64,000 nt of DNA from Xestospongia bergquistia (taxonomy: Eukaryota > Porifera > Demospongiae > Haplosclerida > Petrosiidae): positions 3,110,001 to 3,174,000 of the forward strand of contig OZ014413.1 of assembly GCA_963965975.1 (NCBI GenBank). Reading direction: 5' to 3'. A model generated the notes under the pieces. It was given only the letters and a program-made list of their open reading frames with translations. It was not told the DNA's origin and did not search any database. The first letter of the stretch is position 1; every line of letters begins with the position of its first letter. Of this stretch, positions 1 to 64,000 are shown piece after piece. The translations under genes and the position numbers were made by a program.

Positions 1-238
1 AGGGTATTGATGCAACAGGCACCACATGTCAAATACAAAAGGTTTATGTATTTCAAATTTTAAATTAACGAATAAAATAATTATTTAGGGAAATATTTAT
101 AACCCCTGACAATGGAGAACTTGCTTTAGATTGGTATGATACTAATAGCTGTGTTGATTCACAATTGAAAGGAGATGAACCAATTTTGTTAATATTACCA
201 GGACTTGAATGTATGTTAACTCACCATAGTATTTTCTG

Positions 239-301
<63 letters not shown>

Positions 302-2343
302 TGTATATACATTATGTATATATCTATATAGCAAATGCAGAAGAGAGTTATATTAAATGGCTTGTACATGATGGTATAAATCAAAATTATTGGCCTGTAG
401 TGATGAACTACAGAGGTCGTGGGGGTGTGCTATTAAAGGTATTTACAAAGGACAAAAGAGATTTTATAGTATTGTCTTTTAAATTATGTTTTTTTTCTGT
501 TTCCCAGTAGACCTTTAAAACTTATTGCTTTAATCCTGATGACATAGGTCCAGTGGTAGACCATATTCTTAACTGTCTAGATGTTCCTATTGTTGCAGTA
601 GGTGTATCTTTTGGAGGGTATGCAAATATATATTATTATAAATTTGTTATCATTATGTATATAATACTTTCTTTTATAGTATAATATTGGTACAACATTT
701 AGTTAAAACTCAAGAGCAGTGTGGTCTACTTGCTGCAATGACATATTCATCACCTTGGAATCTTCGTAATCTTCTGTCATGTTTTGAAAAGTCATTACTA
801 AATAATTTGATCTATAACCAAAATTTCACGACCGATGTCATTAAATACATGGAAACGTAAGTTCTAGATATACAAAGTTCTATAATTATATATCCATCTA
901 AAGTCAATTGTTAGTAGCTTGTGAATCAATCTATGGTTGTCATAAATGATATAATACTGATATGTACAGTGAATACCAAACTAATCTTATTACTAATATA
1001 CTAACATTTAATTGAATGTCAGATTTATGATATTCTATATATCTTGTCATTAGACAATAGCCACTTTATCCTGTATGCACAATGCAGTCTATTTCCTTTG
1101 TATGTTTGCACTGTAGTAACAAAGAAGGATGGGGCATCTGTTGCTTTATCTTAATTTTAAAATCTGTTGTGCACTACAAGAGTTTAAACTATTTGCAGGT
1201 TTAAATTTAAATGATAATATAGATGCAAATATACTAACTATTGCTATTACATACATTTTTTTCCTTTTTCTAGTAATTGTGAACATCTTATTGCTAGTGG
1301 CAAGGTTGACATTTGTGTTTGCAAAAATATAGTTGAACAAGTACGTAATGTAAGTTGCATATATAAATTTTACTTTTATGACTAATATTGTTAGAAAAAA
1401 TATTGCTAACTGGAATGTGTTCTTTATTTAGACATTCTGCTTACATTTTGAATCATCTTACATTTTGCATTGATCATAATTATATTCATACCATGCAGTA
1501 CATGAATTCATATTTACCAATACTCAGTGCCTCAAGACCACTTACTCAAGAGGTCTTCATTGGTTCTTATATAAACCTCAATTGCTCCTTATGTATAGGA
1601 TTGTCTTGATCACATTTATTCATATTAGCTATTATATAAATGTCTAGCAAATAATGGGCATCTTCATTTTAAAGGCATCAAATCTAGTCATATTATTTTT
1701 CTTGCTATATAGATTCATTTTTCTCGTGGTCTTAAAGAAATCTGTATTCTTTATGTACCTGCAAACCTCACCCTCAAACTATGACATTCACACTCTTAAA
1801 AAATGAGATATTAAAATTTTATAAACTTTGTGTGCCCTTTACTACTAGAATACCCTATTTGCTGCCTTTATATTAACCTTTAATATTGTAGTAATTAAAT
1901 AATTATTCATACACTACTAATTGATGTTATCAACAAACAAAGAACATTATATTCCATTATCATAGTGTTCCACAGTCAGAGAGCTTGATGCTATTCTTGC
2001 TGTACCTGTTTTTGGATACAATAGCCTAAAGGAATACTATGATGAAGCTAAACTTAATGGTAAAATTCATTTGGTAAAAGTACCACTTCTCAGTGTCTCT
2101 GCTATTAATGATCCTATAGTGTCTAGAGAATGTAAGTTTATAGATTATTATATATATACTTTTTTATTTTGTTTAATAGCTCTGCCAGTTACTGAATTTC
2201 AAGCTAATTCAAATACAGTTTTTGTAGTACTTCAAGATGGAGGTCATGTTGGTTTCATAAAAGGATTGCTACCTGTTAGACATACTTGGATTGATGAATT
2301 GGTTCAAGAATACCTAGCAGCAATAAAACTGTATCAAAAATAG
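1..2343 (+). CDS. ABHD1/ABHD3-like alpha/beta hydrolase, copy 1 (5' end outside window)
   Basis: Predicted serine hydrolase of the ABHD1/ABHD3 (EMB8/YheT-like) family; family members are membrane-anchored lipases, and ABHD3 cleaves medium-chain phospholipids. Exons that join in frame: <1-41, 89-210, 332-438, 511-617, 680-856, 1274-1349, 1966-2131, 2180-2343 (TAG). The order of motifs fits the family: 'ILPGLE' at the oxyanion region, 'NYRGRGG', nucleophile elbow 'GVSFGG' (Ser, ending at the exon boundary 617), acid 'SAINDPIV', and histidine 'GGHVGF' near the C terminus. The N-terminal membrane anchor seen in the downstream paralogue would lie before base 1. All splice sites are GT-AG; the 511 acceptor is the second of two close AGs, since the first would bring in a stop. 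Substrate is not deducible from the sequence. Confidence 0.85.
239..306. repeat. TA then TATG microsatellite in ABHD intron
   Basis: About 35 bases of alternating TA run into a GTAT tetranucleotide array inside the intron between exons 89-210 and 332-438. The same intron of the second ABHD gene also carries a TA array (about 7105-7195), so the repeat predates or accompanied the gene duplication. Short ORFs called here are artefacts of the repeat. Confidence 0.9.
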
Positions 2344-2904
2344 TCAGCCTAGAAAATACTTTTTGAATAATTCATATTTAATAGATTATGTAATGATATA
2401 ATACTGAAATAAACAGTTAATATCTGAAAAATTGATATTGGAACATAATATATATATATATATATATTCCATCACACTAGTACATGTACCCTTATATGGC
2501 TTACAACTTCAATACAATCAATTAGCCTCATACCCAGGTGTTCGCGAAAGAAAAGAATGCCTGGTAACTACAGTTTGCGCATGTGTTTAATTTTCACAGA
2601 TTTCTTGGAAAATAGTACACTTTAGGAATCCTACATCAACTATTGACGTCAAAAATTTCTTTTATCACAATGTCAAACTGTGATGGCTACTTGTAGTACT
2701 AATAGAAACTTTTCTGCTGCTCTACTCTAAGCTCTAAAGCATCTAGGAAGATTCAAAAAAGAAAAATTCTTTTTGAATGTAATGATATAATGCTGAAATA
2801 AACAGTCAAAATCTGAAAAATTGATATTGGAACATAATATATATATTCCATCAAATAGTACATGTACCTTTATATGGGTTACAACTTTAATACAATCAAT
2901 TAGC

Positions 2905-3235
2905 CTTTTACCTAGGCGTTCACGAAAGAAAAGAATGCCTGGTAACTACTGTTTGCGCATGCGTTTACTGTTTTGTGCATGCATTTGCAAACAAGTTTGA
3001 CGATATTTTGTTTCTACTATATCTTTGCACAACCTACAAACTCGACTAACCATGCTTTAAACTCCTGTAGTGAACAAAACGTCATCAATGTCAACCCAAC
3101 CCATTTATTTCATAAATTAATTTAAAATGTTGTAATTATAATGTCACTATATTGCATAAATAACAATAATTATGCACATACACAAGCAGTAGTTACCAGG
3201 CTTTCTTTTCTTTAGCGAAAGCCTGGGTACAAGGT
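2905..3235. mobile_element. MITE-like inverted-repeat element
   Basis: The left end (AGG.GTTC.CGAAAGAAAAGAA.GCCTGGTAACTAC, about 2913-2950) is the inverse of 3186-3232. The two arms flank about 240 bp with no coding signal. A diverged second copy of the left end with its upstream flank lies at about 2394-2590, so 2394-2590 and 2778-2965 are direct repeats. No transposase is present. It is probably a non-autonomous DNA element; target-site duplications were not resolved. Confidence 0.6.
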
Positions 3236-3843
3236 CATATAATCAATAAGAGTATAGTCAAGTGATCAAATTGAGAGAAAGTTTCTCAATAATAAAGTAT
3301 CAACTACATGAACATTGTATACAAAGTAGCTTATAGCTAATGTATGTACATCTAAGTGTTACAATGACTTTCTAACCTTTTTATATCAAACAATGGCTCC
3401 TGCTGTCTGCTATGGTTGTTATAAGTAGTAATCAATCTCATTTGTGATCCTATAACAAACTGATAGATGATATAAAATAACACATCAATAAATAATAACA
3501 TTACTAGAGACTTAGACTATAAACAGTCAATTTGTCATAGGTGATAAAAGACTGCATTACTTTGAGTCTTAGGTAAGTACTTACTTTATTACTTATTTAA
3601 ACTTTTAGCAGCTGAATCTGAGCTGATATTATAGTCATTAAACCACGCCCTTACATAATAACTCTTATCATATATATATATATATATATATTATATACAC
3701 ATGCATATATAATAACATATAGCTCTTTTTAGTGTAGAACTATACCTGGTAAATACACAACAAAGAATTTACACAAACAATAACAATTGCAATCTTCTAA
3801 TCACTTACATCTCTTTTTCACTAAATGGTATATCCCAGCCATA

Positions 3844-3925
3844 ATGGTAGGAAAGATGGGGGGGGGGGGGGGGGGGAAGGGGGAGAATGAAGCCCCCCCC
3901 CCCCCCCCCCCCAACTTAAAATCAG
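3844..3925. repeat. G-tract/C-tract hairpin element
   Basis: A G run of about 18, a short spacer containing AAGGGGGAGAATGAAG, then a C run of over 20 can fold into a hairpin; AGGGGCTAAGCCCCCT just downstream forms another. The same layout and flank (GGTAGGAAAG before the G run, GAAGCC before the C run, CAACTT after it) recurs at 31441-31494, so this is a dispersed element and not random low complexity. The proline-rich ORFs across it are spurious. Confidence 0.7.
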
Positions 3926-4009
3926 GAGGGGCTAAGCCCCCTGATTTGCACCCAAGACTATGTATACAATAACCTCTTGACTTAAGACTTCTTTTTTTAA
4001 CAGTGTAGT

Positions 4010-4205
4010 ACATTATTGCCATGCCAGTTTTTAAGGTGGAGTCTATTTGCACATGATCAATAATGTTCATCCACACCAGTGAACGATGGTACAACCTGAG
4101 CCCACCCAAATTCTGTGCAGACTTGTGTCTAATTTTTTGAGTGATAAACTGACTCTGAGTTATGTGTGTTACGAAGTGGCAATTAATTATGATGACAACT
4201 TAACT
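4010..4205 (+). pseudogene. Decayed Death-like exon with upstream flank (copy in unit 1)
   Basis: The sequence follows 9180-9350, where a Death-like exon is still readable: the same intronic flank (AAGGTGGAGTC.ATTTGCACATG), the same acceptor region (AAATTCTGTGCAG), then the start of the exon (TGTCTAATTTTTTGAGTGATAAAC) and loss of similarity after about 4200. Reading frames are broken. A second copy is at about 5585-5790 in unit 2. The most likely history is an old exon that was duplicated with the surrounding unit. Confidence 0.6.
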
Positions 4206-4635
4206 TGATTTAGACTAGTTTGGTTTTGTAGTAACTCAGGATTGGGTTTACATTTGTAGCAGCTACTTTCTGCTCGTGCTAACCACATGCATACACGTAT
4301 TCAATGTCATACCACCTGTCCATCTATGAATATTATTATTTGTCTTCGCTATAAATAAAGCTCTCACCTGGCCAGTTGGGGACTGTCCAGGCTATTAGTA
4401 GTTCAGTTAATCAACTACAGCGCTACACATTTATTGATCAATGTATAATGTAATCACAAGCTATAGCTATCTTTCATGAATTCAACATGGCTGCCTTATA
4501 CACATAAGGTAACAAATGACTGATTTTCCAGTAATTAGCTCTGATATGTAGATCAAAAAAAGCAAGTAGTTAATAAAAATAATATATCAACAGATAAAAA
4601 TAAAAAAATAAGACCACTATCATCACAAACTGAAT

Positions 4636-4797
4636 TTATTCTTCAGGAAAACACTGATCTTTCATAGCTGCCGTCACTCTTTCCAAGATATATATTCCAA
4701 CACCAACAATACACATACTACCAGTATATATAACTAAAATGTTTTCAAATTCTTTGTAATTTCTAAGAAAAGTGCAACAAGTGATTACATTATGCTC
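4636..4797 (-). CDS. Candidate C-terminal exon of an unrecognised membrane protein
   Basis: On the minus strand a frame of about 53 codons ends in TAA (4636-4638) and reads as a polar start, two cysteines, a strongly hydrophobic stretch ('ILVIYTGSMCIVGVGIYIL'), then 'ERVTAAMKDQCFPEE'. The second tandem unit repeats it at about 6072-6216 with one base missing near the stop and a 7-base deletion before the hydrophobic stretch, so that copy is broken. A further hydrophobic exon-like frame lies after CAG at about 4990 (unit 1) and about 6415 (unit 2). An ATG followed directly by GTAAGA on the minus strand near 6515 could be a start exon. I do not recognise the family, and none of this model is secure. 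Confidence 0.3.
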   Translation of the reverse strand, partial: EHNVITCCTFLRNYKEFENILVIYTGSMCIVGVGIYILERVTAAMKDQCFPEE

Positions 4798-6663
4798 TTA
4801 CAACTAATTATGTTAAATTGGTAGATAATTTGTAACGAAAGACATACCAGCATACAAGTATAGATAAGAACTACTTAAATGTAAAATATGACGGTCAATG
4901 TGTTTATGATTTCTAAGAAAATCAATTTTGATATTTCTTATTAAATATGTATAACATTAGTGTATAAAACACGTAAAAAATAAAGCAGACCTGTTATACC
5001 CTTATATATGACTACTACAAACATTAGATATACATATAATGCATATTTAAAACTATATTACACAAAATAAATGTAAACCTTTTTAAACAAACTGATAGAT
5101 GATATAAAATAATACATCAATAAATAGCAACATTAATAGAGACTTAGACTATAGACAGCCAATTTGTCATAGGTAATAAATAAAAGATTGCATTACTTTA
5201 AGTATTAACTAGCTACTTACTTTATTACTTATTAAAACTGTTAGCAGCTGATATGATAGTCATTAAAGTACGTCCTTACATAATAACTCTTATCATATAT
5301 ATACATGCACATATTATTGGTTATAATAACGTATGGCTCTTTTTAGTGTAGAACTCTACTTTGCAAATACACAACAAAGCATTTGTACAAGCAATAACAA
5401 TTGCAATCTTCTAATCTCTTACATCTATTTTTCATTCATCAATGGTATATCTTAGCTATCACCTTTTGACACCATATACACTGTCATTTAAGACTCATTG
5501 CATAACCATGACACCCTTAATGCTCTCCTGACATCAATAAGTCTGTTTGACACTCACTGTGTTGAATAACGTTACAATGTTGCACATTATAGCCATGCCA
5601 GTTTTTAAGGTGGAGTCAATTTGCACATGATCAATAATGTTCATCCGGACCTGTGAACAATGGTACAACCTAAGGCTCACCCAAATTCTATGCTGAGTTC
5701 ATGGCTGCATGTGTCTAATTTTTGGAGTGATTAACAGACTCTTTGTGAATTATATGAGCATATTAACAATGTTACAAAGTGGCAATTAGCTATGATGACT
5801 ACTTTTTGGGTTTCTTTGAATTAGACTAGTTTGGTTTTGTAGTAACTCAGGATTGGGTTTACATTAATTGATCAAAGTATAATGTAACCACATGCTATAG
5901 CTATGTTTGCTGAATTCAACATGGCTACCTTATACATGTGAGTTAACAAATGACTGAATTTCCAGTAATTAGCTGTGATATGTACATCAGAAAAAGCACT
6001 TAGTTAATAAAAATAATATATCAACAGATGAAAATAATAAATAAGACCATCTTCATCACAAACTGTATTTATTCTTCAGGAAACACTGATCTTTCATAGC
6101 TGCTGTCATTCTTTTCAAGATATATATTCCAATACCAACAATACACATACTACCAGTATATATAACTAAAATTCTTTGAAATTTCTAAGAAAAGTGCAAC
6201 AAGTGATTACATTATGTTCTTACAGCTAATTATGTTAAATTAGTAGATAGTTTGTAATACCAGCATACAAATATTGATAAGAACTGCTTCAATGTATAAT
6301 ATGACAGATTTAGGGTTTGTTTATAATTTCTAAGAAAATTAATTTAGACATTTCTTACTACTTTTAAATTTATGTACAACATTAGTGTATAAAACACGTT
6401 ATAAACAAAGCAGACCTGTTATACATTTATATATGATCATTACAAACATTAGATATACATATAATGCTTATTTAAAACTATATTAGACAAAATACAAATT
6501 TTTCTTACCATGTCTACTCACTCTCTAGCGTATATGCAAAACAGGAAGTGATGTCACTGAATATAGTTTATATTAACATCCGCTATGCTTCATATCCAGT
6601 CTTATAGTATCAAACATTATACACAGCTGAATAGGCAGCTAATTATTTCCGCTTATTGGCTCT

Positions 6664-7108
6664 ATGTTGTTCTTTATAACTTTTGCTTTTTTTGCAGCAG
6701 TGTTCAGTTACAATCTATTTTATATCTTTAGAAAAGTTAGTAAACCACAAATATTTGGTGATGGAGCATTACTGACTTACCTACTTGAGAAATGTCCACA
6801 TTTACAGCAGAGATATTGGCCCACATGGTGGGCTTTCAATGGAAAGGTAATGACATTGATCAGAGCATTGGTACAACAGACACCACATGTTAAATACAAA
6901 AGGTATGTGTATTTCAATTTTTAAATTAACGAATAAAATAATTATTTAGGGAAATATTTACAACTCCCGACAATGGAGAACTTGCTTTAGATTGGCATGA
7001 TACTAATAGCTGTGCTAACTCACAACTGAAAGGAGATGAACCAATTTTGTTAATATTACCAGGATATTTTTGTATGTTAACTCATCACGATATGTTGTAT
7101 TATTTATA

Positions 7109-7205
<97 letters not shown>

Positions 7206-9053
7206 GTATATAGCAAATGCAGAAGACAGTTATATTAAATGGCTTGTACATGATGGTATAAATCAAAATTTTCGGCCTGTAGTAATGAACTACAGAGGTT
7301 GTGGGGGTGTGCTAATAAAGGTATTTTCTAATGAGATTTTATAGTATCGTCTTTTAAATTATGTTTCCCAGTAGACCTTTAAACCTCTTGGTTTTAATCC
7401 TGATGACATAGGTCCAGTGATAGAACATATTCATAGCTGTTGTCCACGTGTTCCAATTATTGCAGTAGGTATATCCTTTGGAGGGTATGTAATCATAAAT
7501 TTGTTATCGTTATGATGTATATAATACCTTCCTTTATAGTATGATACTGGTACAACATTTAGTTAAAACTCAAGAAAATTGTGGTCTACTTGCTGCAATG
7601 ACATATTCATCACTATGGAATCTTGATAATGCTCTTTCCTGTTTGGAAAAGTCATTATTAAATAATTTTATCTTTCACAAAAGTTTGACAACCAATACCA
7701 TTAAATATATAGAAAGGTAAGTTCTAGATATACAAAGTTCTTTATATGTGCATCTGAAGTCAATTAATAGTAACTTGTGAATCAATTTATAGTCCTTTTC
7801 ATTACATGTAATACGTGATATGATACTGATATATACAGTAAACACAACATTGTTCTTAATACTAATATATAAATGACAAGTCATTCGTTGATTGTCAGAT
7901 TCATGATATTCTATATAACTTGTCATTAGACAATAGCCACCTTATACTGTATGGATAATGTAATCTTTTTCCTTTGTATGTTTACACTGTAGTAAGAAGG
8001 AAGGGTAGGGTATCTGTTGCTTTGTCTTTATATTGAAGTCTGCTATATACTACAAGAATTAAATGTATTTGCATGTTTAAATTTAAATCATATATATAAG
8101 CAAATATACTAACTTTTCTAATTTCTTTTTCTAGTAATTTTGGAAGTCTTGCTGCAAGTAGTAAGGTTGACATTGATGATTGCAAAAATTTCATTAAAAA
8201 AGCACGTAATGTAAGTTTCATATAAATTTTACTTTATAACTACTATTGCTATAAATGGTATTACTAACTAGAATGTGTTATTCCCTTTACACAGTCTTCT
8301 AACTTACATTCTGAATTATCATACGTTTAGTACTGATCAGAAATTCATACCAGTACATGAATTCATATTTACCTTCTTAGTGTCTCAAGACCACTTAGCA
8401 GACCAAACTAAGAGGTCTTCATTAGTTCTTATATCAACCCCAATTGCTCCTTATGTATAGGATTAGATTAGTCACACTATTTTCTTATTACCAATTATAT
8501 AAATGGCCAACTAATCTAGTGATATTAATTACTTTTTTCTATATACATTCTTATTTCTTATAGATGTTTTTATTCCTTATATAACCTTTAATATTGTAGT
8601 AATGAAATGATCATTCATACACTACTAATTGATGTTATCAACAAACAAAGAACATTATATTCCATTATCATAGTGTTCCACAGCCAGAGAGCTTCATGCT
8701 ATTTCTGCTGTATCTGTTTTTGGATACAATAGTCTAAATAAATACTATGATGATGCTAAAATTAATGGGAAGATTCATTTGGTAAAAATACCACTTCTCA
8801 GTGTCTCTGCTATTAATGATCCTATAGTGTCTAGAGAATGTAAGTCTTTTCATTATTATATATATACTTTTTTTTATTTTGTTTAATAGCTCTGCCAGTT
8901 ACTGAATTTCAAGCTAATTCAAATACTATTTTTGTAGTACTTCAAGATGGAGGTCATGTTGGTTTCATAAAAGGACTATTACCTATTAGACATACTTGGA
9001 TTGATGAATTGGTTCAAGAATACCTAGCAGCAATAAAACTTCTTCAAAAATAA
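6664..9053 (+). CDS. ABHD1/ABHD3-like alpha/beta hydrolase, copy 2 (complete)
   Basis: Complete paralogue of the gene at 1-2343. Exons: 6664-6902, 6950-7071, 7214-7320, 7375-7484, 7540-7716, 8135-8210, 8674-8839, 8890-9053 (TAA), giving 386 aa, close to the ~410 aa usual for ABHD3. Residues 2-22 form a hydrophobic N-terminal anchor typical of the family. Next come the family's 'CPHLQQRYWPTWW' segment, 'NYRGCGG', nucleophile elbow 'GISFGG', acid 'SAINDPIV' and histidine 'GGHVGF'. Every intron has the same position and phase as in copy 1; one codon was gained in exon 4. Sequence between the copies is accessory, and the ATG is chosen because it begins the only frame with a membrane anchor. It probably acts on lipids at an internal membrane; this is inference from the family. 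Confidence 0.88.
7103..7206. repeat. Long TA microsatellite in ABHD intron
   Basis: About 100 bases of almost pure TA inside the intron between 7071 and 7214. The tyrosine/isoleucine ORFs on both strands are repeat artefacts. Confidence 0.95.
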
Positions 9054-9291
9054 TTAGCCTAGAAAAATCTTTTTGAATGTTTCAATTATAACATATTTAA
9101 CAGATTACATAATGATTACTGTAATGAATAATGTTGACATAGATAGTTAATATCCGCAAAAATCGAATTTTGAACATAGACATTATAGCCACGCAGGTGT
9201 TGAAGGTGGAGTCAATTTGCACATGCTCAATAATATTCATCCTGATCTGTGAACAATAGTACAACCTGAACCCCACCCAAATTCTGTGCAG

Positions 9292-9588
9292 AGTTCATGG
9301 CTGTGTCCAATTTTTTGAGTGATAAACCAACTCTTTTTGAGTTATGTGAGAATATCAACATTGGTACTAAGTGGTACGAGTTTGGTGTACTCCTCAAGTT
9401 AGATACAGACAAGCTAGATGATATCTAAGTAATGGATGGAGATGTTAATATGAAGACTTTCAAGATGTTTGAATTTTGGCTGAGTGCTAGTCCTAATGGC
9501 TCAATAGAAGATATTATTGAGACATTGAGGAAGCAAACCATTGATGAGAATATAATAGCTGATGAATATAAGAAGACATTGACTAAAG
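9292..9588 (+). pseudogene. Orphan Death-like-domain exon with one stop codon
   Basis: After an acceptor (TGTGCAG) a 297-base exon-like frame runs to a donor (AAAG|GTGAGT). It is symmetric phase 1-1, like the exons of the 36-51 kb gene. It encodes a Death-like domain of that gene's second type: 'KPTLFELCENINIGTKWYEF', then a leucine-rich helix, then 'FWLSASPNG' and 'ETLRKQTIDENIIADEYKK'. A single TAA (within GATATCTAAGTA, about 9426) sits where the paralogous exons carry Glu. No partner exons were found around it, so it is a transposed or left-over module and not a working gene. Confidence 0.75.
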
Positions 9589-10041
9589 GTGAGTGCTGCA
9601 ACTTATACATAATTATTTTACAGTGGTCCACAGAGATCACAAAAGAAACACTAGAGAAACATTTTGAAAGTCTCTCACAGTATGTCCTTCCTATGGAGGT
9701 GTTATAAATGTTGTATACAGAAGAAGTGATCACACAATTTATAGTCTTTCATAACAAAAATAAAGTGCATCAAGTTTTGGATGCAGTGGGGTTTACCTAA
9801 TCTGAATCTTTCCAGACTTGTTGGGTACCAGCAGCTATTAATATTCATATTTTTATAAAATGGTTCTTAGCTGGTAATTGTATCTCAGTTTGTTTTTTCT
9901 CTACCTATTCATTATGTTAATATTAAAATGTTTTAGATTCAAAAACAAAAGTATTATAATTTCATACAATTATAATAATTGGCATTATGTCACTATATTG
10001 TCTAGATACAATGTAATGTTTATATATAAAGGTTCAATAAA
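9589..10041. other. No gene seen
   Basis: AT-rich spacer between the orphan Death-like exon and the minus-strand leucine-rich-repeat exon. ORFs here (for example 9878-10102) are hydrophobic low-complexity frames with no supporting splice sites or homology that I recognise. Confidence 0.5.
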
Positions 10042-12864
10042 TTACAAATCACGAATCTTAGCCTCATTGATGTGCAATGAAAGTAGTGTTTTATTCCTAT
10101 GAAGTATTTCTGAAAGCAGTTTTTTTCCACTTATAGTGATGTTATGACAATTGACAATATGTAATACTTTCAAAGATGTATTCTTAGACAACATTTGACA
10201 TATGTGAGGTATGTCATTGTCTGTGATATTATTGTCACCCCACAACTCTAATGTGTCAAGTGTACTGTTATTAGAGATGGCATTAACTATAATTTTTAGA
10301 TTATTTGATGGAAGCGGAGAGGAGACAAGATGTATTATCTGCAAGGTTTTGCTTGAAGTCAATACGCGAGACAATTCAGAGATGCATTGACTATCAAATG
10401 GAGTGTGCCATATATCAAGTGTCCTCACAAGACTTTTATCGATGCTTCTAAGCACTATTCTAGTAAACAGTCAGGTGAAGAGGACTTAAGAGTAATCTTC
10501 CATTTTGTGTCTTGTTGTTTGTTTAATCGACTCGTTAAATCATTGCATTGCTCTGCAGTAGGTGAGGTAAGAGTAACACTTTCACTATTCTGAACAAGTG
10601 AAGTATCTCCTATGATAAAACAGTGCATGTCAATACACATCTCACATTCTATCTTCTTACTGACTACTTCATTAAGCAAAATTTACTATTAAAATAAAGC
10701 ATAAATATAACTAGTGACCCTTTATAAGAGGCAACTCCTCAATTATCTGAGCACTTAATGCAGTACATTTATGTTTAGTCATCCCAATACTGTACTACTG
10801 TAGCATACTACATTTATGTCTGGTCAACTTCTCTATTTCTTCTTGCTTTTCTGCTAGTATTTTGTCAGTAGCTATATGAAACATAACCATATATGTTATA
10901 TACTATTATTATTGCTATATAGTTCACTTTTTTTCTCTAGTTTCAATTGCTCAATCTCAATTTGTATATCTGCTAATATCTTATCAGCAGCTATAGAACA
11001 TATAAACTATATGTATATACTTATAACAGCAGTGATAGCTGACCTTCTTTATAGACAGTTAACTTCACGATCTCTTCTTGTTTCTCTACTTATAGTTTAT
11101 CAGTAGCTATAAAACATGACCATATATGGCATGTGGTACTTAAGGTTACCTTTCTTTCTCTTTAGTTAACTTCTCAATCTCTTTTTGGTTATCTGCTAAC
11201 TCTTTATCAGTAGCTTTAAAACATGTGATACGTACTACTAACAAAACTATAGTTTAATACCTTCTTTATATTGACTTAACTTCTCTATCTCTTCTTGCTT
11301 GATTAGTAATACTTTCTTAGTAGCTATATAGAATGATATATTTTATAGGCATCTATGGTACTATATTATAGCTCACTTTCTTAATATCTAGTCAACTGCT
11401 CAATCTCTAATGTTCTTGCCTTAGTCATTCTAGCCAATAATTCTAGCTTCTCTGTTAACATAAGAAACAAAGTTATAAACTATAAACCTAAATTGATGTC
11501 CATACCTTATAAAGTGTACTTTGACGAGCTTTCTTCTTGTAATTGAGGCTCATTCTTCTTAACAGTGTATACAAACATGTAAATAATACATATTTGAACA
11601 GCAATCACCTTTTTTATTACCTTCAGGAGAGGATTTAAACCTCATAACTTGTTCTTCTTCTCTTTGCACAATAACCTTTTCTTTAAAACTATTAACTTCC
11701 TATACATCAACACATAAAACTTTAACATACCATTAACTCTTATCATATCTTCTGTATACACTCATCCCAGAGAGTATAATAGCTAACAGTTAACTTAATT
11801 AATCCCATTTCCCTCAGTACATCAAGATTCTTCCTTCCTTCCATCATAAGAACATCCATTATATGTCGTGGAGCATAGCAGGTCACAAAAATGATGTTGC
11901 CTACTTTAATGGCTTGAATTTGAACCCTTTTAGCCATATTTTGAAAGGCTTTATGTAACAATACTCAAATTTTGTCTAGAGAGTAGTCATTACCTTTCCA
12001 TTCTAATGCAAACACGATGGTCTCACATTTGAGAAGAGAGGGTAAAGCATGAAATAATAGCTCGTTTTTGAACTCATTGATTTAACTTCCTCAATGAACT
12101 TATCGAGTGCTAACTTGTAAGCTGCGATGTGACATTTAACTTCTTCAATATTATAATACTCAACAATATCTTCAAAACAAGTAATATTGATTATTGTAAG
12201 CTTGGTTTGTACTGCATCAATAACATCATCAAATGATTCAGCTATAGACAACTGTGGCTTAAGTTCTGTGAAATATCTTTGAAGAGAACATTTAAGGTCT
12301 TTGATGGAAGGAATACTCTTAATAATAAGTGGAGTAATGGTATCAATAAGGGTTATAAAAATTGCTTTCATTTGAAACTTTATATGTTAGCTGGAAGAAC
12401 TGAAAGATCTATTATATTTGCTGATAATATTGTTAAATTTAAGAAAATAAATATATACTAAAGACTAACTTTGTGTTGTACTTGGAGTAGTATTCAGTGT
12501 TGAAGTATTGAGATCACTATCATCTGCTAGTGGCGATGTTCAATTAAACTAACATTTATGTATATATATTTACTCATACCAGGGTCGTCTTGAGGTAAAC
12601 GTAATGACAAAAGTACTTTCAGTAAGTTTTATCTGAAATAAAATGGCAACACTCTATAGATTTGTACCACTTACCATATTCTCTGAGCATTTCTGTTGCT
12701 ACACAAACTGTTTCTTCTGATTGTTGTAAAACAGTACAAAGTACTCTTAATTTGTTAGAATCCTCATATACTACACTAGACAGTGCCTTTAATGCACCAT
12801 CAGTAAAGAAGCCTCTTGATCTGTCTAATTCATCAAATATCTCTTTTGGACAATGCTTATGCAT
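10042..12864 (-). pseudogene. Decayed coiled-coil / leucine-rich-repeat gene
   Basis: Minus-strand exons in order: 12864-12675 (ATG, helical, 'FFTDGALKALSSVVYED'), 12615-12580, 12526-12470 (Thr/Ser-rich), about 12371-11970 (helical domain of unknown name, 'IVEYYNIEEVKCHIAAYK'), continuing to 11743 ('GNIIFVTCYAPRHIMDVL'), 11698-11622 and about 11590-11530 (linkers), six coiled-coil exons (11470-10823), then 10690-10042 with leucine-rich repeats (such as 'NSTLDTLELWGDNNITDNDI'). The first three exons join in phase 1. Damage: a frameshift near 12050, in-frame TGA near 11975, TGA/TAA near 11750, stops in coiled-coil copies 3 and 6, and a one-base loss near 10457 between the two halves of the LRR exon. 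The unnamed domain resembles one I associate with large sponge Death/LRR proteins, but I cannot verify that here. Role is unknown; an NLR-like or scaffold ancestor is plausible. Confidence 0.6.
10820..11470 (-). repeat. Array of six short coiled-coil exons
   Basis: About every 110 bases on the minus strand an acceptor (TAG or CAG) is followed by a small exon beginning CT-ACT-GAT-AAA or a variant and coding 'TDKxLAxxQxEIEKLT' plus a few charged residues, then a GT donor (clear in copies 2, 4 and 5). Copies lie near 10871-10823, 10995-10925, 11107-11045, 11215-11150, 11325-11270 and 11460-11385. They begin in the same phase, so each can be gained or lost without shifting the frame. Copies 3 and 6 contain stops and copy 1 lacks a clear donor. 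Confidence 0.65.
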
Positions 12865-12899
12865 GTTTATAAGAATGGTAGTCTTATGTTAATTTTTCT

Positions 12900-14080
12900 T
12901 GACAATAATTTAGTCATATAGATTCAGATATGTAAAATCTATTTCTTTATAAGTATTTAATAATGATTATATACTAATGTTTTCATCAAATGTAAGAATA
13001 AAGTTTTAAAAGTCATCTTCAATAATCTTCTCTTCAAATTCAACACTGCAGACAAAGATGTACCCAAACAGCTATCAGCTGTAGTCGTACTACTTATGTC
13101 TTTTCCCTGATCTTTACAACAATGTAGTAGCGATCATGTTGCATGTTATGCAAATTAGATGTCATGTGTACCCTAACTTGTCAGAAAAAAAAACTGTCTT
13201 GTTCTACAAATAGAAAAATCTGGCTCTGAGTGTCTTCATATGCAGGAATCAATGATTGTAGGTTAATGAATTATAGCTAACTATATACCAAATCTTACAC
13301 ATAAATTAAAGAGGTTTGGGAAGGTTGTTGTTTGATGATTAATGGAAACTAAATTACTCAAATATATACATCAGGTTTAGTTGCAACTATAATGTCATTC
13401 TGATTTTATTAAGTGTTGTGATAAGTATTTACTAACAGAGCTAGCCATAGCAACAGTAGAGTAAATAAAAATGAAATCTGTTCACTTTTTATAACTTATT
13501 TTTGATGATGAATTTTATTATTGACTTCTTAATCAGTCTTAATAATGATTATGTACTAAATGCACAGTGGTAGATCTACTCCTCACAGAAATTAATGAAT
13601 ATTGAGATACACAACTCAAATTATCAAATTATCCTTAATGTTATATCTTTATTCAGAATTATCAGGTTTAAGATGCTAAGCAATAATTGCCTTTAGTCTG
13701 TATGTTATAATTAGAACTCGAAAGAGTGTGGAAACAAATTAAGGTAAATGATACTATTGGATGATATATACCAATGATACCTTAAACATGCTTCTGTTTT
13801 ATAGTTTGAGAATACATATATACATAATTATAGTTCTTTCAACCAATATGATAAATCAATTCATTGCTTCATTGTTACTTCTCTTCGATAGGAGTTTTAA
13901 AATGAAACATGTGCATCTCTATTAGTATTATTATATGCATGAAAGCCAAAAATACTAATGGAATATGCAATCTTAATCTCAAATTACCTATTATAGCAGA
14001 TACATGAATTATACATGATGTAGCTTTAGTGGTTCAGAATATTAAATCTTGAATGTTCCTAGGCAATAAAATCATGATTG
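12900..14080. other. No gene seen
   Basis: AT-rich intergenic sequence upstream of the decayed coiled-coil/LRR gene. I found no long frames, no convincing exon with both splice sites and no inverted-repeat element on either strand. Confidence 0.45.
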
Positions 14081-14087
14081 ATATATC

Positions 14088-14205
14088 TCAGTGGAGGGTT
14101 AGCATTAGATTATAGTGTTCTTGACACTAGCAAAGAATAAAAGAGATGCTACATATATATTCTGTATGGGTGGAATCACTGTTGTCGTCAGGTCATACAT
14201 AGTGA
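14088..14205 (+). pseudogene. Relic of the 2A-leader exon
   Basis: The sequence CTCAGTGGAG..TAGC.TT.GATTAT.GTG through GGGTGGAATCA.TGTTGTC matches 36276-36382, the first half of exon 1 of the Death/ROCO gene, with scattered substitutions and an in-frame stop. The second half (hydrophobic stretch and GDVELNPGP) is not recognisable after about 14210. It shows that the leader exon was once present at this locus too. Confidence 0.65.
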
Positions 14206-14513
14206 TAGAGGCGCCTATCCGACATATTGTACATTCATGGTGATAATGCAAAATATAAAAATACCACAATGATAGTTTATAAATGTTGTAATCGTCATAG
14301 CTACCACAAGAGTATCATTGGCCATTAGTTATTGACTAAGACAACTGCTTCTCCTTGGTTGTTTAACTACTAGCACTTCTTCCTAGCATGTCCTGCTTTA
14401 TCCAACTAAAGCATCATTTATTAATATAGTTCATTGAACAATTTTACTTAATGTTACCTATTTAATCACAAATGGAAATATCTACAATATGCCTTGAGGG
14501 ATGACTGTGCACT

Positions 14514-15060
14514 TTAGGAGTTTAGGGTTAATGCAGCAACCTGCTCTTGGAGATCAGAAATTTGATCCTTCATGCAGTTCTTTAATGGAAGTGATTCATT
14601 CCTTACTGTTGCTGCATGCTGTTGTTCACCAATGTCATTAATAATCATAGTCACAGGCAAATAGGTTGGATGAAGTGACAAAAGCTATAAAGATTTAGGA
14701 AAGCTTATACATGTTACTTTGCAGCCATTCTATGCTACCACCTTAACTTTATAAGAAAATGATAAGAAATAGTAATGACAATGAAAAATCATAAAAATGG
14801 TTCTATATAGTCAATCAAATTAAAATAATACATGATAATAATAATGATAATAATCAAAAATGTCATACATGTAATCTTCTTTTGCAGGTTTACATTTTGT
14901 CAAATTAATACATTTATATAAACTATTAAAACAGCAATAGCTAAAACATTCAATAACTTGCCTTGTTTTTGCTTCAGATCAGATTCTAATTGAAAATTTA
15001 TGTGCTGTTACTATTTTAATTGTTGTTTCTTGTACTGTAATTCCATAACTGTTTTTTGTT
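14514..15060 (-). pseudogene. Coiled-coil exon relics, unrecognised gene
   Basis: One exon-like frame, 14684-14514 (acceptor TATAG, TAA stop, 57 codons), ends in a coiled-coil-like tail ('MKDQISDLQEQVAALTLNS'). An upstream minus-strand frame near 15060-14960 reads as coiled coil ('EQKTVMELQYKKQQLK') but then meets TAG and TAA before 'FQLESDLKQKQ'. They could be the decayed 3' part of one coiled-coil gene. I do not recognise it. Confidence 0.35.
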
Positions 15061-15095
15061 CCCTTTATGTGACTCTTATTTACAACCTTCTCTTT

Positions 15096-15499
15096 ATGGG
15101 GCGCCGTTTGTGTTAAAATTCAAAAATTATCATGATATAATAAATAAGTCATTATTTATCAAATTATAGTTGATTTACTTCTTATTTATGGAGCGCCGTT
15201 TGTGTCAAAATTAAATTCATTCAATTGTACATTTAATATGTTATTATTTACTTTTTATTGTTACTTAATAAAACGCGGAGCGCGAGTATACGAGCCGTCT
15301 CTTAGAATCGAGCGTCAGCGAGATGTTTTCATGGGTGCCTGACTTTGGCTGTTTATTGTAGGTCGGAAATTTCCGTATAACCCCGTTATATTGAAATTGG
15401 AATGTCCGTCTGAGGCTTCCGTGTGCTTTAATAAATAATGTCTTATTTATTATAATTATTATGAAAATTTTCCAATTTTGACACAAACGGCGCCCCATA
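15096..15499. mobile_element. Inverted-repeat (MITE-like) element with GGCGCC-rich ends
   Basis: The left end GGGGCGCCGTTTGTGTTAAA at 15098 is inverted at the right end (TTTTGACACAAACGGCGCCC, about 15475-15494). A second, direct copy of the left end lies at 15188-15211, so the left side may be a nested or duplicated terminus. The interior (15270-15420) is notably GC-richer than its surroundings. No transposase. It sits about 240 bp upstream of the truncated exonuclease gene. Confidence 0.65.
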
Positions 15500-15738
15500 T
15501 TTCTTGTCTTCTTTCTGTTGTTTCTGTTTTCTAAACATTTATCTCCCAAGTTTCCTCTCTTTTCTCTAAACACCTTTCTTCTTATATTTGTTTAGTCTTC
15601 TCATTGTTTTAACCAGTACCGCTATCTGCTAGTCGTCATAATAATAACTTGGGATTTATTAACATATAGTATACGATAATGTACGTACATCCTCGGTTAA
15701 CCCTCGGAAGCGGTCAGGCTGACAGTAAAGGATCAGAA

Positions 15739-16230
15739 ATGGCTACAATGACTGGAGATGTTATGCCTAAGAAGTATTTTAGTATTGACGTCGAATGTGT
15801 TGCTACAGGTATACGACATGATGCTCGATCAGTAGCTCTTGTTGCTGTCGTTGATAAGCATGAGAAACAAATTTTTAAGAAAAAAGTAAAAGTCCATAAA
15901 CATATTGTCTCCTACCTTACACCACTTACTGGAATACACCCTGGTGACCTAGACAATGGTGAAGATCTTGCTGATGTGATAAGAGATGTGAAAACCATTT
16001 TGAGCTCAGATGCTGTTATCGTTGGCCAAAGTATTGAGAGTGATATAAAATGGTTAGAACTAAAAGAAGGAATTGATTTTAGTTTTGCCGTTGATCTTGG
16101 TAAATTCTTTAAGACTTACAATCCACGTTTTAGAAGCTATACCTACTTTTCACTACGTCATGAGGCAACTACACTTCTTGGAAAAAGTACTGTTAATAGC
16201 ACCTTAATACATATGACATCAATGATATAG
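15739..16230 (+). CDS. DEDDh-type 3'-5' exonuclease domain, 3'-truncated
   Basis: Start is taken at ATG 15739; an upstream in-frame ATG at 15679 would add 20 poorly conserved-looking residues. The frame shows exonuclease motif I 'FSIDVECVATG' (Asp and Glu), a long middle, motif II 'GQSIESDIKW' (Asp), then 'FFKTYNPRFRSYTYFSLRHE'. Such enzymes trim RNA or DNA 3' ends with two metal ions, and they need a final His...Asp motif (III). Here the frame ends soon after 'ATTLLGK'. A possible donor (GTACTG) lies just there, but no exon with motif III appears before the transporter gene whose 3' flank begins near 16370. It is therefore probably a truncated, catalytically incomplete copy. A splice to an exon outside the window is unlikely but not excluded. 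Confidence 0.6.
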   Translation: MATMTGDVMPKKYFSIDVECVATGIRHDARSVALVAVVDKHEKQIFKKKVKVHKHIVSYLTPLTGIHPGDLDNGEDLADVIRDVKTILSSDAVIVGQSIESDIKWLELKEGIDFSFAVDLGKFFKTYNPRFRSYTYFSLRHEATTLLGKSTVNSTLIHMTSMI

Positions 16231-16537
16231 ACATGCATATCACTGTAAAAAATGGAATCTAGAATTCATGTGAATTACTCACTATGTAATTTGTTGTTTT
16301 GTAAAAGTAACAAATTATCTATTTGATAGTGTTGGAAATAAGAAGTTAAAAAAAAACATTGTAGATTTTATCTTATATGGTCAAATTAGACAAAAATAAT
16401 GCTCAAACAAAAAGTTATAAATGATTAGTTATATTAATGACACTCATCATGGTAATATTAAATGTTAAGTCTATATACTATGTTATAACACAAATAAAAG
16501 ATAATGTATGCATTAATAGTAGCAAAGAAAAACATAT

Positions 16538-18184
16538 TTAGTTCATGGAGGAGTCAGAACTAATGCCCATGAAGTTTCGATATTCATCTGATTGTTTCAT
16601 AAATCGTTCATAATGTTCATCAACTATCTGGTATACATTAGTATCATTGTCTCTCACTCGTAACTTGTAACGTTTAGCCAGGAAAATGAACATCACAAGT
16701 ATGATAAAAATAAGAACAGTTTTACTTAAGAAATAATAAAAGCCACAACCAAGAGGAGCTGAATCTATATACTCAAATTGAATCTTAAAAAACATACTCA
16801 TCAGTACAGCTAAGCCTATGACAGCATATCTAATCCCAACCATAAAGCCTCTCATTGATTTTGGTGACTGTGCAACTGTGAACTCCAGAATAATTGTTAA
16901 AACCAGAAAGTATGCTATGCCACATATAACCTCTGGTACAATAACCCAATGGTAATCTATAGGCATTTCAAATGATGAGTTTATTGGTGGGTCCTTTAAA
17001 ACACATACAGCTGAGCTGTTTTTGACTTGTCCAACTAAAGCAATAATCATATAGGTGAATGAAGTCAGAAAACATAGAATAAGTCCCAAACCTATTCTCT
17101 TCAACATACTTGGCATATATTTATGGAAACATGGATAAATAAGAAACTGATAGAGAAGAACAATCAAACTAAGAGTAATTAAACTTATAGTAGATGGTCT
17201 GATAATACACATACCATATGAGTGGCGGTCCACAATAGCATTAGATAGGAAATCAGGAAGTGATATTAGTTCCCATGCTAAAAAAAATCCAAATATGCAA
17301 ATATACAAAGGAATCATACGCAGAACAGTCTTAACATCTTCTACCTCCTCATCTGAGAATGGTCCACCATATTTCTCTTTACCTAAATCAATTCGAGATG
17401 GATATTGTTCCTCACAGTAAGTGAAGGCACTACGATTCTTGGGGTATTTGTTCTTCCTAGCATAGTTGAGCACTTTTGCAATAAGTTTTATTGGGTTACT
17501 CTTTTGATGAGTAATGTCTAGCCAATGTTTAAAAAATATATGACTCAAAATGATAACAGTTATTACAAGACCCCCTAGAGGAAAATGTGTTAATTTTATA
17601 GACACTGTTTTGTTGACCCAACACTCAAGGACTACTTTAATGTATATTCCCATACTAAGACCAAAAGCATGCCAATATATAATAGTACTGAGGTCCTCTC
17701 CTGAGGCTCCTACAAGCTGATCAATATTAAAAGGAATCAGATTCGTTTGAATTAAAGTAATACTTCCAAAATTCATTACCATTGAAAAAATCAACAAAGT
17801 TGCTATGATTAAAGGATGGACATAGGAGAAAAGAGCATCAGCACTAGCTCCTAGTATCCACATAAACAATGTCATGTATATACCAGCCACTATAATTTTA
17901 TATCGACCTATCCAAATATCAGCAACAAGGCCACCTAAAGGAGCTATAAAATACAGTGAAGTGTAGACTATATATACAAACTGAGACTTTGGGTAAAGAA
18001 TTACCATGAGACCAAAGACAATATTCTTACAAAATCGACTAAACAGATGCAACATCATATCCCAAAACAGCACCAATATAGCACCCTTTGATGAAGTAAA
18101 TCGTAAACGATAATATTTTCCACATGACCATTTCTTTTGCTTATTTCTTGAAGAATTTCCAAGTAATGACTGATGCTCTGCCAT
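16538..18184 (-). CDS. POT/PTR2 (SLC15-like) transporter, single exon
   Basis: Intact 548-aa intronless frame, close to the 550-730 aa of SLC15 proteins. It shows the family layout: about 12 hydrophobic segments, the signature region 'APLGGLVADIWIGRYK' (residues 81-96), a long loop with 'RIDLGKEKYGGPFSDEEVED' followed by 'VKTVLRMIPLYICIFGFFLA', and a basic cytoplasmic tail. POT proteins are proton-coupled carriers of di/tripeptides, histidine or nitrate; SLC15A4 acts on endolysosomes. The proton-coupling ExxER motif expected in helix 1 is absent (this region reads 'LFWDMMLHLFSRF'), so transport coupling or substrate may differ. Three fragments of its last third occur at 20690-21195, 54970-55350 and 59630-59985. 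Lack of introns suggests an old retrocopy or an intronless family member. Confidence 0.82.
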   Translation of the reverse strand: MAEHQSLLGNSSRNKQKKWSCGKYYRLRFTSSKGAILVLFWDMMLHLFSRFCKNIVFGLMVILYPKSQFVYIVYTSLYFIAPLGGLVADIWIGRYKIIVAGIYMTLFMWILGASADALFSYVHPLIIATLLIFSMVMNFGSITLIQTNLIPFNIDQLVGASGEDLSTIIYWHAFGLSMGIYIKVVLECWVNKTVSIKLTHFPLGGLVITVIILSHIFFKHWLDITHQKSNPIKLIAKVLNYARKNKYPKNRSAFTYCEEQYPSRIDLGKEKYGGPFSDEEVEDVKTVLRMIPLYICIFGFFLAWELISLPDFLSNAIVDRHSYGMCIIRPSTISLITLSLIVLLYQFLIYPCFHKYMPSMLKRIGLGLILCFLTSFTYMIIALVGQVKNSSAVCVLKDPPINSSFEMPIDYHWVIVPEVICGIAYFLVLTIILEFTVAQSPKSMRGFMVGIRYAVIGLAVLMSMFFKIQFEYIDSAPLGCGFYYFLSKTVLIFIILVMFIFLAKRYKLRVRDNDTNVYQIVDEHYERFMKQSDEYRNFMGISSDSSMN

Positions 18185-19075
18185 GTTGTCAGCCTGAACA
18201 ATATCTTAGACAAATAATGTATTAGATAACTAACAGTAGTTTAAATTGAAGTCGACCTTAATTTTAATTTAGTTTTGACAACAGTAATTGAAGATCATTG
18301 TTATCACCATGAATGACACAATACTCACAATTGACACAACTTTCGGCAAACAGTTTTGTTTAATTTTCACTCACTTTATATTTATACTAAGAACACAATA
18401 ACTTACAGTCACAACTTATAAAAGATAAGGTAAACTGTTTTGTTTCGTTTATATTTACAAATATTATAATAATACAACAAAAGCTACGGGCTACATTTCA
18501 GTCTTATATAAGATAATAAGCAATGAGCAAATATATATAATATAATATGCAAAATATGTGACAATACAATAGGGTGTGATAATATCAAGTCAGACAATGA
18601 TGACACCACAATAAGTCAGAGATTGTATTATATGTTAAAATAGGCCTATACATGCATGTACATATAATTTCTCATATAAATTCAATAAAAAGCTCAGGAA
18701 CAAAATAGCATATGGTAATATATTATCACAATATACATGTACATGTAATAAACATGGCTAAAAGTTTTGGTATCTTGCATATTATTATAATATGATGAAA
18801 TAATGTCATTATTATCATTAACATCTAATTCTTGTACAATTGATTCCTACATAACATCAAATGAATTTACATGTTTACAGTTATGTAAGGTATATGTAAA
18901 TTCTAACTATTAGGATTGTAAAAACATTACTACATCTATCATTCAAGACATAAGATAGTGTATCCTTTCATATAAATAATATTATGCATACAAACAATAT
19001 GCCCAAACAGAGCTGTCTTTTACGTACTAAATTGCTAAGTTGTTCTTTAAAGCACTTTACACATTCGTCCATCAT
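18185..19075. other. Upstream region of transporter; no gene seen
   Basis: AT-rich sequence upstream of the minus-strand transporter. No exon, element or long frame is supported. No TATA or other promoter element could be assigned with confidence. Confidence 0.4.
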
Positions 19076-19079
19076 TGAC

Positions 19080-19310
19080 AAGAGTGTTTACTAACATATA
19101 CCAAGTGACGAGTGGATGAATGTTTTGAATGAACATGGTCTTGCTTTTAGTTACTATCTTAATGCTTGTAAAATAAGGTTGCTGGTAAAGGAGGAAATAT
19201 CAGAGAAGGTAAATGTGTTCTTAGAGTCCAAGGATGTTTCCTTTAATTCTGATGTCAGAAATGTTCTAGGCAGTTCAATGAATCTTTTATAGCTAGTCAA
19301 ACATCATCTA
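19080..19310 (+). mobile_element. Reverse-transcriptase-like retroelement relic (part 1)
   Basis: The plus-strand frame near 19105-19290 ('WMNVLNEHGLAFSYYLNACK' then 'LLVKEE' and 'DVRNVLGSS') follows the pattern of a sponge/cnidarian retroelement reverse transcriptase just after the catalytic palm (G.AFGY.PN..KT.L.VK, then R.LG...GS). It contains frame breaks and ends in unrelated AT-rich sequence. The downstream part of the same protein type appears at 21196-21680. Confidence 0.45.
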
Positions 19311-19583
19311 AGATAGAAAATTTGATACTTGGATTGTTAAACTCTGTACTTTAGTTACCTTCCTTATCTGGTAATTTCAGTGATAAAATTACTGTTGGCA
19401 ATGTTAGCAGCAAATAAAGCTATTTATACTGGATCTTATGGGAAAATAAATCAATGCCTTATCTGACTTTAACAGTTCTATTAGATAAGGAGGGATATAT
19501 TTACATTGCTTATTTAGTTAGTGTAAGTAATTCTCATATTTAAAGTACTAAATCAATAACACTTTACAAAATATTTTAATTAT

Positions 19584-19848
19584 ATGTAACCAGATTTGAA
19601 ACAAGAGACCACTTCAGGCAAAAACATTTGTGACCTAATTTGTGAAAGGGACCACTATTAAAACATCTCAGCAAACAATTTTGTATACATACAATTGCCA
19701 TATATACACAACTATTCATGGTTTTGTATGTATGAATACAAAGCTGTTTTTTGAAGTGTTTCAACAGTGGTCCCTTTGCACAAATAAGGTCAAAAATGTT
19801 TTGACAAAGTAGTCCCTTATTGCAAACTGGTCCTTATTGATCCTTGAT
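19584..19848. mobile_element. Palindromic MITE (copy 1)
   Basis: The left arm (GTGACCTAATTTGTGAAAGG...TTTTGTATAC) is the approximate inverse of the right arm (GTATGAATACAAAGC...CAGTGGTCCCTTTGCACAAA), so the whole element folds on itself. A second copy of the same family is at about 22893-23128 (GTGACCTGATTTCTAAAAAG at its left end). No coding capacity. Confidence 0.7.
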
Positions 19849-20689
19849 GAGCTTTTTCTTTGACTATTAAAAATAATCATGATCAGTTGTGTGAAGTGTA
19901 ACGAGTGCATCAAATGGAGATTACATGAGAAATCATACATTGTTTTAAGTATACAGTAGTTTTATTTATAGCTAACTTTTTGAATGTTTGCATTTATTCA
20001 GTTAACAATCTATATACCTAGTAATTATCATTAATTCTTACAGATTTAGACATTAAGAAATGTAATTCCTTTGTATCTGCATTATAACAGTCAGTAAATG
20101 TGTGATCATGTACTCAGTTAATTTGAACAGTTATAACAGATTGTCAACACATTAACAGTTTATAAAATGCAGTGCTTAAATTGTGTATATCTATCAGTGT
20201 TTGTGAAGACTTTTCTCCCTTGGAAGAAATAAAAACAAATAGTAAAATATATTCAAATAACATTTTGTATTATGTATTCCGTAACATCTACATATTAACC
20301 ATCACAAACTATTTCTCAAGTGGCTAAAAACACACCAGTAAGAAATAATAGAAACAATAAGATGTAGTTCATACTTTAAAGGTAATCATTACAAAATCAC
20401 ACCTAGAAAGTTAACCTATGCCATGTGATAATTATGACCTCAGTAAATATAAACACACTTCCCTAGTTTGGCTAACATATAGACTGTATATATATACAGA
20501 CAGTTATTACTGACATAATTTTGTTATCATGAAAGATAATTAAAGAATCATGTTCTAAAACAATTATAGAAGTCATATAGTTTGCTCTAACCTATAAATT
20601 CATGAAGACATTCAGTGTGCTTTAGACAAGGACACATCAGCATTAGTCTAGAATATACATTCACTGTTTATGATTATAACAAATACCAT

Positions 20690-21195
20690 TATTAGGTTTG
20701 CATGATTTTACCTTATATGGTCAAATTAGAGAGCAATAATACTCAAACAAAAAGTTATGTCAATGATTAATTTATATCAATGTCACTCAGCATGGTAATA
20801 TTAAAAGTAATTATAACACACATAAAAGATAATGAATGCTTTAATAGTAGCAAAACATATTCAGTTCAAGGAGTAGTCAGAACTAACACATGTGGATTTC
20901 CAAAATTCATCTGATTGCCTCAAAAATCGTTCAAAATGTTCATCAACTATCTGGTATACATTAGTCTCATTGTCTCTCACTCGTAACTTGTAACGTTTAG
21001 CCAGTAAAATGAACATCACTAGTATGATAAAAATAAGAACAGTTTTACTTAAGAAATAATAAAAGCCACAACCAAGAGGAGCTGAATCTAAATATTTGAA
21101 TGGAGTCTGAAAAAACATGCTCACCATTACAGCGAGGCCTACAGTAGCATATCTAATCCCAACCATTAAGCCTCTCATTGATTTTGGTGACTATT
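20690..21195 (-). pseudogene. 3' fragment of the SLC15-like transporter
   Basis: The minus-strand frame from about 21195 to 20861 repeats the last 105 or so residues of the 16538-18184 transporter ('GLMVGIRYATVGLAVMVSMF', 'SAPLGCGFYYFLSKTVLIF', 'RDNETNVYQIVDEHFERF') and about 170 bases of its 3' flank. Similarity stops sharply at 21195, where retroelement sequence begins on the other strand. No start or upstream transmembrane segments are present. Confidence 0.85.
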
Positions 21196-21680
21196 CGTCT
21201 AGGAGGTATGGGTCTCATTGATCTTGCCAGTTCTCTGTGGTTCAATATAGATAATTTGCTTAATTGACTGCTCCTCTAGTGTTCCATCAAGATGAGTTTT
21301 CCAATTGATGCTCAGATAGCAGTCGAACATTCCCAATGAAAGGGGACCTCTTTTTGGTTATCAGCTCAGCTCCTTTAGAAACATGGCTTCGATCTCCACA
21401 AAAGGAGCCTTTAGAAACATGATGTGTATTCACTATGGTTGGCATTCTCCCCTTCTTCCAGCTAATTGTGTATGTGGGAATTCATAAGAGCATGTCTTAA
21501 GTGGTACCTTTGGTGATTTAAAGTCATAACAAAACACAGAATTTTACAGCTAAAGCTCTAAAGGACATTAGCAGTAATGTTACTATTAAAATCGCCACTT
21601 TGCACCTTTGTCAGGTGAATATTATGAAATCAGTCAGCTAACATCAAAGATGCAGCCAGACTGTATATTGCTGCAAGTGA
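21196..21680 (+). mobile_element. Retroelement relic (part 2, C-terminal region)
   Basis: The plus-strand reading starts 'IRLGGMGLID', the signature that follows the reverse transcriptase in several retroelements. It continues through frame breaks to 'TKGAFRNMMCIHYGWHSP' and 'LPANCVCG', a cysteine-bearing segment known from the same protein type. Several stops and shifts make it a relic. It lies directly against the breakpoint of the transporter fragment. Confidence 0.5.
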
Positions 21681-21860
21681 GACAAGCTGAGAATTACAAC
21701 AACTGTGGGCTCTAAAATTGCCTTATGCACAAGTGCAAATAATAGTCTAAACAAACATTGCACCCCCCACCAATTTTGAAATTGGATGAATAAGCCAAAA
21801 CAGAAGACATAACAAACACACATATATTCCATGAAATAACACAACAAGTCACTAGTTCAA

Positions 21861-24800
21861 CTAAATCTCATAGTTCTTCCATTCCATGCTATCAGGAGGC
21901 TTCATCTCAACCTTCTTTTCACCCACTTCATCCCAATTAGTACTAAGTACAGTCCCTCCTGACTCCACCTATACAGGGAAATACAGATAAAGTAGTTTAT
22001 ATTTCATAGACAATCATATATAAGTCACACATAGATTTAATCAGTTACATATTAGACATTATTGAATTATTTAACAAAACATGCATCATGTTCAGTATTC
22101 AATACATAAAGACATTCCTATGTGATAGTCTGTGGATAGTTTAGAAAGGGTGGTGTTAAAACCACAATGAAAAAGGGAATGTGCAATAATGATGTTGGCT
22201 TAACAATTAGATCCCTACACTTATCCCTATATATTATATTGGAACTGCTAAAGTCTTAAGTGTAAGAGACACAGTCTGTAGTTTCTCCAAACTTGTTGCT
22301 TAGTTTAATGTATATTTAAATCTTCGTATCATAAGTTAAAATAAATTAAGGAAGACTACTGACTGTGTTTAGGATTCCTGGTTTAAGGTCTAGGGATAAG
22401 TGTATAGATTACAGCTAAATCAAAATCGTTATTTCATATTTCAAAAATAATGGTTGTCATTTAAGCATTGTTACTTAAAATAAATGTCTAATAATGAGAA
22501 CGCTAAACCTAATTGATAAGCCATTTTCTACATCAGCTGGTCCAGATACATCAAAAAGTTGACTTGATTCATAGAAAAGATAACATACTGAACATGGTTT
22601 TATAAGTATTAATTGGACTTTATAATAAGATTGTAAACTTTGTAGAACTGTTCCCACATTCCATACATTTTCCACACATTGTGGCAACTTCAATTACTCT
22701 GTCAACTTTAGTTCCATATCCATCTAGTCTCATGAAGCCAGTGTATGAAATGGGATGGTCTAGTAGTCGACTATCATATTTGTAGTATGTGGTTCTGTTA
22801 ACACAACTAAACAAACACTCTATACTACACTCAATTGCTGTAATAATTATGCATGTATGCAAATAATAGCCTATTCTAAGGAGACTTATATCAGTTATAT
22901 GTGACCTGATTTCTAAAAAGGGACCACTTCTGTCAAAACATTTGTGAAAAAACCACTGTTAAACATATCAAAAAGCAGTTTTTTATACATAGTTATACAA
23001 TAGTTATGCATAACTGTATGTATACAAAACTAAGATGGTTGAGATGTTTTAATAGTGATATACGTTCACAAATCAAGTCACAAATGTTTTGACAGAGTAG
23101 CCCCTTTTGCAAATGAGGTCATATTACGAACAAGCAAGGAATTCACATATGACAATTATTATAACAAACAAAACATTGCATGAAATAACAAAATAATAAG
23201 TCACTAGTTCATCTAAATCTCATAAATCTTCCATTTCATGCCATCAGCAGGTTTCATCTCAACCTTCTTTTGACCCATTTCATCTCAATTAGTAACAGTC
23301 CCTCCTGACTCTACCTATACAGGGAAATACAGAGAAAGTACACACAGTTTAACCAGTGATATATTAGATATGGTTGAAGTATTCACATAAATTACTTTCA
23401 GTATTCAATACACAAAACATACAATACACATATAATAATAATACATATAATACCCAAGCTCTAAAGGCTGGGCAATACAGTATACAGTATTATGATACAT
23501 GTGGTATCAAGGGAAATATATCACAGAGGTTATGAATATTGTCATAACAATCGCCACATCAGTCAAAATCTTTGCTTGTCTGTGCTGTTTTTCAAGGTTA
23601 AATACCATCTTAAAAGCTTCAAGGTGGCCTAGACTCGCTTTAGGAGATCTGTTAAAAATATGACAAAATTAACTTTATACAGAAAAAATTTAACTTGTCA
23701 GTTATTTCATCTAGAATTTCTTCCTCCAAACCTACCAAGGTATTGTTTTTATGCTAGCTACCATGAGTGTTATTAAAAGTTTAATTAAAACGGCAGTGCT
23801 ACAAACTTATCTTCCAAAATGGCTACCATAGTATAATAATAATTTATAAACACTATTTAAACTTTCTTGTACTACCCCCACATTAAATACATTCCAATAA
23901 GACAAGTTTGATAATTAAGTTTATCAATGCAAGTAATTAAGTTTAGTATAATAAAGCAACACTTTAGAAGTTTTAGCAATATTTACTAAGAGTAAGTTTA
24001 TGAAGGAACGCAACCTTTTTGCTATACAAAGGTGGAAGATATACATATATATATATATATATAGTGGAGAATATACATATTTAATTATTACACTGTAAAA
24101 ATTAATTAGTCAATTTAATCAATATATTGTTATACAGGTTACATGTAGCAAATTAGTAATCAAAACTGTGTTACCTTTACTTTTACATCATACAAAGTTT
24201 GGAAGATTCCCTCATAAACTGATCAATCATACCTGCTAAAAAAGCAGAAAAGATGAATGAAGAAAGCCAGAGAGAAAGTTGAGAGTGTTTCACGTATTAT
24301 TTACATGGATACCAAAGGATATTGTGTGATGTTGGGCTTTGAGTAATTACAAATACTACTCTAATGTAACAAGCTGCATCTTTTATTATACAACTAACTT
24401 TTTTGATAGTTGACATAGTGGTAGTTGACATTTTAAGAGATGGTATTTGGGTAGTTAATATTTTAGGAGATGGTATTGTGGGAGTTGACATTATGAGAAC
24501 TCATCAGCTACAAAAACAAAGATACCTTTTTCATAGCAAATCATGGTAAACTGTTACTGATCTCTGGTCATTGCATTAAAAATGTCATCAAGCTACAAGA
24601 CAACAGATAAAAATTGGGCTCTACTTACAAGCAATACTACTGTCTGCCTGATAATTAATGAGCTCTTTCACTATTGTACCAGAAACTCATGGTACTATTT
24701 AAAATAACATAGTAGAACTCACAAAAGACTTATTCATGGCTCTCCAAACATCTTCATTGCCTCCAGAAAATATCTGTATAAATAACTTGTTTAGAGTACC

Positions 24801-26200
24801 ATCTCCTTCTGGTTTCTCATTCTCTTCTTGCTTTTTAATATCAAGTACAATCTTATCCAAATTACGAGTGTAGTGACTGGAAGAAGGATACTTGTGTACT
24901 GTGCCATCACTGCATGACTGAATCTAAATACAGCAGACATAAATATGAGATATTTATACAAATTGAAAGTGAATAACATTTTCTATAAATGATCACTTAG
25001 AACAAGCAAGTACTCATAGTTATCATTACATAAAAAATAATTACTACATTTCACATGTGCACATGTATCAAAATAGGGACAATGTGGTAAACAAAACTTA
25101 TGAAATTATTTAATCAGAGTTGCCTGCTGAGAAATGATTATAAATTTGTGAGTGTGGTGTTTAAAATCTGTCAAATTTGTCTAAATGACAATAATCATAA
25201 AATTGGGTAAAATGGTATGCCACTAGTACATGTACCTGTAGATTACATCATGAGCCCACAGTTACAGAAATGTGGGAAGAAGAGGAGCATGAGGCTCCCA
25301 TGTAAATAATTGAAATTTCAATTATTTGCATGGGAGCCTCATGGCTGTGTCTGTAGCATAGATATACTGTATCTCTAACATAAAAGTTGAGAAAAATTTC
25401 CAGGTAGTTAGTGGTGGGCTATCTAAAAATAGTAACGTGACTAGTATGGAAAAGAGTATACACTTCAATAATTTACAGGGGAGCTTCATGATCCTCTCTT
25501 TCTGACATTATGGGCTTCTGATTACATTTACACAAGCTAATTACTATGTACCATGTAAATATACAGTAACTTTATTGCAAGTAGGTATGTTCTTCTGGTA
25601 TGTACATGATCTGTTATATAACATTACCTGACTGAGGTTGTTTTAGTTTTTGTGTTGAGATTGTTCTTTCTAATGTTTTCCATTGATCTCCTTCTTTTTT
25701 TCTCATCTTTATCGCAATCTACAATGTATAAATAAAAATATACATATTACGTACATTATTATTGTAGATGTAAAGATAAACATTGTTAAACAATCTAACA
25801 AATCATTGTATTCTCTTAGATCTGCCAAAGATGATCAGCTTGTATTTAGGAAGTTCAAAGCCATGGCAATTACAATTACTTCATTATCTTAATAACTAAA
25901 ATTAACATTAGCCATTAAATCTATCAGATATTCAATTAATTATTTTATTTTAAAAACAAAAGCTCTTATGTTCATGTAAGAAGACAAGCTATTTCTGAAG
26001 CTGTAACTCCTTAATACAATAGAAGACAGGCAACTTTTTTCAGCACTCATAAGCTTTGATCAGTCACATCCAATTCAAAGTAGTCACAGTAAAAGTAATA
26101 ACATTCATTGATTGCTGTGTGCATTGGAGGTTATTGAATGTTAATTTCATTTTATCAAAAGTCTCAAAGTCATATATAACAAAATGATTGAAGTGGGCAT

Positions 26201-26243
<43 letters not shown>

Positions 26244-28538
26244 ATTATATATATATATGGACATAAAACATGGTCTAAAACAATCTTAGGACCATCTGGT
26301 ATGCCGCGTGTGCCAAGAGGAAGACATGTGACATTAAGAGTAAAGCTCTAGTTCTATAGTAATTGCCTTTTATGTATTCTATAGCAAATCTGCCATATTG
26401 CAAGCCTATGAGTGACATATCATGATATCACAAAGCCAGGAAAATTGGACTAAATTCACCATGTCCCTTTTTTCATCAAGCAAATGGGCGTCAAGGTAGA
26501 GATTAATTTAGTAAATTATAATCCTAAGCATTTTAAAATACTTGAGATTAATTTTATACCTTTCATCTTAGCTGTTTATATACACATTTCTCACATGCTA
26601 AGTCCATATCAAGATTATACTCACTACCAAAACATAACTGAACAGACACTGCCAACTGTAATGGAAAAATAATATAATAATGTACACAATATTGGTTATG
26701 TTTTCTTATGTTTGTATTTCTGCTGTTTTCTGACAATGCATAATGCAAACCCTCTATTACTGAATGGAATAAATTATCTATAGCATATTAATAGTAATAT
26801 AACTTGAGTTATATTAGGGGTCAAACTCAAATTAAATTGAGTACATCTAGGCGACAATTATCTCTAAAAGTAGATAGGTCATTTCAAGAAGTGTGTTAGG
26901 TTTAAAGCTTTTGGAAAACCACTAGAATACAATGTGATGTAATGAGTCTTGCAATGAACACACATTGAAGAGTATGTTATATATTGATGACTATATTGGG
27001 ACTGACAATGTTATAGTGTGATAAGTGTAAAAATGAACATTCCTGTAAATCAGGATGTCTTATTGAAAGAAAAAAAACAACAAAGATTTGTGTTATCCAT
27101 ATTGTTGTTGTCAGTCATCATCTCCCTCTCTCACACACATACACAATATAATATTATATATATATATAATGTATATAAACATATTATATTTGTAAAATTG
27201 TCCTAATGTTATAGGTTATTATTGGTACCAGTATTGCTGTAATAATGTGTTTTGCCAAGTCTGAAGATTAAAGAGAGTTGGTAGAAGCTATGGGGTTTTG
27301 CTCAAAGATCTTTTTATGAGTTTTCAAGCCTACATTAGCATACCTAATTGAAAGCACTTGTGGCAGTAGTTGGGGGTTAGTGATATGCTGCTGCATAGTT
27401 TAGAATAGTACAGAACTATAACTGCCACAATATTCCAATATTTATTGAAATATATTGAATGTTGAAATATTCAAAAATATAGAAATAACAAACGGTTTAA
27501 TATTATAAGGTAATGTGGTAAATAGATTTTACAAGTATAAAGTTGTGGACTGAAGAATGTCAGAATCTATAGACTCTCAGTCACAGACGGAGACTTGTTG
27601 CCAAACCAGGAGGAAAAAGCATTTTGTAGGACTAGCTCATCTAAAAGTTAACCATAGCAGGGTTTATGTTGAGGCATGTCAAACAATGAAGGCAAAGCCA
27701 TCAAGCTATACTAGGACACTATGTGCAAGTACAGTAGTTGGGCAGCACTTCCAGTCCTGTATGCTGCTATAAAAGACACTATAAAGCAAGAACTTAGCTA
27801 CAACAGACCTTTGAAGGCATAGTGCTGCTTATTAGCTATATATGATACATTTTATAGATAGTACTTGGAGTAAATGGTGTCTCTAAACACAGTTTCTGAC
27901 TCAGGATCATACAGGTGTATTATCAGCTTTACAATTGTGTGAACTCAAAGCAGATAAACCAGTTTTCTTGACAACAGATAATGGCAGCAATATTGTTAAT
28001 GCTGCTTAACATCTAGGATGGACCTGACTTTCGTGTTTGGCTGTAACCTTCACTAAGTCATAACAAATCAATTAATGATGACCAACGATGTACTTATGCT
28101 TTAAGAGAGATTGTTAGTTCGTTTTCATCAGGTTGGAAGCGGAAACAAGTATTGACCAAAGCCCATCCCTACTAGCAACATTGAAAGTTATTAGTTGCAA
28201 TGTATGTCAGCAAATAGAAATACATGTAGATATAATAATACCACATGTCCCAAAACAATGTTAGGGCCACCTCGCACACACAATATGCCAGGCAGAATAA
28301 CAATTTCATTTATAACAGATTCTAGCACAATATTTAGGATAGAATAGAGCAATCTGTGAAAACATCACTTGTCCCATGTAGACTACAGTGTATACTGACA
28401 ACTGTCCCATGTAGACTATAGTGTATACATGTTGTCACTTACATTTTGAGACTCAAACTCAACTGTCACTTTCTTTCTCAATTCTTTTTTTATAACTATA
28501 GTAATGTACACGTCAGAGGTTGTCTGATACCAACATAT
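21861..28538 (-). CDS. SUGT1: SGT1 co-chaperone (CS and SGS domains; N-terminal exons not found)
   Basis: Minus-strand exons: 28538-28443 ('[20 protein letters not shown]', start of the CS domain), 26655-26586 ('[11 protein letters not shown]'), one missing CS exon, 25718-25628 ('[17 protein letters not shown]', end of CS), 24499-24399 (Thr/Ser/Pro linker with an internal ~30-base repeat), 24923-24723 ('[20 protein letters not shown]', '[20 protein letters not shown]', SGS domain), 21968-21861 ('[20 protein letters not shown]', TAG). By position the 24923-24723 exon comes before 24499-24399, so the linker either follows it as an alternative exon or has another role; the SGS exon joins the last exon in frame (phase 0). 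SGT1 binds HSP90 and SKP1 and stabilises NLR proteins; CS contacts HSP90, and SGS contacts LRR-containing clients and HSC70. The expected N-terminal TPR exons were not found. Confidence 0.8.
22040..22560 (+). repeat. Diverged copy of the 57-kb repeat unit and of the 56113 gene's 3' end
   Basis: 22040-22460 aligns with 57070-57830 (TTCAGTATTCAATACATAAA, GATGTTGGCTTAACAATTAG, TGTATATTTAAATCTTC). 21690-21850 aligns with 56830-56990 (CTGTGGGCT.TAAAATTGCC). At 22503-22555 the plus strand reads '[16 protein letters not shown]' and a stop, matching the C terminus of the intact 178-aa gene at 56113. This is a rearranged paralogous segment; the order of pieces differs from that at 56-58 kb. Confidence 0.65.
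22893..23128. mobile_element. Palindromic MITE (copy 2)
   Basis: Second member of the family at 19584-19848: the left arm has AAAGGGACCACTTCTGTCAA and the right arm reads back as ACAGAGTAGCCCCTTTTGC. It is within the last SUGT1 intron, between the two copies of the last exon. Confidence 0.65.
23213..23314 (-). pseudogene. Decayed second copy of the SUGT1 last exon
   Basis: It has an acceptor (CTATAG), 'VESGGTV', then loss of two codons and a TGA in place of the conserved Trp, then '[18 protein letters not shown]' and TAG. It lies between the SGS exon and the intact last exon (21968-21861). Splicing to this nearer copy would truncate the SGS domain after about ten residues; if it is used at all, it would be a regulatory alternative end. 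Confidence 0.8.
25287..25346. repeat. Near-perfect palindrome
   Basis: ATGAGGCTCCCATGTAAATA and its inverse (TATTTGCATGGGAGCCTCAT) face each other around a short AATTGAAATTTCAATT core, giving a hairpin with about 28-base arms. A degraded piece (ACAGGGGAGCTTCATGATCC) lies about 190 bases further on. It is in a SUGT1 intron and could be the core of a small foldback element. Confidence 0.75.
26200..26262. repeat. TA microsatellite
   Basis: About 60 bases of alternating TA with two interruptions, in a SUGT1 intron. Confidence 0.9.
27540..28175 (+). mobile_element. hAT-type transposase relic
   Basis: A broken plus-strand frame contains '[15 protein letters not shown]', the hAT signature around the second catalytic Asp (TTDN..NI..A), followed by a decayed Cys-His stretch and '[19 protein letters not shown]'. 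These sit in family order but in different frames with several stops. It is inside an intron of SUGT1 on the opposite strand and is not functional. Confidence 0.55.
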
Positions 28539-29365
28539 CTAAAAACAAAAAGGAATAACAATTATGAAAAAAATCATTTGAATTAATATATATGTATATA
28601 TATATGTACGGATATGTGTAAAATTATAGTAAAATCAAGCAGCAACGTAAAAATTTTTGCTCAACAATTCTACATCTACAGAATCTATTCTCCAAATAAT
28701 AAATACAAGAACAAGATTTGAGAATATGAAAATATAGCAGAACAGGACATTTTAGTCTCATGGTACCTTGTTTGAAAGTCAAGAAAATTGTTCGTAAATC
28801 ATACTTTATGCATTCCGGATATGAAAAAACTAAATTCTTTTAACTAAAGTAGAGGTTAAAAATACCACTTGTACTAAATCTATAATCTAGTAAGATATAC
28901 TCTCTTTTCTTTAACTTTAAATCCCGCAAATATTTTTATCATTAATTAATTTCAAAATTAAGAGAACTACATTTCATTATTGACACTCTAGGCAAAAGCG
29001 TGAAAAGGTTTAAATGGCCTAGTTTAGTGGATCATTACTGACTCTTACAACTAAAAGAGAAAACTCTGATACTGGTTTATACTCCAATATCTATGGTTGG
29101 TGATATATCAATCAGTTTATACAAGAGCCCACACTGATGTCATGTAGACAGAACGATAAATGCTCTTACCTTGCTTTACATGACCTAGCTGGTACTGGAA
29201 GTCTGGAACTGATGGTTCTTCTGCAGCGAAGGTTTCTCTGGCTCCGCCATGATAGAGTTCAAACACCCGTATGACCACACCTCACTAAGAATCTTCTAGT
29301 TCAAGATAAAATTATTTCAAAAATTAATTTTTTTCAATAGTTTTCTTATAAATCCTTTTTAGCTA

Positions 29366-30836
29366 TTAACTACATTTGGCCAGCCTGGAGCTGAAGTAGG
29401 ATAATCTGTGATAGAAAAGATCCATAATACAGGGGTTTTTTGTTGTTTTTTTTGTTTGTTTTTCATAGAAACACAATAGCCCAGTCAAAAGAGATGTTTT
29501 GTGAAAATCTGTATTGAAGTCACCAAGTAGGATAAGGTTAGAGAGGAGACTTGGGTTAAAAGAAGAGAGAAAATCCACTAAGAGATTGAGATCACCATCC
29601 AAGTTTGCGGGCAGATAAAATATTCCTAGAGTGAAGCTGAAGTGGTGGCAGGTGATTTGTAATGGAAGAAATTCAAGGTTGTTTGAAAGAAGAAGTAGAG
29701 GAGATACAGACAAATGTGATTTCACAAAAACAACAATGCCGCCACCATGGCGATTACAGTCTAGACGGAACTAAAGGAAATTGGGTAAAGATATTTCAAG
29801 GTAATAAAATAGAAATGAACAGAACACAGGAGCTTGAGGTCATCAAGTTTAGGGAGAAGGCCCCTGGCGTTAAAGTAAAAAACGTTTAGTGAGTTAGATG
29901 ATTGTTTGGGGGGGAGGGGAGATGTAAGTAGCGACAGCAACAGGTTGATTAAAGTTTGGGATTGGGTAAATGTTGGGTGGGGTAGAATGTTGTTTGGGTG
30001 AGTGATTGAGTGAAGATTGATTGTTGAAGAGTGGGTGTAGGGGAGTGGGCAGAGGTTTGGAGTATATAGTGGAGGCTGGAATTTGGTAAAGGAAGGATTC
30101 AACAGGGATGAGAGTGGAGTTGGGAGGAGTGGTGCCTTGTGAAGATTTGTTTTTTGGGGTAGGAAGGAGAGCCTTGGGTGTGTGAAGAGGACAATTGATG
30201 AGATTGGTAAGAAATTGAAGAAGAGGAAAAGACAAAGGATGGTAAGAGTGTTTGAAGGGTGGAAAATGTGGAGGAAACGGTAGAAGAGGACGATAAGGAG
30301 GAGGTTTCTTTATTGGTCGGTGACCATTGGCTAAAAAAGGAGCAGCAGAGGAAGATTGAGGGAGAGGATTGGAGAGAGGAGGAGGACAAGGTACAGTGAG
30401 AGTAGATGGTGAGGTTGTAGTTAATGGTAATGTAAGGGTAGAGGGAGTTGTAGAGGAGCTGGGCTCGGAAGTACGATTAGGTGTAGGAATGGAAATAGAA
30501 CTGGCAGCAGAGCAGGATAACATTTGTAGAGATGGAGTCGAGAAAATTTTGAACAGCTTTTATTTTAGAAATAATAGTAGACATTGGTTTACAGGTATTT
30601 TTAAGTTTTACAAGCCTATCTATTAGCTGAGTAATATCACTTGTTAGGACAGATACTGAGGAAAGTAGAGACTTAACACAGTAAGGACAGATGAAGGGAT
30701 AGTTAGCAGCAACAGTGGGAGAGACATTAACACATTCACTATGAGACCAGCTGGAACAAGACTCACATTCTATCATGTGGCCAGTGTCTTCTTGGGTCAA
30801 ACAAACATACATTACAACGTCTTCTCTGTCCACCAT
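29366..30836 (-). mobile_element. Non-LTR retrotransposon 5' half (CR1/L2-like), broken
   Basis: Minus-strand order: a PHD-like zinc module near the start (30836 on; 'HMIECESCSSWSHSECVNV' and 'FICPYCVKSL'), a coiled segment, a long Ser/Pro/Thr-rich region (30523-29894, in shifted frames), then an AP-type endonuclease ('FYFNARGLLPKLDDL', 'LILLGDFNTDFH'). PHD-type ORF1 proteins and this endonuclease are known from CR1/L2 elements. Frames shift between the segments, and no reverse transcriptase follows below 29366, so the 3' half is missing. It could not transpose. Confidence 0.75.
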
Positions 30837-31312
30837 TTTATTAATTTAATATTTTCTTCATATAATTATAATAAAATTTACCAAGTAGTTTTAATATATT
30901 AGTATCTACATTCATTAAAGAAGTGAAACACCAGCCATTTCAAGTGAAGTCATAAATCTACCCATATATGTACGCACTACATTGAAATGCAATGTTTGCT
31001 CTAAATGGAAAAAGAATATCATAATACAAAAAGTTATATGTAAGGATTGTTGGTTTAGACATTGTAAGATATATTGTAAACTATATAAGGTATATTATGT
31101 AATAATAGATACAACTCGATCACACAACCAGTGCATCTACTTGTGTATATATACAACTTGATTTTAGAGCAGATAGTACCACTGTTATAAACAAAGTTAT
31201 AATCATTGAAATTCCATTATAGAAATAGGAATAACACTTAAAAGATCTAATTGTACCACACAGTTCCATAATTATTGGTCTAACAGTAGAATTACTATTA
31301 ATGATTGCATAA

Positions 31313-32869
31313 CACCGTGGCGTTCAAAAGAGTTCGGCCACCCATACAGAAGTTACATTATTTGAGCTAATTGAATTAATCACAACTACACGTGTTCTGT
31401 TTCTGTGCTGTTACAGCTATTTTTGAAGAGAAAGCCATAGGGGTAGGAAAGGGGGGGGGGGCAGGGGGATGAAGCCCCCCCCCCCCCCCCCAACTTCAAA
31501 TAGTAGTTGGAGAAACTTTAGGGTAAGTAATATCCGTGTTTTAAGCTAGGGACGATGTTTATTGTCGTGTTTTTTGACAAAAACAAATAAAATAATATCT
31601 TTTATAAGTAAAGATGTCTAGTACTCTGTGTGCCCACCCCTAGCTTGATAACAGCTTCGATTCTTCATGGCATTTACTAGACCAGGTTTGTATTATCTCT
31701 GATGGTATATTCTCACAAAGATCATTTAGCATGTCCCATAATTGAGAGAGAGTTTTTGTTGGGAATTTTTCTAGTTTCCTCTCTAAATAGTCCCATACGT
31801 TCTCTACTGGGTTTAAGTCAGGAGATTGTGCTGACCATGTAGTACAATTAACTTCATTTTCATTCATCCAATCTGTAATTAGATGAGCCTTTTTGCAAGA
31901 TGCATTGTCATGCATGAAGATGTAGTCCAAACATCTTATTGACCAGGCTGATGGAATCATTGCATTTCCTAGTATTTCTAAATACAGAAATCTATCCACC
32001 TTGCCTTTGACTTGTACTAATATACCCTTTTCATTGCCAAAGATACATCCCCACACCATTACACTACCCCCACTGTGCTTTACTGTGCCCTGTATACAGT
32101 TCTCATTAAATTCTTCTGATAGTCTACGTTGTATGTACGTTCGACCATCACTATGGAAGAGATTAAACGTGACTCATCAGACCATACAACTTTAGTCCAC
32201 ATATCTTCTGTCCAGTCCCTGTGTTCCTTTGCCCATTGGAGACGTTGTTGTTTGTGTCTTGGCAGTAACAGTGGTTGCCTTCTCGATATTCTACTATTTA
32301 ATCCAGCATCTATCAGTCTTCTCTTCACTGTACATGAGGAAGCCATCACATTATCTTCCTCTTTCATATATTTTTCGGAAGAGGTGCTGTTAGTTTACAA
32401 TCTCTAATTGACTTTAATACGAGACTTCTATCTTCTCGTGTTGAAGATAATTTTGGGATGTCCAACTTGTGGTTCATCAGTTACTGACTTATTTTTCTTG
32501 TATTTTTGGATAAAATCATTTATTGTACTCTTTAGTATTTTTAATTGTTTCGCTAGAGCCCTAGATGTCAGTTTAAGTTGGTGCAAAGCTATAATTTGAC
32601 CTCTCTGGAACTGACTGGTGGGTTTTCCTCTGGGCATGTTGTGGTCAGCTTTTTTCTAATTGTTTCCAGGCACCTCTTTATAAGTCAAGGACTGTAAATA
32701 GGTTTATAACTGCTGCTCTATTTGCTCTTGTGTAAACAGCTTTCGATAGACGTAACTGAGCAGCTGTAAAATTCTGTTAAGTACTGTGCATTGTCTAAAA
32801 AAATAAGCTTAAGTACTATTTTTAATGAGAAACATGTGGGTGGCTGAAATCTTTTGAGCGCCACTGTAT
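31313..32869 (-). mobile_element. Tc1-like element with decayed DD34E transposase
   Basis: The ends are inverted repeats: GTGGCGTTCAAAAGA on the left and TCTTTTGAGCGCCAC on the right, with GGCCACCCA / GTGGGTGGC next inward. The transposase reads right to left: 'MPRGKPTSQFQRGQIIALHQ' and an HTH (32637-32428), then 'TKVVWSDES' (first Asp), 'YIFMHDNASCKKAH' (second Asp) and 'SPDLNPVENVWDYLE' (the Glu of the triad). The segments are in different frames (breaks near 32420 and 32070), so the enzyme is inactive. A G/C-tract hairpin (31441-31494) lies between the stop and the left end. Confidence 0.9.
31441..31494. repeat. G-tract/C-tract hairpin element (second copy)
   Basis: Same design and flanks as 3844-3925: GGTAGGAAAG, G run, AGGGGGATGAAG, C run, CAACTT. 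It is inserted in the 3' untranslated part of the Tc1 element, so it is younger than that insertion or was carried by it. Confidence 0.65.
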
Positions 32870-33092
32870 ATAGAAGTGATCCATAACTAAACATGGTCCT
32901 ATGGACTTACTAGCATTTTAATTTAAAAGTATGTGAGATCAGAAAGATACAAAAGTTGATCAATTTATATATTTTGTGTACTACTCATATATTGTAATAT
33001 GTTAATTCATTCCTAGACTAATACATATGCTTCTAGACATTCTAAGCATCAAATTTCTGTATAATACCTTCACTTACTAATATATTTTAGAG

Positions 33093-33285
33093 CAGATCCA
33101 TCTACAATTGATAGTTCAAGATCAGATGTACCTCCAAGATTATTGACAATTAAAACCACTTCTGAAACAGAAAAATTAATATGTAAATTTTAACACATCA
33201 AGTAAAACAATTTACATTTTAGAAGACAATGATAATTCTGATAATTCAGATGAATTTAATGATTGTGACAATTTCTTCTAAACAA
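33093..33285 (+). CDS. Candidate terminal exons of an unrecognised gene
   Basis: After TTTTAG an open frame reads 'ADPSTIDSSRSDVPPRLLTI' and ends before a gap. After a second CATTTTAG (33220) an acidic frame 'EDNDNSDNSDEFNDCDNFF' ends in TAA at 33282. Both acceptors have pyrimidine tracts, but no donor or upstream exon was found (the Tc1 element lies just upstream). It could be the 3' end of a gene cut by that insertion, or chance. Confidence 0.22.
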
Positions 33286-33375
33286 AAGGTAATTGAGTCT
33301 ATAAAAACACAATGCAGTGATTAAAAATTTGTGATAACTAACATCTGCTCTAAATTTAAAAATCTTGTAAAAACT

Positions 33376-33945
33376 TTAGCACATGTGACCTGTCACTGAC
33401 CTCTCCAGCTGACCACCATTAACTGACAGACAACAACCATTACCTAACTAGGAATAAGAATAAAAGTGTGCTAATATTAACTATACCTTTTGTCAAAAAT
33501 TAAAAACATATTACTTCTTCAACTCATAAGAATCTAATAGAGGAAAACAGTGATTCTTTAGCTAGTAGTAAAGACTACAGTGTACTAATATTCACCTTTT
33601 GTCACTTGTCAGCAACAAGACCTCTACAAGTCTATAACTGGTCAATACCTCCTGGAAGAAAACAGCTTTTTGCCACTAGATGTAAGAATTTAAGTGTGTT
33701 CACCTTTTGTAAATCAATAAAAACAACCTCTATATCTGACCAACATCTTGGAGAAACCAACCATTCTCTCACTAGTGGTAAGAATTTAAGTGGTCTAATA
33801 TTAATTTAAACTTCAGTCAAATGTTAGGACATGTAACCTCTTGAACTGGCAAGCATCTGCTTGTAGAAGACAGACATTATCTAATTGTGGTAAGAATAAA
33901 AGTGTATAAATATTAACTAAATCTTTGCGAAATGATACCACATAT
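33376..33945. repeat. Degenerate ~110-bp tandem repeat, about five copies
   Basis: The landmark GTAAGAAT(A/T)(A/T)AAGTG recurs near 33446, 33570, 33680, 33779 and 33888. Each is preceded by a GA(A/C)AAC..CATT stretch and followed by TAATATTAAC and CTTTTGTCAAA. Copies are 70-80% alike by eye. No coding signal is shared between copies. Confidence 0.65.
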
Positions 33946-33954
33946 GACTACCGT

Positions 33955-34345
33955 AAGGGTACAAACTTTCAAGGGTTTAAATTTTCGTGTTTTTTTTTAA
34001 TTTTGCTTTATTATTTAAATTTCGTGGGTATTAACTTTCGTGTTTAGTGGGTGTGAAGTATTAATTAATGGGTGTGGTATCAGACACGTGTTGTGAACAC
34101 AAGCGTGATTTTTGCGAAGTATGGCTAGCTATTCCTATGAATTCATAGTGAGAGGGTACCATATATACAAGAAAATCAGGGAGGCAGTTGACAGAGAAGT
34201 ACTTCAGTGCAAAATAGAAAGAAGAAACCCTTTACAGTAGCCGTTATTTACACGCTTTATTGAGATCACATGATTATGCGTGGGTGGAATAAAAGTTAAA
34301 TTTCGTGATAAAACAACAACCCACGAATACAGCGAAATTAAATCC
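33955..34345. repeat. TTCGTG-rich dispersed repeat
   Basis: Left part (AAATTTTCGTG, AAATTTCGTGGGTATTAAC, TTTCGTGTTTAGTGG) and right part (TTAAATTTCGTGATAAAAC, CCCACGAATAC.GCGAAATT) share a short motif in both orientations. It looks like the ends of a non-autonomous element. The interior 34065-34250 carries no clear frame. The small ORF at 34280 is probably incidental. Confidence 0.45.
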
Positions 34346-34959
34346 CCCACAGCTAATACCTTGGCAAGAGATGATATTAACGAATTGTTGACATTCCTGG
34401 ACAACTACAGTGGGGAAAACAAAATCCTTTTACCAGATAGAACTCCAGGATACAAAAAGGGATGACTGCAAGCTATTACCATCAAGCACTAAAAAAAGAA
34501 AGATATGGATAAAACACAAAAACTCAATTGAATAATGTGGAGGTTGATGTGCTGCTCACACTATTTTTTGATTTTACTGGATGAACTTTGACCAACATTT
34601 TGTATTACAAAGCTTGTGGCTGGTCTTTGTGCCATTTGCCACAAGAAAAGTTCTCTTATCGCTAGTTCCTTTAGATTCAGGACATCTGAAAGTGAAAAAA
34701 CCGAGGTAATACTAAGATATTAGGAGGAAAAGGTGCATACGTAATATAACAATACAAACATTATATATATACATATCTACTTGCACTTTAGTTTTAAAAA
34801 GCCTGAGGAACATCTAGAGTTGGTCAAAACAGAGAGAGACTATTATTGTCTTGTAATAAAAGACGCTAATCACATTTCAACAGAGCATTTTTCTCCCAAA
34901 TAACAAGTACTCACCTCCACAACTATAGACCATTGCACGTACTATAATTTCAATATATG

Positions 34960-36065
34960 TGTGATTGTTGGATGTTCTTCTAGGAGCAATCGGAATAAAC
35001 GCAACACGTTGTATAGTGTACCAGTCATCATCATTAATCAAAGCAAAAGAACTTATGAGTTGAGTAAAGAGTGCTAAGAGTTGTGGATAGCAAGAATATG
35101 TAGAGCTGATGTGACACCAGATCATTACCACAACTGTCATGTCTGTTCTAAACATTTTATATCAGGTAACTTTATACCAGTTATATTATTGTTGTGATTT
35201 CAATAAACAGGTAAACCAAGTGCATGTTATGATAATCTTAACCCAGATTGGGCTTTAACATGCACTTCTTGGCTATACTGAGTCTACAGCTCATGGTACT
35301 GAGTCATCTACTGCAAAGTATGAAAGGACAAAGGTCAAAGAAGCTAATCGAAGGAGAGTAAATTCTATTGGTCTGAATGTAAGATTGAAGTACATATGTA
35401 GTAATGATCTGATTGATCTCTTACTTAGCTTTCACTAGAACATGATTGTTGTCTACACAAGTTCAAGCATTCAAGACATCTTCCAGTCAAACTTATTTAA
35501 CTTCTTTTGAGATATTGATATGAAACAGTTAAAAGTGGATAATGATCATCTGTGATCTAGCTGTTCACAGTTAAAAGCTGAAAATGCAGAGTTATATGAA
35601 AAAAAAGAAATTGCTTCAGGAGAAAGTTAAGTCTATGGCTTTTGACCAAGAAATATTCAGAAATGATTACAAGAAAGTTAGATATTATACTGGATTAACA
35701 AACTGGACTATCTTGTTAGCACTGTTTCAATATATTGAAGCTAGTATTATATCCCAAGGCCACTTAGCCATTTCACCTTTTCTACAGCTGATTCTCACTT
35801 TAATGAAACTCCGACTATCACTCTCAGGACAAGATCTAGCACATCAATTTAGAGTCCATTCCTCAACCATTTCTCACATCTTCTCTAATTTACTTCATGT
35901 ATTGTACAAAAGGCTCAAGTTTTGCGTGACCTGAAAGAGAAAATCTTAAACAAACTCTCCCAGTGGACTTCAGAAAACATTGTCCTACTTGTGCTGTCAT
36001 CATCAACTGTTTCGAGATATTTATTGATAGACACAGTAAAATATCTTATAATGAAACAAGAACTT
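34960..36065 (+). mobile_element. THAP + DDE_4 (PIF/Harbinger, ISL2EU-type) transposase relic
   Basis: A THAP-like C2CH finger is readable (34966-35165: 'VGCSSRSNRNKRNTLYSVP', one TAA, 'HNCHVCSKHFISG', then a GT donor). A linker exon follows ('KPSACYDNLNPDW'). Next is the open frame 35584-35934 with an HTH ('LILTLMKLRLSLSGQDLAHQ', 'FRVHSSTISHIFSNLL'), typical just before the DDE_4 core. The catalytic part then decays ('[20 protein letters not shown]', stop). It ends about 200 bases upstream of the Death/ROCO gene. Confidence 0.65.
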
Positions 36066-36260
36066 GATTGATTGTAAATTTTATTGGTTCACCAACATGG
36101 CTGGTTAGCAACAGTTGCTATGTTTATATTCAGGAAGTAGGAGGGGTTGCAACGGGTCATACAGTCTCATACTGCTTGTGAGTATCCAAGCCCGTTTTGA
36201 CCCGTGCTATAAGAAAACGTTCGCCTTGTTTTTGGTTGTGTTACTCCTATATACTAAAGT

Positions 36261-39200
36261 ATGATTGAACTCACTCAGTGGAGAGTAAGCGTTGGATTAT
36301 GGTGCTCTAGTGTGAAAATACTGGCAAAGAATAGAGGAAATGCTACGTATACATCTTCTGGATGGGTGGAATCAGTGTTGTCAAGTTATAATGATGGAGG
36401 TGTTTATCAGATATTCTTTATAATTGTGTTTGTCGCGCTTCTCCTTATTCTATCAGGAGATGTTGAACTCAATCCTGGACCTAAAACAGGTAAAATATAA
36501 TTGTTCCATCCAATTTAGAACTCGTATAATAATTTAATATTCATAAGTTCATAACTTTGCACACAATATCATAAGTTATTAGAAATATATTTAGCATTCA
36601 CATTTGTTAGGATGATTAAAAGTCTTGTTAACTGTCTATTATTATTTAATTTTTGAGACCAGTAAATGTTTAGAAACATGCTTTGACTGTGTTAATCTTT
36701 TCCTTGCGATTATTCTGACATTTAGAATAATAGGACAAATGAAGACAATTTGAGTAATCTACAGTTTTTAAGAAACTTTTTGTTTTAGTTTACTTCTTGA
36801 CTTGGGTGAATACTTATAAAATTGATAAAAGGTGCAAGTCTATTCTTTGAAACAAAACTAAAGTCTACTTTATCTTTTGTTTTCTTCTTGAATTTTAAGT
36901 TTATTTGTAAGAAGGAAGGTATAATTTCATGTAAAATGCTATCCTTAAACCAACAGTCAAAGAAACCTTCAGTGTCACATCAATTATACTTTTCTCTTAG
37001 AATGCTTGAAAGCATGTACTCTTGGCAGGGTTATTTCATGCTTAAATCAACTTTCTCTTTCAATTATATAAACAGAGAATAAATAGCCTCAGTTGATGGT
37101 GTATTTATGGTTATTCGATTTCACATAAAGAGGATGCTGATTGATTTACAAGTATACTATGTAATTGACTGATCTTCTAAATAATTACTATGATCTTAAA
37201 TATAGTAATGTGCTGGTACAATGGAATTCATGGCTAATATACCTGCACAGCTGTATCATCAGAAGCCTTATGAACAATACTATAGTCTATTTGCATTCAC
37301 CTTGCCAGTAAAAAATTAGCTTAACTTTCTAGTAACTCGACTAAATTCAAAATTCAAAGTCAAATAGTCTTCTTACAATCATCTGCTTCTTTGACGTCAT
37401 TTTTTAGTATGATACAACCCACAAGAACAAGATTTTTTGTACTTTCCATAAGCAAAGTATATGAGATGTCATTGGCCATGAGGAATGTGAAGTAATGAAT
37501 TTTGTTTAACCATAAAATGGGTGGTGCTTGAAGAGAGAAACCAATACGATAAGAAATACATTATAACTATGAAGTCATCTAGGTAAAAGTATTATACTAC
37601 TGAAGCCAAGAAATTTGTTCATACAAGAAAAGAAAATCAACCCTATACACACAGACACATGGGCTTTTATTTTCGTCTGATAACTCAAACAATAACACCA
37701 CAAGTATTTAATTTATGATATGTGGCATGTCGTATGTATGCTAATTACACTCACTACTAATTTCTGGCAGCAAGGTGAACGCGAATATACTGTAGTATTC
37801 ATAACAGGATGTGTTCCAGTGTTTGCTTGTCCATTTATCAGTCTTGTCCATCTGTCTGTTTAAAAGTAGCTGTTAACACAGTAGGCTTGATCATAATCCT
37901 GCAACTGACTACCAGTTATTGAATATACGGTAATCCGATATTGCTATTTCAATAACTGGTATCTAATCAGATTACACCATATTTAAGATTACAATCCCAT
38001 TGGAATTATGATCTTAGATATGTTGTGTTATTAATCTTATTTTTAGATATCTTGAAGGAAGCCCCCAATGAGTATGATTTACTTCATCTATTGGCAGATG
38101 TAGACTATCTTTGGTTTGAAATTGGTGTTTTTTTCGGAGTTGACTACTTTATTTTAGAAGATTTAAGGATAAGTATCAAAGATGATATTGTCAAACTTTC
38201 TGAAGTCATATATAGTTGTGTGAGCACTACTAATTTACTACCCTTCACTTGGGAGACTGTAATACCTGTCATTAAGCAAATACAGACATGTACATCTACC
38301 AGTGACAAAAGAAAAGTTGATCAGATACTTGAACATATTTTGAAAGGTAATAAAGAAATATTGTAAGGTAGCATATAAGAGTTTTAAATATATTGTTTGA
38401 TCTGCATGGTCATCAAGATATTTTTATTATGTAGAAAATGTTCCATACAATTCTATACTACGAACAAGTAAGCAACATTTTTAAAGAAAGACATATTACA
38501 GTGTCTACTTAAGGATTTACCACAATGTCAACTAGAAGTCAGGATAGTGAAGAAGAAGCAACCTTTGAAATGGAAGATGAAAAAGCATGTTTGCCTAAGA
38601 GGAAATGTACACAGATTGATTTTAACAAAAGTAAGCTACTTTTGATAAACTACTTTGTGACTTAAATATAATGAAATAAAAACACTTCAGATTAAAAGAT
38701 ACAAAAAATTTCTGATAGATAAGTATTAATAATTAACAGATAAGTATTTCTAAGTCAATCACTTTTTATTGAGATCATTTTAATTGATTTTTAAGAGTAG
38801 CAAAGATCATAATGATAGCTCAAGTAAGAATTACATGACTCAAAATATAATGTAGCCACTGAACATGCATGATAATCACAATGAAGTTTAATAAAACAAT
38901 AGACGACACATGTCTGCAAAAAGAGCTCATTTATTTAGATATTGAGGTTGTAGCTGCATGTGATGTTGTGATAAAAGTTATTTCTATTTCAGTGTTATTA
39001 TGATTTTACTATGTAAAACTTTTGGTATGAGAATTCCTGATTATTTTAAACCTAACTAGAAATTCACATTCATAGAACTAGTTAAAAGACAACCTGTATG
39101 TACAATTCCAACAGTCATTGTAAAAGGTCTAAGTTAATGTACATATGCATGTCTTTTCAATGTCAACTTTCCACTTTCCTTATTTATTTGTTAGTATGGC

Positions 39201-42200
39201 TAGAATTACCCTTTCCTTATATATATTGCAGTTATAATTATTGTTTTTTTTCTCAAATTCAATTCTTTGTCATAATAATGTTTTGCTTGTCTTGATTTTC
39301 TGAAACTCAAGCTCAAGTGAATGAATATTGATTTTGAAGATCTTTAAATGCAGTTTTAATTAAAGCTTAAAGTCTGAAGACAGCCTATCATATCTAGAAA
39401 TCAAATATTGATGAAATTTTTTATCTATTGAGTTCAAATTGTAGTGACAAGTATTATGTTGTTTTGTTTTGAAAACATTTGTGACATACGATAAATAGTA
39501 TACTGTATGCACTGGACATATGCTTTAGAGATTATGAAAATTCAAGGTTGGGGCAATTATAATTCCTCTGTTTTAGTACTAATGAGCATTTAGCACATGT
39601 GAATACATGTATTTTCATAATGCTATCTAATTCCAGCAGCTTTCAGTATCATTAAAAGTTGTACCTAAGTGCCTAATAATGGCAAAGGTTGCAATATTTG
39701 TGTTCATCTGTTAAAGCCTTTTAACATAAACAATGATTTAGGTAAAATATAATTTTTTGTAATAAAATAAAATAAAATTGATCTTCTTTTTTGTAAGTAG
39801 CTTTGAAATGTATCAACGATATCATTGATAAAGAACATTAGAATAAAGTAACACTTTAAATCTTGGATTGTGCATTCATAAACTATTTTTGGGTATGATC
39901 TATTTTGGAGGACCTAAAGTAAAAGGTTAGGGCAAAGGTTTATCTATAGGAACACAGTTGACGTTTAAGTTTCTCTCATATTTGTGTCTTATGTAGAGAA
40001 TAGAATATGTAATGATACAAATTTCATTATTCTGTACTCTAGGTATTTTAAGGAAATCTCCCAATACACCAGCTCTAATCCATTTGTTAGCTGATATTGA
40101 GTATATGTGGCATGAAATAGGTTTGGCTTTGGAAGTTTCTCTAAGTGACTTGCATGAATTAAAAACTAGTAATCAAAAGAATGCCGCAAAGCTCTCAAGA
40201 GTAATTCAATGTTGGATGACAAGTGCTAACAGAAGTTTTATAACGTGGGAAACAATGATTTTTGCTATGGAGGGACCAATTGTTTACAGGAAAAGCACAG
40301 CTGCAAAAATATATGCACACCTTGGTATAGAAGGTATGTGTATATGTACTTTACCCTTTCAACAGTCTGGATGTTTGTTGATTATATATGAGTATTTATT
40401 CTTGTTGAGTATAAAAAGTCTTTGTTGAAAGGTCCTAGGTAGAGAGGTAATATATAGCTGTGAAGGACATTTCAGACGTTGTGTTAGTTTAGACAACCAA
40501 TACTAAAAGTCAAGAAATAAAACCAAGCAATATATACAATAGAACAACCAATTAAAATACATCTAAGGAGTCGATAGTGACTATCAGCCAATGAGTTAAT
40601 AGGAATAGAGTCCTTGACAGGTCAATTGGTTTGTATATATTGCTTGAGATTTTTAGTATTGGTTGTCCAGACTAACATAAAGTCTTTGCTTCTATTTAAG
40701 ATATGTTCATGAATGGCCTATGTATGCCCATTGGGCAACCTATAGCCTAAAACATATACTTGTGACATTGTTGAGTAATCAGAATATAAGAGTGTTGGCT
40801 CATGCATTCTACAGTAAGCTCAGATTGGCTCTGCATATCTCTAATTTTTTCAGTATGCATGCATACCTCAAACTTCATGAAAGTGTTTACTTTTACTTCC
40901 CTGTGTGTGTCAGAATATATATCATGACCTGTTTCAAAACCTTCAACAATTTACAATCCATGTCATCAGTACACATATCTATCACTGGCAAGCTCCTGCA
41001 ACAGCTAACAGTTTTATAATTTTAAGTAAACTTAGCCATTAGGTCACTTACTATTTGTGGATGTTCAAGACAAGGATAGTCCTCCAGAATAAGCTTCACA
41101 GAAGGTTTGTCTTCCTTCACCCACTTTCTTCATATAGCTGACTATAAATAAATACATAAATGTATAGTATTGAGAATATTAGCGTACTAGAAGTTTCTGA
41201 CATAAGTGACTTTAGAGCTGACAAAGTCCATTTCTTGGACTGGTACAAAGACTTCAGTTTACTAGCTAGACAAGCACTTTAACACTTTCTATATAACGTG
41301 GAGTGAACAGTATGTTACATAGCACTTTAATGATTGATGACACAACAACGCAGTGTTGTAATAAGATTATCAGGTGCTGTCATAACACCAAGGTGCTACA
41401 GTGTACTGGTGGTAGTATAAGACCATAGAATTTGACACCCTTGTGTTCTGATATATATATATATATATAGCACCTCCAATTTTACAGTGGGACTATAAAC
41501 ATTTGGTAACCTTCTTAAAATGATGTATAGTCTTGGCGCCTTCATTTCATTGCTTAGCCACATGAATTGGCTGACTAACTCAGGTAAGCATGCTTCTTCA
41601 CCCCATTACAGAACCTTTTTAACTTGATTTAATCTAATAATAAATCAAATGCTAGTGAATGGTCTGTGCCTACCCATTTAATAGCTACTATAATTGTAAG
41701 TACTTAAACAGTATATTTTTAAAGTTTGAATGCTTATTAATTACTGATTAAAATAGTCTAATAGCCTTAGACAGTATATGGATTGAACTTAGCTTTTAAG
41801 ACCAAATCTCATTTTAAAGATAGATTTTGGGCCATTAGCTAGGACACCCAAGAGCCAGATTTCTCACTGCAAATAATATCACTATATAATATAGCTGTAA
41901 CTGGATAAAGGAGATAATATGATTTACTTATATATATATATATAAACCTACTTTCAGAAGGGAATACTTTTGCTTTACTTGATATGCACATATATGGTAT
42001 CAATGTGTGTGTGCATGTGTAGCTATTTACAGCAATATCAGTGAGGAGAATGTCTATGATGGTGTTGTCATTCAGTTGACTGGTTACCTAGGCGACTGTG
42101 AGCTATAAAAATAGCTTTAAAGCAAACAACCAATATTTATACTTACCTTTAAAGCATAAACAACTTTCAGTGCAGCTTCCTAACAAAATGTAACAAAATA

Positions 42201-45200
42201 AGCTAATGTAAGTATGGACGTCCCTCATTTTATAATAATAGCAAAGGCGTGATGTTTATGTATTGTATAGTTGTAGAAGATATTCAATTAAGACAAGCAG
42301 TCCTGTATTGTTGGATGAGTGCACTCAAGATATCCTATATGCAACAAAGTGTTGCCATAATTTTTAGTTATTAATTAGAAAGTATAATCGATTTGATATA
42401 AAAGATATCTTATTTTCTTAAGAGAGAGGAGCAATTTTTTTTCTAAACACATACCTCTTTGATTCTACTTACAATAGGCCTTGCAATGTTCTACTGACAT
42501 TTGTTTACTTTCATGACCTGTTGTATTCCTCATTATGAGAGGCTACATTCAAGCTATGTAAAATTACCACATATACCCCTTGAAATAGACTTGTAGAAGC
42601 TTATACCCCTACCATCTGTCTATCAGATTAAAAGTAATAATTAATGATTGAATGGCTGCTAGGGATTCCGTATAAAACATTCCATTGCACATTTGTCGTG
42701 AAATATTAATTTTGTAGTTTTTATAAGATTACCAATAAAATGTTTAAAGAAAGACTTGATACTTGATTCTTTTAAATGATCTTTTTAATTATATCATTAA
42801 TAGGTGATAATGAAGCCAAAGCTGAACCTCAGACAAGTAACTATTATAATCATGCATTTGTTTAATATGTAAGGTCTGTACAAACTCACATTAAAAGAAG
42901 AGAGATATAATAGACTGTACTAATGGTATGAAAGACTTTATGGTCTGCTATTTGTAAAGATGGACACTGTAAAATTAAGAACTAAATAATATAGCTCATT
43001 AAATTTGTCTATGTCAATCCTTCATATGGCTGTTTGTAGAATACATTTATGTTTACTTTTCTAGCAACTGATATCATAAAGAAGACACCCAGTGATGAAG
43101 ACATTTTGTTTTTATTATATGATATGGCTTTTGAGTGGCATGAAATTGGTCAGTCTCTTCAAATTTCCCATGATTTTTTGAATAGACTTTCTTTGAAAAA
43201 ATTTGATAATGTTATCAACCTTGCTCAAGTAATTAGGAAGTGGAAAACTACTACAAATTCACATTGTATAACATGGGAAACAGTAATATTGGCTATTGAA
43301 AATTTGCACAATTTTACTCAGTATGGTCGATACAAGGTACTTGCAGAGTCCAGTAGTTATAAGAGAAAAGTAATGGAAATACAGAAATACCTTACTAAAG
43401 GTATGTATCTATGCACTAAATCAATTTGAAATTTGGGGTACTGTTTTATCAAACAATCCAGCAAATTAAACCTACCCAAAATAATTTTGATTTTTTAAAA
43501 AAATTGTATATTGATTATATCCATCTTGTTAAGCTTATGCATACAGATAGCTTTAAATGTTTTGACTATTGTAATTATATATACATTCTTAGCATTAAGT
43601 TATACAGCTATATCAAATCTATAAATATTGAATATTTATCAATGTATGCATGCAGTAATCACTGTAAAGAGCTTTACTATAATAAATTTAATTAAAGCCC
43701 TTTGAATTAATCTATGAAAATGTACTCTTACTATCTACCTTTATTATTATAGAACAAAAATGTTGTTATTTGTATATTGTTATAGGTATCTGCAGCAAGA
43801 ATTCCTACAGTATGGCAGATATGCTTATTAAAGAAAGTGTGTCTCTTAATAAAATGCTGAGTAAGCAGCCAACTCTTGATGAGTTATGTGAACAATTTAG
43901 TGTCATTTCAATTAATTGGTACTTGTTTGGTGTGCACTTTCAATTAGAAAACAATCAGCTAGAAGCTATCAGACAACTAGAAAAAAAAGTTGTATATAAA
44001 ATGTTGAAAATGTTTAAAGTTTTGCTACATGTCAAGCCAAGTACTACAAGGAAGCAAATTATTGATGCACTCTATTTCATGGATTTTTTTGCTATTGCTG
44101 AAGATTACATTAACTCGTTGATAAAAGCTCATGATAGAACTGGTAAGAAAACAAATATTGTAGTACTATTGGTTTCATCTAATTGTTGTGTAGATTTAGC
44201 TTGTCTAGCACAAAATGTGTATTTGTGCTTTAATAGTTTATTTCTAGATTGTTTTTTTATTAAAATGTATTTTTAAATAACTATTAGTGCTATAGCTGAA
44301 CATTTTACATGTAAACATTCTTTTTTTAGAATCAAAAAATGACAGTTTACTTTTGTATGACCCAATTCCTAGCACAAAGCTGCCACTTGAAGATAAATTA
44401 AACAATAAGCCACCTCTTTCTGAGTTATGTGAACATGTTATACTTGGTACTATGTGGTACATGTTTGGTGTACTTCTAAAGCTAGACACTGCCAAATTAG
44501 ATGATATAGAAGATTTATATGAAGATGTTCACTTACAAGGTATAAAAATGTTTCAAGTGTGGTTGGAGACTAACCCAAATGCAACAAGGATGCAAGTTAT
44601 TTTCACATTGCAAAGGAATTCCATATCTCTCATTAGGATGTCCTATGAGTACATTGAAATAATAGATTGTAAGTTTTTATACATAATTATAAGCATCTCA
44701 TGAAGTATCTGTATACCCCAGCACTAATGAGCAGTAACATATTTCTATTGCTTCGTGTGAGAACCCTTTCAGGCATTTCAAAGATCATTTCAAAAAACTG
44801 TGTAACATCAAATGAAATTACAGAACACACATTGGCCTCCAATTAACTTTAAAAATGAATTGAATATATTTTCTTTAGGGACTGAATCTTGGCCATAACT
44901 AATTATGTCACATTTAGCATTTACATAGTGAAAATTATTTACAATATGCTAGCTATATTGCAATTCTTAAGACCTTGTTATGACCTCATTGTGTCACAAG
45001 TACATTACTACTAAAGCTGCCTTGCCACAATTCTTTACTATTATAATCTTGTTATATAATTAGGTATTCCTGTAAAAGATTTATCAAGTCAAAATGTTGA
45101 GTGGATATCACCTATTATAGAGATACAGGATCATTTTAAAGTTCATTGTATTCCATCACTTACAAACTTGCTAGAAGAGAGACCACCTCTAAATGAGTTA

Positions 45201-45580
45201 CAAGAGCATGTAAAAATTGGATCGAAATGGTTTCTATTTGGTGTTCTTTTAAATATAAATCCTACTGATCTAAGTACTATTGAACAGCTAAATGGAGATT
45301 CTGTTTTAAAAGCTTTAAAAATGTTTCAAATATGGTTGGACACTGATCCAAATGCAACTAGGATGAAAGTTATTGATACATTAGAAAAAGAAGTTATCGG
45401 AGAAATGACTCTAGCTACATTTTACATGACAACACTTAAAAAAAAAGGCAACTTAACTCGTAAGTAATAGTTTCTGTTAATTTAAGGAAGAAGAGATAAT
45501 TAAAAACTATATATATATATATAATTATATATATATATATAATTTCTAGTAATTTATAGCAGAGATTATTTAAAACTATA

Positions 45581-45628
<48 letters not shown>

Positions 45629-48600
45629 ATATATGTGTGTGTGTGTGTGTATACATACATATATGTAGCTCCTGTAAGATTGTTTGAAATAGACAGTATA
45701 TATACTAGCAACTTAGTATATGTGATGTGGATAATGCTGAATATATTATCATGCCTATTTTCAGTCTAGTCAAAAAAAGGCATTGCTGTGTGGTTTCACT
45801 TGCTGCTAAGTAGCAATTAATAAAATTAATAAAATAACATGAAAGATCACTGCAACATAACTATATAGACTTAGAGTATAATCACTAGTGACTCAAGCAC
45901 ATAAAGTAAACTTCAGCCAAGCCTTTCTATACTTTATATATGTTGTATATATTATTTGTTTCTTTGACTTCATGAATGTTGTTACTTCATGTCAAAAGTA
46001 CAAGTATATTGTGAGGATTTATGTACAATCCATGTGTAAACTAGCAGCAGACAAATGTAACTGCTTACCAACCTAACCTTCTTGATTGTATTTCCATGTT
46101 GCAAAACCATGTAACTAGTCCTAATCTAGCAATATAAAGACTACTGTATTATTATTCATTTTTATAGAGAATAACACCAAAGAATTGTTGATTCCATCCA
46201 TGAATTTCTCAGCATCTACTCTCTCATTTGATGAATTTTTACAAGACAGACCAACTCATGATGAGTTATGCAACCACATTGTATTTTGTGACTGGAGACT
46301 GTTAGCTATATGTTTACCTACCATAACAGATATTGATGTTGATGTAATCTTTGAGGAAACTGGTGGTATATCCTCACTGGCGTTACAGCAAACATTTCAA
46401 TTGTGGCTAAAGAAATGCCCCAACGCTTCAAGACAACAAGTTATTCAAATATTAAAGAGTAGAGTAATTGGACAAAACGCCATTGCTGCAAAGTATGAGA
46501 GTGCGTTAAAAGAACTCTATGGTGAGTTCCTTAAATTTCAATATGTAGTATATTGCTTATATGCATTGGCCAAAGTATTCATTTTCAGTTTTGACTTTTG
46601 GAAAGACAATTCAAAATTGCCTTGTCATTCAATGTCATGGATAGTTCTTATTAATTTGAATATTGAATTTGTATTTTTAGGCTGATTGACTTAGCAACTT
46701 GTATATAAGTCTCCTAACTATTACATATATATAATGAATACATACATACATATATCAGGGTTTCATTTAGAAAAATGGACAAGGGGAGCAAAATAATAGT
46801 TTGAGAAAATTTAGGGAGACAAAGGAACTGTGCGGACAGCATGTCCTCTAGGGGGGTCTGGAGGCATCCCCCCAGAAAATTTCTGAATTTTAGACCCTCT
46901 GACATTTCTTCTGGCACATTTTCAGACCATTTATGGTTTTCAAATGATATGACGAGATAACCATATTTCTGGTGCTCATAAGACACTTAACACAACCGCT
47001 TAAGTGACACCAGCCTTTCACATGTTATGAAATTAGCCATTGAATCTCCTGACACTTTGTTAGATAGTGATCTTGAAGACATTGTAGATACATGGAACAG
47101 AAAGATTAGAAGAATAACTCTTTAGGTTACAAACTGTACATTCTCCTTGTGTTTAGCCTAAGGTTATCTTATGCTGTATATTCCTTGTGTTGAGTTTCAG
47201 TTCTGTATTCATTACATCCAATTATCCCTTGAAAAAAATGGCTAACCTAATTTCCAAGGGGGGGGGGCAAGACTCTGGCAAGGGGGGCAAATGCCCCCCT
47301 GCCCCCCATTAAATGAAACCCTGTATATACATACACAAACACACACATACACAGACACAGACACACACGTGCGTGCATACATACATACATTACTTTACAA
47401 GTACAATTTCAAAATTGAAAAGAGATGTGTGAATGGCAATGCTAGCAAAGAATTGAAAAGAGGTTGAGATGAATGCATAAATCTATGCATAATCATTACA
47501 TTTGTAGTGTTATGTGTTTTTATGTAGTGGTGAGAGAATTTAGCATATTCATTATTCAATTGCATAGTAGTAACATCACTTTCTTAACTTTAGAAGACTC
47601 AGCTACTTATGTAGTGAGTTTCTTTAGTCATTTCTATTATGTTTCTTTTCACTTTTACTATCATCCGTAGATTTTTTATTTTTTAATTTACTTTTTATCA
47701 TTATATGAAGGTTTACTAGTGGTGATCAATATTGTTAGGTACTTGCTAAAATAAGCCTATAAGTCAACTTTCACATCACTTTAGAGCATCATTATGTAGT
47801 GAATTGATTTCTGTACATTATCCATGCACTTCTGTGCTTAATGATAGTAGCTTTGTGTTAAGCACATGCTATGTTAATGATTTTTATTATCTTCAGGAAA
47901 CTACATACATTTATTAGAAAAAGCTATGGAAGAAGGTCATGTTGTTGTCAAGTGGAGCAAATTTTCTATCTGTGGTCCTCCAAAAACTGGCAAATCATCT
48001 TTTTTAAAACTACTTTTTGGTGATCCTCCTGGACCATGTGATTTTCACGACAGCACTCCAATAGTTGCTGTGCATCAAGCAAGGAAATTACAAATAGTGA
48101 CTGCTGTCATGAAGGATGAGAGAAGTGAGTTTCTTTGGGAGATTCTTAATCATGAAACTTTAAAAACTATGATTGCTGGAGGAATAAATGATGGAATCAG
48201 ATGTCCTCAATTCGCACCCATTCAAGCTGATCAACCAATGAAAGATCCAACCAATAGTAACTTTCCAAATGAACCTGTAGAAGAAAAGTTCATTGATCTA
48301 TTAGTAGATGACTTAGCAGGGATAGAAGACATGGACAGCGAGCCTAAGTTGGACACACTAGGAGAAACATATCAACAACAATTTTTACCAGTTTATCGTG
48401 ACATAAGTCAGCGCCTATCTCATACAAAAAAATCAGACAAACTTTACGAATCACATTGGATTTATGCTATTGATACTGGAGGTCAGGCTGCCTTTTTAGA
48501 CATTGCTCCAGCCTTGCTGGGTTATCACTCAGTCAATATTTTTACACATAAACTGACTGAGCAGCTTGATGATAAAGCCAAGTTCTTCTACAGTGTAAAA

Positions 48601-51220
48601 GGAAAAATTGTCGGCGAGCCAATTGTAAGAGATATTACAAATATACAATTGCTTGAGGCATCAATTCGCTTGTTATCAGCTGTACATCCACCAAAATTAC
48701 CTAATATAATTGAACCTGTCAAAGAGCCATGCCACATTGTAGTAGGAACTTTTTTTGATGAAATTAGTAAGTCTAAGGAATCACTTCATGACAAAAATGA
48801 ACGCATTCGGTCAACTTTGGAGCAATATCAGATACTCAAGCATAGGGGTAAAGTAATTTTTCCTATAAACACTACTGGCAGAGGTGACTGTGAAAGAAGT
48901 ATGGCTAATGAGATCCGCCGTAAGATATGCCAGTATTATATTAAGGCTGAAATTCCAGCTAGATGGTTCATCTTTCAACTAGAGCTGGATCAATTTCAAA
49001 AGAGATCTGAAAATAAGATAGTTAGTCTATCCATGTGTGTAGAAATTGGTAAAGCTCTTACGATGGACAAAGCAGAAGTTAATGCAGCTCTAATGTATTT
49101 TCATGATCTCACTATCTTTCTTTATTTTGATATTCTGCCAAGTGTGGTATTTTTACACCCACAACCACTCTTTGATCTGCTTTCTGATATCATTAGCATT
49201 TCTTTTGCTGATGATGTTGACAGTTTATTTGATAAAGGTATCAGTATTCTTGATGATGATCATGAACAACTTAAAAACAATGGAATATTTAAGGAAGGGT
49301 TGTTGACATGTCAAGAGTCACATTTTTCATATGGCTTCTCCTCTGAGTTCTCAGCAAAGGATTTTCTTAAATTAATGACGAATCTATTCATTTTTGCTTC
49401 TTTACCTAAGCAAAAAGAACAAGATGAAGCGAAGTACTTTGTCCCATCCATTTTACCTTATTTTCCACTCAATGAATCAACTCTGAGCCGTTTTAAAACA
49501 TATGTTGACCCTTTGATTATAACATGGGATATGAGGCCCCTTCCACAAGGTCTGTTCCCTGCATTGATTGTGAATTTGCTACATTATGAAGGTCCAATAA
49601 ACTTTCATCTTCCAGCATCTGGATCTAAATTGCTTCACTCTCGTAATGCAATTAGCTTACGTACTAACAATGGTTGTGTTCATTTGATTGATTCTAACTG
49701 TTGGATGGAGATATATTTCTCAGGTCCTATTAACAAATGTTTTACTGTTCATAATGCTATAACTGAAGGAATTTTTGAGGTCATGAGCAAGTTCCGTTAT
49801 TTAGACAGTAAAAATAGTCCAAAGAAAGTTTTTTGCTGTTCAGAATGCCCAGATAAACAATTCTGCTATTTAGATGACGACGAAACACTTTTTTGTTATA
49901 AATGCCTTAAAACCTCATCTATTAATGAACCCCGACGAAAACCATGGTTTTCAGAGGAAAGTAAGTTTTGTTTCTTATAAGTATCAGATAATGAATATAA
50001 TTCATATTTCATTCTATTAATCATAATGATAACTTACGCTTGATAAGTAATTGATATAATGTTAAAGGTTCCTAAACCTATAGTTCACTTGTATCTCTAC
50101 AAGTAAGACATATGCAAAGTTTTAGCGAGCTTATTTAGATGAAATAAAAAACATTATATTAGTGATTTGTGATATTTGTTCAAAGTTTAATAATTATATA
50201 TAATACATACAACAAGAAAAAGAGTACATGTAATATCTTTGAATTTTATGAGGTATGAAGTTTCTTTACCATGTTATAGATATTATGAACTAAAAATTTT
50301 TATTACTTTACTTTTATCAACACATTAAAAAAGCTCAGATAATTGTCAACTGATAATAATGAATATTTAGAATATATTTGTTTAAAGCTACTCAGACCAT
50401 TTGATTAATTTAGTCAATTTCAAAATTTATGACATAGTATATTGCAAGATTTAATTATAATCAAGCTATGTCACTGCTGCTATAACTTGACAAATTCTGT
50501 TACTATAATCTGTTCAGACTGGCTAAGACCCACTCTAAATATCTTTGTATTTCCTTCAGATATAAGAGCACTTCCTAACACTGGAGCATGTGTACAGTTT
50601 ACACAATTACAATTACAAAATGCATGAAGTATTCCATGTAATGGAGATCAAGATGTAAATTATGTACAATGATGCTATTAAAGCAATTTATACAGAAATG
50701 GCTTCAAATGTTATAACAGATCTGATAAGTTCATAAATTTATCTAGAGTGTTCTCATATTTAGTGAAATAATTATAAATAATCATATGATTATAACCTTT
50801 TAAAATTATTGCTAACATCACCATGTATTTTTTGACATGGACTAGTGTGAGTTTTGTAGTAATATAGCTTTTGCATGGTTTTGACAATGTTCTCTCTAAT
50901 TTGCAGAGACGTGTGATGTATTAAAGAAAATCCCCAATGATTATGAACTTCTTGATCTCTTAGCTGACATTAGTGCTGATTGGCAAGATATTGGTTTGGC
51001 ACTCAAAATTGACGACAATGATTTAAAAGGGATATCAAACCATGCAGAAGATAGTGACAACTATAAACTATTCAAAGTAATTAGAAGGTGGATGGAGTCA
51101 AAGCAATCCTCTGTCACTTGGGAAACAGTGATTTTTGCTATTCAAGGACCTGTTTTGAATAAAAAGCAAAAAGCTGATGACATACGTAAATACCTTGGCC
51201 TCCCTATGAAGTCCTTATGA
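36261..51220 (+). CDS. 2A-leader, multi-Death-domain ROCO (Roc-COR) protein
   Basis: Twelve exons join in one frame (1709 aa): 36261-36489, 38047-38346, 38514-38630, 40043-40333, 42804-42836, 43065-43400, 43786-44142, 44330-44668, 45064-45459, 46168-46521, 47897-49960, 50907-51220 (TGA). Exon 1: hydrophobic stretch then GDVELNPGP. Exons 2, 4, 6 and 12 each hold a Death domain of type I ('LLADISADWQDIGLAL', 'TWETVIFAI'); exons 7-10 each hold type II ('PPLSELCEHV', 'WYMFGVLLKL', 'FQVWLETNPNATRMQV'). Exon 11: Roc GTPase (P-loop 'GPPKTGKSSF', G3 'DTGGQ', a G4-like 'VVGTFFDE' lacking the usual Lys), COR with 'IPARWFIFQLELDQF' and 'FYFDILPSVVFLHPQPLFDL'-like core, then a CxxC...CxxC cluster. Death domains assemble signalling complexes and Roc-COR is a GTP-dependent dimerising switch; a cell-death or immune receptor role is inferred. 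The short exon 38514-38630 has a weak acceptor and is the least certain. Confidence 0.82.
36456..36482 (+). other. 2A-like ribosome-skipping motif
   Basis: Codons 66-74 of the gene read G-D-V-E-L-N-P-G-P, a full match to the D(V/I)ExNPGP consensus. The motif is preceded by a hydrophobic stretch (residues 51-64) that resembles a signal sequence and suits the helix 2A needs. Skipping would occur between Gly73 and Pro74, releasing a 73-aa leader and a protein starting with Pro. Intron 1 begins only 8 bases after the motif. 2A-like motifs in cellular genes are known from non-LTR retrotransposons and echinoderm NLRs, where partial skipping gives dual targeting. Confidence 0.85.
40478..40682. mobile_element. 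MITE in intron 4 of the Death/ROCO gene
   Basis: The left end TGTTAGTTTAGACAACCAAT...ACTAAAA is inverted at the right end (TTTTTAGTATTGGTTGTCC.GACTAACA), and the next inward block CAAGCAATATATACAA is also inverted. About 205 bp, non-coding. Confidence 0.8.
41049..42185 (-). pseudogene. Minus-strand exon-like relics inside intron 4
   Basis: A minus-strand frame bounded by an acceptor-like ATAGTCAG (about 41140) and a donor GTAAGTG (about 41050) reads 'RKWVKEDKPSVKLILEDYPC' and on to 'LEHPQI'. A small frame near 42181-42150, acceptor TTAG and donor GTAAGTA, reads 'EAALKVVYALK'. Both have good splice sites but no further exons were found. They may be remnants of a gene or element antisense to the ROCO gene. 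Family not recognised. Confidence 0.25.
45505..45660. repeat. TA / TG microsatellites
   Basis: Three TA blocks, one followed by a TG run and TACA repeats, in the intron between exons 45064-45459 and 46168-46521. The long Tyr/Ile ORF on the minus strand is a repeat artefact. Confidence 0.9.
46754..47327. mobile_element. Non-autonomous DNA transposon with CAGGGTTTCATTTA ends
   Basis: The left end TCAGGGTTTCATTTAGAAAA (46756) and the right end TTAAATGAAACCCTGTA (about 47309-47325) are inverted repeats. The interior carries G runs and matching C runs (GGGGGGCAAATGCCCCCC near the right end, GGGGGGTC...CCCCCC near 46853-46876). About 570 bp, no intact frame, in intron 10 of the ROCO gene. CAGGG ends suggest a hAT-like origin, which is inference. 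Confidence 0.75.
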
Positions 51221-51369
51221 ATATGAGCTTACACATGATACTATATATGTTATTGTATTAACTCTATACATGCATTGTTTGTTTAGTGATGTAATGTGTT
51301 TTGATAGTTTCTCTATTTATGTAAGTCAAGTTATTGTTTTGTTCAGAATAATAAAGTTATAACCGAAGT

Positions 51370-52360
51370 TATCACAGTTGGCGACGAGGTGAAACATCAC
51401 TCAAAATGGCTATTCACGGTTCTGTATTCAATGCAAGCACAGAGGTTTGGTCACACTTTATGTCGAACGGCTCAACCAGTATTTCATCGCAAATGACGTG
51501 GTAGATGCTAACAAGAAGCGTGCTATATTTCTCTCTGCTTGTGGTCCGAAAACGTACAAACTTGTACGTAGCTTAGTAGACGATGATTCTGATTCCAAAT
51601 CGTACGACGAACTGGTGAAACTAGTCAAAGAGTTTCATTATCCAAAACCGTCTGTTATCGTTCAGCGGTATAAGTTCAATTCTCGAGTCAGGGCAATGGA
51701 CGAATCGATCGTGACATACATTGCAGCGTTACGTCAATCAGCCGAGCACTGTGACTATAAAGACACTCTTCAGGAGATGTTAAGAGATAGGTTAGTCTGT
51801 AGTGTAAATCATGCAGGCATTCAAAAGTGATTACTCGCAGAAAAGGATCTCACATTCATAGAAGCTCTAGACATAGCTCAAGCCCTATAGAAGCTGCTGA
51901 AAAGGGGACCAAAGATGTTGCTATACAAGATACTACTCAAAATCGAGGTCAATGACTTAACTACACTTCTCAGGAACGTAACCAACGATTGAAATTTACT
52001 CCACCTCATACTAGTAAACCATGTCACAGATGTGGAGGTAAACAGTCACACACAATCTGTTACTTTAAAGTCTTCGACTGTCATAATTGTAAAAGATGGG
52101 GACATGTTGCTAGGATGTGTCGAGTGAAGAGCAAACAAGACACCAAACACAAGAACTCTCAGCAAAATCACTTCGTATCAAGTGTTGCAGAGGAAAAAGT
52201 TACTCAAGAGTCTCAGAGGACGAGTCATATGCTATGTTTTACACCAAGAGTTAGCTCATCAAACCCACTAATTATACATGTGAAACTGAACAATGTTTTA
52301 GTACCAATGGAATTGGACACAGGTGCCTATACAGAGTACTATACTAATTCTATATACTAA
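51370..52360 (+). mobile_element. Gypsy-type LTR retrotransposon fragment (gag, nucleocapsid, start of protease)
   Basis: A primer-binding-site-like TTGGCGACGAGGTG (51378) follows what may be the end of an LTR. Gag begins near ATG 51404, is frameshifted near 51440, then reads open to 51830 ('RLNQYFIANDVVDANKKRAI'). A second frame (51989-52360) has two zinc-knuckle-like units ('CHRCGGKQSHTICYFK', 'CHNCKRWGHVARMC') and the protease active-site triplet in 'MELDTGAYTEY'. It stops there; no reverse transcriptase or integrase follows. The fragment begins about 150 bases after the ROCO stop codon. It is inactive. Confidence 0.8.
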
Positions 52361-52369
52361 AAGCTAAGA

Positions 52370-53690
52370 ATCAGCAACTTCTATTGAGGACACGTCCAAA
52401 TTCATCCAGGGCAAAGCGTAAGAACTATTGTTGTGAAGGTGTGTGTGTCAGCCTTCATGCCTCAAAAATGCTTTTGTGGAGCCCCAACATTGTGTATCAA
52501 TTAAATTGAACTGCAACAGAAAGATCTATGACTAAAATAATGTAGATTAAAAGATAATAGTCTACTGTCTATGCATGATTATTGTAGTTATTTTAAAAAG
52601 ATAATTATATATTTACTAAAAACTGATAATCAACTCCCCTATCAGTAATCCATGTATGTATATCACTAATAACTTATAACTTCAAAGATTAACTAATATA
52701 CTTTTAATTCAGTGTTTAAATAGCCTAGACTTATGATTGTATTTCAATTTTGAATTCAATTAATATCAATGTAAAATTGATTGTTTGATTTAACCAATTT
52801 ATGGGTTATACAGGTTGAATGTATAGTAAACATTATACTAGTAAGATGTTTAGTATATATCAAAACTATTAACAGTACTATTAACGTTTTTATTCCTATA
52901 ACATACTGTCTGATTGACTAAACAGTCAATGTCTGATAGTATAATATAATGGCATATTAGAAATGAAACAGTGTGCTGTTTACTTTTAATTTGAATCATC
53001 AGCTCATCTTGATGTAATATCACGGAATATTAGGATGTAAAGATCTTATATTTGTGGCTATATAATTAAAGACACTCCTAACAGCATTACGAGTTTGTGT
53101 GGTAATGAGAAAATCGCTGCTATTTTGATAAACTGTCATCATTTATTTTATTGCTAGTGGAAAAAACACTCGCATGTTACTTGACACAACTGTTGAACTA
53201 TAAGCTTGCAGACTTAGTTGCAGTCAAAGTTTGACGTGCTAATTAGTCAACACTAGAAAGATCATAACAGAAACCATATTTCAATGAAAACGAAAAGTAC
53301 TAAAGTGCAAAACCCTCACAAATTTCTATTGCTGACCCTTCACTTAGAAAAGGGTTGGAATTGCCATACTAGACTCCTCGCTACAGTTTCTGTAGTGATT
53401 TTAGTTTTCTTCCAATCTTGACAGTTTTGTAATTATAAGTCTCTGTTTCTTTGCTTACTTGGCTTATTTAGTTAAAACTAACATTTACCAGTCTAATTAA
53501 CATAAACAACATCTGTCAATCTGTTGTTGTAGTTCAGACTTGATATCTTTATATAACAATATTAACCTGCAAGTTATAAGTTGGTATTCAAAATACTGTA
53601 TAGAGCTAACATATTTGCTAAACAATATATTTTAACTATATTAGTCATACACATTGAGTTTGTTCGCAGGTAGTGTGTTAATTCTGAGAT
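52370..53690. other. No gene seen
   Basis: AT-rich spacer after the gypsy fragment. A TACTAAAGTGCAAAACCCTC stretch at 53297 resembles the left flank of the element at 60129, so a decayed relative may be present. Nothing else could be supported. Confidence 0.4.
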
Positions 53691-53699
53691 CCCCAGCCG

Positions 53700-54065
53700 C
53701 TAGTGAGCTTTACTATTAATAACTTAAATCTAAAAATAGAATGCCCTTCCCCAATTGATCTAGACTTCTCTATTAACACTATCACAAAACAGCTAACAAA
53801 ATTCTTTTGGTTCTATTTTACCAACAAGTTTGACCCCTTCAACTCCTGCTCATTCCACTTTGTTTGCCCATGCAGCAAATGTTCTCTTTGTTCCCTTCCC
53901 TCACAATGCACTAAATCACTTTAATCAACTTCATCACTTAGGCTATTAGTAGGACTTACTAATAGGCCCTCAGTTCAATACCCCTCTCACTTCTTCCACT
54001 TACCATTCATCTCATTTTTATAATTCTATTATTGTTCTGTAAAATGATAATAATAATAATAATAA
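53700..54065 (+). mobile_element. Probable 3' end of a CR1/L2-like non-LTR element
   Basis: A frame ending 'FDPFNSCSFHFVCPCSKCS' stops near 53922, followed by a pyrimidine-rich untranslated tail and a terminal (ATA)n run (54047-54063, ATGATAATAATAATAATAA). A cysteine-bearing C terminus and a short trinucleotide tail without poly(A) are usual for this class. It is 5'-truncated. Confidence 0.4.
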
Positions 54066-54107
54066 CCACGTGGTCATTTGATCTATAGACTCTATTAAAT
54101 GACAGTT

Positions 54108-54905
54108 ATGGCTACAGCTTTTCGATCTTGCAATTGGCCTGGATTAATATGCCAAATCTGTTCTTAGTTCTACTCTGACACTGTCATATTACCTTATCTA
54201 CATTCCTACTGTAAACGTTGTCTACAAAGAGTCATCTCACAAGTGGAAGGGGGAGGCTGTCTTTTTTGCTTGCTCATCAGGTTGAGATCGCATCCTATCA
54301 GAAAATAATAAAAGCAGGAGAATCAGTGTCGTGTGGTCATTGCGGTAATCTAGCAACAGTTTCCTGTGGAGAATGAGCTTTATTGTTGTGCTTAGAGTGT
54401 GAGCAAGAGAACAAACGTTATTATAACACTAAAAGTCATACACTGACACCACTTAGTGAAGTAAATGATCTTACCTTGCCACACAAAACAATAGAGTGTT
54501 CAAAACACATTAAGAAACTGAAACTGTTCAATGATTTGTCATGACTACACCATAAATAGTCATAACCTCCACAATATACATCTCATTAATGATATTGTCA
54601 AGCAAGAAAGAGATCCAACTAAAAAGAGAAGTCACTCACACTTGCTGAAACGTTGGATAAAACTGATCACACTATCTCTACAGCAAAAACTTAAAATGAA
54701 CAAAGATCAACTTGGTAAAGAAATATGTCAAATTTTTTAAAGAATGTGGTTGATTTTGGCTCAAAAAGAAAAAAATATTATTGAAGGAGAGTGCAAAGCT
54801 GTCATAGCTAAGATTGCTACTATGGAAATACATATTGAGCAACTTGAAAAAATACAAAAAACAACCTATGTTTGCTCACAAAGCAGTGTCTACAATCACT
54901 TATAC
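54108..54905 (+). pseudogene. TRIM-like (RING, B-box, coiled coil) pseudogene
   Basis: From ATG 54108 the frame reads a RING finger ('LICQICS', TAG, 'DTVILPYLHSYCKRCLQRVI', 'GGGCLFC'; the Cys before the His is Tyr). A B-box-like segment follows ('SCGHCGNLATVSCGE', TGA, 'LLLCLECEQENKRYYNTKSH'). A coiled coil comes last (54531-54740, then 'NIIEGECKAVIAKIATMEIH'). TRIM proteins are E3 ubiquitin ligases, many in innate immunity. Several stops and shifts show this copy is dead. It may be intronless, as sponge TRIM genes can be. Confidence 0.65.
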
Positions 54906-54969
54906 TAGTACACCATAGGCATTCTTAGCTCTACAATCTTCGTTGAGACTATCTCCATGCTGACCAAAA

Positions 54970-55350
54970 CATTCAGTTCATGGAGGAATTTGAATTAATG
55001 CCAATGAAGTTTCGATATTCATCTGATTGTTTCATAAAATGTTCATGAACTATCTACTATATATGGTAGTCTCATTGTCTCTCACTCGTAACTTGTAACG
55101 TTTAGCCAGTAAAATGAACAGCACTAGTATAATAAAAATGAGAACAGTTTTACTTAAGAAATAATAAAAGCCACAACCAGAATGTAAATATTCAAATAGA
55201 GTCTTAAAATACATGCTCATCAGTATAGCTAAGCCTATGATAGCATATCTAATCCTAACCATTAATCCTCTTGTTGACCTTTGTGATTGTGCAACTGTGA
55301 ACTCGAGACTTATTGTTAAAACCAGAAAGTAAGCTATTCCACTAAAGTAT
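54970..55350 (-). pseudogene. C-terminal fragment of the SLC15-like transporter (copy 2)
   Basis: A minus-strand frame reads the end of the transporter ('FTVAQSQRSTRGLMVRIRYA', 'GCGFYYFLSKTVLIFIILVL', 'KRYKLRVRDNETTIYSR' then stop). Five codons ('DSAPL' region) are missing compared with the intact gene and the tail ends early. The segment with its flanks (54907-55470) is repeated at 59565-60115. Confidence 0.85.
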
Positions 55351-55980
55351 ACTTAAAATCATGATAATTTCTCATATATCTGCATTTACACTTCACACAA
55401 ATAATCATAATTAATTTTAATAGTCAAAGAAAAACTTAGCAAGAATTAATACATATAATTAGAATAGTTTCATGCATTGTTATTAGTTAAGTACTTTAAA
55501 ATATGAGAACTATTTGTATAACTAAATCAGCAATGTAAATATATTCATCCTTATCTATTGCCACTCCATAAACTATCCGTCTCAATTATGTATTCTACAA
55601 ACATGTATTTTAAAGCATCTTTTGATTATCATTACTATTGTTTAAACTTGAAAAAAAGATTAAAGGAAGACATTTAAAACTGACGTTCATGTGCGGAAAT
55701 ACATATGTCATTCCTGTCCATAAATGCTACAATTTAGCTAAATAATTATAACATTATGTCATAACGATACCTCAATCATGGTCGTAAACCAAATGGTTTA
55801 ATAACTGGTTATATAGTTTTGTCTCCTAACGCGAAAGGTAGCGAGTGGGCAAGACTACTACATGCTGTCCACCTTTTTCAATAATTTTAAAGTTACACTG
55901 GCTTAGACTCTATTTAGGAAATCTATTAAAATTTATGCAAATATTAACTTTTGCACATACTTGCGAACTATTGGTCTCAA

Positions 55981-56024
55981 AGCTTATCAAAAAGGAGGAG
56001 GGTCCAGAGTATATGGGTGTAGTC
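55981..56024. repeat. 44-bp repeat shared with a duplication breakpoint
   Basis: GCTTATCAAAAAGGAGGAGG and the next 24 bases are repeated at 60700-60742 with two or three changes. The second copy ends exactly where the ROCO segmental duplicate begins. Confidence 0.75.
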
Positions 56025-56112
56025 AAAATTGAAATTCCAGTCAAAACAGGTTAGAGACAGCTTTTTCATAATAACTTCTGTTCCTGATCGCTGATCGATC
56101 ATTGTATTGAAA

Positions 56113-56649
56113 ATGTCGTCGAGCCATGGATTTTACAAGACAGCAGGTAAAATTTTGGGACCTCCTTTAAATACTGTCTCCTCATCATGCCGGAATTTAC
56201 AACAATATGAAAACGACGATGCCGCATTCTCGGTTAAAGTGAAACGGTCAAAATATGAGTGTATCTCAGGCTCCAAAAAAATGTATCGTGTGTACCTTAA
56301 TAAGGACATTTTCCACTGGAATATTATATTACACCATGAGGAAGAAGGAAGCACATACCCCTTCCTTACAATTGAAATTTATACTACTAAGGAATATGGA
56401 AAAATAATTCCAGTAATGAAGGAACTACAGCAGAATGAAATTAATACTGAGTGGGAAATATTTGACATTGAAATAAAACTGGATACTTTATGTGAAATTG
56501 CTGATAAAGTAGTAGCTAAGATGGGAGAATATAACTTGTTCACAAATGACTGCCAAATATTTTGTAATGACCTTTTGCTTGATTTACACCTGATTGATAA
56601 ACCATTTTCTACATCATTTGGTCCAGATATATCAAAACAGTCAACTTAA
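56113..56649 (+). CDS. 178-aa protein, candidate papain-like (LRAT/PPPDE/NlpC-type) fold
   Basis: Intact single-exon frame. The ATG at 56113 is preferred to the in-frame TTG two codons upstream. Features: 'DIFHWNIILHHEEEG' (a His followed by a beta-strand) in the middle and 'YNLFTNDCQIFCNDLLLDLH' (an Asn-Asp-Cys with a following helix) near the end, with 'PFLTIEIY' strands between. His ... Cys order and a Cys at the start of a helix are the hallmarks of circularly permuted papain-like enzymes such as LRAT, PPPDE and H-REV107 proteins. That makes a thioester-forming acyltransferase or deubiquitinase-like activity possible; this is inference only. No signal peptide or membrane segment. A decayed 3' end lies at 22503-22555. 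An upstream frame (55845-56051, ending 'YMGVVKIEIPVKTG') has no ATG and is probably not part of it. Confidence 0.6.
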   Translation: MSSSHGFYKTAGKILGPPLNTVSSSCRNLQQYENDDAAFSVKVKRSKYECISGSKKMYRVYLNKDIFHWNIILHHEEEGSTYPFLTIEIYTTKEYGKIIPVMKELQQNEINTEWEIFDIEIKLDTLCEIADKVVAKMGEYNLFTNDCQIFCNDLLLDLHLIDKPFSTSFGPDISKQST

Positions 56650-57128
56650 TACACAGAAGATTTAATACGATTATAACTGAATATAATCTTTTAAAGTAGT
56701 AAACGAACTTTATTATTACAAGACTAAATAAAACAATAATTATTAAAATATGGTGTGTATAATTTTCATTAATAATAATTTATATAGATTTATCTTTAAA
56801 AACTTTTAAAAATTGTTTGCTGAGATTCATAACAGCTGTGGGCTATAAAATTGCCATATGCATCTGTGCAAATATCAGTCTAATCAAACCTTGCACCCCC
56901 ATACCAATTTTGAAGAGACTTAGTTGTATGAATAAGCCTTAACAGATGACATAACAAACACACACATTTCATGTAATAAGACAACAAAAAGACCTCTGCA
57001 TTTCTCTGCAAGTAGGTCAAAAGAAGCCTCCTGATGGTATGGAAAGGACCAGCATTTTATAATACTAGGTTAATAAAACATACATTATGTTCAGTATTCA
57101 ATACATAAAACACGTTCCTATTATGATA

Positions 57129-59360
57129 TATCTTTCTTTGTTAAGTGGTTCCCTATATCTTCAGTATTGTCAAGGTGGAAGCACAACCTTCTTTATTTAG
57201 ACAAGATTGTGAAGTCATAGAGACTGTTAAGGTTCAAGTCAACTCTCTGGGAGCAAAGCACACTCATCATGATAATTTACTTTATGTAAAATAACATGTT
57301 TTGAAAAGAACAATGACTGCACAATGCATAAGAATGTGCATGTCATGTTTGAATGAAGTTGTTGACTTTTTTGTTCATGAACTTGTTGTATTGGCTCACC
57401 CTTAACGTCTACCTTTATCACTTGTACATTATGTTCAGTATTCAATACATAAAACATGTTCCTATTACGATATATAGCCTTTGGGTAGTTTATATAGAAA
57501 CGGTGGTGTTAAAAACAAGATATCAGGAAATGTTAAATCATGATGTTGGCTTAACAATTAGATCCATAGAGTTATCCTTAGACATGAAACTGTTAAACTC
57601 TTAAGGATAAGATACAGAGTCAGTAACCTCTCCAAAGTTGTTGCTCGATTGAATGTATATTTAAATCTTCATATCATAAGCTAAAGCATGCTAGAGAAAA
57701 CTACTGACTGTGTGTAGTAGTTTGTTTAAGGGCTACAGAAAACTTTAGAATATAGTTAAACCCAAATCATTATTTTACTTTTCAATAATTGTTGTCATTT
57801 AGTTATTATATTAAAATTAATGTCAAATAATAACTATCAATACCTATACACCATGTATGGCCATTATGAACTTTAACCAAACTACCACTTCCATCAATTG
57901 GATGTTTGTATACAATTTGTTACCATTGGCTGTTCCCAGCTGAGTATATAGTGAATTATAGTGTTAGCAGAGTTCACACCCCAAAGATAATTAGCAGACC
58001 TTGTAATAATATTGTCAACACACCAGGGATCTCATTCAACTGATGACCTGAAATTTTAGAAACTGAAAGAAATAATAAAGATAATAAGGTCTTGAATATC
58101 TTTCTTTGTTGAGTGGTTCTCTATATCTTCAGTATTGTCAAGGTGGAAGTACAACCTTCTTTATTTAGACAAGATTGTGAAGTCATAGAGACTGTTAAGG
58201 TTCAAGTCAACTCTCTGGGAGCAAAGCACACTCATCATGATAATTTACTTTATGTAAAATAACATGTTTTCAAAAGAACAATGACTGCACAATGCATAAG
58301 AATGTGCATGTCATGTTTGAATGAAGTTGTTGACTTTTTTGTTCATGAACTTGTTGTATTGGCTCACCCTTAACGTCTACCTTTATCACTTGTACATTAT
58401 GTTCAGTATTCAATACATAAAACATGTTCCTATTACGATATATAGCCTTTGGGTAGTTTATATAGAAACGGTGGTGTTAAAAACAAGATATCAGGAAATG
58501 TTAAATCATGATGTTGGCTTAACAATTAGATCTATAGAGTTATCCTTAGACATGAAACTGTTAAACTCTTAAGGATAAGATACAGAGTCAGTAACCTCTC
58601 CAAACTTGTTGCTCGATTGAATGTATATTTAAATCTTCATATCATAAGTTAAAGCATGCTAGAGAAAACTACTGACAGTGTGTAGTAGTTTGTTTAAGGG
58701 CTACAGAAAACTTTAGATTATAGTTAAACCCAAATCATTATTTTACTTTTCAATAATTGTTGTCATTTAGTTATTATATTAAAATTAATGTCAAATAATA
58801 ACTATCAATACCTATACACCATGTATGGCCATTATGAACTTTAACCAAACTACCACTTCCATCAATTGGATTTTTGTATACAATTTGTTACCATTGGCTG
58901 TTCCCAGCTGAGTACAGTGAATTATAGTGTTAGCAGAGTTCACACCCCAAAGATAATTAGCAGACCTTGTAATAATATTGTCAACACACCAGGGATCTCA
59001 TTCAACTGATGACCTGAAACTTTAGAAACTGAAAGAAATAATAAAGATAATAAGGACTTGAATATCTTTCTTTGTTGAGTGGTTCTCTATATCCTCAGTA
59101 TTGTCAAGGTGGAAGCACAGCCTTCTTTATTTAGACAAGATTGTGAAGTCATAGAGACTGTTAAGGTTCAAGTAAACTCTCTGGGAGCAAAGTACACTCA
59201 TCATGATAATTTACTTAATGTAAAATAACATGTTTTGAAAAGAACAATGACAGCACAATGCATAAGAATGTGCAATGTCATGTTTGAATGAAGTTGTTGA
59301 CTTTTTTGTTCATGAACTTGTTTGTATTGGCTCACCCTTAACGTCTATCTTTATCATAAC
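57129..59360. repeat. Tandem repeat of a ~967-bp unit, 2.3 copies
   Basis: Units start near 57129, 58097 and 59061 (TCTTTCTTTGTT.AGTGGTTC). Copies 1 and 2 are almost identical over the whole unit: the non-coding 83-codon frame at 57353 recurs unchanged at 58321. The third copy stops near 59355 within the unit. Small insertions (for example GTATATAGTG against GTACAGTG) distinguish the copies. No gene is supported in the unit. A diverged homologue is at 22040-22460. Confidence 0.9.
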
Positions 59361-59564
59361 TATTTACCACATTCTTTGAATAGAGTTACTATCCTTACAT
59401 TTTACAGATCAGAGATGAGACAAGGGAAGGAAAAATGTAGGTAGACTATCCGAGATACATAAATCACGTGCTTTACTTCTACCCGTGCTTTACTTCTACT
59501 TCTACACGTAATTTTCACTAAGCTAACTTCCTGCGACTTCTGAGTGTGAATTGACTATAGTACA

Positions 59565-60115
59565 CCATAGACATTCTTAGCTCTACAATCTTCGTTGAGA
59601 CTATCTCCATGCTGACCAAAACATTCAATTCATGGGGGCATCTGAATTAATGCCAATGAAGTTTCGATATTCATCTGATTGTTTCATAAAATGTTCATGA
59701 ACTATCTACTATATATGGTAGTCTCATTGCCTCTCACTCGTAATTTGTAATGTTTAGCCAGTAAAATGAACAGCACTAGTATAATAAAAATGAGAACAGT
59801 TTTACTTAAGAAATAATAAAAGCCACAACCAGAATGTAAATATTCAAATAGAGTCTTAAAATACATGCTCATCAGTATAGCTAAGCCTATGATAGCATAT
59901 CTAATCCCAACCATTAATCCTCTTGTTGACCTTTGTGATTGTGCAACTGTGAACTCCAAACTTATTGTTAAAACCAGAAAGTAAGCTATGCCACTAAAGT
60001 ATACTTAAAATCATGATAATTTCTCATATATCTGCATTTACACTTCACACAAATAATCATAATTAATTTTAATAGTCAAAGAAAAACTCAGCAAGAATTG
60101 ATACATATAATGAAA
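59565..60115 (-). pseudogene. C-terminal fragment of the SLC15-like transporter (copy 3)
   Basis: A near-identical repeat of 54907-55470: same missing codons, same early stop, with 'KHYKLRVRGNETTIYSR' at the end. It begins with the same plus-strand flank (AGTACACCATAGACATTCTT) right after the tandem repeat and ends where the inverted-repeat element at 60129 starts. Confidence 0.85.
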
Positions 60116-60128
60116 AGCACTAAAGTGC

Positions 60129-60627
60129 AAACCCTCGGCGCAAAAGTAAAGTGTGGAATTAGCAGAGATCAAATTATGCCCTACATGTTTTTCAAAGAGA
60201 AGATATTGATACCTTTGGCAGAGCACACTCATCCTATTTTAATTTCCACCTACACCTTTTTTATTTTAGGCTAAGTTGGCTTTGTAGGAACTGCTTATAC
60301 AAGATAGGTAAGTAGCATTCCAGAACACATGCGCTTTTTCAGCGTCATTGTAATCAAAAGGTGGGCTGCACTGCATATTGTTGTTGGGTATTTCCCTGTG
60401 GTTCTGCAAAAATGGCCACGTCGATGTATAGGACAGCACCGCTCGATCTCCGCAACGCCGCATTTTCAGAGAAAACCGTCCGATTAAACTGATCCTCACA
60501 GTCCGCTTGGTAACTAATATCGTTTTCATGCCGAATAGCCGTTCGAGAAGGGAGTTGAAGCGGTAACAGACAGACAGACAGACAAACCAACTACTATAAC
60601 CCTCGCTGCGCATGCGCGCCGAGGGTT
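60129..60627. mobile_element. ~500-bp inverted-repeat element with AACCCTCGGCGC ends
   Basis: The left end AACCCTCGGCGC and the right end GCGCGCCGAGGGTT are inverted. The interior is clearly GC-richer than the surroundings (60400-60600) and carries a CAGACAGACAGACAGACA microsatellite. Minus-strand ORFs inside ('WFVCLSVCYRFNSLLERLF') cover the microsatellite and are probably not genes. Non-autonomous DNA element. Confidence 0.65.
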
Positions 60628-60742
60628 AATAATAATATTTTCATAAACATAAAAATTTTGTGGTACTGCCCACATTCAATACATTTCAGAGGAAAAGTTT
60701 GCTTATCAAAAAGGAGGAGGGTCCAGACTATATGGGTGTGGT

Positions 60743-63700
60743 CATGTGTTATGTGTTTTTATGTAGTAGTGAGAGAATTTAGCATATTCATTATTCAATT
60801 GCATAGTAGTAACATCACTTTCTTAACTTTAGAAGACTCAGCTACTTATGTAGTGAGTTTCTTTAGTCATTTCTATTATGTTTCTTTTCACTTTTACTAT
60901 CATCCGTAGATTTTTTATTTTTTAATTTACTTTTTATCATTATATGAAGGTTTACTAGTGTTGATTAATATTATTAGGTACTTGCTAAAATAAGCCTATA
61001 AGTCAACTTTCACATCACTTTAGAGCATCATTATGTAGTGAATTGATTTCTGTACATTATCCATGCACTCTGTGCTTAATGATAGTAGCTTTGTGTTAAG
61101 CACATGCTATGTTAATGTTTTTTATTATCTTCAGGAAACTACATACATTTATTGGAAAAAGCCATGGAAGAAGGTCATGTTGTTGTCAAGTGGAGCAAAT
61201 TCTCTATCTGTGGTCCTCCAAAAACTGGCAAATCATCTTTTCTTAAACTACTTTTTGGTGACCCTCCTGGACCATCTGATTTTCACGACAGCACTCCAAT
61301 AGTTGCTGTGCATCAAGCTAGGAAATTACAAATAGTGACTGACTGCTGTCATGAAGGATGAGAGAAGTGAGTTTCTTTGGGAGATACTTAATCATGAAAC
61401 TTTAAAAACTATGATTGCTGGAGGAATAAATGATGGAATCAGATGTCCTCAATTCGCACCCATTCAAGCTGATCAACCAATGGAAGATCCATTCAATAGT
61501 AACTTTCCAAATGAACCTGTAGAAGAAAAGTTCATTGATCTATTAGTAGATGACTTAGCAGGAATAGAAGACATGGACAGCGAGCCTAAGTTGGACACAC
61601 TAGGAGAAACATATCAACAACAATTTTTACCAGTTTATCGTGACATAAGTCAAGCGCCTATCTCATACAAAAAAAATCAGACAAACTTTACGAATCACAT
61701 TGGATTTATGCTATTGATACTGGAGGTCAGGCTGCCTTTTTAGACATTGCTCCAGCCTTGCTGGGTTATCACTCAGTCAATATTTTTACACATAAACTGA
61801 CTGAGCAGTTTGATGATAAAGCCAAGTTCTTCTACAGTGTAAAAGGAAAAATTGTCGGCGAGCCAATTGTAAGAGATATTACAAATATACAATTGCTTGA
61901 GGCATCAATTCGCTTGTTATCAGCTGTACATCCACCAAAATTACCTAATATAATTGAACCTGTCAAAGAGCCATGCCACATTGTAGTAGGAACTTTTTTT
62001 GATGAAATTAGTAAGTCTAAGGAATCACTACATGACAAAAATGAACGCATTCAGTCAACTTTGGAGCAATATCAGATACTCAAGCATAGGGGTAAAGTAA
62101 TTTTTCCTATAAACACTACTGGCAGAGGTGACTGTGAAAGAAGTATGGCTAATGAGATCCGCCGTAAGATATGCCAGTATTATATTAAGGCTGAAATTCC
62201 AGCTAGATGGTTCATCTTTCAACTAGAGCTGGATCAATTTCAAAAGAGATCTGAAAATAAGATAGTTAGTCTATCCATGTGTGTAGAAATTGGTAAAGCT
62301 CTTACGATGGACAAAGCAGAAGTTAATGCAGCTCTAATGTATTTTCATGATCTCACTATCTTTTTTTATTTTGATATTCTGCCAAGTGTGGTATTTTTAC
62401 ACGCACAACCACTCTTTGATCTGCTTTCTGATATCATTAGCATTTCTTTTGCTGATGATGTTGACAGTTTATTTGATAAAGGTATCAGTATTCTTGATGA
62501 TGATCATGAAGAACTTAAAAACAATGGAATATTTAAGGAAGGGTTGTTGACATGTTAAGAGTTACATTTTTCATATGGCTTCTCTTCTGAGTTCTAAGCA
62601 AAGAATTTTCTTAAATTAATGACAAATCTATTCATTTTTGCTTCTCTACCTAAGCAAAAAGAAAATGATGAAGTGAAGTACTTTGTCCCATCCATTTTAC
62701 CTTATTTTCCACTCAATGAATCAACTCTAAGCCGTTTTAAAAAATATGTTGACCCTTTGATTATAACATGGGATATGAGGCCCAAGGTCTGTTCCCTGCA
62801 TTGATTGTGAATTTGCTACATTATGAAGGTCCAATAAAATTTTATCTTCCAGCATCTGGATCTAAATTGCTTCACTCTCGTAATGCAATTAGCTTACATA
62901 CTAACAATGGTTGTGTTCATTTGATTGATTCTAACTGTTGGATGGATATTTATTTCTCAGGTCCTATTAACAAATGTTTTACTGTTCATAATGCTATAAC
63001 TGAAAGAATTTTTGAGGTCATGAGCAAGTTCCGTTATTTAGACAGTAAAAATAGTCCAAAGAAAGCTTTTTACTGTTCAGAATGCCGAGATAAACAATTC
63101 TGCTATATACATGAAGATGAAACACTTTTTTGTGATAATTGCCTTGAAAACTCATCTATTAATGAACCACGACGAAAACCATGGTTTTCAGATGAAAGTA
63201 AGTTTCTGTTTCTTATAAGTATCAGAAAATAAATATAATTTATATTACATTCTATTAATCATAATTATAACTTACGCTTGATAAGTATTTCATATAATGT
63301 TTAAGGTTCCTAACACTGGAGCATATGTACAGTTTACACAATTACAATTACAAAATGCATGAAGTATTGCATGTAATGGAGATCAATATGTAAATTATGT
63401 ACAATGATGCTATTAAGCAATTTATACAGAAATGGCTTCAAATGTTATAACAGATCTGATAAGTTCATAAATTTATCTAGAGTGTTCTCATATTTAGTGA
63501 AATAATTATAAATAATCATATGATTATAACCTTTTAAAATTATTGCTAACATCACCATGTATTTTTTGACATTGACTAGTGTGAGTTTTGTAGTAATATA
63601 GCTTTTGCATGGTTTTGACAACGTTCTCTCTAATTTGCAGAGACGTGTGATGTATTAAAGAAAATCCCCAATGATTATGAACTTCTTAATCTCTTAGCTG

Positions 63701-63942
63701 ACATTAGTGCTGATTGGCAAGATATTGGTTTGGCACTCAAAATTGATGACAATGATTTAAAAGGGATATCAAACCATGCAGAAGATAGTGACAACTATAA
63801 ACTATTCAAAGTAATTAGAAAGTGGATGGAAAGAAAACAATCCTCTGTCACTTGGGAAACAGTGATTTTTGCTATCAAAGGACCTGTTTTGAATAACAAG
63901 CAAAAAGCTGATGACATACGTAAATACTTGGCCTCCCTATAA
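60743..63942 (+). pseudogene. Segmental duplicate of the Roc-COR and last Death exons, broken
   Basis: A copy of 47508-51220 including introns, so not retrocopied. The Roc-COR exon (about 61136-63197) has a 4-base insertion near 61340, two single-base insertions between 61650 and 61675 (which together restore the frame), CAA to TAA at 62556, another TAA near 62596, and a 7-base deletion near 62785. The final Death exon (63641-63942) is nearly intact but a one-base loss shortens the C terminus ('KYLASL'). About 500 bases of the intervening intron are missing. No exons for the leader or for the seven upstream Death domains accompany it. Confidence 0.9.
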
Positions 63943-64000
63943 AGTCCTTATGAATATGAGCTTACACATGATACTATATATGTTATTATATAATTATACA

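Follow-up and report, generated by a model that had tools for sequence, protein, structure and literature searches.

A candidate 2A recoding leader on a Death/Roc-COR gene and on other Death-domain receptor genes of a sponge

The window gene and its surroundings

The window, a stretch of 64,000 nucleotides from the sponge Xestospongia bergquistia, carries on its plus strand (36261-51220) a gene whose 11 exons have GT-AG ends and, when spliced in silico, encode 1,670 amino acids with no stop codon. In order, these are i) exon 1, the 2A leader exon, at 36261-36489 (76 codons plus 1 nucleotide); ii) three type-I Death-like exons at 38047-38346, 40043-40333, and 43065-43400, recognised by their place in the exon chain and by a Death-like profile, with a short linker exon of 11 amino acids at 42804-42836 between the second and third; iii) four type-II Death-like exons at 43786-44142, 44330-44668, 45064-45459, and 46168-46521, the first three found by both the Pfam Death scan and a type-II profile, the fourth by the profile with no Pfam Death match of its own; iv) a Roc-COR exon at 47897-49960 with 687 complete codons, a P-loop (GPPKTGKSS), and a G3 motif (DTGGQ); and v) a last exon at 50907-51220, encoding a type-I Death-like domain (Pfam Death scan and profile) and the stop codon. 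Every intron of the Death/Roc-COR chain is in phase 1, and an optional linker exon at 38514-38630 (39 amino acids, phase 1-1) can be included with the frame still intact. At the level of the sequence the exon chain is confirmed; an earlier sequence-only reading, which had joined twelve exons without a frame break, was right about the frame, whereas its count holds only if the optional linker is included and is otherwise 11.

An in-frame TAA (36255-36257) lies one codon before the leader methionine, so the coding sequence begins with exon 1 and the leader is N-terminal. In the Death exon at 38047 the open frame lacks any Met codon, so a leader exon is needed for translation. The leader is 73 residues long, ends in LLILSG-DVELNPG|P, and joins the Death-like exons in phase 1. 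It has a hydrophobic segment at 36396-36452 (residues 46-64, Kyte-Doolittle mean of 2.65 over 19 residues) and, at 36459-36482, the 2A core DVELNPG|P with LLILSG before it (genome core match G000:C3:3146459), and a GT donor follows 7 nt past the core. The GDVELNPGP motif that had been read on the first exon is thus in frame with the open chain; it has the StopGo/2A form (D/G/C/N)(V/I)ExNPGP, and LLILSG, judged by sequence, is a permissive upstream context of the LLLLSG class. Read from exon 1, the predicted upstream product is Met1-Gly73 and the predicted downstream product starts at Pro74.

The exon at 47897-49960 is confirmed to encode a Roc GTPase followed by a COR fold, as the sequence-only reading had it: COR-A is matched in 3 of 6 Roc-COR paralogues (best 3.9e-11), and the predicted fold, modelled with 49 of the 120 listed homologues, has LRRK and Roco proteins as its top structural matches (a single-sequence model reached a pLDDT of 33). 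A profile search of the PDB with the Roc-COR alignments gave no clear Roc-COR match by sequence. The tandem is that of Roco proteins (LRRK1/2, bacterial Roco), followed here by a Death-like domain; DAPK1 likewise is a Roc-COR protein with a C-terminal Death domain. The window gene differs from these in having eight Death-like domains, a G4-like stretch (GTFFDE) that is degenerate by eye, and, in the exons scanned, no kinase, LRR, or ankyrin repeats, and hence nothing of the kinase and ankyrin repeats that precede Roc-COR-Death in DAPK1. Nor is there a NACHT domain in the window chain; none of 95 genomic NACHT matches falls inside the window.

The eight Death-like assignments are weak but consistent. 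No single exon reaches the Pfam Death gathering score (best 21.2 bits against 22.6), so the eight Death domains first read here do not pass that cut-off, although four exons give sub-threshold matches (E = 0.0013 for the last exon; 0.019, 0.0008, and 0.00032 for three type-II exons) and FADD is the best, if weak, PDB match of both Death profiles (type I, E = 0.11; type II, E = 0.0056). Type-I exons 1-3 and type-II exon 4 have no Pfam Death match at E up to 1.

An HTH_Tnp_4 transposase remnant (35575-35931, plus strand, E = 8e-16) ends 330 nt before exon 1, a DDE_3 transposase ORF lies at 31643-32173 (minus strand, E = 1e-9), and a degraded non-LTR retrotransposon lies at 29366-31100 (minus strand), of a type that, elsewhere in the genome, has a 2A ahead of a PHD-type ORF; in this copy the 2A part is missing. 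Directly past the last exon, Gag-like ORFs with a zinc knuckle and a protease-like stretch (51393-52360, plus strand) look by eye like a retroelement remnant; Pfam assigned them to no retroelement family. The Roc-COR exon and the last Death exon recur in tandem at 60747-64000 (plus strand), about 97% identical; this copy has in-frame stops in Roc-COR and is thus a broken duplicate. Further upstream, a single frame at 16541-18205 (minus strand) encodes a 555-residue multi-pass membrane protein, POT/PTR-like by eye and with no Pfam match at E up to 0.01. Scans of the window for tRNAs and Rfam families gave zero matches.

The leader family and the genes behind it

The leader is present on the Roc-COR gene and is not unique to it, being found at about 150 places in the genome. 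A search of the animal's own genome (146.5 Mb, 21 contigs) with the 77-residue window leader as query returned 148 matches; all but three are on contigs C1, C3, C4, C8, C10, C11, and C14, the three being on C2 and C7. As a guard against circularity, a second query ended before the 2A; it gave 134 matches, and an exact core, [DG](V/I)ExNPGP, ends 120 of the 123 that are open and near full length (the three open leaders lacking it are at C14:894043, C10:4732630, and C4:3292019), compared with 3 of the 11 that are partial or stop-bearing. Merging all rows of both searches (148/148 and 134/134) yields 152 leader places, 138 with the core and 14 without. Genome-wide the core pattern occurs 163 times and the reversed pattern not once, which is more than chance; 138 of the 163 cores are at leader places and 25 elsewhere. 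Among nine of these 25 that we inspected, L016, L022, and L082 have a non-LTR context (a 2A core, then a PHD-type ORF, with an APE-like start in L022); L010, L017, and L018 have common flanks; L021 resembles a leader with a shifted frame; and L024 and L083 were placed in neither class.

In public records, a leader profile matched 753 short proteins (E up to 0.1), and the core is kept in 115 of 120 leader homologues among the matches listed, which include the window's own leader (P0216) and a close relative of it (P0205). These records carry no species names and some may come from the same species, so that spread of the leader across species is possible. Searching records under full-length size limits gave 0 matches, and none of 43 pattern matches in IMG/VR was a leader relative by tblastn. 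The leader tree is mostly unresolved, the alignment having too few columns.

For 10 loci chosen from different clusters (L069-L078) we extracted the downstream DNA. The next coding exon is Death-like in all 10, only partially so in L077, and no reverse-transcriptase ORF was seen by eye after the leader in any of them. Because L069, L072, and L073 themselves went into one of the two Death profiles, their independent support comes from Pfam Death, with E values of 0.0014, 0.0069, and 0.00017. In 9 of 9 loci tested (L077 being left aside) the Death-like exon is preceded, within 60 nt, by a phase-1 acceptor; the nearest AG is the one in phase 1 in 8 of these, and in L071 it is the AG before that, where by chance about one AG in three would be in phase. 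Further downstream are NACHT domains (L070, L073, and L074 by Pfam; L078 by the match C11:426652), ankyrin repeats (L069), a guanylate-binding GTPase (L075), and, in the window locus, Roc-COR.

The association extends genome-wide. A leader lies within 6 kb upstream and on the same strand in 48 of 95 NACHT matches (all 95 rows used; at least 95, since 103 of 156 candidates were scored), whereas shifting positions contig by contig produced on average 0.5 and at most 13 such pairs in 1,000 trials (the length of contig C15, which has zero leader matches, was assumed). A same-strand leader lies within 6 kb downstream in 18 of the 95, as in tandem clusters, and an opposite-strand leader is near just 1. 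Leaders also lie within 6 kb upstream of 36 of 137 ankyrin-type matches (137/137 rows used) and of 5 of 16 guanylate-binding protein (GBP) matches (16 of 27 rows, excluding 11 second-piece, weak, or broken ones); for GBP the shift control is weak, 1 of 1,000 shifts having reached 5. For Roc-COR, 65 of 68 rows were used (three being second pieces of the same exon; at least 65, of 573 candidates): 9 of the 65 have a leader within 12 kb upstream and 56 have none, which makes the leader a feature of only part of the family. Seen from the leaders, 92 of the 152 places have a first partner within 12 kb (NACHT 48, ankyrin-type 31, Roc-COR 8, GBP 5), and 60 have no NACHT, ankyrin-type, Roc-COR, or GBP match within that distance. 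Since the leader is a module common to NLRs and to ankyrin, GBP, and other Death proteins, a point that the sequence-only reading had missed, the Roc-COR gene is a single instance of an arrangement found across the genome.

Some clusters have no leader. Large Roc-COR exon clusters without one nearby occur on G000:C11, C12, C2, and C1; with 573 candidates, 65 of them scored, the Roco family is thus much larger than its 2A-led subset. NACHT exons are densely clustered at G000:C2:8.8-9.15 Mb, on both strands and with zero leader matches nearby, and NACHT genes accordingly split into leader and non-leader groups. On C14, one gene behind a leader joins an ankyrin-type N-terminus and Roc-COR in a single 927-residue frame, a case of domain mixing.

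Anatomy of the leader and constraint upon it

Two ways of choosing leaders were used. A set of 55 distinct leaders was drawn with a pattern in which the core and some of the first eight residues are fixed, and Met1, Ile2, Arg8, and the core are therefore invariant in it by choice; a coordinate-only set comprises 57 open leaders (55 distinct) from the 60 of 148 genome matches that fall in extracted loci, some of which had themselves been picked by core pattern. In all 55 pattern-chosen leaders (S/C/A)G stands at p10-p11, closing the hydrophobic stretch directly before the core; a phase-1 GT follows 4, 7, or 10 nt past the core; a purine is at -3; and an in-frame stop lies within 40 residues upstream, with a further Met in between in 3. 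They measure 65-78 residues to the proline, and their maximum 19-residue hydropathy, the sole signal-sequence measure used, is 1.94-2.93. In the coordinate-only set the start Met, Arg8, Trp14, and the core are each found in 57 of 57.

Replacement changes in the core are rare (pN 0.04 and pS 0.29 among the 57 coordinate-only leaders; pN/pS 0.13 in both sets), while pS outside the core is 0.39-0.48. The middle of the leader is far looser, with pN/pS of 0.81 in the 55-leader set and 0.85 in the coordinate-only set, against 0.31 for the first 14 columns and 0.37 for columns 9-14. The hydrophobic segment gives 0.48 and 0.35 in the two sets, respectively; the N-terminal motif MIDxxQWRxSIGLW is therefore about as constrained as the hydrophobic segment, and greater constraint at the N-terminus is not firm.

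A recoding signal leader and its alternatives

From the observed anatomy, conservation, phase, and gene association of the leader, we consider it probable that the window gene bears a recoding signal leader on a Death/Roc-COR signalling protein, and that this arrangement is shared across Death-domain receptors. A ribosome at the end of LLILSGDVELNPG would release the 73-residue hydrophobic leader and restart at Pro74, giving a leader-free cytosolic protein with eight Death-like domains and Roc-COR that could oligomerise through its Death domains. The hydrophobic segment would be a candidate signal or signal-anchor, and chains in which skipping failed, or was suppressed at the ER, would enter the secretory route or become membrane-bound. 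Motif class and conservation suggest skipping, hydropathy and the sea-urchin precedent suggest ER targeting, and the domains suggest an immune role. As the same exon, joined in phase 1, appears to head many NLR-, ankyrin-, GBP-, and Death-type genes, such a split may be a general trait of the animal's Death-domain receptor repertoire. The self-dividing or dual-targeted receptor proposed in the sequence-only reading is thus still the best-supported mechanism, given the conserved leader and its LLLLSG class, and its interpretation as a whole is partly supported.

The closest precedent is the sea urchin, where 2A signal leaders on NLRs are already known. The SpNLR2A6 leader recoded at about 80% in vitro, and abolishing recoding led to ER entry and more secretion (PMC4981915, Roulston et al. 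2016). As described there, SpNLR2A shares with the present leaders an N-terminal 2A, a leucine-rich segment, membership of a multi-gene family of receptors with Death/NACHT-type domains, and a D(V/I)ExNPGP core; in contrast, the present leaders are 65-78 rather than 26 residues long, are encoded by a separate phase-1 exon, carry the MIDxxQWRxSIGLW motif, and, as judged from sequence, also head Roc-COR, ankyrin, GBP, and Death genes besides NLRs (in the window the partner is Roc-COR). That the hydrophobic segment begins only about 45 residues into the leader, where whole sea-urchin leaders are 26 residues, counts against our proposal. Because ER translocation can inhibit the 2A reaction in artificial polyproteins (PMC2978324), the ratio of cytosolic to ER product could be set by ER engagement.

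Among viral StopGo/2A sequences, LLILSG followed by DVELNPGP resembles the LLLLSG class, whose (A/S/C)G-D pattern is among the known StopGo contexts; the LLLLSG-like class is related to motifs 2 and 6, and motif 6 has been measured to be active (Li et al. 2026, PMC12846837). Unlike these viral cases, the window leader is N-terminal on a cellular gene, with no viral context here. Among sponge proteins, the NLRD family (DEATH-NACHT-LRR, for example in Dysidea avara, PMC12909245) recalls the Death-NACHT genes downstream of many leaders, though the window gene itself has no NACHT; the terms "NPGP" and "signal peptide" are absent from the main text of that paper.

A more elaborate version is possible, and we advance it tentatively: a single ancestral recoding exon would have been shuffled in phase 1 before several classes of Death-domain receptor, making stop-go the default start of much of an inflammasome-like repertoire, so that each gene would yield a MIDxxQWRxSIGLW membrane micropeptide with a function of its own and a cytosolic Pro-start receptor, and ER engagement of the leader would set how much receptor is cytosolic and how much membrane-bound or secreted. 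The constraint on MIDxxQWRxSIGLW goes beyond what simple dual targeting would call for and leaves room for a functional micropeptide.

Taken alone, the idea that the leader itself is one of two end products, with the 2A freeing a 73-residue membrane micropeptide (MIDxxQWRxSIGLW ... LLLLILSGDVELNPG) and a cytosolic receptor in fixed ratio, is unlikely. It would account for the N-terminal constraint, for the invariance of M1, I2, Q6, W7, R8, G12, and W14 in 21 chosen leaders, and for a core kept in nearly all open matches; since the hydrophobic segment is about as constrained, however, the N-terminal contrast is not decisive, and the motif could instead serve targeting or translation. Less likely still is a translational brake, in which the 2A terminates a share of ribosomes so that Death proteins are kept scarce and location is secondary. 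Termination is indeed one of the two outcomes of 2A described in PMC4981915, and Death proteins are plausible subjects of tight dosage, but the brake leaves the kept hydrophobic segment and N-terminal motif unexplained, even if the 2A reaction also requires the leucine-rich part.

We regard it as highly improbable that exon 1 is a retrotransposon's 2A piece, dead or accidentally domesticated, lying outside the gene. 2A-bearing non-LTR retrotransposons, which Odon et al. in 2013 reportedly described in other genomes, share a leucine-rich 2A core with the window leader, and this reading is favoured by the presence in the same genome of such elements with their PHD-type ORF (L016, L022, L082) and of the degraded one at about 29.4-31 kb of the window; this last copy of the PHD piece, however, has no 2A. 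In such elements the 2A is followed by a PHD-type ORF, where the window leader has a phase-1 donor and Death-like exons rather than PHD, APE, or RT coding sequence; their flanks (LLLLLLLLCGDVESNPGP-PNNTVKCVC) are unlike the leader; and most genomic cores sit at leader matches, with a Death-like exon next in every locus extracted and host receptor domains often on the same strand. A retrotransposon origin of the window exon was rejected on these grounds, and the claim that it belongs to a host gene stands, although the 2A motif itself may derive from a retroelement or virus in the deep past. Least credible of all is an annotation artefact or decaying genes, with the exons unlinked remnants and the leaders persisting through recent duplication: the broken 97% copy of the last two exons and the 14 coreless leader places would fit, but the main copy is open across 1,670 residues, the leaders differ synonymously outside the core while its replacement sites barely change, and a close relative of the window leader (P0205) is in public records.

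We wish to place these observations against what is known of cellular 2A use, which has been called rare (PMC12846837) and of which the sea-urchin NLRs are the worked example. What appears new is a distinct leader, encoded by a separate phase-1 exon, that is common to NLR, ankyrin, GBP, Death, and Roc-COR genes. In a literature search by titles and abstract openings we recognised no report of sponge 2A leaders, though the eukaryotic 2A survey of Rao et al. 2025 may cover part of this ground; one Amphimedon match was rejected as a 2A-leader report, being a protein name only. If the leaders skip, a further animal would use recoding in considerably more than a hundred genes, spanning several classes of receptor; splitting during translation may then be a general way of placing immune-like receptors in the cell; translational control of receptor location would become directly testable; and one would have to ask whether animal Death-domain receptors had 2A leaders from the start or acquired them repeatedly.

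Two of the 55 leaders have GVELNPGP in place of DVELNPGP; leader variants of this form, L080 (G000:C4:754043) and L081 (G000:C4:785469), would offer natural tests of whether skipping is lower or altered.
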